The position numbers and the translations under genes were made by a program. A stretch of DNA of 64,000 bases, from NCBI RefSeq assembly GCF_040529065.1, contig NZ_CP132343.1, forward strand, positions 806,001 to 870,000. The letters are read 5' to 3'. Shown here piece by piece: positions 1 to 64,000 of the stretch. Every line of letters begins with the position of its first letter. The stretch's first letter is position 1. The notes under the pieces were generated by a model. The model did not search any database. It was not told the origin of the DNA and saw only the letters and a program-made list of their open reading frames with translations. Origin of the DNA: Xanthomonas sacchari. GTDB taxonomy: Bacteria; Pseudomonadota; Gammaproteobacteria; Xanthomonadales; Xanthomonadaceae.

Positions 1-420
1 AACTCGCTGGGTGCACTGTGGGAGGGACTTCAGTCCCGACGCGCAGTTGCGTGGGCGTGGCGTTTGTCTCGAAGGGCGACCCGCGGCGACCGCCGCTGGA
101 TCCTCCGGTCCGCCGTTGCCGCCGTCGCTGCGGGACCGGTGCGACCAAGCGTCTGCGAACGCCCGGTCGCGGCTGAAGCCGCTCCTACGAGGTCGCTTCC
201 ACGCGCGCTTGCGGCGAACTCACTGGGTGCACTGTGGGAGGGACTTCAGTCCCGACGCGCAGCAGCCTGGACGTGGCATTGGCCCCGGAAAGGGCGACCC
301 CGCGGCGACCGCCGCTGGCCCCCCCGGTCCGCCGTTGCCGCCGTCGCTGCGGGACCAGTGCGACCAAGCGTCTGCGAACGCCCGGTCGCGGCTGAAGCCG
401 CCCCTGCGCACCTATTCCTG
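1..420. repeat. Tandem duplication, period 216 bp, with REP-like ends
   Basis: Two diverged copies lie head to tail, starting at about 1 and 217. Both begin with a closely matching stretch around 'gtgggagggacttcagtc' and both end near 'gcggctgaagccgc'. The end motif recurs as inverted-repeat arms near 51650 and 61905, so it looks like a dispersed palindromic element. The stretch lies downstream of pilU, which is read on the minus strand and stops at 452. I see no gene here; the open frames are by-products of high G+C. Confidence 0.75.
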
Positions 421-451
421 CATAAGCGCCGCATTGCTTGCGGCGATGCTC

Positions 452-1591
452 TCAGACGAAGCCGTGGGTGATGCGCGGCGCGGCGCTGGGGCCGCTGTCG
501 TAGTCGGCGTAGGGGTCGTGTTCGCCGCTGCCGCCTTCGGACAGGCGGAACTTCAGGGCCAGGCCGTCGCGCGAGTCGGCCGCGCGCAGCGCTTCCTCCT
601 GCTCGATCTGGCCCTGCTTGACCATGCGGAACAGGCACTGGTCGAAGGTCTCCATGCCGTCCTCCAGCGACTCCTCCATCGCCTGCTTGATCTCGTGGAC
701 CTGCCCGCGCCGCAGCAGGTCGCGGATCATCGGCGTGTTCAGCAGCACTTCCGAGGCCGGCCGGCGGCGGCCGGTGTTGTCCTTGACCAGACGCTGCGAG
801 ATCACTGCGCGCAGGTTCAGCGACAGGTTCATCAACACGTTCTTGTGCGCGCTCTCGGGGAAGAAGTTGAGGATGCGCTCGATGGTCTGGTCGGCGTTGT
901 TGGAGTGCAGGGTGGCCAGACACAGGTGCCCGGTCTCGGCGAAGGCAATGGCCGCCTCCATGGTCTCCGCGTCCAGGATCTCGCCGATCAGGATCACGTC
1001 CGGCGCCTCGCGCATTGCGTTCTTCAGCGCGTTGTGGAAGGCGTGGGTGTCCAGGCCCACCTCGCGCTGGTTGACGATGGACATCTTGTGCTTGTGCAGG
1101 TATTCGATCGGGTCCTCGATGGTGAGGATGTGCCCGGTGGTGGTGCTGTTGCGGTAGTCGATCATCGACGCCAGCGAGGTGGACTTGCCCGAGCCGGTCG
1201 AGCCGACCACCAGGACCAGCCCGCGCGGGGTCATGATCACGTCCTTGAGCACCTGCGGCAGGTGCAGCTCCTCGATGCTGGGGATCTTGCTGCGGATCGC
1301 GCGGATCACCATGCCGACCTCGCCGCGCTGCTTGAACACGTTGACGCGGAAGCGCCCGGCGTCCTGCAGGGCGATGGCCATGTTCAATTCCAGCTCCCGC
1401 TCGAACTGCGGCACCTGGCCCTCGTCCATCAGCGAATAGGCGATCTTCTTGACCATGCCCGGCGGCAGGCCGGTGGCGCCGAGCGGGTACAGCTTGCCTT
1501 CGATCTTGATATAGACCGGTGCTCCTGTGGTCAGGAACATGTCCGAGGCGTTCTTTTCGGTCATCAGCTTCAGGAAATAGCCGATATCCAT
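452..1591 (-). CDS. pilU: Type IV pilus retraction ATPase PilU
   Basis: A 379-residue cytoplasmic hexameric ATPase of the PilT/PilU family that assists retraction of type IV pili in twitching motility. Visible are a Walker A loop GSTGSGKST (about residue 130), an Asp box TIEDPIEY, a Walker B region ILIGEILDAET and a His box TGHLCLATLHSNNA. The start MDIGYFLKLMTEKNASDMF matches the PilU N-terminus; the longer upstream reading frame overlaps the divergent gene and is rejected. Walker B reads GEILD where many relatives have GE-x-RD or GEVRS. A pilT gene is not beside it in this window. It is transcribed away from the DUF4398 gene. Confidence 0.95.
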   Translation of the reverse strand: MDIGYFLKLMTEKNASDMFLTTGAPVYIKIEGKLYPLGATGLPPGMVKKIAYSLMDEGQVPQFERELELNMAIALQDAGRFRVNVFKQRGEVGMVIRAIRSKIPSIEELHLPQVLKDVIMTPRGLVLVVGSTGSGKSTSLASMIDYRNSTTTGHILTIEDPIEYLHKHKMSIVNQREVGLDTHAFHNALKNAMREAPDVILIGEILDAETMEAAIAFAETGHLCLATLHSNNADQTIERILNFFPESAHKNVLMNLSLNLRAVISQRLVKDNTGRRRPASEVLLNTPMIRDLLRRGQVHEIKQAMEESLEDGMETFDQCLFRMVKQGQIEQEEALRAADSRDGLALKFRLSEGGSGEHDPYADYDSGPSAAPRITHGFV

Positions 1592-1690
1592 GCGCAATGG
1601 TTCCCCAACAATCCGCAATCGCCCGTTGCAAGCGCGCCACAGGCTTCCGACAATGGCCGTGATCGACGTCTCCGTCCACGGCCCCCCTAG

Positions 1691-2083
1691 ATGAAAACTA
1701 GCTTCGCACACTTCCGTTGTCAGCAGTATGTGATGGCCTGCGCATTGGCGTTGTTCGCCGCGCCGGCCGCGTTCGCCCAGGTGGCCTCGCCGGAGTTGCT
1801 GGCCGCGCAGCAGGCGGTGCAGCGTGCGATCCAGGCCGATGCCGACCAGTACGCGCCGGACCTGCTGGCCAGCGCCCGCCAGGGCCTGGAGCAGGCGCAG
1901 CAGGCCGAACTCGACCGCCGCCAGCGCAAGACCGCGCCGCAGCTGGCGCTGCGCGTGGCCGCCGATGCCGACCTGGCGCGCGCGCGCAGCGAGGAGGCGG
2001 TGGCCAATGCGCAACTGAAGCAGCGCCAGGCCGAGGTGGCCCAACTGCAACAGACCCTGGGCACCGGGGAGGGCCGTCCATGA
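1691..2083 (+). CDS. DUF4398-type periplasmic protein
   Basis: A 130-residue protein with an N-terminal signal peptide (hydrophobic MACALALFAAPAAFA, cleavage likely after AFAQ) and an Ala/Gln/Arg-rich helical body typical of DUF4398 proteins, which are often annotated as lipoproteins or coiled-coil envelope proteins. The function is unknown. The stop codon overlaps the ATG of the next gene (ATGA at 2080-2083), so the two are translationally coupled. It is divergent from pilU, with about 100 bp between the starts. The pairing with an OmpA-like gene suggests an envelope or peptidoglycan-linked role; this is inference. Confidence 0.75.
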   Translation: MKTSFAHFRCQQYVMACALALFAAPAAFAQVASPELLAAQQAVQRAIQADADQYAPDLLASARQGLEQAQQAELDRRQRKTAPQLALRVAADADLARARSEEAVANAQLKQRQAEVAQLQQTLGTGEGRP

Positions 2084-2973
2084 GCCGCGCCCTGCACGGA
2101 ATGCGCCGCCTGGCCCTGCTGGCGTTGCTGCTGGCGCCGCTGGGGGCGATGGCCGCCGACGACCCGGAACTGGCCGTGCTCAACCAGCGCCTGGTGGCAC
2201 TGCAGGCCGATCCGCTGAACGCCGATGTCGCCGCCTACGAACGCCTACAGGCGCAGCAGGCGGTGGCCAACTTCGCCAACGCCAAGCGCAAGGAGCGCGA
2301 CGAGGCGCGCTACCTGGCCGAGCGCCGGGTCGAGATCGCCGAGACCATGGCCCGCGCTGAAATCGCCCGGCGCCAGGTCGACCAGTTGGAGAAGACCCGC
2401 AGCGACCTGCTGATCGAGGCCAGCCGCCGCGAGGCCGCGCGGGCTCGTCAGGAAGCCGAGCGCCTGCGCGTGCAGGCGCAGATCCAGGCCGAGGAAGCCG
2501 AGAATCTGCGCCAGGCCGCCGAGGCCGAACAGGCGGCGCGCGCGGATGCCGATGCGGCCCTGGCCAGCGTGGCCGGACAGCAGACCGCCAAGCTCAGCGC
2601 CGCGCAGCAGAAGTCGGCCAAGCTGGCGCGCGAGGAGGCCGAACTGGTCGCCGGCACCAAGCTGCCGGCCTCGCGCTTCGAGACCCGCGGGGAGGTCTTC
2701 ACCTTCTCCGGCGCGGCCTTCGGCGCCGGCAAGGCGGCGCTCTCGGGCGACGCCACGAACCAGGCCAAGGCCCTGTCGCAATACCTGCAGATCAGCAAGG
2801 GCAAGGTGCGGATCGAGGCCTACGACACCGACGCCGGCGTGGCCCAGAAGCGCGCCGATGCCTTGCGCGCGGCGCTGGTCAGCGGCGGCGTGCCCGCCAA
2901 CCGGATGCAGGCGGTTGGCAAGAAGGGGGCGTCGACCAAGGCCCGCTCGGCCGAAGTTGTGATCGCGCCCTAA
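2080..2973 (+). CDS. OmpA-like C-terminal domain protein with long coiled coil
   Basis: A 297-residue envelope protein. An N-terminal hydrophobic stretch (LALLALLLAPLGAMAA) is a signal peptide. Residues about 30-200 are an Ala/Arg/Glu/Gln-rich coiled coil. The C-terminal about 95 residues resemble a divergent OmpA-like domain (KVRIEAYDTDAG...RADALRAALVSGGVP...), which in this family binds peptidoglycan. The canonical OmpA Asp and Arg ligands cannot be confirmed by eye. It overlaps the DUF4398 gene by 4 bp. Together they look like a two-gene envelope operon of unknown task. Confidence 0.75.
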   Translation: MSRALHGMRRLALLALLLAPLGAMAADDPELAVLNQRLVALQADPLNADVAAYERLQAQQAVANFANAKRKERDEARYLAERRVEIAETMARAEIARRQVDQLEKTRSDLLIEASRREAARARQEAERLRVQAQIQAEEAENLRQAAEAEQAARADADAALASVAGQQTAKLSAAQQKSAKLAREEAELVAGTKLPASRFETRGEVFTFSGAAFGAGKAALSGDATNQAKALSQYLQISKGKVRIEAYDTDAGVAQKRADALRAALVSGGVPANRMQAVGKKGASTKARSAEVVIAP

Positions 2974-3306
2974 GTGCGTCGTGCCCTGCGCCCAGGCGTT
3001 TAACGGGGTTTTTCCCTGGGCCTGAGCGCCGAGCAACTGAATGCGGCAAAGCGGGCCTGCTTCTCTTGTCCGCGACGGTAGGGAAGCGTAGGGTCGGTAG
3101 TCCAGGCGGCACTCCCGCCGCCTGGTGCCAACGGAGGAGTCCGAGCCGATGACGCAGTGGCGCGCACCGCAATCCGACGTCGCAGGAACCGCGGTTCCAG
3201 GCGTTGTGGCGGTGCAGCCGGCGGCTCGCGCGCTTCCGCTCCCAGGCAACGCCCCGTGCCGCAGCGGCCGGGGCGTTCTTGTTTCCAGCTGAAGGAGGCT
3301 ATTCCT
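2974..3306. other. Intergenic stretch with hairpins
   Basis: A 333-bp gap. It holds a gcccagg/cctgggc hairpin (2990-3021), a 14-bp perfect palindrome ggaaccgcggttcc at 3185-3198 and a gccccg/cggggc stem (3251-3274) followed by a T-containing run. The last could be a terminator or part of the leader of the DUF465 gene. A short open frame is listed separately. Confidence 0.4.
3149..3292 (+). CDS. Possible 47-residue small ORF
   Basis: An ATG at 3149 follows a GGAGG at 3133-3137 (11-nt spacing). The frame encodes MTQWRAPQSDVAGTAVPG... and stops at the TGA that immediately precedes the AAGGAGG of the next gene. I recognise no family. The composition is Pro/Ala/Val/Arg-rich, as chance frames in high-G+C DNA often are, but the ribosome-binding site and the position just ahead of a conserved small gene would fit a leader peptide. 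Weakly supported. Confidence 0.2.
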   Translation: MTQWRAPQSDVAGTAVPGVVAVQPAARALPLPGNAPCRSGRGVLVSS

Positions 3307-3525
3307 ATGTTCGAAGGGCAACCGCAGACCGAAATCGACGCGTTGATCAAGTCCGATCCGGAGTTCAAGCAGCTCTACCAGCGCCACAAGACCTTGGACA
3401 AGAAGTGCATGGACGCCGAGCTCGGCGTGCTGCCGATCGACGATGTCACCCTGGCGCAGATGAAGCGCGAAAAGCTCGCCGCCAAGGAAAAGCTGCTGCG
3501 CCTTTACGAGCAGAAGCCGCACTGA
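3307..3525 (+). CDS. DUF465 (YdcH-family) small protein
   Basis: A 72-residue, charged, helical protein (MFEGQPQTEIDALIKSDPEF...). It matches the length and pattern of the DUF465/YdcH family: an acidic N-terminus, a central K-x2-D region and the ending DVTLAQMKREKLAAKEKL. The family has no established function. The start is well fixed by an excellent AAGGAGG at 3292-3298, 8 nt before the ATG. A strong Rho-independent terminator follows at 3601-3623, so this is a monocistronic unit ahead of the cystathionine beta-synthase gene. Confidence 0.85.
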   Translation: MFEGQPQTEIDALIKSDPEFKQLYQRHKTLDKKCMDAELGVLPIDDVTLAQMKREKLAAKEKLLRLYEQKPH

Positions 3526-3600
3526 CCGTACTATTCCCTCTTGTCGCGGGCGGTGGCTGGCCTCCTCGTCGGCTTGCCACCGTCCGCGTCATCCCCTCCG

Positions 3601-3623
3601 AAAGCCGCGACCGCGGCTTTTTT
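3601..3623 (+). terminator. Rho-independent terminator after DUF465 gene
   Basis: An aaagccgc/gcggcttt stem with a 4-nt loop is followed by six Ts, 75 bp after the stop codon. Confidence 0.8.
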
Positions 3624-3644
3624 CGTCCCTGCGGCGCGCATTCT

Positions 3645-3673
3645 CTGACTTTCCCTCCCCGAGCGCGGATAAT
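3645..3673 (+). promoter_or_regulatory. Candidate sigma-70 promoter for cystathionine beta-synthase
   Basis: A -35-like CTGACT (3645-3650) and a -10 GATAAT (3668-3673) are separated by 17 bp, with the gene start at 3716. The match is 4/6 and 5/6 to consensus. Confidence 0.45.
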
Positions 3674-3715
3674 GCCCGGTCCAGCCGCTGCCGCGGCGCG
3701 ACGCATTCGGACCCG

Positions 3716-5086
3716 ATGGCCATTCACTCCTCCGTACTCGACCTGATCGGCGACACCCCCATCGTCAAGGCCAGCAAGCTCGACACCGGTGTGTGCGAGC
3801 TGTACCTGAAGCTGGAAAGCGCCAATCCCGGCGGTTCGATCAAGGACCGCATCGGCCTGTCGATGATCGAGGCGGCCGAGCGCCGCGGCGACCTCAAGCC
3901 CGGTGCGGTGCTGGTCGAGGGCACCGCCGGCAATACCGGCATCGGCCTGGCCCTGGTCGCCCAGCAGAAGGGCTACAAGCTGATCCTGGTGGTCCCGGAC
4001 AAGATGAGCCGGGAGAAGATCTTCAACCTCAAGGCGATGGGCGCCGAGGTGGTGCTGACCCGCTCCGACGTGGCCAAGGGCCACCCCGAGTACTACCAGG
4101 ATCTGGCCGCGCGCATCGCCGCCGAGACCCCGGGGGCCTACTTCATCAACCAGTTCGGCAACCCCGACAACCCGGCCGCGCACGAGTTCGGCACCGGCCC
4201 GGAGATCCTGCGGCAGATGGACGGCCGGCTGGACGCGATCGTGTTCGGCTGCGGCAGCTCCGGCACCATGACCGGCCTGTCGCGCGCCTTCGCCGCCGCC
4301 TCGCCGCACACCGAACTGGTGCTGGCCGATCCGGTCGGCTCGATCCTGACCGAGTACATCGAGCAGGGCACGGTCAGCGAGAAGTCCGGCAGCTGGCTGG
4401 TGGAGGGCATCGGCGAGGACTTCCTGCCGGCGATCTCCGATTTCAGCCGGGTCAAGAAGGCCTATTCGATCAGCGACGCCGAGAGCTTCCACACCGCGCG
4501 CGAGCTGCTGGCCAAGGAGGGCATCCTCGGCGGCTCCTCCACCGGCACCCTGCTGGCGGCGGCGTTGAAGTACTGCCGCGCGCAGACCGAACCCAAGCGG
4601 GTGCTGGTGTTCGTCTGCGACACCGGCAACAAGTACCTGTCGAAGATGTACAACGACTACTGGATGCTGGACAACGGCTTCCTGGAGCGCCCGCAGCACG
4701 GCGACCTGCGCGACCTGATCCTGCGCCCGTACAGCCAGCGCGACACCGTGGTGGTCGGCCCCAAGGACCTGCTGACCACCGCCTACCAGCGCATGAAGCT
4801 GTACGACGTGTCGCAGCTGCCGGTGATGGAAGGCGACCAACTGGTCGGTATCGTCGACGAAAGCGACGTCTTATTGCATGTATATGGCGACGAAGCGCGG
4901 TTCCGCGACCCCGTGGCCACGGCGATGGTTAGCAAGCTCGACCGGCTCGACGTCAAATCGCCCATCGAGGCCCTGCTGCCGGTGTTCGACCGCGGCCAGG
5001 TCGCCATCGTGATGAACGAGGGCGCCTTCCTGGGCCTGATCACCCGGATCGACCTGCTCAACTACCTGCGCCGCCGGGTGCAGTAA
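3716..5086 (+). CDS. Cystathionine beta-synthase (PLP enzyme with CBS domains)
   Basis: A 456-residue cytoplasmic enzyme of transsulfuration: L-serine (or O-acetylserine) plus homocysteine gives cystathionine. The N-terminal PLP fold-type II domain (1 to about 330) shows the Schiff-base lysine in NPGGSIKDRIG, the phosphate loop EGTAGNTGIG and the PLP-pyridine loop GGSSTGTL. Two C-terminal CBS domains (about 340-456, QLPVMEGDQLVGIVDESDVL) may bind adenosyl ligands. It is followed at a short distance by the gamma-synthase/lyase gene, so the pair interconverts homocysteine and cysteine. Strict cysteine synthase activity cannot be excluded by eye, but length and CBS domains favour this call. Confidence 0.92.
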   Translation: MAIHSSVLDLIGDTPIVKASKLDTGVCELYLKLESANPGGSIKDRIGLSMIEAAERRGDLKPGAVLVEGTAGNTGIGLALVAQQKGYKLILVVPDKMSREKIFNLKAMGAEVVLTRSDVAKGHPEYYQDLAARIAAETPGAYFINQFGNPDNPAAHEFGTGPEILRQMDGRLDAIVFGCGSSGTMTGLSRAFAAASPHTELVLADPVGSILTEYIEQGTVSEKSGSWLVEGIGEDFLPAISDFSRVKKAYSISDAESFHTARELLAKEGILGGSSTGTLLAAALKYCRAQTEPKRVLVFVCDTGNKYLSKMYNDYWMLDNGFLERPQHGDLRDLILRPYSQRDTVVVGPKDLLTTAYQRMKLYDVSQLPVMEGDQLVGIVDESDVLLHVYGDEARFRDPVATAMVSKLDRLDVKSPIEALLPVFDRGQVAIVMNEGAFLGLITRIDLLNYLRRRVQ

Positions 5087-5091
5087 TCCCT

Positions 5092-5143
5092 GCGGTCGGC
5101 GCGGCCCCGCTGCATGGGGCCGTTCAGACCGCGCTGCTAGAAT
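5092..5143 (+). promoter_or_regulatory. Nested hairpin and TAGAAT -10 element before metB
   Basis: An inner cggcccc/ggggccg stem (5102-5122) sits inside an outer gcggtc/gaccgc pairing (5092-5097 and 5127-5132). It is followed by TAGAAT at 5138-5143, 26 bp before the metB ATG. No clear -35 was identified. It may end the upstream transcript and restart the next one. Confidence 0.35.
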
Positions 5144-5168
5144 CACGCCCCTTTTCCGGTAACCCTTC

Positions 5169-6353
5169 ATGACGGACAACACGTCGAACCCCCATGGCGA
5201 CAGCGCTGCGCTGGCGCTGGCGACCCTGGCCATCCATGGCGGACAGCACCCGGACCCGACCACCGGCGCGGTGATGCCGCCGATCTACGCGACCTCCACC
5301 TACGCCCAGTCCAGCCCCGGCGAGCACCAGGGCTTCGAGTACTCGCGCACCCACAACCCGACCCGCTTCGCCTACGAGCGCTGCGTGGCGGCCCTGGAGG
5401 GCGGCAGCCGCGGCTTCGCCTTCGCCTCCGGCATGGCCGCCACCGCCACGGTGATCGAGCTGCTGGACAGCGGCAGCCACGTGATCGCGATGGACGACCT
5501 GTACGGCGGCAGCTACCGGCTGTTCGAGCGCGTGCGCAAGCGCACCGCCGCGCTGGAGTTCGGTTTCGTCGATCTGACCGACCCGGCTGCATTCGAGGCG
5601 GCGATCCGCCCGACCACCAAGATGGTGTGGATCGAGACCCCGACCAATCCGATGCTGAAGATCGTCGATATCGCGGCGATCGCCGCGATCGCGCGCAAGC
5701 ACGGCTTGCTGGTGGTGGTCGACAACACCTTCGCCTCGCCGCTGCTGCAGCGGCCGCTGGCGCTGGGCGCGGACATCGTGGTGCATTCGGCGACCAAGTA
5801 CCTCAACGGCCACTCGGACATGGTCGGCGGCATGGCCGTGGTCGGCGACAACGCCGAGCTGGCCGAGCAACTGGCCTTCCTGCAGAACTCGGTGGGCGGC
5901 GTGCAGGGCCCGTTCGACAGCTTCCTGGCCCTGCGCGGGCTGAAGACCCTGCCGCTGCGCATGCGCGCGCACTGCGACAACGCCCTGGCGCTGGCGCAGT
6001 GGCTGGAAACGCACCCGGCGGTGGAGAAGGTGATCTACCCGGGCCTGCCCTCGCACCCGCAGCACGCCCTGGCCGGCCGGCAGATGGCCGGCTACGGCGG
6101 CATCGTCTCGATCGTGCTCAAGCGTGGCTTCGGCGCGGCCAAGCGCTTCTGCGAACGCACCCGCCTGTTCACCCTGGCCGAATCGCTCGGCGGCGTCGAA
6201 AGCCTAGTCAACCATCCTGCGGTCATGACCCATGCCTCGGTGCCGGTCGCGCGGCGCGAGCAGCTCGGCATCAGCGATGCGCTGGTGCGGCTGAGCGTGG
6301 GGGTGGAGGATGTGGGGGATTTGCGCCACGACCTGGAACGCGCGCTGACATGA
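5169..6353 (+). CDS. metB: Cystathionine gamma-synthase/gamma-lyase, left border of the LPS locus
   Basis: A 394-residue Cys/Met-metabolism PLP enzyme (fold type I). The PLP lysine lies in HSATKYLNGHSD and the cofactor region in FASGMAATA; SLGGVESLVNHPA near the C-terminus is typical of the family. Gamma-synthase and gamma-lyase cannot be told apart by eye. In Xanthomonas this gene is the conserved left boundary of the variable LPS locus, and only 24 bp separate its stop from the first glycosyltransferase gene, so read-through into the O-antigen operon is possible. Confidence 0.92.
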   Translation: MTDNTSNPHGDSAALALATLAIHGGQHPDPTTGAVMPPIYATSTYAQSSPGEHQGFEYSRTHNPTRFAYERCVAALEGGSRGFAFASGMAATATVIELLDSGSHVIAMDDLYGGSYRLFERVRKRTAALEFGFVDLTDPAAFEAAIRPTTKMVWIETPTNPMLKIVDIAAIAAIARKHGLLVVVDNTFASPLLQRPLALGADIVVHSATKYLNGHSDMVGGMAVVGDNAELAEQLAFLQNSVGGVQGPFDSFLALRGLKTLPLRMRAHCDNALALAQWLETHPAVEKVIYPGLPSHPQHALAGRQMAGYGGIVSIVLKRGFGAAKRFCERTRLFTLAESLGGVESLVNHPAVMTHASVPVARREQLGISDALVRLSVGVEDVGDLRHDLERALT

Positions 6354-6377
6354 GCGCGTGGCGGTGGAGCCCCTCCG

Positions 6378-7769
6378 GTGAATGATCTTCGCCGGCGCGG
6401 GCCGAAAGGCCTGCTATTGCTCAATCTATCTGCCTGGATCAGGCAGCGTAGCGGGCTGGGCGTGCTTTATCGTAAGTTGCCACTTTCCTGGCGTGTTGGC
6501 GCCGCTCGGCTGCTGTCGGCACCGTCCGCCGAGAGCGCGCGTTTCGCGCGTACGCCTGCATGGGATATCCCGTTACCATCGGTGGTCGCTGGCCCAGTCG
6601 CACCGACGCAGGCGGCTGCTGGCCCGGGGGTGAATATTCTTGGCTATGTCCGAGGACAGTTCGGCCTGGGCGAGAGCCTGCGCATGTACGCGCGGGCGCT
6701 GATCGAGGCTGGGGTGCCGGTGCGCTTGTTTGATATCGACCTGGGCCTGCCGCATGGTTGGGACGACCACAGTTTGGATGCGTGGATTGGCGATAATCTG
6801 CCATATTCAATCAGTATTATGTTTGTTAATCCGGATTATCTGGAGCGCGCACTCGAGCTCGTGGGCGTCGAGCGTCTCTCGGGAAAATATTTGATAGCCT
6901 GCTGGTTCTGGGAGCTTCAGCGCGTCCCGGAGGCTTGGCTTCCCGCAATTGGCTTGGTCGACGAAATCATGGTCGCCAGTCGCTTCATTGAAGATGCATT
7001 CTCCAGGATCACTGACAAGCCGATCTTGCGCGCACCCCAGCCATTGTCGGCCATTGGCGACAGCGGTCTGCAACGCGCAGATTTTGGGCTTGAAGAAGGC
7101 AAATTCATCTTCCTGACGACCTTCGACTTCAACTCCTGGGTTGAGCGCAAGAATCCCTATGCCGCGATTGCGGCGTTCAAGCATGCGTTTCCAAAGGGGC
7201 GTGATGATGTACGCCTACTGGTGAAATCCAGCAATGGCTATCGTCACCAAGATTGGTTTCGGCGCTTGCTCAACGAGGCGGCGACCGACCCGCGGATCAT
7301 CGTGCGCGACGAAGTGATTGATCGCGCTCATGTTTATGCCTTGCAGCGCTGCTGCGATGCGTATGTCTCGCTGCATCGGGCCGAGGGCTTCGGTTTGGGG
7401 TTGGCGGAGTGCATGGCGATGGGTAAGCCGGTGATTGCGACAGCCTGGTCGGGTAACCTGGACTTCATGGAGACGGGCAACGCGATGCTTGTGGGATATC
7501 GGCTCGTGCCCGTGCGCGAGGGCGAGTATCCACACGAGCCAGGCGATGTTTGGGCCGAACCCAGCGTGGAAGAGGCGGCCGCGTTCATGCAAAGGCTTGC
7601 CGACAACCCAGCCGAAGCAATGGAAATCGGGCGGCGTGCGGCGAAGTCCGTTGGTGCACTTCTTTCGCCGCAGCGCGCTGCCCTCGCCATCGAGACTCGC
7701 TTGCGCGAACTTGCCGCCGGTCCGGCGATACATTCTTATTACGATACGGATACCTCATGTCATCATTGA
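6378..7769 (+). CDS. Family GT4-type glycosyltransferase
   Basis: A 463-residue predicted cytoplasmic glycosyltransferase of GT-B fold. After a poorly conserved N-terminal about 85 residues, NILGYVRGQFGLGESLRMYA begins the acceptor-side Rossmann domain. The donor-side domain has the E-x7-E signature EGFGLGLAE (about residue 335) followed by GKPVIATAWSGN. The start is a GTG with GGAG 8 nt upstream; the stop overlaps the start of wzm. As first gene of the exporter operon it probably adds a sugar to the lipid-linked O-antigen primer or repeat. Donor and linkage cannot be read from the sequence. Confidence 0.85.
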   Translation: MNDLRRRGPKGLLLLNLSAWIRQRSGLGVLYRKLPLSWRVGAARLLSAPSAESARFARTPAWDIPLPSVVAGPVAPTQAAAGPGVNILGYVRGQFGLGESLRMYARALIEAGVPVRLFDIDLGLPHGWDDHSLDAWIGDNLPYSISIMFVNPDYLERALELVGVERLSGKYLIACWFWELQRVPEAWLPAIGLVDEIMVASRFIEDAFSRITDKPILRAPQPLSAIGDSGLQRADFGLEEGKFIFLTTFDFNSWVERKNPYAAIAAFKHAFPKGRDDVRLLVKSSNGYRHQDWFRRLLNEAATDPRIIVRDEVIDRAHVYALQRCCDAYVSLHRAEGFGLGLAECMAMGKPVIATAWSGNLDFMETGNAMLVGYRLVPVREGEYPHEPGDVWAEPSVEEAAAFMQRLADNPAEAMEIGRRAAKSVGALLSPQRAALAIETRLRELAAGPAIHSYYDTDTSCHH

Positions 7770-8548
7770 TTGCGGCAGCATGGCGTTACCGGGGCTTCAT
7801 CGCCTCGTCGATCGCCAACGATTTCCGCTCCAGGCTTGCACGTAGCAAGCTGGGCACCCTCTGGATCGTGCTGCAGCCATTGGCGCAGGCATTGATTTTC
7901 GCGGTCGTGCTGTCGAATGTCCTCGCGGCCAAGCTGCCTGGCGTCGACAATCGCTTCGCTTTCGCGGTGTACCTGCTTTCTGGTCTCTTGTGCTGGTCCG
8001 CTTTCGCCGAGATCGTGCAGCGTTGCCTCACCGTTTTCATCGACAATGGCTCGCTGCTCAAAAAGATGCAGTTTCCGCGGATCAGTTTGCCGTTGGTCGC
8101 GGTCGGTTCGGCACTGGTCACGAACGTCGCCTTGCTCGCCGTCATCTTGGTGCTGGTGCCGATCTTGGGCGTCTCGCTGACACCGGCGCTGCTGTGGTTG
8201 CCCTTGTTGCTGCTGATCAACGTCGCATTGGCGACCGGAGTCGGCCTGCTCCTCGGTACGCTCAACGTGTTTGCACGCGACATCGGCCAGATCATGGCGG
8301 TGGTGATGCAGTTCTGGTTCTGGATGACGCCGATTGCGTATCCCGCACAGGTCGTTCCTGAAAGGTTCCAGGCGATCCTGCGACTCAATCCTGTCGCCGC
8401 ACTGGCGACTGGATACCACGACATCTTCCTTTATGGTCGTGCGCCGCAGAACTCGCTTGTCTATCCGGCCGTTTGTGCATTGGTCGCACTGGCGCTTTCG
8501 TTTTTCGTTTTTCGGCGCGCTTCGGCCGAGATGGTGGATGCGCTATGA
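7757..8548 (+). CDS. wzm: O-antigen ABC exporter permease Wzm
   Basis: A 263-residue ABC-2-type inner-membrane permease with six predicted membrane segments (for example LIFAVVLSNVLAAKL, NVALLAVILVLVPILG, LLLLINVALATGVGLLLG) and the cytoplasmic N-terminal motif RSRLARSKLGTLW. With Wzt it exports undecaprenyl-diphosphate-linked O-polysaccharide to the periplasm for ligation to lipid A-core. It overlaps the upstream glycosyltransferase gene by 13 bp and the wzt gene by 4 bp (ATGA). There is no Wzy/Wzx pair in the operon, so assembly is by the ABC-transporter-dependent route. Confidence 0.93.
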   Translation: MSSLIAAAWRYRGFIASSIANDFRSRLARSKLGTLWIVLQPLAQALIFAVVLSNVLAAKLPGVDNRFAFAVYLLSGLLCWSAFAEIVQRCLTVFIDNGSLLKKMQFPRISLPLVAVGSALVTNVALLAVILVLVPILGVSLTPALLWLPLLLLINVALATGVGLLLGTLNVFARDIGQIMAVVMQFWFWMTPIAYPAQVVPERFQAILRLNPVAALATGYHDIFLYGRAPQNSLVYPAVCALVALALSFFVFRRASAEMVDAL

Positions 8549-9789
8549 GCAATTCGGTACTGGTAGTCGATGGAGTGGGAAAGTGCTACCGAAGTTACGG
8601 GAGCGAGTTGCAGCGCTTCGCCAGTTGGTTCGGCATTCCCGTCAAGCCGCAGTCCGAGCATTGGGTGCTGCGGAATATCTCTTTCCGGATTGGACGCGGC
8701 GAAGCCGTTGGTCTGGTCGGACAGAACGGCGCTGGCAAGAGCACATTGCTCAAGATCATCACCGGGACAGTCCGCCCAAACGAAGGTTCAGTGATGGCCA
8801 CGGGGCGCATTTCGGCGCTTCTGGAGCTTGGACTGGGCTTCAATGCAGAACTGACCGGTCGTGAGAACGCCCGCCATGCTCTCGGCCTGATGGGGACATC
8901 GAGCCATGAAATTGAATCGATGCTCGAATCGATCGAGGAGTTTGCCGAGGTTGGCGAGTACTTCGACCAGCCGATCCGTGCCTACTCGAGCGGCATGCAA
9001 ATGCGCGTGGCCTTCAGTGTGGCGACTGCTGTGCGGCCGGAGACCCTGATTGTCGACGAGGCGTTATCGGTCGGAGACTCGTACTTCGTACACAAGTGCT
9101 TCAAGCGGATACGTGAGTTTCGTGAGGCCGGCACGACGTTACTGATTGTTTCCCATGATCCTGGAGCCATTCAGGCCTTGTGCGATCGCGCGCTGTTGAT
9201 CGAGGGGGGGCGGCTGATCAAAGATGGCGATCCGCAGGAAGTCATGGATTACTACAACGCCCTGATTGCCGAAAAGGAAAATAAGAGCGTCAGGACTGCA
9301 AGTACCGATGACGGTCGTACGGCGACCGAATCGGGCACTGGCGAGGCAGTGTTTGAGTCGATTCAACTTCTCGACGAGGCGGGTGATCCAGTTGAGTATG
9401 TTGGCGTGGGCGATGCGGTGACCCTGCGCTACAAGATTCGCGTTCACGAGCCTATCGACCGGCTCGTGCTCGGCTACATGATCAAGGATCGTCTGGGCCA
9501 GCCGGTTTTCGGCACGAATACCCACCACACCGGCCAGACTCAAGAGCGGCTGCAGGCGGGGGATCAATTAATCGCCGAGGCGCGCTTCCCTATGAACCTA
9601 GGCCCTGGGACGTACTCGGTCTCTGTGGCGTTGGCTAGCGCCGAAACCCATTTGGTCAAGAATTACCATTGGCGCGACTTGGCCTTGGTGTTCAATGTCG
9701 CCAATATCCGCCACGATACCTTTGTTGGTACTGCCTGGATTCCACCAATCCTGTCGATCGAAGTCCCGCGCGGAGAGCACTTGCCGTGA
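8545..9789 (+). CDS. wzt: O-antigen ABC exporter ATPase Wzt with carbohydrate-binding tail
   Basis: A 414-residue ATPase partner of Wzm. The nucleotide-binding domain (1 to about 255) shows Walker A GQNGAGKST (59-67), the signature YSSGMQMR (about 147) and Walker B TLIVDEALSVGD. The extra C-terminal about 150 residues, rich in beta-strand patterns (AVFESIQLLDEAGDPVEYV...), match the Wzt C-terminal domain that in E. coli O8/O9a recognises the modified non-reducing end of the finished chain. That predicts export coupled to chain termination, which fits the methyltransferase gene immediately downstream (GTGA overlap). Confidence 0.93.
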   Translation: MSNSVLVVDGVGKCYRSYGSELQRFASWFGIPVKPQSEHWVLRNISFRIGRGEAVGLVGQNGAGKSTLLKIITGTVRPNEGSVMATGRISALLELGLGFNAELTGRENARHALGLMGTSSHEIESMLESIEEFAEVGEYFDQPIRAYSSGMQMRVAFSVATAVRPETLIVDEALSVGDSYFVHKCFKRIREFREAGTTLLIVSHDPGAIQALCDRALLIEGGRLIKDGDPQEVMDYYNALIAEKENKSVRTASTDDGRTATESGTGEAVFESIQLLDEAGDPVEYVGVGDAVTLRYKIRVHEPIDRLVLGYMIKDRLGQPVFGTNTHHTGQTQERLQAGDQLIAEARFPMNLGPGTYSVSVALASAETHLVKNYHWRDLALVFNVANIRHDTFVGTAWIPPILSIEVPRGEHLP

Positions 9790-11283
9790 CGTCGCAGCCG
9801 AAGCCCGTTGTCACCTCCCCGCCAGCGCTGATGGAAATGAGCGTGGGCGAGATCCTGCGGAAGATCAATACGGCCGTACTCAGAAAAACGGCAACCGGAG
9901 TCACCGGCGTCGATTCCCTGTTTTGGCCGGAAAACTTTGAAATATGGACTGCGGCGGCACCCGCAACGCCGCCGCGAGAAGTCTATGAGGTGGCCGACCT
10001 GCTTTCCCAGGACGATGCCGACTTCGTCAGCAATGCGTATCGTGTGCTGTTGCGTCGTGCGCCGGACTCGGCCGGGTTTCTCGGGAATATCGAAGCGATA
10101 CGTCGAGGTGCGCAGACCAAGCTGGAAGTCATCGCCTCGCTGCGCTTTTCGCCCGAAGGCATGGCTGTCGGCGTACCAGTACGTGGGTTGCGTCTTGCCT
10201 GGTTGCTGCATCGCTGGAAGCGCAAGCCGCTGGTGGGTCCCATTCTCTCCTGGGCATATGAGCTGCTCTGCCTAGGGCGTCGCGGAAAGCAATTGGACTG
10301 GCTGGAGGTGCGCGGAGCGCGCGAGGTTCATCGATTGGGGCGGCACGTCAATCATGTCGTCCTTGAGGCGGGTGGCCGCCTTGAGGCGATCGAGCATGAG
10401 CTCTCTGCGTTGCGGGAGGCTCGCAAGGCGCTGGAGATTCTGGTGCAATCCAACGTGTCCTCGCTTGTCGAGATTGCAAGTTTTGCGCGAGAGCTGCCCG
10501 CTCGCCTGGAGCGTGATCAGGCAATCCTGTCGCGTCTGGAGGCGCGCGAAGGCCAACTGGCTGAGGAGGAAGCGCGGCGTGCCGCTCTTGCGCCACAGTT
10601 GGACGCGCTCTATTCATCTTTCGAAGATCGTTTCCGTGGACCCGAGTCGCTGATTCAGGCGCGTGCACGTCCCTATTTGCAGTTCGTTCGCGAGTGCGGC
10701 GCGGGGACGTTGGAGGCCCCAGTCATCGACGTTGGCTGTGGGCGTGGGGAGTGGCTCGCGTTGTTGCGTGACGAAGGACTGCATGCGCGCGGCGTCGACC
10801 TCAGTTCACGTTTCGCCAATGATGCGACGGCGCGAGGTTTGGATGTGATCGAAGGGGATGCAGTCGACGTGCTCCGTGCCATGCCTGCGGGCAGCGTTGG
10901 CGCGGTCACCTCGATGCACTTGGTCGAGCACTTGCCATTTGACCGTGTTGTGGAGTTCCTTGACGTGTGTCGTCACGTGTTGCGGCCCGGCGGCCTGCTG
11001 ATCCTGGAAACGCCGAATCCCGAGAATCTGGATGTGGCGACGATCTATTTCTACATGGATCCCACCCATCGCAATCCACTGCCGCCAGAGATGTTGCGTT
11101 GGGTCGTCGAGGCGCGTGGTTATCCGGATGCAAGAATCGAGCGGCTCAGCGAGGCGCGCGAGTTGAGCGCCCCCTCTCTGCTTCCCGACGCGCTGCCTGG
11201 ATCGCCCTCTGTCAACAGCCTCATCGCACGCACGCACGTCGCTCCCGACTATGCGATCGTTGCCCATCGTGGGGAAAATTCAC

Positions 11284-11291
<8 letters not shown>
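9786..11291 (+). CDS. Coiled-coil SAM methyltransferase with DUF4214 domain, candidate O-antigen chain terminator
   Basis: A 501-residue protein with a GTG start overlapping the wzt stop. Residues about 65-125 match a DUF4214 domain (NAYRVLLRRAPDSAGFLGN). Residues about 192-283 are a long heptad-rich coiled coil (EAIEHELSALREARKALE...). Residues about 310-470 form a class I methyltransferase with SAM motif DVGCGRGEWLALL (315) and the later MHLVEHLPF and VLRPGGLLILETPNPEN. O-antigen chains made by Wzm/Wzt systems are often capped by a methyl group added by an enzyme whose coiled coil measures length (WbdD). The domain content and position suggest this role, but no kinase domain is present and the order differs from WbdD. 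It could instead methylate a sugar precursor. Confidence 0.75.
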
Positions 11292-13169
<1,878 letters not shown>

Positions 13170-13191
13170 ACGACTGAGTAGGGGGAGTACG

Positions 13192-15687
13192 GTGCGTCTT
13201 GCTATCGACATGCAGGCGTGCTTGACCGATTCTCGCGATCGCGGCATCGGCAGGTATGCTGACAACTTAGTTGCCGAAATGGTGCGTCAGCGTCAGGACG
13301 ACGAGATCCTGTTGGCGCTTGATGGCGCGGACCCTTCGCGTCTGCGTCAAGCGCGATCGCGCCTGCGCCATCAGTATGTGCGTGCGGCAACGACAGTGAT
13401 GCACTACCCCACAAACGCTTTTGTCGATCATGATGCGCTGCGGATGCAAAGTGCCGCTCGTCTTCGTGGCAGATTCTTCGAATCATTGGGTGTGGATGCA
13501 CTGTTGCATACCAGCCACTTTGAAACGCGTGGCAGCTACACAACCGCAATTGACTGGGCTGCGGATCCACGACCCGGAACGGCAGTCATTGCATACGATG
13601 TGATACCGCTGCTTTACCCCGATCGTTATCTTGAGCCGGATCCGTTCTTAGCTGAATGGTATCCGCGCAAGTGTGAGAGTTTCAGTAAATTCGATTGTTT
13701 TTTGTCCATCTCACAAGCGACACGTGTAGATTTGATCGAGCAACTGGGTATTTCTCCAGAAAAGATTCACGTAATCAATGCCGGACTCGATCCGGACATG
13801 CTTGCCATTGCGCAGGCCGATTTACCTGTGGATGAGACTATCTTGGCGCGTCGGGGCATAGACGCGCCCTTCGTGCTGATGGTCGGCAACGGGGACTGGC
13901 GCAAGAACACCATGGGAGCGGTCGAGGCGTTCGCACGGTTGCCGCGTAGCCTCCAGAAGAAATATCTGCTTGTACTCACCCAAGTCGGTACGGATGTCAA
14001 AGAGGCGCTCGCAGGGGCCTTCTCGCAGATAGCGCCGCGGGTGCGCGTGCTTGGCCGGGTCGACGATGTCGAGTTAGCGACATTGTACCGGGCGTGTCGA
14101 GTGTTCTATTTTCCTTCGTTTTATGAGGGCTTTGGTCTTCCTGTGCTTGAGGCAATGGCGTTTGGTGCGCCTGTTTTAAGTGCCAACACAGGCAGTCTGC
14201 CTGAAGTCGTGCATGATCCGCGTTGCCTGTTCGACCCGCACGACATCGACGCGGCTGCATCGCTTCTTGAAGCCGCGCTGGAAGATGTGGCCTTTCGCGA
14301 GGTGTTGGTTTCCGGCGTCAAGGCTCATGCTTGGAAGTATGACTGGACGTCCTGTGCTGAAACCGCGCTCACGGCGATGCGGACTCTGGCAGGCGAAGCG
14401 AAGGCGGCGCAGCCTCAGTTTGGAAAGGTCGACGAGTTCGACCGCTTGCGAGTGACGCAGGACGACATCGATGCCTGGTCAGAGCTTCTTATTGCTGCGC
14501 CCGATGCGGGCGGCTCTTTGGAGGGAAGCCTGACAGCTGCGGCTGCGCGAGGTCGGCGCCGAATACTAGTTGATGTCAGCGAGGTGGTGAGACTGGATGC
14601 ACGCAGCGGCATTCAGCGTGTTGTCCGCAATTATTGCGCCGGCCTTCACGCGCTAGCTGAAGATGCTCAGGTGGAGGTTCAGCCTATTTGCTGGACTGAG
14701 CACGGCATCCTATACGCAAGTGACTACGCCTCCAGCCACTTGGGTATGCCAATTGACACGGTCAACGCCGGCATGCGAGTTGCGGTGAAGCCGAACGATC
14801 TGCTGTTGATGCTCGATTCGTCGTGGTGGAGTCCGGAACGATTCGATGCCCTGCACGCCCAGGTGGCGGCTGCAGGCGGCGAGGTGGTCTGGATGGTCTA
14901 CGATCTGATCCCCTTGCTGGTGCCACACACCTGCGATCCTGGCATGCCGCCGGCGTTCCGGAGATGGCTTGAGCATGCTGCCGCCACTGCGGATGGATTT
15001 GTCTGCATTTCTGAGGCGACGCGGCAGGATCTTGAGCGCTTCCTGGATGAGCAGCCTGCTCATCCGGTGGCAAGACCCTGGACGCGTGCTATGCACCTGG
15101 GCAGCGATCTGGAGTCTGGCCAGGTCGTCGGCCAGGCTTCAGAAACGATTGCTTCGCTGCTGGAAGGATTAGGGGCCAGACCGCTGGTCCTGGCAATTGG
15201 TACGGTCGAACCGCGTAAGGACTACGCCACTATCCTTGCTGCCTTCGAAAAAGTGTGGGCACGTGGCGGTGATGTCGCGTTGGCCATCGTCGGCAAGCAT
15301 GGATGGAATGTCGAAGAGCTTGTGCTGCAACTCAAATCGCATCCGCAATTGGGCACGCGACTTTTCTGGTTGCAGGGAGTTTCCGATACGGACCTTCACC
15401 ATTTGATGGACAGGGTGGACGTCTTGGTTCAGGCGTCGATCGCGGAAGGGTTTGGTTTGCCCGTGGTAGAAGCAGGTAGTCGCGGCAAGCCGCTTTTGCT
15501 CAGCGATCTCGACGTTTTCAAGGAGATCGCGGGCGAGGAGGCAAGCTACTTCCCGGTAGGCGATGCAGAGGCGCTGGCAGCTGAAATCGAACGCGGTGTG
15601 GCTGATGGGTGGAAGGTGCCGGCCAATATCCGGACTTTGACGTGGCGCGAATCTTCGCGTGGATTGATGGAGAAGTTGCTGTATTAG
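13192..15687 (+). CDS. Two-domain (tandem GT4) glycosyltransferase
   Basis: An 831-residue cytoplasmic protein made of two GT-B glycosyltransferases. The first (1 to about 410) ends with E-x7-E motif EGFGLPVLE (about 312); the second (about 456-831) starts RILVDVSEVVRLDARSG and carries EGFGLPVVE (about 749). Such fusions act as polymerases making alternating linkages (compare WbdA for mannan), so this is the likely D-rhamnan backbone synthase; that specificity is inference. The start is a GTG with GGGGGAG 10 nt before. G+C and codon use are visibly lower (TTT, AAA, TTG codons) than in flanking housekeeping genes, as expected for transferred LPS genes. Confidence 0.85.
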   Translation: MRLAIDMQACLTDSRDRGIGRYADNLVAEMVRQRQDDEILLALDGADPSRLRQARSRLRHQYVRAATTVMHYPTNAFVDHDALRMQSAARLRGRFFESLGVDALLHTSHFETRGSYTTAIDWAADPRPGTAVIAYDVIPLLYPDRYLEPDPFLAEWYPRKCESFSKFDCFLSISQATRVDLIEQLGISPEKIHVINAGLDPDMLAIAQADLPVDETILARRGIDAPFVLMVGNGDWRKNTMGAVEAFARLPRSLQKKYLLVLTQVGTDVKEALAGAFSQIAPRVRVLGRVDDVELATLYRACRVFYFPSFYEGFGLPVLEAMAFGAPVLSANTGSLPEVVHDPRCLFDPHDIDAAASLLEAALEDVAFREVLVSGVKAHAWKYDWTSCAETALTAMRTLAGEAKAAQPQFGKVDEFDRLRVTQDDIDAWSELLIAAPDAGGSLEGSLTAAAARGRRRILVDVSEVVRLDARSGIQRVVRNYCAGLHALAEDAQVEVQPICWTEHGILYASDYASSHLGMPIDTVNAGMRVAVKPNDLLLMLDSSWWSPERFDALHAQVAAAGGEVVWMVYDLIPLLVPHTCDPGMPPAFRRWLEHAAATADGFVCISEATRQDLERFLDEQPAHPVARPWTRAMHLGSDLESGQVVGQASETIASLLEGLGARPLVLAIGTVEPRKDYATILAAFEKVWARGGDVALAIVGKHGWNVEELVLQLKSHPQLGTRLFWLQGVSDTDLHHLMDRVDVLVQASIAEGFGLPVVEAGSRGKPLLLSDLDVFKEIAGEEASYFPVGDAEALAAEIERGVADGWKVPANIRTLTWRESSRGLMEKLLY

Positions 15688-16293
15688 AGCGCGCCTTGGC
15701 GCTAGAGGAGCCGCCCGGTACTCCTTTTGAATTTCCGTTCGGCTCGTAGCCATTCCCGGAGGAATGGCCGCGAGAAGGATTACCCGACAACCGTGCTCGG
15801 ATGTAAATCGACGGCCGGGACAGAGCTTCGCTTCGCCGTTGGGTCGGTTAATCGCTCTTCCATCACGGCGCTGTTGTAGAGCTGGCGCCGGTCGGTCATG
15901 TCATCAAACACCATATTTTTTCACAAGGTGCTGGGACGCTTCATTATGCATCCATGACATGGTGTTCTTGCGAGCCGCGCTAATAACAGGCGCTATTTAC
16001 TGTCGATAGATTCGAGCAGCGCCCCACCTGAGCAATGTGCCGCCGGCATTGACGATTGGAAAATCCAATTCCTACCCGAAATGTGGTCTGCATGAACGGA
16101 ATGGATGCAGTTTTTCCACCATCAGTTTTCTGGGTGATGCCCTTCCGAAAGCTATCCGATTGTCATATCAGATCCAGATGAACCCTGCCTGGCATGCATG
16201 GCGCCCTTTTGCTGAGCAAGTAGGTCATCTGGCTCGTCAGGCAAATAACGTCGGCGGCGATCGCAAAAGCAGGCGCCGCCGACGTCGCGTTAC
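15688..16293. other. Non-coding gap between convergent LPS operons
   Basis: About 600 bp of lower-G+C DNA. It holds an 8-bp stem hairpin with a cgga loop at 15749-15768, which may help end the rightward operon, and the terminator of the leftward operon. Short open frames show no recognisable protein and no ribosome-binding site. I looked for transposase remnants and inverted repeats of an insertion sequence and found none. Confidence 0.5.
16248..16285 (-). terminator. Terminator of the arabinose-type operon
   Basis: A perfect 12-bp stem acgtcggcggcg/cgccgccgacgt with a 14-nt loop starts 9 bp past the stop of the last gene. Read on the minus strand it is followed by a T-rich TTATTTG. Confidence 0.75.
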
Positions 16294-18270
16294 TCAGTGG
16301 ACTGGCTCGATAGCGAGTCGCTGCAATGCAAAGCCGAGTTGTCGCCCATCCCCGCCAATCCCAGCGGAAACAGGGCTAAACGCATTTGGCGTTCTGATTT
16401 CGAGGGTGCACAAGTCACAATCAAGTGTGGTTTCCACGGAAGCGGAACCCTTCAGCGCAGCAGAGTAGATCCGCTTACCAGATAGCAGGACTTCAACCTG
16501 TTGCTCCTTGATGTTTCCTCCTAGGAAGGGCGCAACTTGTAAGGTCATGCGATCGCCTCGATGCGCTTTGAACTGCAGGGCGGCGCCATTTCCCAGGGAG
16601 TAAACGAAATCGCCTGTCGGTTCAGTGGTTGAAAACGAAGCGATAGAACAGTCCCTAATAGCCTCGCCGATGGCGTGGTCTCCTGCGTACATTTTTTGTG
16701 CCATTGCTGGTACGCAGAATGCATCTAGGTTGAGCGGCGATTGCTTCGGGGGATTCTCCCCGCTGCGCGGATTGATGAATATGGGGCTGGAAACCGTGTT
16801 GAGCGATAAAAGATCAAGGGAGTGCTGTTTCCCGAACATGAACTCCCAGTCGCGGTTCACGTAGACCGATGCGCCTTCACGGACCAGCTCAAGCACCAGT
16901 GCGGTCGTCATGGGCCATGACTCAGTTGTCACATCAACGAGCACGGTTTTCCCCTTCGCGGAGGGCATGATCTGAGACGGAAGCGTATATGTTTCCGCGC
17001 TCGAGAATGCCGGGTGGGGTTTGTAACTTAAGATAATGAAAACCCCAGCAAGCAAAAAAACTGCGGGCGCGATGGGTTTCGCGTACTTCTGTAGTAGCGC
17101 TGCAGCTCCTTCCATGATCAGGAAGAAGCTGATGGCGACCAAGGCGTAGACATAAAACGAGTTGAATTCATAGAGAGGGCCTGTAATACGCGTGGCCCAG
17201 AATATGGACATGACCAATGCGATCACAGCGGCGAGTGCCACATTCCTGTACCCGTGAGTTCGCTGACGCAGGGGGCCAAAGAGAATCGCTAGAGCGGAGA
17301 GGCACAGAAAAACAGCTGCAGGCCACGCGCTTGCTAATGTGACATTGTTGCTTGCGGCGGCCTCTGGATACGCATCAAACAGCCAGAAACCCAGGATGTA
17401 GCGCAGGGCGGAAGGAAAAGATGGGCACGGATCTTGGTTGGCGTGTAGGTAGGCAAGAACTTCCTGGATGTTGGATGGCCTTACAAAAATTGCGTTAATG
17501 AGAATGGGGAGCGCAAAAACAAACGCCATCACAAGCAGCCACGTCAGCGTCCGAGCATGCTGTCGCCAATTCCTACCCGTGCTCAGGATCCAGCCGACGG
17601 TTCCATAAGCGGCGACGGGAACGACCAGCGCCGCCTGCGCTATGTGTCCATGCACGCAGAATCCGAAGGCAAGCGCCAGTGCGATCAGACCCGAATCCTT
17701 TCCCCTAGATGCTGCGGCTGCTGCAATCACCAACAGAAGAAACGGCCCGAACAGAACGTGAGGCGGCCAGATGCTTGAGAGACTTCCAAAGGTCGTCAGG
17801 CCCAGGACGATGATGACAGCCAGTACCAAGGTGCTTGCAGCCCTCTTGGAGTCGCACACCAGCGCACAGAGGCTGGCCGAGAGGGCAACAAAAAAGCTCT
17901 GCAGGAGTATGCCAGCCAGGACATGCGCTTGATGCGGGCTGTTTACCAAGTGCAAAAGCTTGAAAAAGGCCAGTTCACCGAGCGCATAGACGTAGAAGAA
18001 TGCCGGGCCAGGGTGGTGGAAGTGCCAGCGAGAATAGTTTCCCAGCAGCTCCTTCAACGCTCCTGCGTTGGCAATCTGCAGGCCATTCGCCGCGAAGTCG
18101 CCGGATTCAAGGACTGCGGGGCCAAAAAGGAACTGGAATGTTCCGACGAACTGGGTGCACAGGATCACCACGAACGCGGTAAAGAAGATCATCCGCAGAT
18201 CTGGCTTGGTCAAGCTACTTGTGGGTGGCCCTTTGGGGAAAAGGAGGGCATTGGTATATTTCATGAGCAT
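16294..18270 (-). CDS. Polytopic membrane protein, predicted GT-C-type glycosyltransferase
   Basis: About 658 residues from the ATG at 18270; an in-frame TTG at 18303 would add 11, and neither has a good ribosome-binding site. About ten to twelve hydrophobic segments fill residues 30-440; a hydrophilic tail of about 220 residues should face the periplasm. Early loops carry ESGDFAANGLQ and HFHHPGPAFFYVYAL, the acidic and HPGP-type signatures often seen in GT-C transferases that use polyprenyl-phosphate sugars. As last gene of an operon making polyprenyl-phosphoryl arabinose, it is the best candidate for the transferase that uses that donor. I do not recognise a named family. G+C is clearly lower than in surrounding genes. 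Confidence 0.65.
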   Translation of the reverse strand: MLMKYTNALLFPKGPPTSSLTKPDLRMIFFTAFVVILCTQFVGTFQFLFGPAVLESGDFAANGLQIANAGALKELLGNYSRWHFHHPGPAFFYVYALGELAFFKLLHLVNSPHQAHVLAGILLQSFFVALSASLCALVCDSKRAASTLVLAVIIVLGLTTFGSLSSIWPPHVLFGPFLLLVIAAAAASRGKDSGLIALALAFGFCVHGHIAQAALVVPVAAYGTVGWILSTGRNWRQHARTLTWLLVMAFVFALPILINAIFVRPSNIQEVLAYLHANQDPCPSFPSALRYILGFWLFDAYPEAAASNNVTLASAWPAAVFLCLSALAILFGPLRQRTHGYRNVALAAVIALVMSIFWATRITGPLYEFNSFYVYALVAISFFLIMEGAAALLQKYAKPIAPAVFLLAGVFIILSYKPHPAFSSAETYTLPSQIMPSAKGKTVLVDVTTESWPMTTALVLELVREGASVYVNRDWEFMFGKQHSLDLLSLNTVSSPIFINPRSGENPPKQSPLNLDAFCVPAMAQKMYAGDHAIGEAIRDCSIASFSTTEPTGDFVYSLGNGAALQFKAHRGDRMTLQVAPFLGGNIKEQQVEVLLSGKRIYSAALKGSASVETTLDCDLCTLEIRTPNAFSPVSAGIGGDGRQLGFALQRLAIEPVH

Positions 18271-18313
18271 CGTATTTATAATATCCGTGAAGGGCGAATT
18301 CAACGAGGCGCGT

Positions 18314-18718
18314 TCATTGCGGTGAGGCGATCTTGAAGCTCAGATGCTTGTGCCCAATAAAGCTCGTGAAGATGGGTGTGATCACGCCCACGGCGTGTGC
18401 AACGGCTTCGGGATAAAAATTGAACCCGACCGATGGGAAAAGCCAGCGTGCCAGCAGCAAGCTGATCGCGATCGTCTGCAAGATGGCGAGTATGTTCACG
18501 GTCACGAACCAGAACGCCTGCTTATGCAGCGCGTTTCCCGCTTTTTTGAACACGAACTGGCGGTTAAGCACGAACGCGATCGTCATGCCAATCAGGTAGG
18601 CCAGCGCGATAGCGGGGACATAAGCGAGCCAATGGCTCAGGAGGATTCGCGAGGAAAAGTTGGCCGCGGCAGCAATGCCTCCCACGACCACAAAGCCGAT
18701 GAACTGACGACTGATCAT
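18314..18718 (-). CDS. GtrA-family membrane protein
   Basis: A 134-residue protein with four predicted membrane helices and the GtrA pattern (FIGFVVVGGIAAAANF near the start, LNRQFVFKK in the middle, ending FIGHKHLSFK). GtrA proteins are linked to moving polyprenyl-phosphate sugars across the inner membrane, and a GtrA-like gene (Rv3789) sits beside dprE1/dprE2 in mycobacteria. Here it overlaps the upstream FAD gene by 4 bp (ATGA) and precedes the predicted GT-C gene. It is therefore a good candidate for flipping or presenting polyprenyl-phosphoryl arabinose. Confidence 0.85.
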   Translation of the reverse strand: MISRQFIGFVVVGGIAAAANFSSRILLSHWLAYVPAIALAYLIGMTIAFVLNRQFVFKKAGNALHKQAFWFVTVNILAILQTIAISLLLARWLFPSVGFNFYPEAVAHAVGVITPIFTSFIGHKHLSFKIASPQ

Positions 18719-20013
18719 GCCTGCGACAGCGCCGTTCGCGCGAGCTGGCTCCCTACTGCAATGCTCTCATTGATCGAGCGATCTTCCGGGTAGTAATACG
18801 CCGTATCGGCCATGTAGAAGCCCTGCAGCGGCGTCTTCATCGGCGGCAGCATGTCCTGGAAACCAGGCGGGCAGATGGTCTGCGCGTACTCGTAGCGATG
18901 GCAATGGGTGGCGCGGATCCACTCCGGCTTGAAGTCCGGATTGATCATCGGCAGGTAGCTGATGACCTCGTCGATCAGTTGCTGGTTGCTCCACTGCCAC
19001 TTCGGGTGGGTCTTGGGCATGTAGTAGGGCGCATACACGATGTGCTCGCCCGGACCCTTGCCGGGGTTGAGGTTGCTGTACTCGATCAGGCCGGGGATGG
19101 CGATCCGCTCGTCGCTGATGTTCATCCAGAAGTTCTCGCTGACCGGCTTGGACAGCTTCAGGATCACGCAGGCGACCGGGATGTTCTCGATCGCGGCGAC
19201 CTGGTCGGCGAAGGCCGTGGGCAGGCCGGGCACCATGCCGGGCACGTACTGGATCGGGGCCGTCGATACCACGCCGTCATAGGCATGATGGCCGTCGCGG
19301 GTGCGGATGCCGGTGACCTTGCCGTCGACCGAGGCGACTTCCTCGATCGGCTGCGACAGCAGGATGCGTCCGCCCAGGCGCGTCACTTCTGCGGCCATGC
19401 GCTCCAGCAGCACGGCCGAGCCGCCCTCCAGATAGCCCATGCTTTCGTTGAACAGGTTGCGTCGCGACAGCGCCACGCGCTTGATGCGGGTGCCAATCCA
19501 CGACGCGGACAGGTCGTTCTGGTATTCGAAGAACTTCAGTGCGAAGGCCTTCTCCCACATCACCTTGTAGGCCTTGGGGCCGATCCAGCGGGTGATCCAG
19601 TCGCGCGCGTTCTCCTTGTCCAGCGCGGTCCAGTCGCTGATGCCCTTGGTGTGCATGACGTGCAGGGCGTAACGGATCTTGTCGACCAGCCCCAGGTGCG
19701 GGAAGCCGAGCAGCGCGAACGGCGTGCCCCACTTGTGCAGCTTGCCCTGGTAGTAGTAGCCCATCTTGGTGTCCGTCCAGTGCAGGCGGTCGGACAGCTT
19801 CAGGTCCTCAAGCAGCTTGAACAGCGGGAAATCGGTCTTGCAGATGAAGTGGTAATAGCGCTCGATGCGCAGGCCGTCGAAGTCGAAGTCCGCGGACATG
19901 CCGCCGATGCGGTCGTCGCGTTCGTAGACGTCGACCTGGTGGCCCTTCTTCAGCAGTTCCATGGCAGCCATCAGGCCCATGGGGCCGCTGCCGACGATCG
20001 CGAATGTACTCAT
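18715..20013 (-). CDS. FAD-dependent oxidoreductase (amine oxidase/UGM-like fold)
   Basis: A 432-residue flavoprotein with an N-terminal dinucleotide fold IVGSGPMGLMAAMEL, then the acidic strand end VYERDDRIGGMSADF that binds the FAD ribose, and a C-terminal FAD-contact region FYMADTAYYYPEDRSINES. The overall pattern is that of the protoporphyrinogen-oxidase/amine-oxidase/UDP-galactopyranose-mutase group. The exact substrate is not evident. Its place in a sugar-lipid operon suggests a sugar or sugar-lipid redox or ring-contraction step rather than haem synthesis. It is followed by gtrA with a 4-bp overlap. Confidence 0.75.
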   Translation of the reverse strand: MSTFAIVGSGPMGLMAAMELLKKGHQVDVYERDDRIGGMSADFDFDGLRIERYYHFICKTDFPLFKLLEDLKLSDRLHWTDTKMGYYYQGKLHKWGTPFALLGFPHLGLVDKIRYALHVMHTKGISDWTALDKENARDWITRWIGPKAYKVMWEKAFALKFFEYQNDLSASWIGTRIKRVALSRRNLFNESMGYLEGGSAVLLERMAAEVTRLGGRILLSQPIEEVASVDGKVTGIRTRDGHHAYDGVVSTAPIQYVPGMVPGLPTAFADQVAAIENIPVACVILKLSKPVSENFWMNISDERIAIPGLIEYSNLNPGKGPGEHIVYAPYYMPKTHPKWQWSNQQLIDEVISYLPMINPDFKPEWIRATHCHRYEYAQTICPPGFQDMLPPMKTPLQGFYMADTAYYYPEDRSINESIAVGSQLARTALSQA

Positions 20014-20035
20014 GGTTCTGGTCTCGTATGACGGG

Positions 20036-20980
20036 TCAGCGCTTGAGCACGATGTGGCTGTAGCGCGGGTCGGTATAGCTTTCGCGGATCGCGTCTTCGA
20101 ACGGCGTCTGGCGCACGCCGAACACCGCTTCGGTATCGACGCCCTTGAAGTCGTCGCCGGCGCTCAGCGCCTTCAACTGGTCGGCGGTGAACGGCGGCTT
20201 GGAGCTGAAGAGCGAATACACGCGCAGCAGGAAGGCGAAGAAGCCGATCGGGATATGCACGATCACGGTGTGCAGTTTCTTGACCCGCTTGATCGTCTTG
20301 ATGATGTCGACGTAGTCCACCCGGGTGTCGCCGACGATGTCGTAGACATCGCCGTCGGGTTCGCGCTCGATGCACTTGGCGATGCAGCGGCAGAAGTCGC
20401 GCTCGTACAGCGGCTGGCGCATGAACCGGCCATCGCCCGGAATCGGGAACACCGGGGTCTTGGCCATGAAGCGCGACAGCCAGCCCAGGTGCTTGGGATC
20501 GAACCAGCCGAACATCAGGGTCGGGCGCAGCACGCAGTGGCGCAGGCCGCTGGCGACCACCATCTCTTCCTGCGCGCGCTTGGTGTTGGTGTAGTCGTCC
20601 TTGGCCACCGAGTTCACCACCGAGGAGCTGATGTGCACCAGGTACGGCACCTTCGCCGCGCGGCAGGCATCGAGCACGTGCGCGGTCGCGGTCAGGTTGT
20701 TGCGGGTGAACAGGTCGGTGGTCTTGCCGGTGATCTGTGCGTGCAACTGGGCCACGCACGCCGCGCCCTCGAATTCGCGCGCCCAGTCGCCAGGCTCGGC
20801 CAGATCCGCCTCGACCACGCGCACGGCCGGATGCAGTTCGCGCAGGATCTGCAGGTTATGCGCATGCTTGTCGATCGCCACCAGCTGGGTGTAGCCCTGC
20901 TGCTCCAGTTCGACGATCAGGTTCTGGCCGACCAGGCCCGCGGCGCCGGTGATGACGATCTTGGCGTGTTTGTCGGTCAT
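20036..20980 (-). CDS. NAD-dependent sugar epimerase/dehydratase
   Basis: A 314-residue extended SDR with the N-terminal NAD motif TGAAGLVGQN, a Ser-rich strand HISSSVVNSV and the catalytic pair in DYTNTK. The second half (FMRQPLYERDFCRCIAKCI) is typical of nucleoside-diphosphate-sugar epimerases. The substrate is unknown. It begins 1 bp before the stop of the upstream dprE2-like gene region ends and is clearly in the same operon. It might make a second modified sugar or act on the ribose/arabinose branch. Confidence 0.75.
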   Translation of the reverse strand: MTDKHAKIVITGAAGLVGQNLIVELEQQGYTQLVAIDKHAHNLQILRELHPAVRVVEADLAEPGDWAREFEGAACVAQLHAQITGKTTDLFTRNNLTATAHVLDACRAAKVPYLVHISSSVVNSVAKDDYTNTKRAQEEMVVASGLRHCVLRPTLMFGWFDPKHLGWLSRFMAKTPVFPIPGDGRFMRQPLYERDFCRCIAKCIEREPDGDVYDIVGDTRVDYVDIIKTIKRVKKLHTVIVHIPIGFFAFLLRVYSLFSSKPPFTADQLKALSAGDDFKGVDTEAVFGVRQTPFEDAIRESYTDPRYSHIVLKR

Positions 20981-20981
20981 G

Positions 20982-21710
20982 TCAGAGCTTGATCCTGCGG
21001 AAGACGAATTCGGGAATGGATTTGATGACGAACATGATCGCCCACCAGAAACCGGGCAGGTAGGCGACCGCGCGGCGGCCGTCCACCGCGCGCAGGATGC
21101 CCTTGGCGATCTGGTCGGGCTTGGCCCACAGCGCGCCCTTCTTGAAGGCGGCGGTCATTGGCGTATCGACGAAACCCGGCTTGATCGTGAGCACGTTGAT
21201 GCCCTCCGGGCGCAGGCGCTGGCCGAGGCCGCTCAGGTAGGCGCTGACCGCGGCCTTGGCGCTGCCGTACAGGTAATTGCTGGCGCGGCCGCGGTCGCCG
21301 GCCACCGACGAGATCACCGCCAGCGTCGCGCCCGTGCGCAGGCGCGGTACCAGTGCGGCGCACAGGGCGATGGTCGCGGTGCCGTTGGTGGCGAACTCGC
21401 GCATCGATAGGTCGACCGAGGCGTCGCACGCGGCCTGGTCGGGCAGCGTGCCGTGGGCGATCAGCACCACGTCCACGCCACCCAGCGCGGCCCAGGCGGC
21501 ATCGAAGGCCGCCGCATGGCCGGCGCTGTCGTTGACGTCGAGCACGCCGACGCTGGCCTTGCCGCCGCGCGCCGACAGGTCCGACGCGATCGCGTCCAGG
21601 CGCGCGGCCTGGCGGCCGAGCAGGTGGAGGGCCGCGCCGCGCGCGGCGTAGTGCCGGGCGGTGGCCTCGGCGATGGCCGAGGTGGCGCCGATGATGAGGA
21701 CGCGTTGCAT
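20982..21710 (-). CDS. dprE2: DprE2-like short-chain dehydrogenase (2'-keto-arabinose reductase)
   Basis: A 242-residue classical SDR. The cofactor turn is GATSAIAEATA, as in mycobacterial DprE2; the catalytic serine is about 135 and the Tyr-x3-Lys is Y148-G-S-A-K152. In mycobacteria DprE2 reduces decaprenylphosphoryl-2-keto-erythro-pentofuranose to decaprenylphosphoryl-arabinose. The start ATG at 21710 has GGAG just upstream and lies 2 bp after the DprE1 stop, so the pair is translationally coupled exactly as expected for partner enzymes. Other SDR roles are possible in isolation, but the neighbour makes this call strong. Confidence 0.82.
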   Translation of the reverse strand: MQRVLIIGATSAIAEATARHYAARGAALHLLGRQAARLDAIASDLSARGGKASVGVLDVNDSAGHAAAFDAAWAALGGVDVVLIAHGTLPDQAACDASVDLSMREFATNGTATIALCAALVPRLRTGATLAVISSVAGDRGRASNYLYGSAKAAVSAYLSGLGQRLRPEGINVLTIKPGFVDTPMTAAFKKGALWAKPDQIAKGILRAVDGRRAVAYLPGFWWAIMFVIKSIPEFVFRRIKL

Positions 21711-21712
21711 GT

Positions 21713-23020
21713 TCACTCCGTGACCCGGCGCCAGAAGCCGGAAGAAAAGCGGGGATCGAGATAGCGGCTGAAGTCCTGCCAGCGGGCATAGGCACGCTGG
21801 AACGAGGCGGCGGACATGCGCGCGTCCTTGGCAGGGTACAGAGCGCCGCCAGCTGCGTCGACAATCCGGTCCAGCCGCTCCAGCAGGCGCAGCACCTCGG
21901 CGCCATCGTTGGGGAAATCCAGCGCCAGCGTAGTGCCCGGTCGCGGGAAGGACAGCATGCCGCGTGCAGGCACGTCGCCGAATTCCTTCAGCACGGCCAG
22001 GAAGGAACCGCTGCCGCTGCGGGCAATTTCCGCCAGCAGCGCGTCCACGCCGTCGCGCGCGGTGGCCGGCGGCAGCACGCACTGGTATTGCAGGAAGCCG
22101 CGCGGGCCGTACATGCGATTCCAGTGGCGGATGCCGTCCAGCGGGTAGAAGAACGGCAGCAGGTGGCTCAGCCGGCGCTTGCTGCGCGCGGGCTGGCGCC
22201 AGTAGTACAGCGCGTTGAACGGCCGCAGCGACAGCTTGTTGACCAGGGAGACGGGCGGGGTCAGCGGCATCGCCAGGCCCTTGCCGGGCGAGGCCGGGCG
22301 TTCCTCGGGCAGACCGGCGCAGTGATCGGCGCGGGTGAAATGGCCGCGGCCGCGGGCGCGGCCGCTGGCCAGGCAGTCGATCCAGGCGACGCTGTACTCG
22401 TGGCTGTCGGCCGAGGCCGCGGACAACGCAAAGAACTCGTCAAGCGAGCCGAAGCGGATGTTCTCCGTTTCCAGCGCCGGACCCGGCACGCGGCGCAACT
22501 GGATCTCCACCCAGGTGATCAGCCCGGTCAGACCGAGCCCACCGACCGTGGCCGCGAACCAGCCGTCGGCATCGGCGTCCGGCGTGCACAGGCGGCGGCT
22601 GCCGTCGCTGCGCAGCAGTTCGAAGGCGCGCACGTGGTGGCCGAAGTTACCGGTGCGGTGATGGTTCTTGCCATGCACGTCGTTGGCGATGGCGCCGGCC
22701 ACGGTGACGTAGCGGGTGCCCGGCGTCACCGGCAGGAACCAGCCCTGCGGCAGGACCAGGTCGATGATCTCGGCGAGCGTGACCCCGGCCTCGCAGCGCA
22801 GCCGACCTGTCGCCGGGTCGAAGCCGATGAAGCGGTCCAGGCCGCGCGCACACAGCAGGGTGCCGTCGGGATTGAGGCAACTGTCGCCGTAGCTGCGGCC
22901 GTTTCCGCGCGGCAGCGCGTTGCCGGCGAAAGCCGGCAGGGCCGCCGCCCGGTCGGCGATCGGCAGCAGCGTCTGCGTCGCGTGCGGATAGCGTCCCCAG
23001 GACTGCCCGGCATCGGCCAT
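21713..23020 (-). CDS. dprE1: DprE1-like FAD oxidase (polyprenylphosphoryl-ribose 2'-oxidase)
   Basis: A 435-residue flavoprotein of the VAO/aldonolactone-oxidase group. FAD-domain motifs are RGNGRSYGDS (38-47), VTPGTRYVTVAGAIANDVHG and HGKNHH (116-121), which match mycobacterial DprE1 closely, including the conserved His. TVGGLGLTG follows. Near the C-terminus YPAKDAR places Lys398 at the catalytic lysine. The residue equivalent to the benzothiazinone-target Cys387 is Ala366 (GTTLALDFP). It should oxidise the 2'-OH of polyprenylphosphoryl-ribose; DprE2 then completes the epimerisation to arabinose. The start overlaps the UbiA gene stop (ATGA). Confidence 0.85.
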   Translation of the reverse strand: MADAGQSWGRYPHATQTLLPIADRAAALPAFAGNALPRGNGRSYGDSCLNPDGTLLCARGLDRFIGFDPATGRLRCEAGVTLAEIIDLVLPQGWFLPVTPGTRYVTVAGAIANDVHGKNHHRTGNFGHHVRAFELLRSDGSRRLCTPDADADGWFAATVGGLGLTGLITWVEIQLRRVPGPALETENIRFGSLDEFFALSAASADSHEYSVAWIDCLASGRARGRGHFTRADHCAGLPEERPASPGKGLAMPLTPPVSLVNKLSLRPFNALYYWRQPARSKRRLSHLLPFFYPLDGIRHWNRMYGPRGFLQYQCVLPPATARDGVDALLAEIARSGSGSFLAVLKEFGDVPARGMLSFPRPGTTLALDFPNDGAEVLRLLERLDRIVDAAGGALYPAKDARMSAASFQRAYARWQDFSRYLDPRFSSGFWRRVTE

Positions 23021-24468
23021 CAGATGGCGCTCAGCGCGAACAGTCCGCACAACACCACGACCACCTGGCTGACCCGGTCGGTGGCGGCGAACACGATGGG
23101 GTCGTCGTGCATCTCGCCGCGGTGCGCCACGATCCAGACCCGGCTGACCCAGTACAGCAGCACCGGGCAGATCAGCCACAGCAGCTTCGGGTGCCGGTAC
23201 AACTGCACGCTTTCCGGGCTGTTGATGTAAAGCGCCATCACCATGACCGCGATGTAGCCGGCCGCCGCGCCCATCGACTGCAGCAGCACCAGGTCTTCCA
23301 CCGAATAGGCGCGCCCACTGGCCTTGGTCTTGCCGCTGCCGAGCATCGCGTGCAGTTCGGTGTAGCGCTTGAGCAGCGCCAGCGAGAGGAAGATGAACAT
23401 CGAGAACGCCAGCAGCCAGAACGACAGTTCCAGGTCGATGGCCACGGCGCCGCCGATGATGCGTACGGTGTACAGTGCCGCCAGCAGCACCACGTCGATC
23501 ATCACGATGCGCTTGAGCCGCAGCGAGTACGCCAGCGTCATCACGTAATAGGCCAGCAGCACCAGGGTGAACTGCAGGTTGCAGGCCAGCGACAGCGCCA
23601 GTCCGGCCACGGTCAGCGCGGGTGCGGCGAACAGGCCCTGCAGCAGCGGCAGCCGGCCGGCGGCGAACGGCCGCTTGCGCTTGCGCGGATGCTGGCGGTC
23701 GGGCGTGAGGTCGAGCAGGTCGTTGAGCACGTAGACGCCAGAGGCGCACAGTCCGAACGCGACCATGGCGATGACCGATTGCAGCAACGACTCGCCCTCC
23801 AGGAAGCGATGCGCGGTCAGCAGCGGTACGAACACCAGCAGGTTCTTCAGCCACTGGTGCAGGCGCAGCGCCTTGAGCCAGGCGCGGGTACGCGGCTGTG
23901 CCGGCCAGTGCCCATGCACGGTGGTGCGCTGGGCGGCGGCCGCACGCAAGCCGTTGCCGTTGTTGACCACCCAGGCGCCGCCGGCCTTGTCCCACACGTG
24001 CAGGTCCACGCGGCCATTGCCGGCATAGTCGAAATTGCCTTCGCCGAACCGCTGCACCAGCACGTCGGCCTTGTTGCGGCCGGACAGGTTGCGCTGGCCG
24101 TCGCTGGCGATGACCTCTTCGAACAGGCCCAGGTGCGCGGCGATCGGCGCGACCAGCAACTGGTCGGAGGCGGTGCACAGCACGCGCGGGCGCTGCGGCG
24201 TGGTGCGCAGCAGCTCCAGCACGTGCTCGTTGTAGGGCAGGGTCTCGGCCGGGAGGATGACCCGGGCGGCCAGTTCGCGCTTCAGTGCGGCCTTGCCGCG
24301 CAGCAGCCACAGCGGCAGCAGGAACACGTACAGCGGGTTGCGCGCCAGAAGCGCCAGCAGGGACTCGTAGAGGATGTCCGAATTCAGCAGCGTGCCATCC
24401 AGATCCACGCAGAGCGCGCGCCCTGAAGCAGCCGGGCGATCGGCGGGAAGGCTGGGGGGGACGGACAT
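23020..24468 (-). CDS. HAD phosphatase-UbiA prenyltransferase fusion (polyprenylphosphoryl-5-phosphoribose synthase type)
   Basis: A 482-residue fusion. Residues about 18-185 are a HAD hydrolase with DLDGT at 22-26. Residues about 195-482 are a nine-helix UbiA prenyltransferase with the Asp-rich motif N249-D-x2-D and DRQHPRKRKRPF, then YSLRLKRIVMIDV. These are hallmarks of decaprenyl-phosphate:5-phosphoribose-1-diphosphate phosphoribosyltransferase (Rv3806c). The HAD half could remove the 5-phosphate to yield polyprenylphosphoryl-ribose, so one protein would do both steps before DprE1. The ATG at 24468 is chosen over an upstream in-frame TTG. Confidence 0.82.
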   Translation of the reverse strand: MSVPPSLPADRPAASGRALCVDLDGTLLNSDILYESLLALLARNPLYVFLLPLWLLRGKAALKRELAARVILPAETLPYNEHVLELLRTTPQRPRVLCTASDQLLVAPIAAHLGLFEEVIASDGQRNLSGRNKADVLVQRFGEGNFDYAGNGRVDLHVWDKAGGAWVVNNGNGLRAAAAQRTTVHGHWPAQPRTRAWLKALRLHQWLKNLLVFVPLLTAHRFLEGESLLQSVIAMVAFGLCASGVYVLNDLLDLTPDRQHPRKRKRPFAAGRLPLLQGLFAAPALTVAGLALSLACNLQFTLVLLAYYVMTLAYSLRLKRIVMIDVVLLAALYTVRIIGGAVAIDLELSFWLLAFSMFIFLSLALLKRYTELHAMLGSGKTKASGRAYSVEDLVLLQSMGAAAGYIAVMVMALYINSPESVQLYRHPKLLWLICPVLLYWVSRVWIVAHRGEMHDDPIVFAATDRVSQVVVVLCGLFALSAI

Positions 24469-24529
24469 TCTGCGGCCTGGCAATGCACAGTGGGGCCGCG
24501 ATTATACCCGTGACACGCCCTGGCCTCGC

Positions 24530-25507
24530 TCAGTCTGCTTGACGCCGTTGCAGGAACTCGGTCGCACCCATCGCCAGGGCGCCCACGGCGACCGCATACC
24601 AGAGCGTCACCAGCCGCGCGGCCACCGCGACCGCGATCGCATCGGCGGTGGCGACTCCCAGCCGGTCCAGCATCAGCACGATCGCCAGTTCGGTGGTGCC
24701 GACCCCGCCCGGGACGAAGGACAGCGCGCCGATCAGCATCGCCAGCGGGTAGATGCCGAACGCGACCAGCGGGTCCAGGTGCAGGCCCAGGCCGTGGCAC
24801 AAGCCGACGAAGACCGCCGAGGTCAGGCCCCAGGCGCCGGCGCCCGCGATCAGGCTGCGTACCATCTGGGTGGTGCCCAGGCAGGCACGCAGTTCCATGG
24901 CGGCGAACACGGCGAACTGCGCCGTGCCCCGCAGCCAGCGCCCGGGCAGACGCCGGCCCACGCCCTCCAGCCAGGCCAGCAGGGCCGGCCAGGCCGCAGC
25001 GCCGAACAACAGGGCGACAAAGCCCAACACCACCGCGGCGAGGGTGCCCAGGGTGGGGAAGACCGGCGCAGCCAACAGCGACAGCGCCAGGATCACCAGC
25101 AGGTCGGAGGCGCGCTCGAACACGAACACCGCCAACGTCCGCCCGGCCGGTACGCCCATGCGGGCGAAATAGCGGATACGCAGCAGTTCCCCGGCCTTGC
25201 CGGGCGTGGCGGTCAAGGCGAAACCGGCCAGGTACGCGGCCCAGCCCAGCCAGAACGGCACTGCATGGCCTTGCCGTTGCAGCAGCCAGCGCCAGCGCCA
25301 GAAGCGGAACAGGTAGCTGGCCGAGACCGGCAGCACCGCCACTGCCAGCAACGGCCAGATCGTGCCCAGCCGGGCGAACGTGCCGTTACCGCGGTCGATC
25401 CACCACAGGGCGGCCAGGTAACCGCCGCACAGCAGCACGACGAACAGCGCCAGATGATCCGCACGGTGGCGCGGCGCGGGCACGCCGTCGGCGCCGTGCG
25501 GCATCAT
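24530..25507 (-). CDS. Flippase-like integral membrane protein (LPG synthase TM/UPF0104 family)
   Basis: A 325-residue protein with about eight membrane helices and family marks: [11 protein letters not shown] in an early loop, [13 protein letters not shown] (the G-K-x-GE motif), [10 protein letters not shown] and [12 protein letters not shown] near the C-terminus. The family includes the membrane half of MprF and AglD-like proteins, sometimes tied to lipid or lipid-sugar flipping. It is the first gene of the leftward operon and is separated from the HAD-UbiA gene by about 60 bp. A role in moving the lipid-linked sugar is inference. Confidence 0.8.
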
Positions 25508-25526
25508 CCCTGGGTCTCCGCGCGAC

Positions 25527-26468
25527 TCAGCCCAGCGCCTTTTCCAGTTCCGGCAGCACCGTGAACAGGTCGCCGACCAGGCCGATGTCGGCGATCTCGA
25601 AGATCGGCGATTCCGGGTCCTTGTTGATCGCGACGATGGTGCCGGCGTCCTTGATGCCGGTCAGGTGCTGGATGGCGCCGGAGATGCCGACCGCCACGTA
25701 CAGCTCCGGTGCGATGATCTTGCCGGTCTGGCCGACCTGCAGTTCGTTGGGTACGTAGCCGGCGTCGACCGCCGCGCGCGAGGCGCCGACCGCGGCGCCC
25801 AGCTTGTCGGCGAGCTGGTAGACGATCTGGAAGTTCTCCGCCGAACCGACGCCGCGGCCGCCGGAGACTACGCGCTTGGCGCTCTGCAGGTCGGGGCGGT
25901 CGGACTTGCCCGCGGCCAGGCCGACGAAGCGGGTATGGCTCGGCAGCGTCGCGTCCACGCTGGCCGCTTCCACCGCCGCGTTTCCGCCTTGCGCTGCTTC
26001 CGGCCACGAGGCGCTGCGCACGGTGGCGACCACGATCTGGTCGGCCGGGGCCTGCACGCTGATGATGGCGTTGCCGGCGTAGATCGGGCGCTTGAACGCG
26101 TAGTCGCCGTCCACCGCCATCAGGTCGGAGATCTGGTTGACGCCGAGCAGGGCGGCCACCACCGGCATCAGGTCCTTGCCGAAAGTGGTGGAGGGACCGA
26201 AGACGTGGGTGTAGCCCTTGGCCAGCGCGGCGATCTGCGGGCCCAGCACCTGCGCGATGGCGTGTGCGTTGGCGGGGTTGGCAACGGTGAGGATGCGGGC
26301 GACGCCGGCGATCTGCGCGGCCTGGGCGGCCACCGCGGCCGGATCGGACGCCAGCACCACGATGTCGATGGCCTCGGCCGACAGCGCCTGCGCGGCGCTG
26401 ACGCACTTGGCGGTGGCGGCGTTGAGCTGCCCGTTGAGATGTTCGGCGACGATGAGGATCTTGGCCAT
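25527..26468 (-). CDS. etfA: Electron transfer flavoprotein alpha subunit, right border of the LPS locus
   Basis: A 313-residue FAD- and AMP-linked subunit. The C-terminal FAD domain shows [31 protein letters not shown] and the ETF-alpha signature region [20 protein letters not shown]. With EtfB it passes electrons from acyl-CoA and other dehydrogenases to ETF-quinone oxidoreductase, encoded at 37400-39043 here. In Xanthomonas etfA marks the right border of the LPS locus. Its start overlaps the etfB stop by one base. Confidence 0.96.
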
Positions 26469-27214
26469 TACAGCAACCCCTTCTGCTTGAGTGCGGCCAC
26501 CAGTTCGGCGGCATCCTTGACCATCACGCCGCGGCTGCGCTTGGCCGGCGGGGCGTAGTGGGTGGTGGTGAGGCTGTCGTTGGCCTCCACGCCCAGGTCG
26601 GCGAAGGCCAGCGTCTGCAGCGGCTTGCTCTTGGCCTTCATGATGTCCGGCAGCTTGATGAAGCGCGGCTCGTTCAGGCGCAGGTCGGTGGTGACCACCG
26701 CCGGCAGGTCCACTTCCAGGGTCTCCAAGCCGGCGTCGACCTCACGGGTCACCGTGGCCTTGCCGTCGGCCACCACCAGCTTGCCGGCGAAGGTCGCCTG
26801 CGGACGGCCCCACAGCGTGGCCAGCATCTGCCCGGTCTGGTTGGCGTCGTCGTCGATCGCCTGCTTGCCCAGGATCACCAGGTCCGGCTGCTCCTGCTCG
26901 ACCAGCTTGAGCAGGGTGCGCGCGGCGGTCAGCGGCTGGATCGCCGCGTCGGCGACCACGTGGATGGCGCGGTTGGCGCCCATCGCCAGACCATTGCGCA
27001 GATGCGCGGCGGCATCGGCCGGGGCGATGGTGGCGACCACCACCTCGCTGGCGATGCCGGCGTCGCGCAGGCGCAGGGCCTCTTCCAGGGCGATTTCGTC
27101 GAACGGGTTGGCGGAGAGCTTGACGCCCTCGGTGACCACGCCGGAGCCGTCCGGCTTGACCTGGATGCGGACGTTGTAGTCCACCACGCGCTTGTAGGCG
27201 ACGAGGATTTTCAT
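26468..27214 (-). CDS. etfB: Electron transfer flavoprotein beta subunit
   Basis: A 248-residue partner of EtfA. The ETF-beta signature is visible in VDLPAVVTTDLRLNEPRF followed by IKLPDIMKAKSKPL, and the N-terminus MKILVAYKRVVDYNV is typical. It binds AMP and docks with dehydrogenases. It forms the first gene of an etfBA operon, divergent from rfbB with 236 bp between them. Confidence 0.96.
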   Translation of the reverse strand: MKILVAYKRVVDYNVRIQVKPDGSGVVTEGVKLSANPFDEIALEEALRLRDAGIASEVVVATIAPADAAAHLRNGLAMGANRAIHVVADAAIQPLTAARTLLKLVEQEQPDLVILGKQAIDDDANQTGQMLATLWGRPQATFAGKLVVADGKATVTREVDAGLETLEVDLPAVVTTDLRLNEPRFIKLPDIMKAKSKPLQTLAFADLGVEANDSLTTTHYAPPAKRSRGVMVKDAAELVAALKQKGLL

Positions 27215-27450
27215 CGTGTACGAGATCCTTCAGCAGTGCGGGAAGGCCCGGCCGCGGCGGCTGGCACGGGGCAGTCGGAGGATTCTAACCGGGCGCGGGG
27301 GACCATGCGAGGGCGTATGGTCAAGTCCGGTCGGCGGACTGAACGGCGCCCGTCGCGCAGGCGCATCGCACTGCCTCCTGGGCGTTATCCTTACTGGTTA
27401 CGCTCCAGCGATTCGGTCTGGCGCGCCTGCCAAGACACAGGAGAAAGGCA

Positions 27451-28506
27451 TTGGCGACGTGGCTCGTAACCGGCGGTGCCGGTTTCATCGGCGGCAATTT
27501 CGTGCTCGAGGCAGTGGCGCGCGGCGTACGCGTGATCAACCTGGACGCACTGACCTACGCCGGGAACCTGAACACGCTGGCGTCGCTGGAGGGCAACCCC
27601 GAACACGTCTTTGTGCACGGCGATATCGGCGACCGCGATCTGGTCAGCCGCCTGCTCGCCGAGCACCAGCCCGACGCCGTGGTCAATTTCGCCGCCGAGA
27701 GCCATGTGGACCGGTCGATCGACGGCCCCGGCGCCTTCATCCAGACCAATGTGGTCGGGACCCTCGGCTTGCTGGAGTCGGTGCGCGATCACTGGAAGGC
27801 GTTGCCGGACGGCCGCCGCGACGCGTTCCGCTTCCTGCACGTGTCCACCGACGAGGTCTACGGCACGCTCGGCGAGACCGGCAAGTTCAGCGAAGCCACC
27901 CCGTATGCGCCCAATTCGCCGTATTCGGCGTCCAAGGCCGCGTCCGACCACCTGGTGCGCGCGTTCCACCACACCTACGGCCTGCCGGTGCTGACCACCA
28001 ACTGCTCCAACAACTACGGCCCGTATCACTTCCCGGAAAAGCTCATTCCGCTGGTGATCGCCAAGGCGCTGGCCGGCGAGCCGCTGCCGGTGTACGGCGA
28101 TGGCAAGCAGGTGCGCGACTGGCTGTTCGTCGGCGACCACTGCGAGGCGATCCGCACCGTGCTGGCCAAGGGCAAGGTGGGCGAGACCTACAACGTCGGC
28201 GGCAACTCGGAGAAGCAGAACATCGAGGTGGTGCAGGCGATCTGCGCGCTGCTGGACGCGCGGCGTCCGCGCGAGGACGGCAAGCCGCGCGCCAGCCAGA
28301 TCACCTACGTCGCCGACCGGCCCGGCCACGACCGCCGCTATGCCATCGATGCGTCCAAGCTGAAGAACGAGCTGGGCTGGGAACCGCAATACACCTTCGA
28401 ACAGGGCATCGCGCTCACCGTGGACTGGTACCTGAGCCATCAGGACTGGGTGCAGGGCGTGCTCGATGGCAGCTATCGGCTGGAACGCATGGGCGCGTTG
28501 CAATGA
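27451..28506 (+). CDS. rfbB: dTDP-glucose 4,6-dehydratase
   Basis: A 351-residue extended SDR that converts dTDP-D-glucose to dTDP-4-keto-6-deoxyglucose, the second step of dTDP-L-rhamnose synthesis. Motifs: [30 protein letters not shown] (catalytic Asp/Glu) and YSASK. The start is a TTG; AGGAG at 27439-27443 lies 7 nt before it and no in-frame ATG fits. It is first gene of rfbBACD, which supplies L-rhamnose for surface polysaccharide. Confidence 0.96.
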
Positions 28507-28567
28507 TGCTGTTGCCGTTCGATCCTCATGTCCGCTGCGCGAAGCAGCGTTTCGACAGAATCTGACC

Positions 28568-29455
28568 ATGACCCAACGCAAGGGCATCATCCTCGCCGGA
28601 GGGTCCGGCACCAGGCTGTATCCGATCACCCAGGCGGTCAGCAAACAATTGCTGCCCGTCTACGACAAGCCGATGATCTACTACCCGCTCAGCGTGCTGA
28701 TGCTCGCGGGCATTCGTCAGGTGCTGGTGATCAATACGCCCCACGAGCAGGTGCTGTTCCGCAGGCTGCTGGGAGACGGGGCGCAGTGGGGCATGGAGAT
28801 CCAGTACGCGGTGCAACCCAGCCCCGATGGATTGGCGCAGGCTTATCTGATCGGGCGTGATTTCGTCGACGAAAAGCCAAGCTGTCTGGTGTTGGGCGAC
28901 AACATCTTCCACGGCCATGGGTTGACCGAGACCTTGCGTCGCGCCGATGCCCGCACGCACGGCGCGACCGTGTTTGGCTACTGGGTGAACGATCCACAGC
29001 GTTATGGCGTGGCGGAGTTCGACCAGTCCGGCAAGGTGATCGATATCGAGGAAAAGCCCACGGTGCCGCGGTCCAACTATGCGGTGACGGGCCTGTATTT
29101 TTACGACGGCGATGCCAGCCGGCATGCCGCAGAGCTGAAGCCCTCCGCCCGAGGCGAACTGGAGATCACCGATCTCAATCGGCGCTATCTCCAGGAAGGA
29201 CAACTGCACTTGGAAGCGCTGGGACGTGGCTATGCGTGGCTGGATACCGGTACCCATCAATCGTTGCACGAAGCCTCCAACTTCATCGAGACCATCCAGG
29301 CACGCCAGGGGCTGCAAGTCTGCTGCCCAGAAGAAATCGCGTTCATGCAGGGCTGGATCGATGCCGAACAATTGCAACGTTTGGCGCTTCCAATGGTCAA
29401 GAATAGCTATGGCCTGTATCTGCAGGCCCTGGCGAAACGAGGAAAGCTTCTTTGA
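28568..29455 (+). CDS. rfbA: Glucose-1-phosphate thymidylyltransferase
   Basis: A 295-residue nucleotidyltransferase: glucose-1-phosphate plus dTTP gives dTDP-glucose. The nucleotide loop [11 protein letters not shown] and the metal-binding [10 protein letters not shown] are visible, as is [20 protein letters not shown]. The length is standard. Its stop overlaps the TTG start of rfbC by 4 bp, showing tight translational coupling. Confidence 0.97.
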
Positions 29456-30009
29456 ACCTGATCGAAACTGCGATCCCCGGCTGTGCCGTCATCGAACCCA
29501 AGGTGTTCGGTGATGCGCGCGGCCATTTCTTCGAAAGCTGGAATGCCGAGCGGTTTGCAGAGGTCGGCTTGCCTGCAGTGTTCCTGCAGAGCAACGTCTC
29601 CGTCTCTTCCAAAGGCGTGCTGCGCGGCTTGCACTATCAGTGGCCACGGCCGCAGGGCAAGCTGGTCAGCGTCCTGGAGGGCGAGGTCTATGACGTCGCC
29701 GTGGACATACGCCGCGGTTCGCCCTACTTCGGACGGTGGGTTGCCGCCATCTTGAGTGCGGAGAATCGAAAGCAGTTCTGGATTCCGGAAGGCTTCGCCC
29801 ATGGGTTCGCAGTGCTGTCGGAGCGCGCGGTATTCAGCTATCTCTGCACCGATGTCTACGTCCAGGAAGCGGATGCTTCGGTGCGCTGGGATGACGCCGA
29901 TATTGCCGTGGACTGGCCGATCAATGCACCGGCGCTGTCGGCCAAGGACGAAAAGGCGCCCTTCCTGAAGGACATTGCGCAGGACCGTTTGCCGGTCTAC
30001 CAGCCATGA
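29452..30009 (+). CDS. rfbC: dTDP-4-dehydrorhamnose 3,5-epimerase
   Basis: A 185-residue cupin epimerase. The catalytic His is in LRGLHYQ and the [18 protein letters not shown] strands plus [11 protein letters not shown] are diagnostic. The start is a TTG inside the rfbA stop (TTGA); an ATG later in the frame would remove conserved residues. It acts third in the pathway, between RfbB and RfbD. Confidence 0.96.
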
Positions 30010-30920
30010 GCGTGCTGGTCTTCGGCGGCAACGGCCAGGTCGGGCAGGAACTGCTGCGCGCGCTGGCCGGGCAGGGACCGGTGATCGCGACCACGCGCAG
30101 CGGCCAGCTGCCCGACGGCAGTGGCTGTGAGCGTGCCGATTTCGACCAGCCGCAGACCCTGGGCGAGGTGCTGGACCGGCTGCGGCCGACGGCGGTGGTC
30201 AATGCCGCGGCCTATACCGCGGTCGATCGCGCCGAACAGGACGCCGAGGCGGCGCACCGCGCCAATGCCGAAGCGCCGGCGGCGATCGCCGCCTGGTGCG
30301 CGGCGCATGACACACCGCTGGTGCATTACTCCACCGACTATGTGTTCGATGGCCAGGGCACGCAGCCCTATCCCGAGGACGCGCCGACCGCACCTCTGGG
30401 CGTGTATGGCGCCACCAAGCTGGCCGGCGAAGAAGCGATCCGCGCCTCCGGTGCGCCGCACCTGATCTTCCGCACCGCCTGGGTGTACGCCGCGCACGGG
30501 CACAATTTCCTGCGCACCATGCTGCGCGTGGGCGCCGACCGCGACGAACTCAGGGTGGTCGCCGACCAGGTCGGCACGCCGACACCGGCGGCGCTGATCG
30601 CCGATGTCACTGCGCACGTGCTGGCGCAGCGCGCGACGTTGCCGTCCGGCACCTGGCATCTGACCGCGACCGGTGAGACCACCTGGCACGGCTTCGCCGA
30701 GGCGATCTTCGCCGAGGCGGCGGCGGCGGGCTTGTTGCCGCGCGCGCCGCGGGTGCTGCCGATTACCACTGCGGAGTATCCGACCCCGGCCAGGCGCCCG
30801 GCGTATTCGCGCCTGGACGTGTCGCGCCTGCAGCGCGATTTCGCGCTGGAACTGCCGCAGTGGCGCGATGGCCTGCACCAGGTGGTCGGCACACTCGCTG
30901 CGGCAGCGCCGGCCGCCTGA
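30006..30920 (+). CDS. rfbD: dTDP-4-dehydrorhamnose reductase
   Basis: A 304-residue SDR-like reductase giving dTDP-L-rhamnose. The cofactor loop GGNGQVGQEL, VNAAAYTAVDRAEQD, STDYVFDG and YGATKLAGE are all present. It overlaps rfbC by 4 bp and closes the rfbBACD operon, which ends at a strong bidirectional terminator shared with xanB. Confidence 0.96.
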   Translation: MSVLVFGGNGQVGQELLRALAGQGPVIATTRSGQLPDGSGCERADFDQPQTLGEVLDRLRPTAVVNAAAYTAVDRAEQDAEAAHRANAEAPAAIAAWCAAHDTPLVHYSTDYVFDGQGTQPYPEDAPTAPLGVYGATKLAGEEAIRASGAPHLIFRTAWVYAAHGHNFLRTMLRVGADRDELRVVADQVGTPTPAALIADVTAHVLAQRATLPSGTWHLTATGETTWHGFAEAIFAEAAAAGLLPRAPRVLPITTAEYPTPARRPAYSRLDVSRLQRDFALELPQWRDGLHQVVGTLAAAAPAA

Positions 30921-30957
30921 CCTGTCGTACGCGGTAAAACACCAGGCAGCGGAAAAA

Positions 30958-30986
30958 CAAAGAGCCGGGCAGTGCCCGGCTCTTTG
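30958..30986. terminator. Bidirectional terminator between rfbD and xanB
   Basis: A 13-bp stem caaagagccgggc/gcccggctctttg with a 3-nt loop has A-rich sequence on one side and T-rich on the other. It lies 37 bp after rfbD and 21 bp after the convergent xanB. Confidence 0.9.
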
Positions 30987-31007
30987 CGTTTGCGTCCAGC
31001 ATCGGCC

Positions 31008-32411
31008 TCAGGTGCGCCCGTAGGTGTCCTCGAAGCGCACGATGTCGTCCTCGCCCAGATAACTGCCCGACTGCACTTCGATCAGCTCCAGCGGCAGCTT
31101 GCCCGGGTTCTTCAGTCGATGCGTCACGCCGAGCGGGATGTAGGTACTCTGGTTCTCGGTGAGCAGCAGCACTTCGTCGCCACGGGTGACCTCGGCGGTG
31201 CCGCTGACCACGATCCAGTGCTCGGCACGATGGTGATGCATCTGCAGGCTCAGCGTGGCGCCGGGCTTGACCGTGATGCGCTTGACCTGGAAACGCTGGC
31301 CGTTGTCGATCGAGTCATAGGCGCCCCACGGGCGGTACACCTTGCGGTGCCAGGTGGCCTCGGAACGGCCGTTGGCCTTGATCTTGCCGACCACCTCCTT
31401 CACCTCCTGGATCCGCTCTTTGTGGCCGACCAGCACGGCGTCGTCGGTCTCCACCACTACCACGTCCTGCAGGCCCACCATTGCGATCAGGCGCGAGCCG
31501 TAGGCATAGGTATTGCGGCAATCGATCTCGATCACGTCGCCGTGGTGGGCGTTGCCGTTGGCGTCCTGCGGCGACACGTCCAGCAGCGCCGACCACGAGC
31601 CGACGTCGCTCCACTGTGCGTCCAGCGGCACCACCACCGCGTCGGCGGTCTTCTCCATCACCGCGTAGTCGATGGAGTCGGAGGGGCTGGCGGCGAAGGC
31701 GTCCTTGTCCAGGCGGGTGAAGTCGGCGTCGCGCTTGGCCGACTGCCACGCCTTGGTGCAGGCGTCGGCGATAGCCGGTTGGAACTTGCGCAGCTCTTCC
31801 AGATAGCGCGAAGCGCGGAACAGGAACATGCCGCTGTTCCAATAGTATTCGCCTGAGGTCAGATACCCCTGAGCGGTGGACAGGTCGGGCTTTTCGACGA
31901 AGCGCTCGACTGGGCGTGCGCCGACGCCGGCAGCCGCCTTGATGTAGCCGTAGCCGGTCTCCGGCGCGGTCGGCTTGATCCCGAAGGTCACCAGCTTGCC
32001 GTCGGCCGCCGAAGACGCTGCGGCCTGGACCGCGGCCTGGAACGCGGCTTCGTCCAGGATCACGTGATCGGATGGCAGGACCAGCAGCAGCGGGTCGGCC
32101 CCCTCACGCATCGCCTCCATCGCCGCGACCGCGATGGCGGGGGCGGTGTTGCGGCCCTTCGGTTCGAGCAGGATCGCGCCGGGCGTGACGCCGAGTTGCT
32201 GCAGTTGTTCTGCGGCAATGAAGCGGTGTTCTTCATTGGCCACCAGGATGGGGGCACGCCCGGCGATCGGCGCAGCGCGCAGCCAGGTCGACTGCAACAT
32301 GGTGGTGTCTCCCACCAGCGGCAGGAACTGTTTGGGATACGCCTCGCGCGACAGCGGCCAGAGACGGGTGCCGGAACCACCGGACAGGATGATGGGCAGA
32401 ATGTCGCTCAT
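31008..32411 (-). CDS. xanB: Mannose-6-phosphate isomerase/GDP-mannose pyrophosphorylase
   Basis: A 467-residue bifunctional enzyme. The N-terminal GMP domain has [20 protein letters not shown] and supplies GDP-mannose; the C-terminal cupin isomerase has [11 protein letters not shown] and [15 protein letters not shown]-mannose is needed for xanthan and, through Gmd and Rmd above, for the predicted D-rhamnose polymer. It faces rfbD across a shared terminator and lies downstream of xanA on the minus strand. Confidence 0.95.
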
Positions 32412-32466
32412 GAACGGAATGACTCCATGGATCCGTTGAAGGGGGAAGAGAAAGGAAAAAAAGCGA

Positions 32467-33813
32467 TCATGCTTTCAGCAGATCGGAAATTTCCTGCGTG
32501 CGCTGCTCCAGCAGCGCCGCATCGCCGCGGGTTTCCACGTTCAGGCGCAGCAGCGGTTCGGTGTTGGAACTGCGCAGGTTGAAACGCCAGTCGGCGAATT
32601 CGGCGCTGACGCCGTCGGTGTAGTCCAGCGTCGGTGCGTGCGAGGCGAAGTGCTCCATCACCCGCGCCACCGCGGCCTTGGCGTCAGCGACCTTGAAGTT
32701 GATCTCGCCGCTGCACGGGAACTTGCGCATGCGCGCCTCAACCAGGTCGGCCAGCGAGCGGCCGGACTGCGACACCAGCTCGGCGATCAGCAGCCACGGG
32801 ATCATGCCGGAGTCGGCGTAGGCGAATTCGCGGAAATAGTGGTGCGCGCTCATCTCGCCGCCGTACACGGCGTTCTCGCTGCGCATCTTCTCCTTGATGA
32901 AGGCATGGCCGCTCTTGCACAGCACCGGAATGCCGCCGGCCTCCTCGACCTGTTCGATCGTGTTCCAGGTCAGGCGTGGGTCGTGCACGACCTTGCCGCC
33001 CGGCTGCTTGGCCAGGATCGCCTGCGCGAGCAGGCCCACCAGGTAGTAGCCCTCGATGAAGCGGCCGTCGGCATCGAAGAAGAAGCAGCGGTCGAAGTCG
33101 CCGTCCCAGGCGATGCCGAAGTCGGCGCCGTGCTGCTTGACCGCGTCGGCGGTGGCGGCACGGTTCTCCGGCAGCAGCGGGTTGGGAATGCCGTTGGGGA
33201 AGTGCCCGTCCGGCTCGTGGAAGACGCGCACGAACTCGAACGGCAGGTGCGGCGCGAGCAGGTCGACGATGGCGCCGGCGCCGCCGTTGCCGGCGTTGAC
33301 CACCAGCTTCAGCGGCTTGAGCGTGGCGCGGTCGACATAGCTGAGCAGGTGTTCGATGTAGGCGCTCTTGTCCGGACGGTGGTGCTCGGCGGCGGTCGGC
33401 TCGGCGGCCGCCGCGGTGTCGGCGGCGACGGTGTCGCGGATCGCGAACAGGCCGGTATCGGAGCTGATCGGGCGCGCGTTCTCGCGCACCAGCTTCATGC
33501 CGTTGTAGTCCATCGGATTGTGGCTGGCGGTGACCATCACGCCGCCGGCGGCCTGCAGGTGGTCGGTCTGGAAATACACTTCCTCGGTGCCGCACAGGCC
33601 GATGTCGATGACCTCACGGCCGCTGGCGCGCAGGCCGGCCGACAGCGCGTCCTGCAGCCCCTGGCTGGCCAGGCGGACGTCGTGGCCGACCACCACCGGG
33701 CCGCTGCCCAATTGCCCCGCCAGCGCCACGCCGATCCTGCGGGCCAAGTCCTCGTTCAGTTCGTCGGGAACGCGGCCGCGGATGTCGTAGGCCTTGAATG
33801 CGGGAAGCGACAT
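32467..33813 (-). CDS. xanA: Phosphoglucomutase/phosphomannomutase
   Basis: A 448-residue alpha-D-phosphohexomutase. The phospho-serine loop [13 protein letters not shown], the metal site WDGDFDRCF and the sugar-binding [10 protein letters not shown] are present. It interconverts 6- and 1-phosphates of glucose and mannose and so feeds both RfbA and XanB, as known for the Xanthomonas xanA product. It is the first gene of xanAB. Confidence 0.95.
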
Positions 33814-33946
33814 GGAAGAGGGTCCTAGTTGGGGGAAACCCGAGTGTAACGTTACGGCGCTTAATCGGTCGTTGCGGCGGTGCGGCGGGGGTCGCAGTCC
33901 CCGAGCGGCTAAACTAGCTGTCTACATTCCAATGCGGAGCTGGCGA

Positions 33947-34684
33947 ATGGGCGACACCTCTACCCCTGCGGGCGGGCGGCGCGGCAAGCTTTTCCCCGAT
34001 GCGGCCACGGCGCTGGCCGATGTGGTGGCGGACGGACAGACCCTGGCGGTCGGCGGGTTCGGCCTGTGCGGTATTCCCGAGGCCTTGATCGCGGCCTTGC
34101 GCGACAGCGGCGTCAACGGTCTCACCGTGATCTCCAACAATGCCGGCGTCGATGGCTTCGGCCTGGGCCAGCTGCTGGCGACGCGGCAGATCCGCAAGAT
34201 GATTTCGTCCTACGTCGGCGAGAACAAGGAGTTCGAACGCCAGTACCTGGCCGGCGAACTGGAGCTGGAATTCAATCCGCAGGGCACCCTGGCCGAACGC
34301 CTGCGCGCCGGCGGTGCCGGCATCCCCGCGTTCTTCACCGCCACCGGCTACGGCACGGTGGTCGCCGAGGGCAAGGAGACCCGCGAATTCGACGGCAAGC
34401 ATTACGTGCTGGAGACCGCGCTGCGCGCCGACGTGGCCCTGGTCAAGGCGTGGAAGGCCGATGCTGCCGGCAACCTGGTGTTCCGCAAGACCGCGCGCAA
34501 CTTCAACCCGGCCTGCGCGATGGCCGGCAAGCTCTGCATCGCCGAGGTCGAGCAGGTGGTGGAGACCGGCAGCCTGGATCCGGATCAGGTGCACCTGCCC
34601 GGCATCTACGTCGACCGCATCGTGCACAACCCGCATCCCGAAAAACGCATCGAACAGCGCACCCTGCGCCAGAAGGACGCCTGA
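33947..34684 (+). CDS. scoA: 3-oxoacid CoA-transferase subunit A
   Basis: A 245-residue alpha subunit of succinyl-CoA:3-ketoacid (acetoacetate) CoA-transferase. The CoA-binding loop [21 protein letters not shown] and the [12 protein letters not shown] region are typical. The ATG at 33947 has GGAG at 33937; an in-frame ATG at 33932 would add five residues. It is followed after 1 bp by scoB. The pair activates acetoacetate using succinyl-CoA. Confidence 0.93.
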
Positions 34685-34685
34685 C

Positions 34686-35318
<633 letters not shown>

Positions 35319-35336
35319 GCGCCGGAACAGCGCCGC

Positions 35337-37403
35337 TCAGGTGCTGCGCTGCGCGTAGGCGTAGTCGTCGGACACCGGTAGCGGCTGGCCGAGCAGGTCG
35401 GCTGCGGTGGCGACGCGATAGCCGACGCACTCGGCCAGCGGCGCGACCAGCCGCTCCACCGCATGCGCCAGGGTGGCGTCGAGTTGTCCTTGCTCGGGCT
35501 CGAATTCGGACGGGCACAGGCCGCTGTCCAGCAGCGGCCGCAGCGCCTGCAGGCGCGCCCAGAACATGCTGCCGGAGATGAACTGCGCCTGCGCCAGGCG
35601 CGCGTCGCTGTGGCCGGTGCGGCGCAGCAGATAGTTGGCCCCCGCGCGGTTGCCGCCCCAGAACTCGGCCAACGGCAGCAGATGGCCTTCGGGTGCGACC
35701 AGGCCGAGCGCAGGATCCTGGGCGAAGGCCTGCAGCACGCGCGCGGCGCGGTCGGCGCCCGCCAGGCGCTGCAGCAGTTCGCTGCGCCAGGCATCGCCGT
35801 TGGACAGATGGGTGCTGCGCTTGGTGTGCAGTTTCAGCACCACGTCCACGCCGTCGCGCAGCAGCCGCTCGGCCGCGTGCAGGAACGGCAGGATGTCGCG
35901 GCCGCGGTTCTCCAGCGCCATCAGCTCGAACGGGAATGCGCACGCGTGCAGGTGCGCGCGCACGGCATCGGCCTGCTCAGGCGAGGTGGTGACCAGCAGG
36001 CGCCAGGGCAGGGCGCTCGCGGCGAGTTGCGCCAGCAGTTCCGGCAGCACCTGCGGATACCACGCGTGGATGATCGCGTGCGGTGTCGTGTCGCGCGCCG
36101 GCAGCGGTGCAAGCGCGCGACGGGTGGCGTCGAGATAGGCATGACCCAGTCGCGCATCCGGCTCCAGCACGGCGCCTTCGGCCCACTCGTTCCAGGCGTT
36201 GACGAACACCAGGCGCTGCTCGGCGCGGCGCCCCTGCAGCCGCGTGTGGATCGTGGTGCGCAGCCAGTCCTCGTAGCCGCGCGGCGAGGGATGCAGATAG
36301 ACGCGGCCGGCACCGGGGCGGCGCGCTTCGTTGTCCCAGCCCGGGTTGACGCCCGGATACAGCAGGTAGTCGGGCAGCGGGCGCGCGGCGATCTCCGCGG
36401 CCAGGGCGCGCCAATCCAGCACGGCACCGCTGTAGTCGGGATTGAGCAGGTGCTGGTCGGCCGCCAGCGAGCGCGGATTGCTCATGTTCGGCGGGAACTC
36501 GACCGCCGCGTCGAAGCCGATGTCGCGCGGGTCCGGCCGCTCGAAGCCCTGCACATAGGCCAGGTGCAGTTCGCCGATGCCGTGCGCGCGGCACCAGTCG
36601 CGCCAACGCGTGGCGGTGGCCTGCGGATCCGGCAGCAGGTGCGGGCGGTACACCAGCAGCATCGGCCGGCCGTCCACGCGCAGGCAGCGCGGGTCGCGCA
36701 GGTAGTCGGCGACGTGTGCGATGAAGTCCAGGTCGTCCTGCGCGCTGTGCGCCTGCGCCATCAGCACGTCGTCGCCGCGGCCGTCCCAGCGCCGCGACCA
36801 CTGTTCGTTGGCCCAGCACAGGCAGAACGGCAGCTCCAGCGTGGGATCGTCCAGCCACTGCCGCAGCGGCGTCTCCAGCAGGGTCTTGCCGCCGAACCAG
36901 TAGAAATAGAAGCAGAACGCGCCGATGCCGTACTGCTTCGCCAGCGCGACCTGCTGGCGCATGCTCTGCGGATTGCGCAGGTCGTAGAAGCCCAGGTCCG
37001 CCGGCAGCCGCGGCTGCACGTGTCCTTCGAATTGCGGCAGCGCGCGGGTGACGTTGCGCCATTCGGTGAAACCGGTGCCCCACCAGGCATCGTTCTCCGG
37101 GATCGGATGGAACTGCGGCAGGTAGAACGCCACCACGGTGGCCGGCAGCGGCGCGGGCAGCGGCGCCTGCTGCGAAGGCACGTAGCCGATCGCACGCTCG
37201 TCGGCGCGCGCGCGCGGCCGGCGCTCGCCGAATCCACCGCCCACCTGTCCGCGCGGCGGTGGCGGCACCAGATCCGCATGGCGTTCCAGGAACCGCGCGC
37301 GCAGGTGGTCGCGCTGTGCCTGCGACAGCGGCAGAGCGCGGAAGCCGGCACGCAGCGTCAGGAACAGTGCGGTCTTCAGGCGCGCGGGCAGGCCTGCGCT
37401 CAC
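35337..37403 (-). CDS. WbsX-like (GH99-type) and rhamnan-synthesis-F domain protein
   Basis: A 688-residue protein with a GTG start overlapping the stop of the ETF-quinone oxidoreductase gene (GTGA at 37400-37403). Residues about 70-430 match WbsX/GH99-like proteins: FYLPQFHPIPENDAWWG, the WTN-like GTGFTEWRNV, CWANEQWSRRWDG and FVNAWNEWAEGAVLEPD. Residues about 450-688 match the RgpF family (NRGRDILPFL, KLHTKRS, ISGSMFWAR). Both families occur in O-antigen and rhamnan assembly, so a role in adding or processing surface sugars is likely, yet it sits with respiratory genes. The much longer upstream frame is antisense-type noise over the flavoprotein gene. Confidence 0.82.
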   Translation of the reverse strand: MSAGLPARLKTALFLTLRAGFRALPLSQAQRDHLRARFLERHADLVPPPPRGQVGGGFGERRPRARADERAIGYVPSQQAPLPAPLPATVVAFYLPQFHPIPENDAWWGTGFTEWRNVTRALPQFEGHVQPRLPADLGFYDLRNPQSMRQQVALAKQYGIGAFCFYFYWFGGKTLLETPLRQWLDDPTLELPFCLCWANEQWSRRWDGRGDDVLMAQAHSAQDDLDFIAHVADYLRDPRCLRVDGRPMLLVYRPHLLPDPQATATRWRDWCRAHGIGELHLAYVQGFERPDPRDIGFDAAVEFPPNMSNPRSLAADQHLLNPDYSGAVLDWRALAAEIAARPLPDYLLYPGVNPGWDNEARRPGAGRVYLHPSPRGYEDWLRTTIHTRLQGRRAEQRLVFVNAWNEWAEGAVLEPDARLGHAYLDATRRALAPLPARDTTPHAIIHAWYPQVLPELLAQLAASALPWRLLVTTSPEQADAVRAHLHACAFPFELMALENRGRDILPFLHAAERLLRDGVDVVLKLHTKRSTHLSNGDAWRSELLQRLAGADRAARVLQAFAQDPALGLVAPEGHLLPLAEFWGGNRAGANYLLRRTGHSDARLAQAQFISGSMFWARLQALRPLLDSGLCPSEFEPEQGQLDATLAHAVERLVAPLAECVGYRVATAADLLGQPLPVSDDYAYAQRST

Positions 37404-39043
37404 AGGTTCTGGTAGTTCGGCCCGGAGCCGCCTTCCGGCGTCACCCAGTCGATGATCGTGTAGGGATCCTTGATGTCGCAGGTCTTGCAGTGCACGCAGT
37501 TGGCGGCGTTGATCTGCAGGCGCTTGCCGGCCGCGTCGTCGACGATCTCGTACACCGCCGCCGGGCAGAAGCGCGTGCAGGGGTTGCCGTATTCCTCGGT
37601 GCAGCGGGTCACGCAGATCTGCGGGTCTAGCACGTGCAGGTGCACCGGCTGGTCCTCGTCGTGCTCGGTGGCGGCGAAGTACACGCCCTGCAGGCGGTCG
37701 CGCGGGGCCAGTTCGCGCTGCACGTAGTCGCGCTTGGGCTGCTCGTGCTCGCCGAGCCGGTCCAGGCTCTTCCAGTCGGCGCCGACCTTCAGCGTCCACG
37801 GCGAGGCGCCCTTGACCAGGGTCTCCCAGGCGCCGTTGAGCAGGCCGAACCACAGGCCCTTCTTGAAGCCGGGCTTGATGTTGCGCACCTGGCGCAGTTC
37901 GGCCATCACCTCCGAGCCGCGCAGGCGCGCGTCGAAGCCGGCCGGATCGAGCGCGGCGCCGGCGGCGAGGTGTTCGGCGGCGAGCATGCCGCTGCGGATC
38001 GCCTGGTGGGTGCCCTTGATCTTGGGCACGTTGAGCAGGCCGGCGGTGTCGCCGATCAGCAGCGCGCCGGGCATCTCCACCTTCGGCAGCGACTGCCAGC
38101 CGCCGCTGGCGATGGCGCGCGCGCCGGCCGACAGGATGGTGCCGCCTTCCAGCAGCGACTTCATCATCGGGTGGTTCTTCCACTGCTGGAAGGCCTCCCA
38201 CGGGCGGTATTCGGGATCGTGGTAGTCCAGGCCGCTGACGTAGCCGAGCGCCACCTGGTTGTTCTCCAGGTGATACAGGAAGCTGCCGCCATAGGTCTTG
38301 CTGTCGGCCGGCCAACCCAGGGTGTGCACGATCTTGCCGGGGCTGACCCGGCCTTCGGGCAACTGCCACAGCTCCTTGATGCCGATCGAGAACGCCTGCG
38401 GATCGTGCCCGGCGTCGAGCGCGAAGCGCGCGATCAGGCGCTTGGTCAGGTGTCCGCGCGCGCCTTCGGCCAGCACCGTGACCTTGGCGCGGATATCGAT
38501 GCCGGCGGTGTAGCCGGGCTTGTGCGACCCGTCCTTGGCCACGCCCATGTCGCCGATGCGCACGCCCAGCACCGTGCCGTCCTCGGCGTGCAGGGTCTCG
38601 GCGGCGGCGAAGCCGGGGTAGATCTCCACGCCCAGCGCCTCGGCCTGCGGCGCCAGCCAGGCGCACATCGCGCCGAGGCTGACGATGAAGTTGCCGTGAT
38701 TGCGCATGCCCGGCGGCACCATCGGGAACTTGTGCCCGCCGTCCTTGCTCAGGTACCAGAACTCGTCCTCGGCCGCGGGCACGCAGATCGGCGGCGGGTT
38801 GTCGCGCCAGCCCGGCAGCAGCGCGTCCAGCGGCCCCGGTTCGATCACCGCGCCAGACAGGATATGCGCGCCGATGGTGCTGGCCTTCTCGATCACGCAG
38901 ACCGAGATGTCGGGGTTGAGCTGCTTGAGCCGGATCGCGAACGCCAACCCGGCCGGGCCCGCGCCGACGGTGACGACGTCGTATTCCATGACGTCGCGCT
39001 CCACTGGCTCCGGCGCATTGGCGCCGCCCTCGGTTCCCGTCAT
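37400..39043 (-). CDS. Electron-transfer flavoprotein:ubiquinone oxidoreductase
   Basis: A 547-residue inner-membrane-associated flavoprotein that takes electrons from EtfAB and reduces ubiquinone. The FAD fold VVTVGAGPAGLAFAIRL, the second FAD region ALLIGDTAGLLNVPKIKG and a C-terminal 4Fe-4S site (Cys of CTRFCPA and NCVHCKTCDIKDP) are visible. A frame extends upstream, but the ATG at 39043 gives the normal length. It is divergent from the AlkB-like gene and coupled to the WbsX/RgpF gene. Confidence 0.95.
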   Translation of the reverse strand: MTGTEGGANAPEPVERDVMEYDVVTVGAGPAGLAFAIRLKQLNPDISVCVIEKASTIGAHILSGAVIEPGPLDALLPGWRDNPPPICVPAAEDEFWYLSKDGGHKFPMVPPGMRNHGNFIVSLGAMCAWLAPQAEALGVEIYPGFAAAETLHAEDGTVLGVRIGDMGVAKDGSHKPGYTAGIDIRAKVTVLAEGARGHLTKRLIARFALDAGHDPQAFSIGIKELWQLPEGRVSPGKIVHTLGWPADSKTYGGSFLYHLENNQVALGYVSGLDYHDPEYRPWEAFQQWKNHPMMKSLLEGGTILSAGARAIASGGWQSLPKVEMPGALLIGDTAGLLNVPKIKGTHQAIRSGMLAAEHLAAGAALDPAGFDARLRGSEVMAELRQVRNIKPGFKKGLWFGLLNGAWETLVKGASPWTLKVGADWKSLDRLGEHEQPKRDYVQRELAPRDRLQGVYFAATEHDEDQPVHLHVLDPQICVTRCTEEYGNPCTRFCPAAVYEIVDDAAGKRLQINAANCVHCKTCDIKDPYTIIDWVTPEGGSGPNYQNL

Positions 39044-39156
39044 CTGCTCCGCTCCCGTTGGCTCGTTCTGGCTGCCCGCATTTTCAGGGTTTGCGCGTGA
39101 AGGGGCAAATTCCGCACGCAGGCGTATGGTGGCCGCAGGCATGCTAGCGTGGCGCG

Positions 39157-39777
39157 ATGGAACTGGACCTGCCCGGCGCCGATCTGCGCTGGTATCCCGA
39201 GTGGCTGGACCCGGCCGCGGCGGCGGCGCTGTGCGCGCAGTTGCTGCAGGAAGTGCCGTGGGAGGTGCACCGCATCCGCCTGTTCGGCAAGCTGGTCGAT
39301 TCGCCGCGGCTGAGCTGCTGGATCGGCGACGCCGACGCCAGCTACCGCTATTCCGGCACCCGCTTCGCGCCGCGTCCATGGCCGGCGGCGCTGCTGCCGC
39401 TGCGTGCGCGGCTGGCGGCCGAGACTGGGGTGGAATTCAACAGCGTGCTCGCCAACCGCTACCGCGACGGCCGCGACGCCATGGGCTGGCACAGCGACGA
39501 CGAGCGCGAACTCGGTCCGACGCCGGTGATCGCCTCGCTGAGCCTGGGCGCCACGCGTCGCTTCGTGCTGCGCCATCGTCAGCAGCCGGCGCTGCGGCAG
39601 GCGCTGGAGCTGACCTCTGGCGGCCTGCTGCTGATGACGGGCGACACCCAGCGCCTGTACCGACACGCCCTGCCGCGCACCGCCAAGCCGGTCGGCGAAC
39701 GGATCAACCTGACGTTTCGCCGCATTGCGCATGATCCCTTCTCCCTTCGGGAGAAGGTGCCCCGAAGGGGCGGATGA
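39157..39777 (+). CDS. AlkB-like 2-oxoglutarate/Fe(II) dioxygenase
   Basis: A 206-residue protein of the AlkB repair/demethylation family. Iron ligands lie in the H-x-D motif WHSDDE and the later YRHALPRT; the 2-oxoglutarate arginines are in RINLTFRR. NRYRDGRDAMGWHSDDE and ASLSLGATRRFVLRH are typical of the ALKBH2/3-like bacterial group, which repairs alkylated bases. The last about 14 codons (DPFSLREKVPRRGG) are read from the dispersed repeat that begins at 39734, so the natural C-terminus has been replaced by repeat-encoded residues. Confidence 0.88.
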   Translation: MELDLPGADLRWYPEWLDPAAAAALCAQLLQEVPWEVHRIRLFGKLVDSPRLSCWIGDADASYRYSGTRFAPRPWPAALLPLRARLAAETGVEFNSVLANRYRDGRDAMGWHSDDERELGPTPVIASLSLGATRRFVLRHRQQPALRQALELTSGGLLLMTGDTQRLYRHALPRTAKPVGERINLTFRRIAHDPFSLREKVPRRGG

Positions 39778-40015
39778 GGGTGCGAGTTGCAAGGGTGGCG
39801 TCTGGGGGAGATGGCTCCCTGGCGGCCGAACCCTCACCCCCGGCCCCTCTCCCGGTGGGAGAGGGGGGGGCGACGCCTTAATCCCTTCTCCCTTTGGGAG
39901 AAGGTGCCCCGAAGGGACGGATGAGGGTACGAGTTGCCAGGGAGGCGTCTGGAGGAGATGGCTCCCTGGCGGTCGCACCCTCACCCCCTACCCCTCTCCC
40001 GGTGGGAGAGGGGGG
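39734..40015. repeat. Two tandem copies of a palindromic element (period 147 bp)
   Basis: Copies start at 39734 and 39881. Each opens with a cccttctccc/gggagaagg hairpin and closes with a ccctctccc/gggagaggg hairpin, with a variable middle. This is the structure of a REP/MITE-like dispersed element. The first copy supplies the stop codon of the AlkB-like gene; the last hairpin lies 4 bp past the stop of the convergent lipoprotein gene and may act as its terminator. Confidence 0.85.
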
Positions 40016-40019
40016 CCAA

Positions 40020-40694
40020 TCAGCGCCGTGGCGGCTTCGGGCTGGCCGGCGGTGGCACGCTGGGCGCCAGTGCGGTCGAGGCGTCGGCCTGGCCCTGCTG
40101 CAGGGTCCAGCCGACCACGTCGTGGCCGAGTTGCGACATGGCCTGGCCGAAGGCGTCGACCACCTGCGATTCGGCGGTGCCGGCGGCGGGCTGGGTCACC
40201 AGGAAGGTGCGCGAGGCGACCACGCGCTGGTCGGCGCTGTACAGCAGCTTGGCGTTGAGTTCGATGGTGGCCGACGGCACCGTGCGCCCTGCGTAGTCCG
40301 CTTCGAAGCGGCGCAGGTCCAGCAGCAGCTTGTAGTCGGCGCGGATCCCGGTGCCGAGTCGGGCCACGCCCGGAATCCGTCCGGAATCCTCGAACGCGCG
40401 CAGCAGCATGTCCTCAAGCATGTCGGTGGCCGGCTGCGCCCAGCTGACGCCGCCGTACACCTGCAGTTCGTCCGGCGTCGGCCGCACGGCGATGCGCGAA
40501 CTGTCGACCACGCGCGCAGCGCTGGGCTTGGTCAGCGCCAGTTGCCAGCTCACCTGCGGCCAGGCCGGGTCGGCGGTCACCCGCACGTCCGGCGCGTAGA
40601 TCGTCACCGGCTCCTTGCTGCCGCCGGGCAGCGAACAGCCGGCCAGCAGCAGGGCCGGCACGGCGAGCAGGAAGAGGGCGCGCATCGGCTTCAT
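40020..40694 (-). CDS. ABC-type transport auxiliary lipoprotein (PqiC-like)
   Basis: A 224-residue outer-membrane-type lipoprotein. The signal peptide ends in lipobox LLAGC (Cys about 20). The body matches the ABC auxiliary lipoprotein family (TIYAPDVRVTADPAWPQVSW, SSRIAVRPTPDELQVYGG, LRRFEADY), which includes PqiC. The C-terminus is Pro-rich. It is last in the mla-type operon and overlaps mlaD by 4 bp, so it probably forms the outer-membrane contact of this lipid transporter in place of MlaA/MlaC. Confidence 0.88.
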   Translation of the reverse strand: MKPMRALFLLAVPALLLAGCSLPGGSKEPVTIYAPDVRVTADPAWPQVSWQLALTKPSAARVVDSSRIAVRPTPDELQVYGGVSWAQPATDMLEDMLLRAFEDSGRIPGVARLGTGIRADYKLLLDLRRFEADYAGRTVPSATIELNAKLLYSADQRVVASRTFLVTQPAAGTAESQVVDAFGQAMSQLGHDVVGWTLQQGQADASTALAPSVPPPASPKPPRR

Positions 40695-41617
40695 TTGGGT
40701 TTGAACTCCTTCGGGGCGTCGCGGCCGAGCAGGTAGCGCGCGGGGTTGTTGTCCAGGCGGTCGCTGACCCGGCGCAGGTCGCGGATCAGACCGCGCAGTT
40801 CGGTCAGGGTCGGGCCGAGCTGGCCGAGGCCGTCGTTGGCGAAGCTGTTGATCGCCGAGCGGTTCTCGCCAAGGATCTTGTCGGCATTGCCGGCGGCCGA
40901 GTCCAGCTTGCTCAGCGTGTCCTCCAGCTTGTCCAGGATCGGCGGCAACTGCTGCACCAGGTTCTGGTCCAGGCGCTGGATGGTGCCGTTGGTGGTCTTG
41001 AGCGTGGTGTCCAGGTTGCGCGCCGCATCGCGCGCGCTGACGATCAGCGACTGCATGCCCTGGTCGCGGTCGGCCAGGCCGCCGCTGATGGTTTCCAGGT
41101 TGTGCAGGGTGGCGGTGATGCTGGCGACGTTGCGGTCGCTGAGCACCTCGTCCAGGCGTTCGACGATGCGGTTGGCGGTGTCGGTGATGTTCTGCAGCGC
41201 CGAGGGCGTGGTCTGGATGATCGGCGCGTCGCTGTTGTCGATCGAGGTCAGCGCCGGCGCTTCCGGGGTGCCGCCGGAGAGCTGGATGATCGACGGGCCG
41301 GTCAGGCTGGTGATGCCCAGCTTGGCGCGGGTGTCGCTCTTGATCGGCGTGGTCGAGTTGACCCGGATCCGCGCCACCACCTGGCGCGGATCGTTCGGCG
41401 CCAGGGTCAGCTCGGTGATCGAGCCCACCGCGATGCCGTTGTACTGCACCGGGCTGCCGACCGACAGGCCGGTCACCGCCTCGCGGAACACCACGCGGTA
41501 CTCCTGCCAGGTGCGGTCGGAGGAATACTTGGCGGCCCAGAGTCCGAACAGCAGCAGCGCGATCCCCACCACGATGGTGAAGGCGCCGATCAGCACGTAA
41601 TTGGCTTTGGTTTCCAT
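40691..41617 (-). CDS. mlaD: MlaD-like MCE-domain substrate-binding protein
   Basis: A 308-residue inner-membrane-anchored protein with one N-terminal helix (VLIGAFTIVVGIALLLFGLW), the MCE domain (VTGLSVGSPVQYNGIAVGSI; about 40-120) and a long helical C-terminal region (about 150-290) longer than in E. coli MlaD. MCE rings carry phospholipids between membranes. The chosen ATG removes a Pro-rich upstream frame. It is 4 bp downstream of mlaF. Confidence 0.93.
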   Translation of the reverse strand: METKANYVLIGAFTIVVGIALLLFGLWAAKYSSDRTWQEYRVVFREAVTGLSVGSPVQYNGIAVGSITELTLAPNDPRQVVARIRVNSTTPIKSDTRAKLGITSLTGPSIIQLSGGTPEAPALTSIDNSDAPIIQTTPSALQNITDTANRIVERLDEVLSDRNVASITATLHNLETISGGLADRDQGMQSLIVSARDAARNLDTTLKTTNGTIQRLDQNLVQQLPPILDKLEDTLSKLDSAAGNADKILGENRSAINSFANDGLGQLGPTLTELRGLIRDLRRVSDRLDNNPARYLLGRDAPKEFKPK

Positions 41618-41621
41618 GGGC

Positions 41622-42437
41622 TCAGGGGGTCTCGGTCCAGGCGGTCTTGGCATCGCGCGCGGCGCGGGCGCGCGGGCCGTGGAAATACTCTTGGATCCAC
41701 GGATGGTCCACTTGCTCGATCTCGGCCAGCGGCGCGTTGGCGATGACCTTGCGGTCGGCCAGCACCGCCACGCGGTCGCAGATAGCGTACAAGGTGTCCA
41801 GATCGTGGGTGATGAGGAACACGGTCAGGCCCAGCGCTTCCTGCAGGGTGCGGATCAGCCGGTCGAAGGCGGCCGCGCCGATCGGGTCCAGCCCGGCAGT
41901 GGGTTCGTCCAGGAACAACAGGGGTGGATCCAGCGCCAGCGCGCGCGCCAGCCCGGCGCGCTTGCGCATGCCGCCGGACAGCTGCGAGGGCAGCTTGTTC
42001 AGCGCATCGGCGGGCAGGCCGGCCAGCTTCACCTTCAGCAGCGCCAGCTCGTAATGCCAGCTGTCGGGCAATTCGCCGAAATGCTCCTTCAGCGGCACCT
42101 GCACGTTCTCGCCGACGGTCAGCGAGGAAAACAGCGCGCCGTCCTGGAACAGCACGCCGGTATTGCGCTCCACATGCAGGCGATCGGCGCGGCGCCCGGA
42201 ATCGGTATCCACGCCCAGCACCTGGATCTTGCCGGCATCGGGATCGCGCAGGCCGAGGATGGTGCGCATCAGCACCGACTTGCCGGTCCCCGAGCCGCCG
42301 ACCACGCCGAGGATCTCGCCACGGCGCACGTCCAGGTCCAGGTCCTCGTGCACGGTCTGGCTGCCGAAGCGATTGACCAGGCCGCGGACGGAGATGGCCA
42401 GTTCGGGATTGGGGATTGGGGATTCGGGATTGGTCAA
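41622..42437 (-). CDS. mlaF: MlaF-like lipid-transport ABC ATPase
   Basis: A 271-residue ATPase with Walker A GGSGTGKS, signature LSGGMRKR, Walker B LLFLDEPTAGLDP and the switch His in LITHDLDTLY; this is the MlaF/Ttg2A type. The only upstream start in frame is a TTG at 42437, so the first about 11 residues (MTNPESPIPNPE) are translated from GGGAATC-type 7-bp repeat DNA, and the true start is uncertain. It pairs with MlaE. Confidence 0.92.
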   Translation of the reverse strand: MTNPESPIPNPELAISVRGLVNRFGSQTVHEDLDLDVRRGEILGVVGGSGTGKSVLMRTILGLRDPDAGKIQVLGVDTDSGRRADRLHVERNTGVLFQDGALFSSLTVGENVQVPLKEHFGELPDSWHYELALLKVKLAGLPADALNKLPSQLSGGMRKRAGLARALALDPPLLFLDEPTAGLDPIGAAAFDRLIRTLQEALGLTVFLITHDLDTLYAICDRVAVLADRKVIANAPLAEIEQVDHPWIQEYFHGPRARAARDAKTAWTETP

Positions 42438-42507
42438 AGCAACAGCTCCCGCACGGGCGCGCAGCGCCCGGCTTCAACCAATCCCCAATCCCGAATTCCG
42501 ATTCCCG
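42402..42507. repeat. Inverted pair of 7-bp repeat blocks between mlaF and mlaE
   Basis: A ggattgg/gattcgg-type block (42402-42433) is followed about 45 bp later by a ccaatcc/gattccc-type block (about 42478-42507), so the two can pair. The left block is inside the mlaF coding region. Confidence 0.7.
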
Positions 42508-42515
42508 GCTTCAAC

Positions 42516-43628
42516 TCACCACCCCATGTTCATGAACCACAGCGCGGCGATCGCGTCGATGATGATCACCAGCGAGATCGTCTGCACCACGCTGGAGGTG
42601 GTGCGCTCGCCGACGGACTGGGCGGTGCCTTCCACGCGCAATCCCTCCAGGCAGCCGATCAGGCCGATCACGATGGCGAAGATCGGCGCCTTGGACAGGC
42701 CCACCAGCATGTGCCGGATCTGGATGGTGTCGTGCATGCGCGCCAGGTACATCTGCGGCGGGATGCCCAGGTCGAAGGCGCCGACGGTGACGCCGCCGGC
42801 CAGGCCGGCGATCATCGCCACGAAGGTCAGCAGCGGCAGCATCAGCAGCAGCGCCACCAGCCGCGGGATCACCAGCAGGTCCATCGGGTCCAGGCCCAGG
42901 GTCTGGATCGCATCGACCTCCTCGCGCGCCTTCATCGCGCCGATCTGCGCGGTGAAGGCGCTGGCGGTGCGTCCGGCCAGCACGATCGCGGTCAGCAGCA
43001 CCGCGAACTCGCGCAGGAAGGCGATGCTGACCAGCTCCACCACGTAGATCTCGGCGCCGAAGTCGCGCAGGATCGTGGAGCCGAGGAAGGCGATCACCGC
43101 GCCGACCAGATACGACAGCAGCGCCACCAGCGGCACCGCGTCCAGGCCGACCTGCTCCATGTGGTGCACGGTGGCGGTCAGGCGGAACCGGCGCGGCGCG
43201 TGCAGCAGCCGCAGCAACTTGACCAGAGTCTCGCCGAGGAAACCGACCAGGGCGACGATTTCCTTGCCGTTGCGGTGTACCGCGTAGCCCAGGCGTTCCA
43301 GCGCCGCGGCGAAGCCATAGTCGCGCTTGCGCTTGGGGCGGTCGTCGGCCACGTCCTCGATGGTGGAGACCAGCGCGCGGTGATCCTGGCGGAAATCCAG
43401 CGCCTCGTGGGCGATGCCGTTGCGCGTGGCGTAGCGCATCAGCTGCAGCACCCCGGCCGAATCCAGCTGGCCGATGCCGCTGGCGTCGATGCCGGTGGTG
43501 CCGGCCGGCATGCCGCGCAGCACTTCCGAGGAGGCCAGGGCGGTGGCCAAGGTCCAACTGCCGGTCAGCCGCACCCGCGAGGGGTCTCGGTCGTCCTGGC
43601 TGAGTTTGGGCGGTTGCGGTTCGATCAT
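42516..43628 (-). CDS. mlaE: MlaE-like permease with N-terminal STAS domain
   Basis: A 370-residue protein. Residues about 15-115 form a STAS/MlaB-type domain (TGIDASGIGQLDSAGVLQLMRY); the rest is the MlaE permease, with the conserved GLDAVPLVALLSYLVG, VLAGRTASAFTAQIGAMK and EEVDAIQTLGLDP. In E. coli MlaB is a separate protein; here it is fused. It is first gene of an mlaE-mlaF-mlaD-lipoprotein operon for phospholipid transport and outer-membrane asymmetry. Confidence 0.93.
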   Translation of the reverse strand: MIEPQPPKLSQDDRDPSRVRLTGSWTLATALASSEVLRGMPAGTTGIDASGIGQLDSAGVLQLMRYATRNGIAHEALDFRQDHRALVSTIEDVADDRPKRKRDYGFAAALERLGYAVHRNGKEIVALVGFLGETLVKLLRLLHAPRRFRLTATVHHMEQVGLDAVPLVALLSYLVGAVIAFLGSTILRDFGAEIYVVELVSIAFLREFAVLLTAIVLAGRTASAFTAQIGAMKAREEVDAIQTLGLDPMDLLVIPRLVALLLMLPLLTFVAMIAGLAGGVTVGAFDLGIPPQMYLARMHDTIQIRHMLVGLSKAPIFAIVIGLIGCLEGLRVEGTAQSVGERTTSSVVQTISLVIIIDAIAALWFMNMGW

Positions 43629-43728
43629 GGGGGCGTCCGGTGCGCGAGCATACCTGTTTCGCCCGTGTTGCAGATGTGGTGATCGCGGCGGGGTGGCCGG
43701 GCGCGGCGTTCGCGCCATACTAGCCGAC

Positions 43729-44988
43729 ATGCCCGCCGCTCCCACCGTCAGTCCCTCCGCCAACGCGACCTACGCGCAGCGCATCGCCTTCGTCTCCGAC
43801 ATCGCCGGGCGACTGCACACCTACGGCACCACCGCGCAGCGGCTGGAGGCGGCGGTGGTGGCGCTGTCGCAGCAACTGGACCTGGACTGCGAGCCCTGGT
43901 CCAACCCGACCGGGCTGATCCTCAGTTTCAGCGACCCGACCAAGGCGATCGGGTCCAGCGACATCACCCGCGTGGTGCGGCTGGCGCCCGGCGACAACGA
44001 CCTGCACAAGCTCAGTGTCGCCGACCGCATCGCCGACGACGTGGCCAGCGGGCGCATGAGCGTGGCCCAGGGCCACACCGCGCTGCGCCAGCTGGACCAG
44101 CCGCCGGGACGGCGCTGGATGGCGATGCAGGTGCTCGGCTTCGGCCTGGCCGCGGCCGGCGTGGCCGGGCTGTGGCGCCTGCCGTGGCTGGACATCGCCA
44201 CCGCCAGCGCCATCGGCCTGCTGATCGGCGTGCTCACCCAGCTCACCGACAAGCGCCCGGCGACCAAGGAGGCCAACGATGCGCTGGCGGCGCTGCTGGC
44301 CGGTTTCGTCGCGACCCTGGTGGCCAGTTTCGTGGCGCCGCTGAATCTCAATACGGTGATCATCGCCTCGCTGGTGGTGTTGCTGCCCGGTATGGCGCTG
44401 ACCAATGCGGTCAACGAACTGACCAGCCAGCACTGGGTCTCGGGCACGGCGCGCTTCGCCGGCGCGGTCACCACCATCCTCAAGCTGACCGTCGGCGCGG
44501 TGATCGCGGTGACCCTGGCGCAACTGCTCGGCCTGGAGCCGATGGTGCAGGCGTCGCGTCCGCAGCACGGCTGGGTGGAGTGGGCGTCGCTGCTGGTGGC
44601 CGCCTACGCGTTCGCGCTGCTGTTCAAGGCCAGCGGCCGCGATTATCCGTTCGTGATGGCCGCCTCGGTGGCTGGTTATGCGATCGCGCGCTTCGCCGGC
44701 GACGCCTGGGGCAGCCCGGTCGGCATCTTCCTGTCGGCGATGGTGCTGACCGCGGCCGGCAATCTGTTCGGGCGCATCGTGCAGCGGCCGGGCGCGCTGG
44801 TCCGGCTGCCGGGCATCATCATGCTGGTGCCCGGCAGCGCCAGCCTGCGCGGGCTGCTGACGATGGTCCAGCAGCAGGACGTGATCGGCGGGCAATCGGC
44901 GCTGTTGACGGTGACCAATATCGTGATGGCGCTGGTCGCCGGCCTGTTGTTCGGCAATCTGTTGGTACCGGCGCGCAAGAATCTTTGA
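43729..44988 (+). CDS. ThrE-family threonine/serine exporter-like protein
   Basis: A 419-residue protein combining the ThrE N-terminal region (IAFVSDIAGRLHTYGTTAQRLE..., about 15-110) with ten or so membrane helices covering both the DUF1212-like and DUF3815-like halves. The N-terminal motif GTTAQRLE and the later MALTNAVNELTSQHWVSG are family-typical. Amino-acid or small-molecule export is the family role; the substrate here is not known. It ends at a bidirectional terminator facing the H-NS-like gene. Confidence 0.85.
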   Translation: MPAAPTVSPSANATYAQRIAFVSDIAGRLHTYGTTAQRLEAAVVALSQQLDLDCEPWSNPTGLILSFSDPTKAIGSSDITRVVRLAPGDNDLHKLSVADRIADDVASGRMSVAQGHTALRQLDQPPGRRWMAMQVLGFGLAAAGVAGLWRLPWLDIATASAIGLLIGVLTQLTDKRPATKEANDALAALLAGFVATLVASFVAPLNLNTVIIASLVVLLPGMALTNAVNELTSQHWVSGTARFAGAVTTILKLTVGAVIAVTLAQLLGLEPMVQASRPQHGWVEWASLLVAAYAFALLFKASGRDYPFVMAASVAGYAIARFAGDAWGSPVGIFLSAMVLTAAGNLFGRIVQRPGALVRLPGIIMLVPGSASLRGLLTMVQQQDVIGGQSALLTVTNIVMALVAGLLFGNLLVPARKNL

Positions 44989-44999
44989 ATACTGAAAAG

Positions 45000-45027
45000 A
45001 AAAACGCCGGCATGCGCCGGCGTTTTT
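45000..45027. terminator. Bidirectional terminator
   Basis: A perfect 12-bp stem aaaaacgccggc/gccggcgttttt with an atgc loop sits 11 bp after the ThrE-like gene and 21 bp past the convergent H-NS-like gene. Confidence 0.92.
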
Positions 45028-45048
45028 CGTTACTGTCGTCGCGGCGAA

Positions 45049-45510
45049 TCACGCCTTCGGCGCGGCGCTCTTGCTGGCCTTCTTGGCGACGCGCTTGGTG
45101 GCCTTCTTGGCGGTCTTCTTGGCCGGCGCGGCGGATTTGGCAGCGCCGCCGGCGATCAGGAAATCCTCGACCTTCTTGCCCTTGGCGACCAGGTCGGCCA
45201 GCCAGCGCGGCTGCTTGCCGCGGCCGGTCCAGGTTTCGGCGGCATTGGCGGGATTGCGGTATTTCGGCGGAACCTTGCCCAGTTTGCGGCCCGGCTTCGG
45301 ACCAGGCTTGCCGGCCTTGCGGCCGCGCGCGGCGGGAGCGCCGCCGAAGACTTCCTCGATGCTGTAGCCGTGGCTCTTGGCCAGGCGCGCCAGCTGGGTG
45401 CGGACCTTGGCGATGGGGGTGCGCTTAGCGACGATGGACTGCTGCTTCTTGGCGGTCTTGATGAGGGCGCCCAACTGCTTGGCCGACAGGCCACTGAGAT
45501 CGATGGTCAT
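45049..45510 (-). CDS. H-NS-family nucleoid protein with basic tail
   Basis: A 153-residue DNA-binding protein. An N-terminal helical oligomerisation part (1 to about 55) is followed by a Gly/Lys/Pro linker, the H-NS core motif TWTGRGKQPRWLADLV (about 93-108) and a C-terminal tail of Ala/Lys/Pro repeats like histone H1. It should bind and silence A+T-rich, often transferred DNA. The start has a GGAG motif just upstream. It may well act on the low-G+C LPS genes in this window; this is inference. Confidence 0.9.
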   Translation of the reverse strand: MTIDLSGLSAKQLGALIKTAKKQQSIVAKRTPIAKVRTQLARLAKSHGYSIEEVFGGAPAARGRKAGKPGPKPGRKLGKVPPKYRNPANAAETWTGRGKQPRWLADLVAKGKKVEDFLIAGGAAKSAAPAKKTAKKATKRVAKKASKSAAPKA

Positions 45511-45731
45511 CTTTACTCCGGAAAATGGGTGGTGGCTTCCGCCATTCCCTGGCCAGCGCAGGATCATAATGATGCTTTATCGGATTGACAAATATCCGGC
45601 TTATTCGCTGCGAGTATTTCCGGTCGCAATGCCGTTGGAATATGTCCTTATGGATCCATGTACGGCGTATTCAATTGCGAACGTGCCGCTTCGGTTTCGC
45701 CCATATGACGTGACGGCGGCGTAAAGAAAAA

Positions 45732-45754
45732 GGGCCGGGATATCCTCCCGGCCC
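45732..45754 (-). terminator. Terminator of proS
   Basis: A gggccggga/tcccggccc stem lies 6 bp past the proS stop and is followed on the minus strand by a T-rich run. Confidence 0.8.
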
Positions 45755-45760
45755 CTTTCG

Positions 45761-47455
45761 TCACGCCTGCAGGCGTGCCAGCAAGGCGCCTCGATCCAGG
45801 TGCTCGGCATCGCCGCCGCTGCGCGCGCGATATTCGAAGGTGTCGGCAGCCAATCCCCGCTCCGAGACCACCACCCGGTGCGGCACGCCGATCAGCTCGA
45901 TATCGGCGAACATCGCGCCGGGGCGCAGGCCGCGGTCGTCCAGCACCGCGTCCAGCCCGGCCTGCTGCAGCTCGGCCAGCAGTGCCTCGCCGGCGGCGTC
46001 CACCGACGCATCGCGCTTGGGATTGATCACGCACACCGCCACCGTCCACGGCGCCATCGGCTGCGGCCAGCGGATGCCGGCATCGTCGTGGTTCTGCTCG
46101 ATCGCCGCGGCGACGATGCGGGAAATGCCGATACCGTAGCAGCCCATCGCCAGCGTCACGGTCTTGCCGTTTTCGTCCACCACGGTGGCGTCCAGCGCCT
46201 GCGCATACTGGCGGCCGAGCTGGAACACATGGCCGACCTCGATGCCGCGGGCCAGGCGAATCTCGCCGCCGTCGTGGGCGCGCTCGCCCTCGACCACGTT
46301 GCGCAGGTCGGCGACGGCGTCCGGTTCCGGCAGGTCGCGGCCCCAGTTGACCCCGGCCAGGTGGAAGCCGCGTTCGTTGGCGCCGACGACGAAGTCGGCC
46401 AGCGCCGCCACGTCGCGGTCGGCGACCACGCGGATCGGCCGGCGCGGACCCAGCGGACCGAGGAAGCCCGGCTCGCTGCCCAGATGCGCAAGGATCTCGG
46501 CCTCGTTGGCCATGCGATAGCCGGCCAGGCCGGCGACCTTGCCCAGCTTGATCTCGTTGACCGTGTGGTCGCCGCGCACCAGCGCCAGCACGAAGGTCTC
46601 GCCGGCCATCACCGCCACCGACTTGACCGTGCGCTGCAGCGGGATGCCGAGCAACTCGGCCACTGCCTCGCAGGTCTTCTGGGTGGGCGTGGCGACCTTG
46701 CGCAGTTCCTCGCTCGCTGCGGCGCGCGGGGCCGGGGCCGCGGCGATCGCGGCCTCGACGTTGGCTGCGTAGTCCGAGCCGGTGGAGAACGCCAGCGAAT
46801 CCTCGCCGGAGGCGGCCAGCACGTGGAATTCCTGCGAGGCGTCGCCGCCGATGTCGCCGGAATCGGCCTGCACCGCACGGAACTGCAGTCCCAGGCGGGT
46901 GAAGATGCGGGTGTAGGCCGCCTTCATGTTCTCGTATTCGCGCGCCAGATCCTCGTCGCTGATGTGGAACGAGTAGGCGTCCTTCATCAGGAATTCGCGC
47001 GCGCGCATCACCCCGAAGCGCGGGCGGATCTCGTCGCGGAACTTGGTCTGGATCTGGTAGAAGTTGACCGGCAACTGCTTGTAGCTGCTCAGCTCCTGCC
47101 GCGCGAAATCGGCGGCGGCCTCTTCGGCGGTCGGGCTGTAGCAATAGTCCTGTTCCTTGCGGTCCTGCATGCGCAGCATCAGCCCGCCGAACTTGCTCCA
47201 GCGCCCGGTGGCGTCCCACAGCTCGCGCGGCTGGATGGTCGGGAACAGCACTTCCACCGCGCCGGCGCGGTTCATTTCCTCGCGCACCACCGCTTCCACC
47301 TTGCGCAGTACGCGCAGGCCCAGCGGCGACCAGGTGTACAGGCCGGAGGCGAGCTTGCGGATCATGCCCGCGCGCAGCATCAGCTGGTGGCTGACCAGTT
47401 CGGCGTCGGCCGGGGTTTCCTTGGTGGTGTGCAGGTGGAACTGGGAAAGGCGCAT
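45761..47455 (-). CDS. proS: Prolyl-tRNA synthetase
   Basis: A 564-residue class II synthetase of the bacterial type. Motif 2 ([21 protein letters not shown]), the YbaK-like editing insertion (about 225-385) and motif 3 ([19 protein letters not shown]) are present. The C-terminal anticodon-binding domain ([13 protein letters not shown]...) completes it. It charges tRNA-Pro. The gene is transcribed leftwards with its own terminator. Confidence 0.97.
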
Positions 47456-47555
47456 CGAGGGGCTTCGCAGACGGCGGGTCGCCCATTTTGCCAGTCATTG
47501 CCGGCGCTGCGGGCATCGCCCGCGGCTGGCGGCGCGTGTTCGGGGCGCGGCCGGC

Positions 47556-47948
47556 TTACTTGGCGGGTGCGGCCGCAGGGCTGCAGTAGGCCTTGATCGC
47601 GGCCTCGGCCAGGGCCTTCTGCGCGCCGCGCTGGGATTCGTCCAGCTCCCCGTCCGGCTTGCCGTCGCCATCGCTGTCGGTGGTGATCTTGCCGGGCTTG
47701 TTGAGGATGTCCAGGTTCTTGCGCGCGGTCAGGCACTGGCCGCTCTCGGCCGGGGCGGCCGCGGGCGTCTCGGCCGGGGCGTCGCCGCGGGTGTCGACCT
47801 TGCGCACCTGGTACTTGCCGCCGGTCGGCGGGGTCTCGGCATAGTGGGTGACGCCCTGGGCGTCCTTCCATTGGTACAGGGTGGTGGCGCCGAGCATGCC
47901 GCTGACGGCGAGCAGGGACAGGCAGCAAAACCGGGGCAGGGCGCGCAT
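47556..47948 (-). CDS. DUF4124 periplasmic protein
   Basis: A 130-residue protein with a signal peptide (FCCLSLLAVSGMLGA) followed by the DUF4124 core LYQWKDAQGVTHYAETPP. The tail contains DSDGDGKPDGELDESQ, which looks calcium-binding-like, and two Cys that may pair. The function is unknown; it probably lies in the periplasm. It sits 100 bp upstream of proS and divergent from pssA. Confidence 0.82.
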   Translation of the reverse strand: MRALPRFCCLSLLAVSGMLGATTLYQWKDAQGVTHYAETPPTGGKYQVRKVDTRGDAPAETPAAAPAESGQCLTARKNLDILNKPGKITTDSDGDGKPDGELDESQRGAQKALAEAAIKAYCSPAAAPAK

Positions 47949-48025
47949 CTCGGTCTCCAGGGCGCGGCGGGAGCGCCGATTGCAGCACCCGCCGACGGGC
48001 CTGGCAAGTCGATTAGACTGGCGGG

Positions 48026-48802
48026 ATGGACCCATCCCGACCGCCCCCCCGTTCGCGCACCATCTATCTGCTGCCGAACCTGTTCACCACCGCCGGCCTG
48101 TTCTCCGGTTTCTACGCCATCATCGCCGCCGCCAACGGCCAGTTCGTGCACGCCAGCGTGGCGGTGTTCGTGGCCGCGGTGATGGACGGGCTGGACGGGC
48201 GGGTGGCGCGGCTGACCGGCACCAGCAGCGAATTCGGCGTGCAGTACGACTCGCTGGCCGACCTGGTCAGCTTCGGCATGGCGCCGGCGCTGGTGATGTA
48301 CCACTGGTCGCTGTCGGCGCTGAAGTTCGACGGCGGCATGCTCGGCCGGGTCGGCTGGTCGGCGGCGTTCCTGTACGCGGCCTGCGCCGCGCTGCGCCTG
48401 GCCCGCTTCAACACCCAGGTCGGCACGGTCGACAAGCGCTGGTTCGTGGGCCTGGCCAGTCCGGCCGCGGCCGGGCTGATGATGGCCTTCGTGTGGTCCT
48501 TCGCCGACGGCTCGCTGGGCTGGGACGGCGAACAGCTGCGCTACGTGGCGCTGGGCCTGACCGTGACCGCGGCGCTGCTGATGGTCAGCCGCATCCGCTT
48601 CTGGAGCTTCAAGGGCAGTGGCGAGAAGGGCCCGCGCACCGACCGGGTGCCGTTCCTGATGCTGGTGCTGGCGCCGATCGTGCTGGCGGTGCTGGTCATC
48701 GACCTGGCCCGGGCGCTGCTGGCGATCGGCGTGCTGTACGCGCTGTCCGGGCCGTGCCTGTGGCTGTGGCGGCGCTGGCGCAAGGTGCCGGACGCGGCAT
48801 GA
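48026..48802 (+). CDS. pssA: CDP-diacylglycerol-serine O-phosphatidyltransferase
   Basis: A 258-residue integral membrane enzyme of the CDP-alcohol phosphatidyltransferase family with the motif DGLDGRVARLTGTSSEFG followed by D-S-L-A-D, and about seven membrane segments. It makes phosphatidylserine, the precursor of phosphatidylethanolamine. It overlaps the next gene by 4 bp. Another CDP-alcohol specificity is possible, but length and the LPNLFTTAGLFSGFYAI start fit PssA. Confidence 0.88.
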   Translation: MDPSRPPPRSRTIYLLPNLFTTAGLFSGFYAIIAAANGQFVHASVAVFVAAVMDGLDGRVARLTGTSSEFGVQYDSLADLVSFGMAPALVMYHWSLSALKFDGGMLGRVGWSAAFLYAACAALRLARFNTQVGTVDKRWFVGLASPAAAGLMMAFVWSFADGSLGWDGEQLRYVALGLTVTAALLMVSRIRFWSFKGSGEKGPRTDRVPFLMLVLAPIVLAVLVIDLARALLAIGVLYALSGPCLWLWRRWRKVPDAA

Positions 48803-49293
48803 GCGAGCAGGCGTCCATGCATGCGCCGTTGTGGTCGGCCGAGCAGGTCGGCTGGCTGCAGGCGCTCGGCCACACCGTGTACGTGGATGCCGCGGCCGTG
48901 GTCGAGCCCGAGCCCATCCCGTCGCCGGCGACCGAGCCGGCGCCGCCGGTGCAGCGCGCGCCATCGGCATCGGCGCCGCCGCGTGGCGGCCATGCCGCCG
49001 ACATGCCGGCCGGCGACGCACCGGAGCGGCGGCGGGCATCCGCGCCCCCGGCACCGGCGGTGCAGCCAGACGCGCCGCGTGCGGCGCCTGCGGCCGGGGC
49101 GCGCCGGGTCGGCCTGCGCCTGCCCGATCGCCTGCAGATCGCCTTGCTGCGCGCTTCCGGCCTCAATCCCAACGATCCGGCCACGCAGGCGCTGATGGCG
49201 ACCTGGCCGCTGGACGAACTGCGCGGCAATGCCGCGGCCAAGCGCGCGCTGTGGCCGCAGCTGCGCGCGCTGCGCAAGCGGGCGCCGCGATGA
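48799..49293 (+). CDS. holD: Probable DNA polymerase III psi subunit (HolD-like)
   Basis: A 164-residue protein. The N-terminus has a W-x3-L-x2-LG-type helix ([17 protein letters not shown]), residues 36-100 are a Pro/Ala linker, and the C-terminus (140-155) reads [16 protein letters not shown], which by eye matches the end of E. coli HolD (DLRANPTARAALWQQ). It overlaps rimI by 4 bp, the same gene pair as E. coli holD-rimI. HolD links the clamp loader to HolC (chi), and a holC gene is present at 54682-55104. The long linker and weak middle explain why it would usually be called hypothetical. Confidence 0.6.
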
Positions 49294-49778
49294 GCGCGCT
49301 CGGCTCGGCGTCGGCGCCGCCGGCCACGCTGCGCGCCCTGCGCGAGGCCGACCTGGACGCGGTGATGGAGATCGAGCGCCGCGCCTATCCGTTCCCCTGG
49401 ACCCGCGGCATCTTCCGCGACTGCCTGCAGGCCGGCTACCCGGGCTGGGTGCTGGTGGAGGAGGGCACGATCGTCGGCTACGGGGTGATCAGCGTTGCCG
49501 CCGACGAGGCCCATATTCTCAACGTCTGCGTAGCGCCGGAGCGGCAATCGCGCGGCTACGGCCGGCTGCTGCTGCGCGCGCTGATCAAGTACGGCGTCGA
49601 TCTCGGCGCGCGCCGGGTGTTCCTGGAAGTGCGGCCGTCCAATCCCAATGCGATCGCCCTGTACCACAGCGAAGGCTTCAACGAGATCGGCCGGCGCCCG
49701 CGCTACTACCCGGCCGCGAACGGCCGCGAGGACGCGCTGGTGATGGCGATCGAGCTGTTCTTCGACGGCATGTCCTGA
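49290..49778 (+). CDS. rimI: Ribosomal protein S18 alanine N-acetyltransferase RimI
   Basis: A 162-residue GNAT enzyme. The acetyl-CoA motif Q/R-x2-G-x-G/A appears in [14 protein letters not shown], followed by [20 protein letters not shown], which is the RimI signature. It acetylates the N-terminal alanine of S18. It is coupled to the holD-like gene upstream. Confidence 0.9.
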
Positions 49779-50329
49779 GGCGCGTTCGCGCGCCGCATTG
49801 CCGCGCGCCGCGGCCTGCTTGCGTGCCGCGTTTGCGTTGCCGCTGCCGGGATGCCGAACTGCGCACCCGGTGCGGCATACGCCTGCCGAAGTGTGTCACG
49901 CCGCCGCGCAGGCAGCGTCCCCGCGACGAGCGCGCTCTCCGGCGGCGGTCACGCATGCCTGGTCCGCGTCCGCCACGCACGTTTTTGCGCGGTCCTGGCG
50001 CGGTTGCAGGCTGCTTTGCAATGTCGCCCTGCTGTCGGTGGGACAGCGTTGTTGTCCCGCAGCGTGGGCGCCACGGCGCGTTGCCGCGCGCGGCCGATTT
50101 GTGCGATGCATCTCACACATCCTGCTGCTGGATCGTGGGTGTCTACAGCGGCGCTTTACAGCCGCCGCGCGCTGCCTACAGTGCGCGCCTCTTCGGCGCC
50201 TGCCTCCCACGAAGGCATGACCCGCAGTTGTCCGAGGGGACAGCGACCGCGCAGGCGTCGCCGTGCATTCCGCCGTGGCGGAGCACGCGCGCCTGCGTCC
50301 AAACCACGCATGCTCACGAGGTTTCCAGG
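49779..50329. other. Long upstream region of the pectate lyase gene
   Basis: A 551-bp non-coding stretch. I see no supportable gene; open frames here are G+C-driven. It contains a candidate Clp site (listed separately) and is likely the regulatory region of the secreted lyase. Confidence 0.5.
50102..50117 (+). promoter_or_regulatory. Candidate Clp (CRP-like) binding site
   Basis: TGCGA-tgcatc-TCACA differs from the CRP/Clp consensus TGTGA-N6-TCACA at one position. It lies 213 bp before the pectate lyase ATG. Clp is known to activate extracellular enzyme genes in Xanthomonas. Confidence 0.4.
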
Positions 50330-51484
50330 ATGACCACGCAGTCCCGCATCGCTTCATCGCCACGCTCGCCGCTGCGCACGTTCGGCCTGGCCCTGTGCCT
50401 GGCCGGCATCGCCGGCGCCGCCCATGCCGACGCCAGCCTGGAGGTCGCCACCACCGGCTGGGCCACGCAGAACGGCGGCACCAAGGGCGGATCCAAAGCC
50501 GCCGCGGCCGACATCTACAGCGTCAGCACCGCGGCACAGCTGAAGGCCGCGCTGAAGGCCAGCGCCGGCAGCAACGGCCGCATCATCAAGGTCAACGGCA
50601 TCATCGACATCAGCGAGGGCACGCCGTACAGCACCACCGCCGACATGAAGAGCCGCGCACGCCTGGACGTCCCGACCAAGACCACCCTGATCGGCGTCGG
50701 CAGCAATGCCGAGATCCGCGAGGGCTATTTCTACGTCAAGGCCAATGACGTGATCGTGCGCAACATCACCATCGAGAATCCGTGGGATCCGCAACCGGTG
50801 TGGGATCCGGACGATGGCAGCGCCGGCAACTGGAATTCCGAATACGACGGCATGACCATCGAGGGCGCCAGCAACGTGTGGGTGGACCATGTGACCTTCA
50901 CCGACGGCCGCCGCACCGACGACCAGAACGGCACCGCCAACGGCCGGCCCAAGCAGCACCACGACGGCGCGCTGGACATCAAGAAGGGCGCCAACTACGT
51001 CACCGTGTCCTATTCGGCGTTCAAGTCGCACGAGAAGAACAACCTGATCGGCTCCAGCGACAGCGCCTCCAGCACCGACAGCGGCAAGCTCAAGGTGACC
51101 ATCCACAACACCCTGTTCGAGAACATCTCCGCGCGCGCGCCGCGGGTGCGCTTCGGCCAGGTGCACCTGTACAACAACTACCACGTCGGCAGCACCAGCA
51201 ACGCGGTGTATCCGTTCTCCTACGCGCACGGCGTCGGCAAGGAATCGAAGATCTTCTCCGAGAACAACGTCTTCGACATCAGCGGCGTGAGCAGTTGCGA
51301 CAAGATCGCGGCCGACTACGGCGGCAGCGTCTACCGCGATTTCGGCTCGCTGCTCAACGGCAATGCGCTGACCTGCTCGTGGAACAACAACATCGGCTGG
51401 ACCCCGCCGTACACCTATTCGCTGCTGCCGGCGAACAAGGTGGCAGCCGACGTCAAGGCCAAGGCCGGCGCCGGCAAGCTGTAA
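50330..51484 (+). CDS. Secreted pectate lyase (family PL1)
   Basis: A 384-residue extracellular enzyme that cleaves polygalacturonate by beta-elimination. The signal peptide ([16 protein letters not shown]) directs export; type II secretion is likely. PL1 signatures: [13 protein letters not shown] with DDQ and [19 protein letters not shown] for Ca2+ binding, KNNLIG, and the catalytic arginine region [17 protein letters not shown]. The length fits single-domain plant-pathogen pectate lyases. It is monocistronic with an unusually long upstream region. Confidence 0.93.
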
Positions 51485-51649
51485 GGGCATCGGTGCGCCG
51501 CTGCCCGGAAGGCCGGGCAGCGGTGTGGTGGTGCGGCGATGGGGCATCAGTCGCGATGCCAAGCCGAGATGACGTTGGGATGGTCCGAGGCCGTCCGCAT
51601 CGCTGCCAATGCCCGGACGTGGCATGGCGCCGCGTCGCCGGTGCTTGTG

Positions 51650-51714
51650 TTGTAGGAGCGGCTTCAGCCGCGACCCGTTAGGGACAGAGGTCGCGGCTGA
51701 AGCAGCTCCTACAA
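51650..51714. repeat. REP-like inverted repeat between pectate lyase and valS
   Basis: Arms of 26 bp (ttgtaggagcggcttcagcc... and its complement, one mismatch) surround a 13-nt loop. It lies between convergent genes and can act as a terminator. The same arm sequence appears near 150-190 and 61905-61970. Confidence 0.85.
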
Positions 51715-51725
51715 CCTGTGTTGCG

Positions 51726-54566
<2,841 letters not shown>

Positions 54567-54571
54567 GGGCT

Positions 54572-54675
54572 GGGAATCGGGAATCGGGAATGGGGAATCG
54601 ATGGAGCGCAGAGCAGGGGCCGCCTCAATGCGGCGCTTGGAGAAACGATTCCCGATTCTCCATTCCCGATTCTCC
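54572..54675. repeat. Inverted pair of 7-bp repeat blocks between valS and holC
   Basis: A gggaatc/gggaatg block (54572-54600) and a gattccc/gattctc block (54648-54675) enclose 47 bp. The element fills the whole gap between holC stop and valS start. Confidence 0.8.
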
Positions 54676-54681
54676 GCTTCA

Positions 54682-55104
54682 TCACATATCGTGCTTGTTG
54701 ACCGCGTAGCCCTGGGCCTTGTACTGCTTCCAGCGCTCGCGCAGCGGGTCACGCGCGGACGGGTCGGCCGGCACGACTTCCAGCACGCGGTCGCAGGCGC
54801 CCAGGTAGGGCGCGTCGCGCAGGTTGATCACCAGCGGCCGCTGCGGCGCGTCGACGCCGGGCGGGACGATCAACACCTGCGCCTCTTCCTCGTCGGCATC
54901 GGCGTCGGCGATCTGATGCGGGATGTAGGCGTCGGCATCGAACGCCCACAGTAACTCGTCCAGCTCCTCGGCCTGGGCCATGTCGCGCGCCAGCACCAGC
55001 GTCCACAGGTTGGCGTCGTTGGCCTTGCGCGCCAGCTCGCACACCAGCCGCAGCGGTTCGTTGAGGAACCGCGGCTTGGCGATCAGGTAGAAGTCGGCGC
55101 GCAT
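54682..55104 (-). CDS. holC: DNA polymerase III chi subunit
   Basis: A 140-residue protein ([27 protein letters not shown]) of the HolC family, with the conserved [17 protein letters not shown] and the C-terminal [10 protein letters not shown]. Chi binds single-stranded-DNA-binding protein and, with psi, the clamp loader. It lies between pepA and valS as in enterobacteria. Confidence 0.93.
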
Positions 55105-55111
55105 CAGGGCT

Positions 55112-55218
55112 GGGAGTGGGGAATGGGGAATAGGGAATGGGAACAGCGGGTAGCGGCGCGTGCGCCGCCTCCGGTTGAGTCAGACAAGGCGCTTTTCACG
55201 ATTCCCGATTCCCGGTTC

Positions 55219-55228
<10 letters not shown>
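55112..55228. repeat. Inverted pair of 7-bp repeat blocks between holC and pepA
   Basis: A gggaatg-type block (55112-55143) and a gattccc-type block (55200-55228) enclose 56 bp. The pepA stop codon (55219-55221) lies inside the right block. Confidence 0.78.
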
Positions 55229-56700
<1,472 letters not shown>

Positions 56701-56807
56701 TGATCAGATTCCGTTGGCAAATCCGTACAATCGCGGACTCTTTACCCCCAGTCGGATAGGCTGGGGCAGCCGCGAACGAATCCGAGAGTTTAAATCAACC
56801 CACCCCC

Positions 56808-57893
56808 ATGCCGAAGCTCGATCGATACCTGCTGCGCGATTTCGTCCAGAGCTTCTCGGCCACCCTGATCGTGCTGCTGGTGGTCAGCGTCGGTGGTGTG
56901 CTGGTGGACATCCTGGGCAACATCGCCGATGGCCGCATCCCGGCCAAGTTGTTGTTTTCCCAGCTGGGCCTGCAGTTCGTGGTGTACCTGCCGCTGATCC
57001 TGCCGCTGGCGCTGATGCTGGGCCTGCTGCTGGCGCTGGCGCGGCTGTACCGCGACTCGGAAATGGCGGTGATCACCGCCATCGGCGTGGGCCCGCGGCG
57101 CCTGCTGCGCCCGATCCTGATGCTGGTGATCCCGGTGGTGACCCTGGTCGGCATGTGCTCGCTGTGGCTGGGGCCCTGGGCCGACCGCACCTCCGACCGG
57201 CTGATCGACGAGGCCAACCACAGCCTGCTGATGGCGGGGTTGGAGGCGGGGCGCTTCACCCCGCTGTCAGATGGCGGCATCGTCTACATCAGCACCCTGT
57301 CCGGGGACGGCACCAAGCTCAGCAAGGTGTTCATGCAGCGGCAGAAGGACGGCCGCCTCGACGTGGTCACCGCGCAGCGCGGCGCCATGTTCTTCGAGGG
57401 CAAGGCCGACCGCTACCTGCGCCTGGAGGACGGCTACCGGGTCGAGGGCCCGCTGGCCGGCGACGGGCTGGACTACCGGATGATGCGTTTCGTCAGCAAC
57501 GACGTGGCGCTGCCCGACCGCAACGCCGCGCGCAAGGACGACGATCCGGAACTGCTGCCCACCGCCAAGCTGATCGGCGATCCGCGCCCGCAGGCCAATG
57601 CGCAGTTGCATGCGCGCCTGGCACCGCCGCTGTTGGCGCTGGCCTTCGCCCTGCTGACCCTGCCGCTGTCGCGCAGTTCGCCGCGGCAGCAGCGCTACGG
57701 CCGGATCATGCTGGCGTTCCTGGCCTACCTGGTCGGCACCAACCTGATGTTCCTCGGCACCCAGTGGCTGAGCACCGAGAAGCTGCCGCGCGCGCTCGGC
57801 CTGTGGTGGCTGACCCTGCCGTTGCTGGCCTTGTCGGTGTGGATGTACCTGCGCGATGGCCGGCTGTCGCGGCCGCGGAGGCAGCCGGCATGA
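56808..57893 (+). CDS. lptF: LPS export ABC permease LptF
   Basis: A 361-residue YjgP/YjgQ-family permease: membrane helices at the N-terminus (LIVLLVVSVGGVLVDIL) and C-terminus, with a beta-jellyroll periplasmic domain between (about 125-260). With LptG and LptB it extracts LPS from the inner membrane, so it acts after the O-antigen genes of this window. It overlaps lptG by 4 bp. Confidence 0.95.
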   Translation: MPKLDRYLLRDFVQSFSATLIVLLVVSVGGVLVDILGNIADGRIPAKLLFSQLGLQFVVYLPLILPLALMLGLLLALARLYRDSEMAVITAIGVGPRRLLRPILMLVIPVVTLVGMCSLWLGPWADRTSDRLIDEANHSLLMAGLEAGRFTPLSDGGIVYISTLSGDGTKLSKVFMQRQKDGRLDVVTAQRGAMFFEGKADRYLRLEDGYRVEGPLAGDGLDYRMMRFVSNDVALPDRNAARKDDDPELLPTAKLIGDPRPQANAQLHARLAPPLLALAFALLTLPLSRSSPRQQRYGRIMLAFLAYLVGTNLMFLGTQWLSTEKLPRALGLWWLTLPLLALSVWMYLRDGRLSRPRRQPA

Positions 57894-58996
57894 GGCTGCG
57901 TCCGAACCTGCATGATGTGTACGTGGGCCGCGCCGTGCTCGGCACGGTGCTGCTGACCTGGGCGGTGCTGCTGGGCCTGGACGTGATCATGGCCCTGTCC
58001 AACGAGTTCAAGACGATCGGCACCGGCAGCTACAGCCTGGGCCATGCCGCCGCGTTCGTGGCCTACACGGTGCCGCGCCGCGCCTACACCCTGTTCCCGA
58101 CCGGCGCGGTGATCGGCGTGCTGATGGGCCTGGGCCAGCTCGCCGCCACCTCCGAGCTGACCGCGCTGCGCGCGCTGGGCCTGTCGCGGCGCCGGCTGAG
58201 CCTGGCCGCAGCCTCGACCATGGCGGTGCTGACCGTGGTCATGGTGGTCAACGGCGAGACCCTGGCGCCGTGGGCGCAGAACCAGGCCGATGCGATCAAG
58301 GCCAACGCCAAGTACAACGGCGACATGAGCATGGCCCGCTATTCCGGGCTGTGGGCGCGCGAGGGCAACACCTTCCTCAATGCGCAGGCCGGCGAAGAGC
58401 ACCTGGAGGACGGCGGCGGCACCTGGCTGGAGCTGCGCGACGTGCGTCTGTACACGCTGGACGACAGCGGCCGGCTGGCCTCGCTGACCCACGCCGCCAT
58501 CGCCGAGCACCGGCACAGCGGCTGGACACTCAAGCATGCCTACCGCGACACCTTCGCCGAGCGCTCGGTGCAGCGCGAGAAGTTCGACAGCCTGCCCTGG
58601 CAGTCGCGGCTGGATGCGGCGGCGCTGGCCTCGGGCCTGGCCAAGCCGCGCAACCTGTCGGCGCGCGACCTGCACACCAGCATCGAGTACCGCCGCCGCA
58701 ATGGCCTGGACGCGCGCGACTACGAGGACCAGTACTGGAGCCGCTGGTTCTATCCGCTGAATGTGCTGGCGCTGTGCTTCGCCGCGATCCCGTTCGCGTT
58801 CGGCGCGCTGCGCAGCGGCGGCATGGGCAAGCGCCTGTTCCTGGGCATCCTGTTCGCCCTGGTGTTCTGGCTGCTGCAACTGTTCTTCGGACGCATGGCC
58901 GGCGCGCTGAAGTTCGACTACCGCATCGCCTACGCCTTGCCGCCGCTGGTGATGCTGACCGTGTCCTGGTTGCTGTTCCGCAAACGCAGCAGCTAG
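57890..58996 (+). CDS. lptG: LPS export ABC permease LptG
   Basis: A 368-residue partner of LptF with the same architecture: N-terminal helices (VLLTWAVLLGLDVIMAL; AVIGVLMGLGQLAATSE), jellyroll domain, and C-terminal helices (FLGILFALVFWLLQLFFGR). SELTALRALGLSRRRL is the coupling-helix region contacting the ATPase LptB. Confidence 0.95.
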   Translation: MRLRPNLHDVYVGRAVLGTVLLTWAVLLGLDVIMALSNEFKTIGTGSYSLGHAAAFVAYTVPRRAYTLFPTGAVIGVLMGLGQLAATSELTALRALGLSRRRLSLAAASTMAVLTVVMVVNGETLAPWAQNQADAIKANAKYNGDMSMARYSGLWAREGNTFLNAQAGEEHLEDGGGTWLELRDVRLYTLDDSGRLASLTHAAIAEHRHSGWTLKHAYRDTFAERSVQREKFDSLPWQSRLDAAALASGLAKPRNLSARDLHTSIEYRRRNGLDARDYEDQYWSRWFYPLNVLALCFAAIPFAFGALRSGGMGKRLFLGILFALVFWLLQLFFGRMAGALKFDYRIAYALPPLVMLTVSWLLFRKRSS

Positions 58997-59128
58997 GCGG
59001 CGCGTCGTCCAAGCGCCACTGGCAGGTGTTTTGCCTGTTCTATGCGGCAGTGATCTTCGGCTGCCGCCGGACGGGCGCAATCTGCCCGCCGATAGCCATT
59101 TCCGGGCAGGGCTGCAGCAACGGCTAGG

Positions 59129-59148
59129 GAGACAGCCGGGGCTGTCTC
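59129..59148 (+). terminator. Hairpin after lptG
   Basis: A perfect gagacagcc/ggctgtctc inverted repeat lies 130 bp after lptG. No T-run follows, so Rho-independent function is uncertain. Confidence 0.4.
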
Positions 59149-59200
59149 GTATGGGACGGTTGATCGGGAAGGCGACTCATCGGAACGTCGAAGAAGCCAA

Positions 59201-59602
59201 TCAACTGCCGGTGGCCAGATCAAAAACTATCTTGCCAAGCGAGCCCAGTAGCAAAACACCCGACGCTAACGCCTGGGTAATGAATCCCGGGATGCGCTTG
59301 GCTGGATCGGCCATGTAGCCGATAGAGTAAGAAATCCTTGCGGCGATCCAGATCGCTCCGATGATGGTCGCGATCGTCTGGTTCCAGTAAATCGCGAACA
59401 GCCAAAGGCTTGTCAGAAATATGGGAAGCCATTCCAGTGTGTTGGAATGAATCCGAATGGCGCGTTCGAGCATGGGGTCACCTGTCATGGCAGGAGGGTC
59501 GATGCCTGACTTGCCACGCGCGCGCCCTACCTGGAGGCCCATGAAAAAATAGACCAGCAGTGCAAGCAATGTAACGATTGCCGTCCAGCGATACTCGATC
59601 AT
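59201..59602 (-). CDS. MAPEG-family membrane protein
   Basis: A 133-residue protein with four membrane helices and MAPEG features: IRIHSNTLEWLPIFLTSLWLF, then ARISYSIGYMADPAKRIPG. MAPEG proteins include membrane glutathione transferases and eicosanoid enzymes; bacterial members are mostly uncharacterised. The ATG at 59602 is preferred over a longer frame whose N-terminal 49 residues look non-coding. G+C is a little lower than in neighbours, and it lies between lptG and the RDD gene, so it may be an insertion. Confidence 0.85.
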   Translation of the reverse strand: MIEYRWTAIVTLLALLVYFFMGLQVGRARGKSGIDPPAMTGDPMLERAIRIHSNTLEWLPIFLTSLWLFAIYWNQTIATIIGAIWIAARISYSIGYMADPAKRIPGFITQALASGVLLLGSLGKIVFDLATGS

Positions 59603-59848
59603 GATGCTTGGGCTCAGCGGTATGGGTGCACGCTTATACTCTGGATCAATCGGCGGCTCCAGCAAAAAGCCAAAGGAAGCTGCGGTCGCGTCGTCGATGG
59701 AGTTCCTGCACCGGGACGTCAGGAAGGGGGGGCGAAAAAATACTGGCACGCTCAGTAGCCATGCTGCGCCCGTTTTCTCGGAATAGATTCCCGATTGCGT
59801 TTGGTTTTGGTCATCGGGTCAGATGGTTTTGGTCATCAGGTCAGAGAG
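59603..59848. other. Gap before the tandem repeat array
   Basis: No gene seen. A 22-bp direct repeat ggttttggtcatc-(g/a)ggtcaga- lies at 59803-59824 and 59825-59846 immediately before the array. Confidence 0.5.
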
Positions 59849-60231
59849 GTGCCCCTGGCGCAATCGTGCCGCGCCGCAGTGCTCCCGATGTGGCAGGAAC
59901 GGTTGGCGCGCCGCCGCGCGCCCATGTGCTGCGGTCAGGGCTTGGTCTTGGGTTGGCGGCTCAGGCGGGTACCGCTGGCGCGGTCGTGCCGCGCCGTAGT
60001 GCTCCCGACGTGGCAGGAGTGGTTGGCGCGCCGCCGCGCGCCCATGTGCTGCGGTCAGGGCCTGGCTTTAGGCTGGCGGATTAGACGGGTACCGCTGGCC
60101 CTGTCATGCCGCGCCGCAGTGCTCCCGACGTGGCAGGAGTGGTTGGCGCGCCGCCGCGCGCCCATGTGCTGCGGTCAGGGCGTGGTCTTGGGCTGGCGGC
60201 TCAGGCGGGTACCGCTGGCCCTGTCATGCCA
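59849..60231. repeat. 120-bp tandem repeat array (about 3.2 copies) overlapping the RDD gene end
   Basis: Three full copies and one partial copy repeat with an exact 120-bp period (for example, tgccgcgccg at 59867, 59987 and 60107). The partial copy at 60175-60231 is the 3' end of the RDD gene, and each unit contains the matching stop codon. Because 120 is divisible by 3, all copies keep the same open frames. It appears to have grown by duplication from the RDD gene's 3' end outward. Confidence 0.85.
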
Positions 60232-60651
60232 CGTCAACCGTTCCCGATCGACCAGCGCCCACCAGAACCCCAACCCACCCAGCAACAACGACACGGTACC
60301 GACCAGATAGCGGCGCCACAGTGCGCCCCAGCGCGGCGTGGAGCCATCGGCACCGTGCAGGCGCAGGCGCCACGGACGCATGCCCAGGGTCTGGCCGCCG
60401 CGGCGCCAGCTCAGCGTCGCGTACAGGCCGGCCACCACCCAGCAACACAGCCACAGCAGCCACTGCAGGGCGCTGAACGGGGCGATGTTCTCGCGCGGCG
60501 CATGGCCCTCCAGCGTGTAGCCGAGCGTGAACAGCGCCGAGATCACGAACCACAGCGCCAGCACCGGCCAGGCGTCGTAGAACAGCGCCAGCAGCCGCCA
60601 CAGCAGCAGCGCGCGCGGGCGGGGGACGGGATCGGGAGGCGAGGCGCTCAT
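60175..60651 (-). CDS. RDD-family membrane protein
   Basis: A 158-residue protein with RDD traits: an early Arg followed by Asp in the first helix (RLLALFYDAWPVLAL), a second pair of helices and a conserved WRRGGQTLGMRPWRLRL loop. RDD proteins may be transporters or ion exchangers; the role here is unknown. Its last about 18 codons are the first unit of the 120-bp array. The ATG at 60651 is chosen over an in-frame GTG. Confidence 0.85.
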   Translation of the reverse strand: MSASPPDPVPRPRALLLWRLLALFYDAWPVLALWFVISALFTLGYTLEGHAPRENIAPFSALQWLLWLCCWVVAGLYATLSWRRGGQTLGMRPWRLRLHGADGSTPRWGALWRRYLVGTVSLLLGGLGFWWALVDRERLTWHDRASGTRLSRQPKTTP

Positions 60652-60774
60652 CGGCACAGCTTAGAGCCAGTCGCGCGCTTTGCGGTGGACTGCGTGTCGT
60701 GCGGCTCGCGCATGCGCAGCCCTGCGCGCGTCCCGCCCACATCGACCTTGCGCCCCCCGGCGAAGCCGCTAGGC

Positions 60775-60888
60775 TTTCCCGATTCCCGATTCCCGATTCC
60801 CGATTCCCGATTCCCGATTCCCGATTCCCGATTCCCGATTCCCCAATCCCCAATCCCCAATCCCCAATCCCCAATCCCCAATCCCCAA
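60775..60888. repeat. 7-bp repeat array abutting xerD
   Basis: About nine gattccc units followed by about seven ccaatcc units, nearly perfect, run to within 1 bp of the xerD ATG. No ribosome-binding site is present between the array and the start. Confidence 0.9.
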
Positions 60889-60889
60889 A

Positions 60890-61864
60890 ATGCCCTCCCT
60901 GCATTCCCCCGCCGAACGCCGCCAGCAGACGCAACGGCTCGCGCCGCTGCGCGAGGCCGATGCGCTGGCGATCCAGCAGTTCCTGGATGCGGCTTGGGCC
61001 GAGCAGGGATTGGCGCGGCAGAGCCTGGACAGCTATCGCCGCGACCTGGAGGGGTTCGCGCGCTGGCGCGATGGTGCGGGCGGTGGCCTGGCCGGGGCCG
61101 ATCGGCAGGCGCTGTTCGACTACCTGGCCTGGCGCACCGAACTGGGCTACTCGCCGCGCAGCAATGCGCGCTGGCTGTCGTCGTTGCGCGCGTTCTTCGC
61201 CCTTCGCGTGCGCCGCGGCGAGCGCGGCGACGATCCGACTGCGCTGCTGGAGCCGCCTCGGCTGCCGCGTTCGCTGCCCAAGGCGCTGGCCGAGAGCCAG
61301 ATCGATGCGCTGCTGGCGGCGCCGGACGCGACCGCGCCGGCCGGCCTGCGTGACCGCGCCATGCTCGAGCTGATGTACGCCGCCGGGCTGCGCGTCAGCG
61401 AACTGGTGAACCTGCCGGCCAACGCGGTGAATCTGCGCCAGGGCGTGTTGCGGGTCACCGGCAAGGGCAGCAAGGAGCGGCTGGTGCCGCTGGGCGAGGA
61501 ATCGCAGCACTGGCTGCAGCGCTACCTGGACAGCGCGCGGCCGGCCCTGGCGGCTGGGCAGGCGGTGCCGGCCAGCGATGGCGTGGTGCCGCTGTTCATC
61601 GACGCCGCGCGCCGCCCGCTGACCCGCCAGCAGTTCTGGGTGTTGGTGAAGCGCTATGCGGCGGTGGCCGGGATCGACCCGGCGCGGATCAGCCCGCACG
61701 GCCTGCGCCACAGCTTCGCCACGCATCTGCTCAACCGCGGCGCGGACCTGCGCGCGCTGCAGATGCTGCTCGGCCACAGTTCGCTGTCCACCACCCAGAT
61801 CTACACCCTGGTCGCGCGCGAACACCTGCAGAGCCTGCACCGCAAGCATCATCCGCGCGGTTGA
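60890..61864 (+). CDS. xerD: Tyrosine recombinase XerD
   Basis: A 324-residue site-specific recombinase that resolves chromosome dimers at dif with XerC. Catalytic residues are visible: Arg in AGLRVSELV, Lys in [35 protein letters not shown] with the nucleophile Tyr. The N-terminal core-binding domain starts [14 protein letters not shown]. About 26 residues precede it. The start codon directly follows the 7-bp array and has no Shine-Dalgarno, so a later start cannot be excluded. Confidence 0.93.
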
Positions 61865-61899
61865 AGGCCCCTGCAATCCGCCGCGTGGCTGCGCGCGAT

Positions 61900-61972
61900 C
61901 GTGCAGGAGCGGCTTCAGCCGCGATGGTGTTTTCGGGGGATGCCGTCGCGGCCGACGCCGCTCCTGCGGGTG
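61900..61972. repeat. REP-like inverted element after xerD
   Basis: A gcaggagcggcttcagccgcgat arm and a diverged cgtcgcggccgacgccgctcctgc arm face each other, the same family as the element at 51650-51714. Confidence 0.7.
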
Positions 61973-62086
61973 ATTTGGAGCGTTCATGAAGGGGGCCGCG
62001 CTGCGCGACGCCGCTCAGCCTGTCTACATGGACCGCGCTGGGGGGTGTGCGACAATCCGGCCATTCGCAGCCTTCATGGATCGCCA

Positions 62087-62893
62087 ATGCTCCGTTTTGC
62101 TCTTTGCGCGCTGCTGGGCGCGGCTTCCCTCTCCGCCTGCGCACAGTCCACCACGCCGCCGGCCGGCGCCGCCGCGTCGTCCAAGGCCGCACCCGCCGTC
62201 AGCGGCGCGCCGGGCGAGCAGCGCGTGCGGTCGGCGCTGCTGCAGCTCGATCCCAACTTCAAGCCCGACTACATCGGCGCCGCGCCGTTCCCCGGCTTCC
62301 GCGAAGTGGTGGTCGGCGGGCAGGTGCTGTACGTCTCCGACGACGGCCGCTACCTGTTCCAGGCGCAGCCGTTCGACATCCAGGAAAAGCAGTTCGCCTC
62401 CAGCGAGGGCCTGCTGAGCTACCGCCGCAAGCTGCTGGAATCGGCGCCGCGTGCCGACCGCATCGTGTTCGCCCCGGCCAATCCCAAGTACACCATCAGC
62501 GTGTTCACCGACATCGAATGCGGCTACTGCCGCAAGCTGCACAGCGAGATCGGCGAGCTCAACAAGCAGGGCATCGCCGTGGAGTACCTGGCGTACCCGC
62601 GCATGGGCCTGGGCAGCCAGGACTACAAGGACATGGTCGCGGTGTGGTGCGCGGCCGACAAGAAGAAGGCGCTGACCGACGCCAAGGCCAACGGCAAGGT
62701 GCCGAGCGCGGCCAACTGCAAGAACCCGGTGACCATGCAGTACAACCTGGGCCAGCGCCTGGGCGTCAACGGCACCCCGGCGATCTTCGCCCCGGACGGC
62801 ACCCAGATCGGCGGCTACCTGCCCCCGGCCAAGATGCGCGAAGCGCTAGACAAGCGCGCGGCGGAAGCGACCAAGGCTGGCGGAAGCCGCTGA
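62087..62893 (+). CDS. DsbC-like thiol:disulfide isomerase, predicted lipoprotein
   Basis: A 268-residue exported protein of the DsbC/DsbG family. It has an N-terminal dimerisation domain (about 45-120), the thioredoxin-fold active site FTDIECGYCRKLH (CxxC: C-G-Y-C) and the cis-Pro loop GVNGTPAIFAPDG. The signal peptide ends LSAC-A, which fits a lipobox (Cys19), so it is probably membrane-anchored rather than soluble like E. coli DsbC. It repairs wrong disulfides in the periplasm, for example in secreted enzymes. Confidence 0.88.
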   Translation: MLRFALCALLGAASLSACAQSTTPPAGAAASSKAAPAVSGAPGEQRVRSALLQLDPNFKPDYIGAAPFPGFREVVVGGQVLYVSDDGRYLFQAQPFDIQEKQFASSEGLLSYRRKLLESAPRADRIVFAPANPKYTISVFTDIECGYCRKLHSEIGELNKQGIAVEYLAYPRMGLGSQDYKDMVAVWCAADKKKALTDAKANGKVPSAANCKNPVTMQYNLGQRLGVNGTPAIFAPDGTQIGGYLPPAKMREALDKRAAEATKAGGSR

Positions 62894-62898
62894 GCGGC

Positions 62899-63148
62899 CG
62901 GGAATGGGGAAACGGGCATCGGGAATGGGCGCGACTGCGCTCGTTCCCGCGGCCAGGACCGCTGAACGCCCCTCTCTCCCCCTTGGTCGGCGGTGCGGCC
63001 TCTGCGCCACCGCTGTTGCCGCCCCGCGTTTTGCCGCTGGAGCGCCGCGTCCGCTGGCGCCCAACCACCGCTAGCGCGTCCGCGTGCGCCGACCCCGCTC
63101 GGCGGCCGGCTGTGCCGATTCCCCATTCCCGAATCCCCATTCCCAGCT
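62899..63148. repeat. Wide inverted pair of 7-bp repeat blocks upstream of purL
   Basis: A gggaatg-type block (about 62899-62930) and a gattccc/cattccc block (about 63117-63148) are separated by about 190 bp of unassigned G+C-rich sequence in which I see no gene. Confidence 0.65.
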
Positions 63149-63154
63149 CTCCGC

Positions 63155-63160
63155 TACAAT
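63155..63160 (+). promoter_or_regulatory. Candidate -10 element of purL
   Basis: TACAAT lies 33 bp before the purL ATG. The -35 position falls at the edge of the repeat block and has no good match. Confidence 0.35.
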
Positions 63161-63193
63161 AGCCAGCCCGTTTCCTCACACGGTTCCCCGGAC

Positions 63194-64000
63194 ATGATCG
63201 TCCTCGAGGGCGCTTCCGCCCTTTCGCCGTTCCGTCGCGCTCGGCTCGAAACCCGCCTGCAGTCCCTCGTTCCCGGCGTGCGCATCGCCGGTGCCTGGCA
63301 CGTCTACTTCATCGACGGCGACAACGCCGCGTCGCTCGACCTGGTCGCGGCGCGGCGCATCCTGCAGGCGCAGGACGCGCCGGCGCCGGCCGACGCGGAC
63401 ACCTGCTCGCGCTACGTGGTGCCGCGGCTGGGCACGCGCTCGCCGTGGTCGAGCAAGGCCACCGAACTGGTCCGCGGCGCCGGGCTGGCGATCCGCCGGG
63501 TCGAACGCGGCACCCGCCTGGACCTGGCCGGCTGGCCCGAGACGCCGGCCGACCAGGCCGCGCTGGCCAAGCTGCTGCACGATCCGATGACGCAGTCGCT
63601 GCTGGACGATGCCGCGCAGGCGCAGGCGCTGTTCCAGGCGCCGGCGCGCGGCGAGGTCGAGCGTATCCCGCTGGACCAGTTGGAAGCGGCCAATGCGCGC
63701 CTGGGCCTGGCCCTGGCCCAGGACGAGATCGACTACCTGCGCCAGCGCTTCGGCGAACTCGGCCGCGATCCGGCCGACGTGGAACTGATGATGTTCGCGC
63801 AGGCCAATTCCGAGCACTGCCGGCACAAGATCTTCAACGCCAGCTGGACCATCGACGGCAAGGAGCAGGACCGCTCGCTGTTCCGGATGATCAAGCACAC
63901 CCACCAGCAGACCCCGCAGCACACGCTCAGCGCGTACAGCGACAACGCGGCGGTGGTGGAAGGCCATCCGGCCGCGCGCTATCGCCCGGATCCGGCCAGC
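63194..64000 (+). CDS. purL: Phosphoribosylformylglycinamidine synthase, 5' part
   Basis: The first 269 codons of the large type PurL, running off the window. The start [22 protein letters not shown] and the motif [22 protein letters not shown] (PurS-linker and synthetase domain with catalytic His) are diagnostic. It converts FGAR to FGAM in purine synthesis, using glutamine. The full gene should be about 1300 codons. A 7-bp repeat block ends about 45 bp upstream. Confidence 0.95.

What the first reader, a model, noticed from the sequence alone, without database searches (positions are those of the whole stretch)
16294..25507. A complete polyprenyl-phosphoryl-arabinose type pathway inside the Xanthomonas LPS locus
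Four contiguous, overlapping genes encode in order a HAD-UbiA fusion, DprE1, DprE2 and (after two more) GtrA. This is the mycobacterial set for decaprenylphosphoryl-D-arabinose, including the GtrA neighbour seen there. The DprE1 match includes RGNGRSYGDS, HGKNHH and the C-terminal AKD. A related pathway is described for D-arabinofuranose on pilins of some Pseudomonas aeruginosa. Here it sits between the O-antigen operon and etfA with a predicted GT-C enzyme and flippase-like protein. That suggests a lipid-linked pentofuranose decorates O-antigen, pilin or another surface polymer.
Basis: partly seen in the sequence, partly recalled or inferred. Interest (0 to 1): 0.8.

Follow-up and report, generated by a model that had tools for sequence, protein, structure and literature searches.

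The report
Lipid-linked pentose cassette in LPS locus
This Xanthomonas-type genome carries a gene cassette that very probably makes a pentose sugar on a membrane lipid, as tuberculosis bacteria do for arabinose, and two extra enzymes genetically linked to it suggest the sugar is remodelled further, perhaps to L-xylose, before it is attached to the cell-surface O-antigen.

Summary
On the minus strand at 25507-16294 lie a flippase-like protein, a HAD-UbiA fusion, DprE1-like, DprE2-like, an NAD-epimerase, an FAD enzyme, GtrA and a candidate GT-C, between an ABC-transporter O-antigen operon and etfA. The UbiA part's best solved relative is mycobacterial DPPRS; catalytic motifs are intact. The pathway idea is largely in print: Kelly et al. 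2024 proved the HAD-UbiA/GT-C system and mention elaborate Xanthomonas versions; Patil et al. 2007 listed these genes in two Xanthomonas LPS loci. Epimerase and FAD enzyme occur together, and DprE1 is in all 9 carriers among 119 family genomes, all 8 among 398 phylum genomes and 72 of 80 named carriers (7 cut short, one without it in 5 kb). So the product is probably not plain arabinofuranose. Favoured, unproven reading: the FAD enzyme turns lipid-P-D-Araf into the pyranose, the epimerase inverts C4, giving lipid-P-L-xylose, a side-chain sugar of some Xanthomonas and Ralstonia O-antigens. Against: the FAD fold does not single out a mutase; one X. citri O-antigen is described as only rhamnose; 16 genomes that look like Ralstonia lack the epimerase.

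The parts
24530..25507 (-). flippase-like membrane protein, 325 aa (LPG_synthase_TM / TIGR00374 type); candidate accessory flippase
   Evidence: Pfam PF03706 133.7 bits, TIGR00374; a relative found in 24 of 80 named cassettes, in all 24 after GtrA
23020..24483 (-). HAD-UbiA fusion, 487 aa from TTG or 482 aa from ATG at 24468; predicted polyprenyl-phosphate phosphoribosyltransferase with 5'-phosphatase domain
   Evidence: NF006088 680.6 bits; 8j8j DPPRS E 2e-27; NDxxDxxxD in 66/66 and DxDGT in 65/66 of the proteins compared
21713..23020 (-). DprE1-like oxidase, 435 aa
   Evidence: 4aut E 2e-74; H116, K118 and K398 conserved in 68/68
20982..21710 (-). DprE2-like SDR reductase, 242 aa
   Evidence: best solved relative DprE2
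20036..20980 (-). NAD-dependent extended-SDR epimerase, 314 aa ('Epi'); predicted second sugar epimerase, favoured as a C4-epimerase
   Evidence: PF01370; S118-S120, Y130, K134 invariant in the 12 aligned; glycine motif and YxxxK in 80/80
18715..20013 (-). FAD enzyme, 432 aa (NF005560 family, no known function); favoured as a furanose/pyranose mutase
   Evidence: AlphaFold2 pLDDT 90.8; fold of the phytoene desaturase / PPO / amine oxidase / UDP-Gal mutase superfamily
18314..18718 (-). GtrA-type small membrane protein, 134 aa; predicted flippase for the lipid-linked sugar
   Evidence: PF04138 65.7 bits
16294..18303 (-). candidate GT-C glycosyltransferase, 669 aa from TTG or 658 aa from ATG at 18270, about 11 TM helices by hydropathy plus a C-terminal domain
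   Evidence: no Pfam/NCBIfam hit; hydropathy; 22-23% identical full-length relatives inside the same cassette of Burkholderia anthina, B. dolosa and two more
7550..15687 (+). neighbouring O-antigen operon: Wzm, Wzt with Wzt_C, methyltransferase, two GDP-mannose-dehydratase-like enzymes, GT4-GT4 protein; predicted acceptor polymer

Best explanation
The operon is a donor-making cassette plus a transfer unit that decorates the O-antigen on the periplasmic side. Steps: (1) HAD-UbiA puts ribose-5-P from PRPP on polyprenyl phosphate and removes the 5'-phosphate (activity shown in Citrobacter by others, inferred here from homology). (2) DprE1/DprE2 invert C2 and give lipid-P-D-arabinofuranose (inferred from family and motifs). 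(3) The epimerase and the FAD enzyme, which occur together and next to the genes of step 2, convert this product further (inferred from linkage). Favoured chemistry: the FAD enzyme changes the furanose to the pyranose as UDP-galactopyranose mutase does, which frees O-4; the epimerase then inverts C4. D-Arabinose with C4 inverted is L-xylose, so the product would be lipid-P-L-xylopyranose. (4) GtrA, perhaps with the UPF0104-type protein, flips it. (5) The GT-C puts it on the polymerised, rhamnose-rich O-antigen (that the backbone is rhamnose-rich is inferred from the neighbouring genes and the genus). The donor genes stay constant while GtrA and GT-C are exchanged between strains, which would move the same sugar to other acceptor positions. 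The stated confidence is for conversion beyond arabinofuranose and use on the O-antigen; I give L-xylose as the product about 0.4.
For: Enzyme families and intact motifs. Linkage: Epi and FAD orthologues in the same 9 of 119 family genomes, all among the 13 with full-length DprE1; in the same 8 of 398 phylum genomes, all among the 59 with DprE1, hypergeometric P 1.5e-7 for the DprE1 link (genomes taken as independent, which they are not). Among 80 named loci (the best 80 of at least 510 relatives), 65 of the 67 with at least 6 kb upstream hold UbiA, DprE1 and DprE2 there in that order, and 76 of 76 with room have FAD next to Epi; the two exceptions have DprE1 elsewhere in the genome. Of the other 13, five show DprE1 in the stretch held. 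The Epi/FAD label changes 8 times, at least 6 forced, on the DprE1 tree, so the link was made or broken several times. [quoted passage not shown] axonopodis pv. citri 306 and X. oryzae BXO8 (PMC2238763), and exchange of GtrA/GT-C in the near relative G058 (donor genes 91-98% identical, GtrA 53%, GT-C not found). L-xylose: partial L-xylosylation of an X. campestris pv. begoniae rhamnan (passage and reference title in PMC5786101); rhamnose and xylose, configuration not given, reported for X. translucens LPS (PMC8042644); non-stoichiometric beta-L-Xylp in Ralstonia solanacearum OPS (PMC10450222).
Confidence: 0.6

Rival explanations
1. The pathway ends at lipid-P-D-arabinofuranose; the epimerase and FAD enzyme act on another sugar of the same glycan or are accessory.
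For: DprE1/DprE2/UbiA alone are complete for Araf, and 4 of 13 family loci have DprE1/DprE2/UbiA without Epi/FAD. Kelly et al. link DprE1/E2 homologues with Araf-containing glycans.
Against: All 16 different carrier genomes of the two random samples (9 family, 8 phylum, the window's own in both) have DprE1, and the operon order is the same across several phyla and with many different neighbouring genes, which fits a substrate link better than a shared glycan.
Confidence: 0.2
2. Epi inverts C3 (as ORF13 of Citrobacter youngae O2 does for ribose to xylose), alone or with the FAD enzyme as the oxidising partner, and the product is lipid-P-D-lyxofuranose.
For: Epi has a TGxxGxxG-like motif and YxxxK like ORF13; a C3 change on Araf gives Lyxf; an FAD oxidase plus an SDR mirrors DprE1/DprE2.
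Against: Lyxf is in no solved carbohydrate structure according to Kelly et al.. A C3-epimerase working on lipid-Ribf should also occur without DprE1; none was seen in the random samples, but only 4 HAD-UbiA genomes without DprE1 were in them. ORF13 itself was not available for comparison.
Confidence: 0.12
3. The lipid-linked pentose goes to something other than the O-antigen (pilin, another surface polymer, or a small molecule).
For: Arabinofuranose on type IV pilins of Pseudomonas aeruginosa, with a related donor pathway (told in PMC11127046). In Burkholderia stagnalis the cassette sits among isonitrile-synthase, glycosyltransferase-type and methyltransferase genes.
Against: Here the genes lie between the Wzm/Wzt O-antigen operon and etfA, as in the LPS loci of two other Xanthomonas, and the GT-C varies between strains as expected for serotype-specific transferases. 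Pilin genes were not examined.
Confidence: 0.12

Closest known systems
Three-component extracytoplasmic pentofuranose glycosylation (Citrobacter youngae O1/O2; HAD-UbiA, MATE flippase, GT136; Kelly et al. 2024, PMC11127046)
   Same: HAD-phosphatase fused to a DPPRS-type UbiA with NDxxDxxxD; an epimerase gene; a GT-C-like polytopic protein; the place beside a Wzm/Wzt O-antigen locus
   Different: DprE1/DprE2 plus a further epimerase and an FAD enzyme; GtrA and a UPF0104-type protein instead of a MATE protein; GT-C not shown to be GT136. The authors themselves mention more elaborate Xanthomonas systems with several candidate epimerases or GT-Cs
Mycobacterial decaprenylphosphoryl-D-arabinose pathway (Rv3806c, Rv3807c, DprE1, DprE2, Rv3789, Emb/Aft)
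   Same: UbiA, DprE1 and DprE2 homologues and a GtrA-type protein; conserved DprE1 residues
   Different: phosphatase is a fused HAD domain; the transferase has no Pfam match; DprE1 has Ala where mycobacterial DprE1 has the Cys bound by benzothiazinones (Cys role recalled); Epi and FAD added
LPS loci of X. axonopodis pv. citri 306 (AAM38431-AAM38439) and X. oryzae pv. oryzae BXO8 (ORF8-ORF17), Patil et al. 2007, PMC2238763
   Same: the same genes, named prenyltransferase, oxidoreductase, dehydrogenase, epimerase, phytoene desaturase, GtrA, beside etfA
   Different: no pathway or product was proposed in the passages and sections read; BXO8 has a methyltransferase between DprE2 and Epi
UDP-galactopyranose mutase
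   Different: no mutase family among the 7 Pfam matches or the 25 of 42 NCBIfam matches shown; lipid-phosphate rather than nucleotide substrate proposed

Membership tests
Three-component pentofuranose glycosylation system (Kelly et al. 2024) | polyprenyl-phosphate phosphoribosyltransferase with HAD-type PRP domain and NDxxDxxxD motif | tested here: met
   motif as told; activity itself not testable
Three-component pentofuranose glycosylation system (Kelly et al. 2024) | MATE-family flippase in the cluster | tested here: not met
   none of the eight proteins lists a MATE model in Pfam; GtrA and LPG_synthase_TM instead
Three-component pentofuranose glycosylation system (Kelly et al. 2024) | GT-C fold transferase of family GT136 | tested here: inconclusive
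   polytopic with conserved acidic residues near the first loop but no family hit; structure job failed and could not be repeated
Mycobacterial DPA pathway | DprE1 and DprE2 homologues with conserved residues | tested here: met
   (conservation counted for DprE1 only)
Mycobacterial DPA pathway | NCBIfam equivalog score for DprE1 (500) and DprE2 (250) | tested here: not met
   367.5 and 167.8 bits
Mycobacterial DPA pathway | separate, non-HAD phosphatase and Emb/Aft transferases | tested here: not met
   HAD domain fused instead; the transferase candidate has no Pfam match; only the eight proteins were checked
UDP-galactopyranose mutase (FAD enzyme) | match to a mutase family model | tested here: not met
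   best models are Amino_oxidase (all 7 matches shown) and NF005560 (25 of 42 shown)
UDP-galactopyranose mutase (FAD enzyme) | superfamily fold | tested here: met
   but equally close to amine oxidases and less close than phytoene desaturase
UDP-galactopyranose mutase (FAD enzyme) | furanose/pyranose isomerisation | not testable with these tools
   needs enzyme assay
Hydroxysqualene dehydroxylase HpnE / phytoene desaturase | NCBIfam equivalog score | tested here: not met
   HpnE 64.9 bits against 283; phytoene desaturase TIGR02731 40.2 against 569
GalE-like SDR epimerases (incl. ORF13) | TGxxGxxG-like and YxxxK motifs | tested here: met
   80/80 named relatives (first motif searched as G[AG]AG[LF][VI]G)
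GalE-like SDR epimerases (incl. ORF13) | position epimerised (C3 or C4) on a lipid-linked pentose | not testable with these tools
   needs enzyme assay

The most novel reading that the evidence does not exclude
A mobile, widely shared six-gene cassette (HAD-UbiA, DprE1, DprE2, epimerase, FAD mutase, GtrA) is the unrecognised bacterial route to L-xylose: PRPP to lipid-P-D-Ribf to lipid-P-D-Araf to lipid-P-D-Arap (an FAD mutase acting on a polyprenyl-phosphate sugar) to lipid-P-L-Xylp (C4-epimerase), used by exchangeable GT-Cs to L-xylosylate surface glycans in Pseudomonadota, Chlorobiota and beyond.
Probability: 0.38. Interest if true: 0.82.

Novelty: new variant of a known kind. Interest (0 to 1): 0.6.

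Why it matters
The core pathway is known from other bacteria, so the find as first stated is mostly anticipated. The new point is a two-enzyme extension that is linked to it in nearly all carriers that could be examined and that defines a product I found assigned nowhere. If the product is L-xylose, it would give a route to a sugar found in plant-pathogen O-antigens; my searches listed no paper that names such a route, but only listings and a few papers were looked at. It would also be a flavin mutase acting on a lipid-phosphate sugar, of which I know no case (recall). It turns a family that NCBI calls 'hypothetical protein' (NF005560) into a testable enzyme.

Tried and rejected
UbiA as 4-hydroxybenzoate or heme enzyme: rejected by scores (ubiA_proteo 28 bits, cyoE 43 bits, against NF006088 680.6) and by the solved relative.

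FAD enzyme as squalene/carotenoid enzyme: scores far below the equivalog cut-offs; the fold comparison cannot decide. The plain Foldseek search was not accepted.

Ralstonia test of the L-xylose idea: no Ralstonia among the best 80 of at least 510 relatives (cut by the cap, so it shows nothing). A 16S primer for the solanacearum group gave 0 of 200 genomes in the family of G435. One genus of that draw (g281) had 0 of 16 genomes with the epimerase. 16S of 11 of these 16 was fetched: seven show a stretch I recall from Ralstonia pickettii, three another and one a third. A plasmid search with one of them gave Cupriavidus at 96.5% as the nearest, so the naming rests on recall. R. solanacearum itself was not identified; the test is unfinished and what there is speaks against.

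Structure of the GT-C: job failed and could not be repeated. Plasmid and phage searches: 7 plasmid records and no phage record with the epimerase. Paper searches that gave nothing more on point: DprE1 with Xanthomonas beyond Kelly, wxcX (whether WxcX is this DprE1 remains unknown), Xylp with Burkholderia. Casabuono et al. 2011 is not held; it is cited from a review passage.

Rows dropped before counts: weak Epi hits in the family (4 genomes, 77-86 bits) and phylum (G198, 110 bits); weak FAD hits (G085, G105; G270); DprE1 hits of 52 bits or less in the family. In one search hits under 60 bits (DprE2) or 150 bits (Epi, FAD) were dropped. Of the 80 named loci, 13 have under 6 kb upstream: five show DprE1, seven end within 0.2-2.5 kb without it, and L152 lacks it in 5.4 kb. 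The FAD alignment for the fold used the window and 61 of the 76 full proteins. DprE1 tree: the window, 12 family and 29 phylum proteins (29 of the 58 phylum hits besides the window) and 67 of the 80 named loci.
Full report
WHAT IS THERE. The window is G000:C1:806001-870000 of a 4.96 Mb single-contig genome. Eight genes on the minus strand run from 25507 down to 16294: flippase-like (325 aa), HAD-UbiA (487 or 482 aa), DprE1-like (435), DprE2-like (242), NAD-epimerase (314, 'Epi'), FAD enzyme (432, 'FAD'), GtrA (134) and a polytopic protein (669 or 658). Starts and stops mostly abut or overlap by a few bases, so an operon is likely. On the other side of a 0.6 kb gap, convergent, lies an O-antigen operon with Wzm, Wzt with its C-terminal domain, a methyltransferase, two GDP-mannose-dehydratase-like enzymes and a double GT4 protein; upstream of the cassette lies etfA.

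IDENTITY OF THE KNOWN PARTS. HAD-UbiA scores 680.6 bits against NF006088, and its next best models are decaprenyl-phosphate phosphoribosyltransferases. Its best solved relative is the mycobacterial enzyme 8j8j (E 2e-27). NDxxDxxxD, which Kelly et al. tested by alanine replacement in Citrobacter ORF15, is present in 66 of 66 proteins compared and the HAD DxDGT in 65 of 66. DprE1 and DprE2 find their mycobacterial namesakes first among solved proteins, although below the NCBIfam equivalog cut-offs. In 68 of 68 DprE1 proteins the His, Lys and Lys of HGK and AKD are kept, and the column that holds the benzothiazinone-binding Cys in mycobacteria (role recalled; column from the alignment) is Ala.

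WHAT IS ALREADY IN PRINT. Kelly et al. 2024 (PMC11127046; outline, sections 5, 7, 11 and 12 and passages seen) proved a three-component system of HAD-UbiA, MATE flippase (predicted) and GT-C that puts ribofuranose, or xylofuranose after epimerisation, on an O-antigen; they connect DprE1/E2 homologues with Araf glycans and say that more elaborate systems with several candidate epimerases or GT-Cs occur in Xanthomonas. Patil et al. 2007 (PMC2238763; [quoted passage not shown] axonopodis pv. citri 306 and X. oryzae BXO8 under general names, and only the dehydrogenase, oxidoreductase and membrane protein in Stenotrophomonas maltophilia R551-3.

THE TWO GENES THAT WERE PASSED OVER. In 119 genomes of the family, 13 have a full-length DprE1 (388 bits or more), 9 have Epi (542 bits or more) and 9 have FAD (656 bits or more); the 9 are the same genomes and all lie within the 13. 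UbiA, DprE1 and DprE2 relatives lie together in all 13, though in two of them (G073, G014) only the UbiA part matches and in G073 it is divergent. In the 9 the order continues with Epi, FAD and GtrA, in some with an insert. In 398 genomes of the phylum, Epi (347 bits or more) and FAD (448 bits or more) are in the same 8, all within the 59 with DprE1; hypergeometric P is 1.5e-7 for Epi within DprE1 and 7e-17 for Epi with FAD (genomes are not independent). In all 8 (seven, the window) the order is the same apart from inserts, with one split over two contigs. The two exceptions have DprE1 elsewhere (2 of 2). Of the 13 with less upstream sequence, five show DprE1, seven end within 0.2-2.5 kb without it, and one, L152 (a Desulfoplanes bin, 5.4 kb upstream), has a UbiA without HAD part and an 801-codon frame but no DprE1; the rest of its genome was not searched. 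The 80 span Burkholderiaceae, Comamonadaceae, Pseudomonas, Methylococcaceae, Chlorobiaceae bins and others. The same six genes lie in a row on plasmids of Burkholderia stagnalis, Agrobacterium salinitolerans and a Rhodobacteraceae strain. On a DprE1 tree of 109 proteins, presence of Epi/FAD changes 8 times (at least 6 forced by well-supported branches; shuffled mean 23.7; quick method), so the link was made or broken several times. A limit: 22 of 26 genomes with HAD-UbiA over its cut-off have DprE1 anyway, so the random sample alone would not separate need for DprE1 from need for UbiA (5 Epi carriers among the 22, 0 among the 4).

DOES L-XYLOSE FIT. For: an O-chain of X. campestris pv. begoniae is a 'partially L-xylosylated L-rhamnan' (reference title and passage in PMC5786101); X. 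translucens LPS composition points to rhamnose and xylose (configuration not given), and Xanthomonas O-antigens are commonly polyrhamnans with single-sugar side chains, in some cases in irregular pattern (PMC8042644 passages); Ralstonia solanacearum O-polysaccharide has terminal beta-L-Xylp in only part of its repeats (PMC10450222 passages). Partial substitution is what periplasmic addition after polymerisation would give. Against: the same review gives one X. citri O-antigen as a rhamnose polymer; the xylose of Xylella is assigned as D; 16 of 16 genomes of a genus that I take for Ralstonia lack Epi, with the solanacearum group not recognised. No strain with a solved L-xylose O-antigen could be checked for the genes. 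I hold L-xylose at about 0.4.

TRANSFER AND TARGET. GtrA is the likely flippase; the UPF0104-type protein at 24530-25507 has a relative after GtrA in 24 of 80 named cassettes. The last protein has about 11 TM helices by hydropathy and a C-terminal domain and distant full-length relatives inside the same cassette of Burkholderia anthina, B. dolosa and two others. In 41 of 42 named cassettes with 1.4-2.6 kb between DprE2 and Epi the longest frame of the gap encodes a protein with at least 7 hydrophobic segments (the exception, L150, may be a wrong frame). The near relative G058 keeps the flippase-like gene through FAD at 91-98% identity while its GtrA is 53% identical and its GT-C has no match; GC falls from 0.68-0.72 (first four genes) through 0.65 and 0.63 to 0.55 (GtrA, GT-C). 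This is the picture of a constant donor and exchanged transfer genes, as expected for O-antigen serotype change. That the last protein has the GT-C fold was not confirmed.

VERDICT. Observation confirmed; the lipid-linked pentose interpretation is sound but largely anticipated; the arabinofuranose end point is doubtful. The part worth a specialist's time is the epimerase-FAD pair and the product it defines.

Noticed in passing
L118 (Burkholderia stagnalis plasmid, about 1-12700): The six-gene cassette follows an isonitrile synthase, a nucleotide-sugar-binding glycosyltransferase-type protein and a methyltransferase: it may supply a sugar to a natural product rather than to LPS.
   Followed up: no
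L119 (Agrobacterium salinitolerans pDG3-1a): The cassette sits on a plasmid typed as conjugative, with an IS3 transposase about 5 kb away; a direct view of its mobility.
   Followed up: no
window 21713-23020, residue 366: DprE1 column of the mycobacterial benzothiazinone-binding Cys (role recalled) is Ala here and in all 68 DprE1 proteins compared.
   Followed up: partly
window 9669-11291: Methyltransferase with a long N-terminal part beside Wzt with a Wzt_C domain: looks like a chain-terminating cap system for the O-antigen.
   Followed up: no
L034 8226-8897 (G064): A methyltransferase gene stands between DprE2 and Epi, as ORF13 does in X. oryzae BXO8: the pentose may be O-methylated in such strains.
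   Followed up: partly
L103, L108, L109: Two sub-types of DprE1/DprE2 (DprE2 only 38-43% identical to the window) go with the same Epi/FAD, so the second module has been paired with different DprE lineages.
   Followed up: partly
L153, L160, L166, L167, L174-L176, L185 and L182: The cassette is also in Chlorobiaceae/Chlorobiota bins and one Anaerolineales bin, outside Pseudomonadota.
   Followed up: no
L152 2115-7397 (Desulfoplanes bin): Epi and FAD with a UbiA that lacks the HAD part and an 801-codon frame, no DprE1 on this 7.4 kb contig: a possible counter-example to the DprE1 link.
   Followed up: partly
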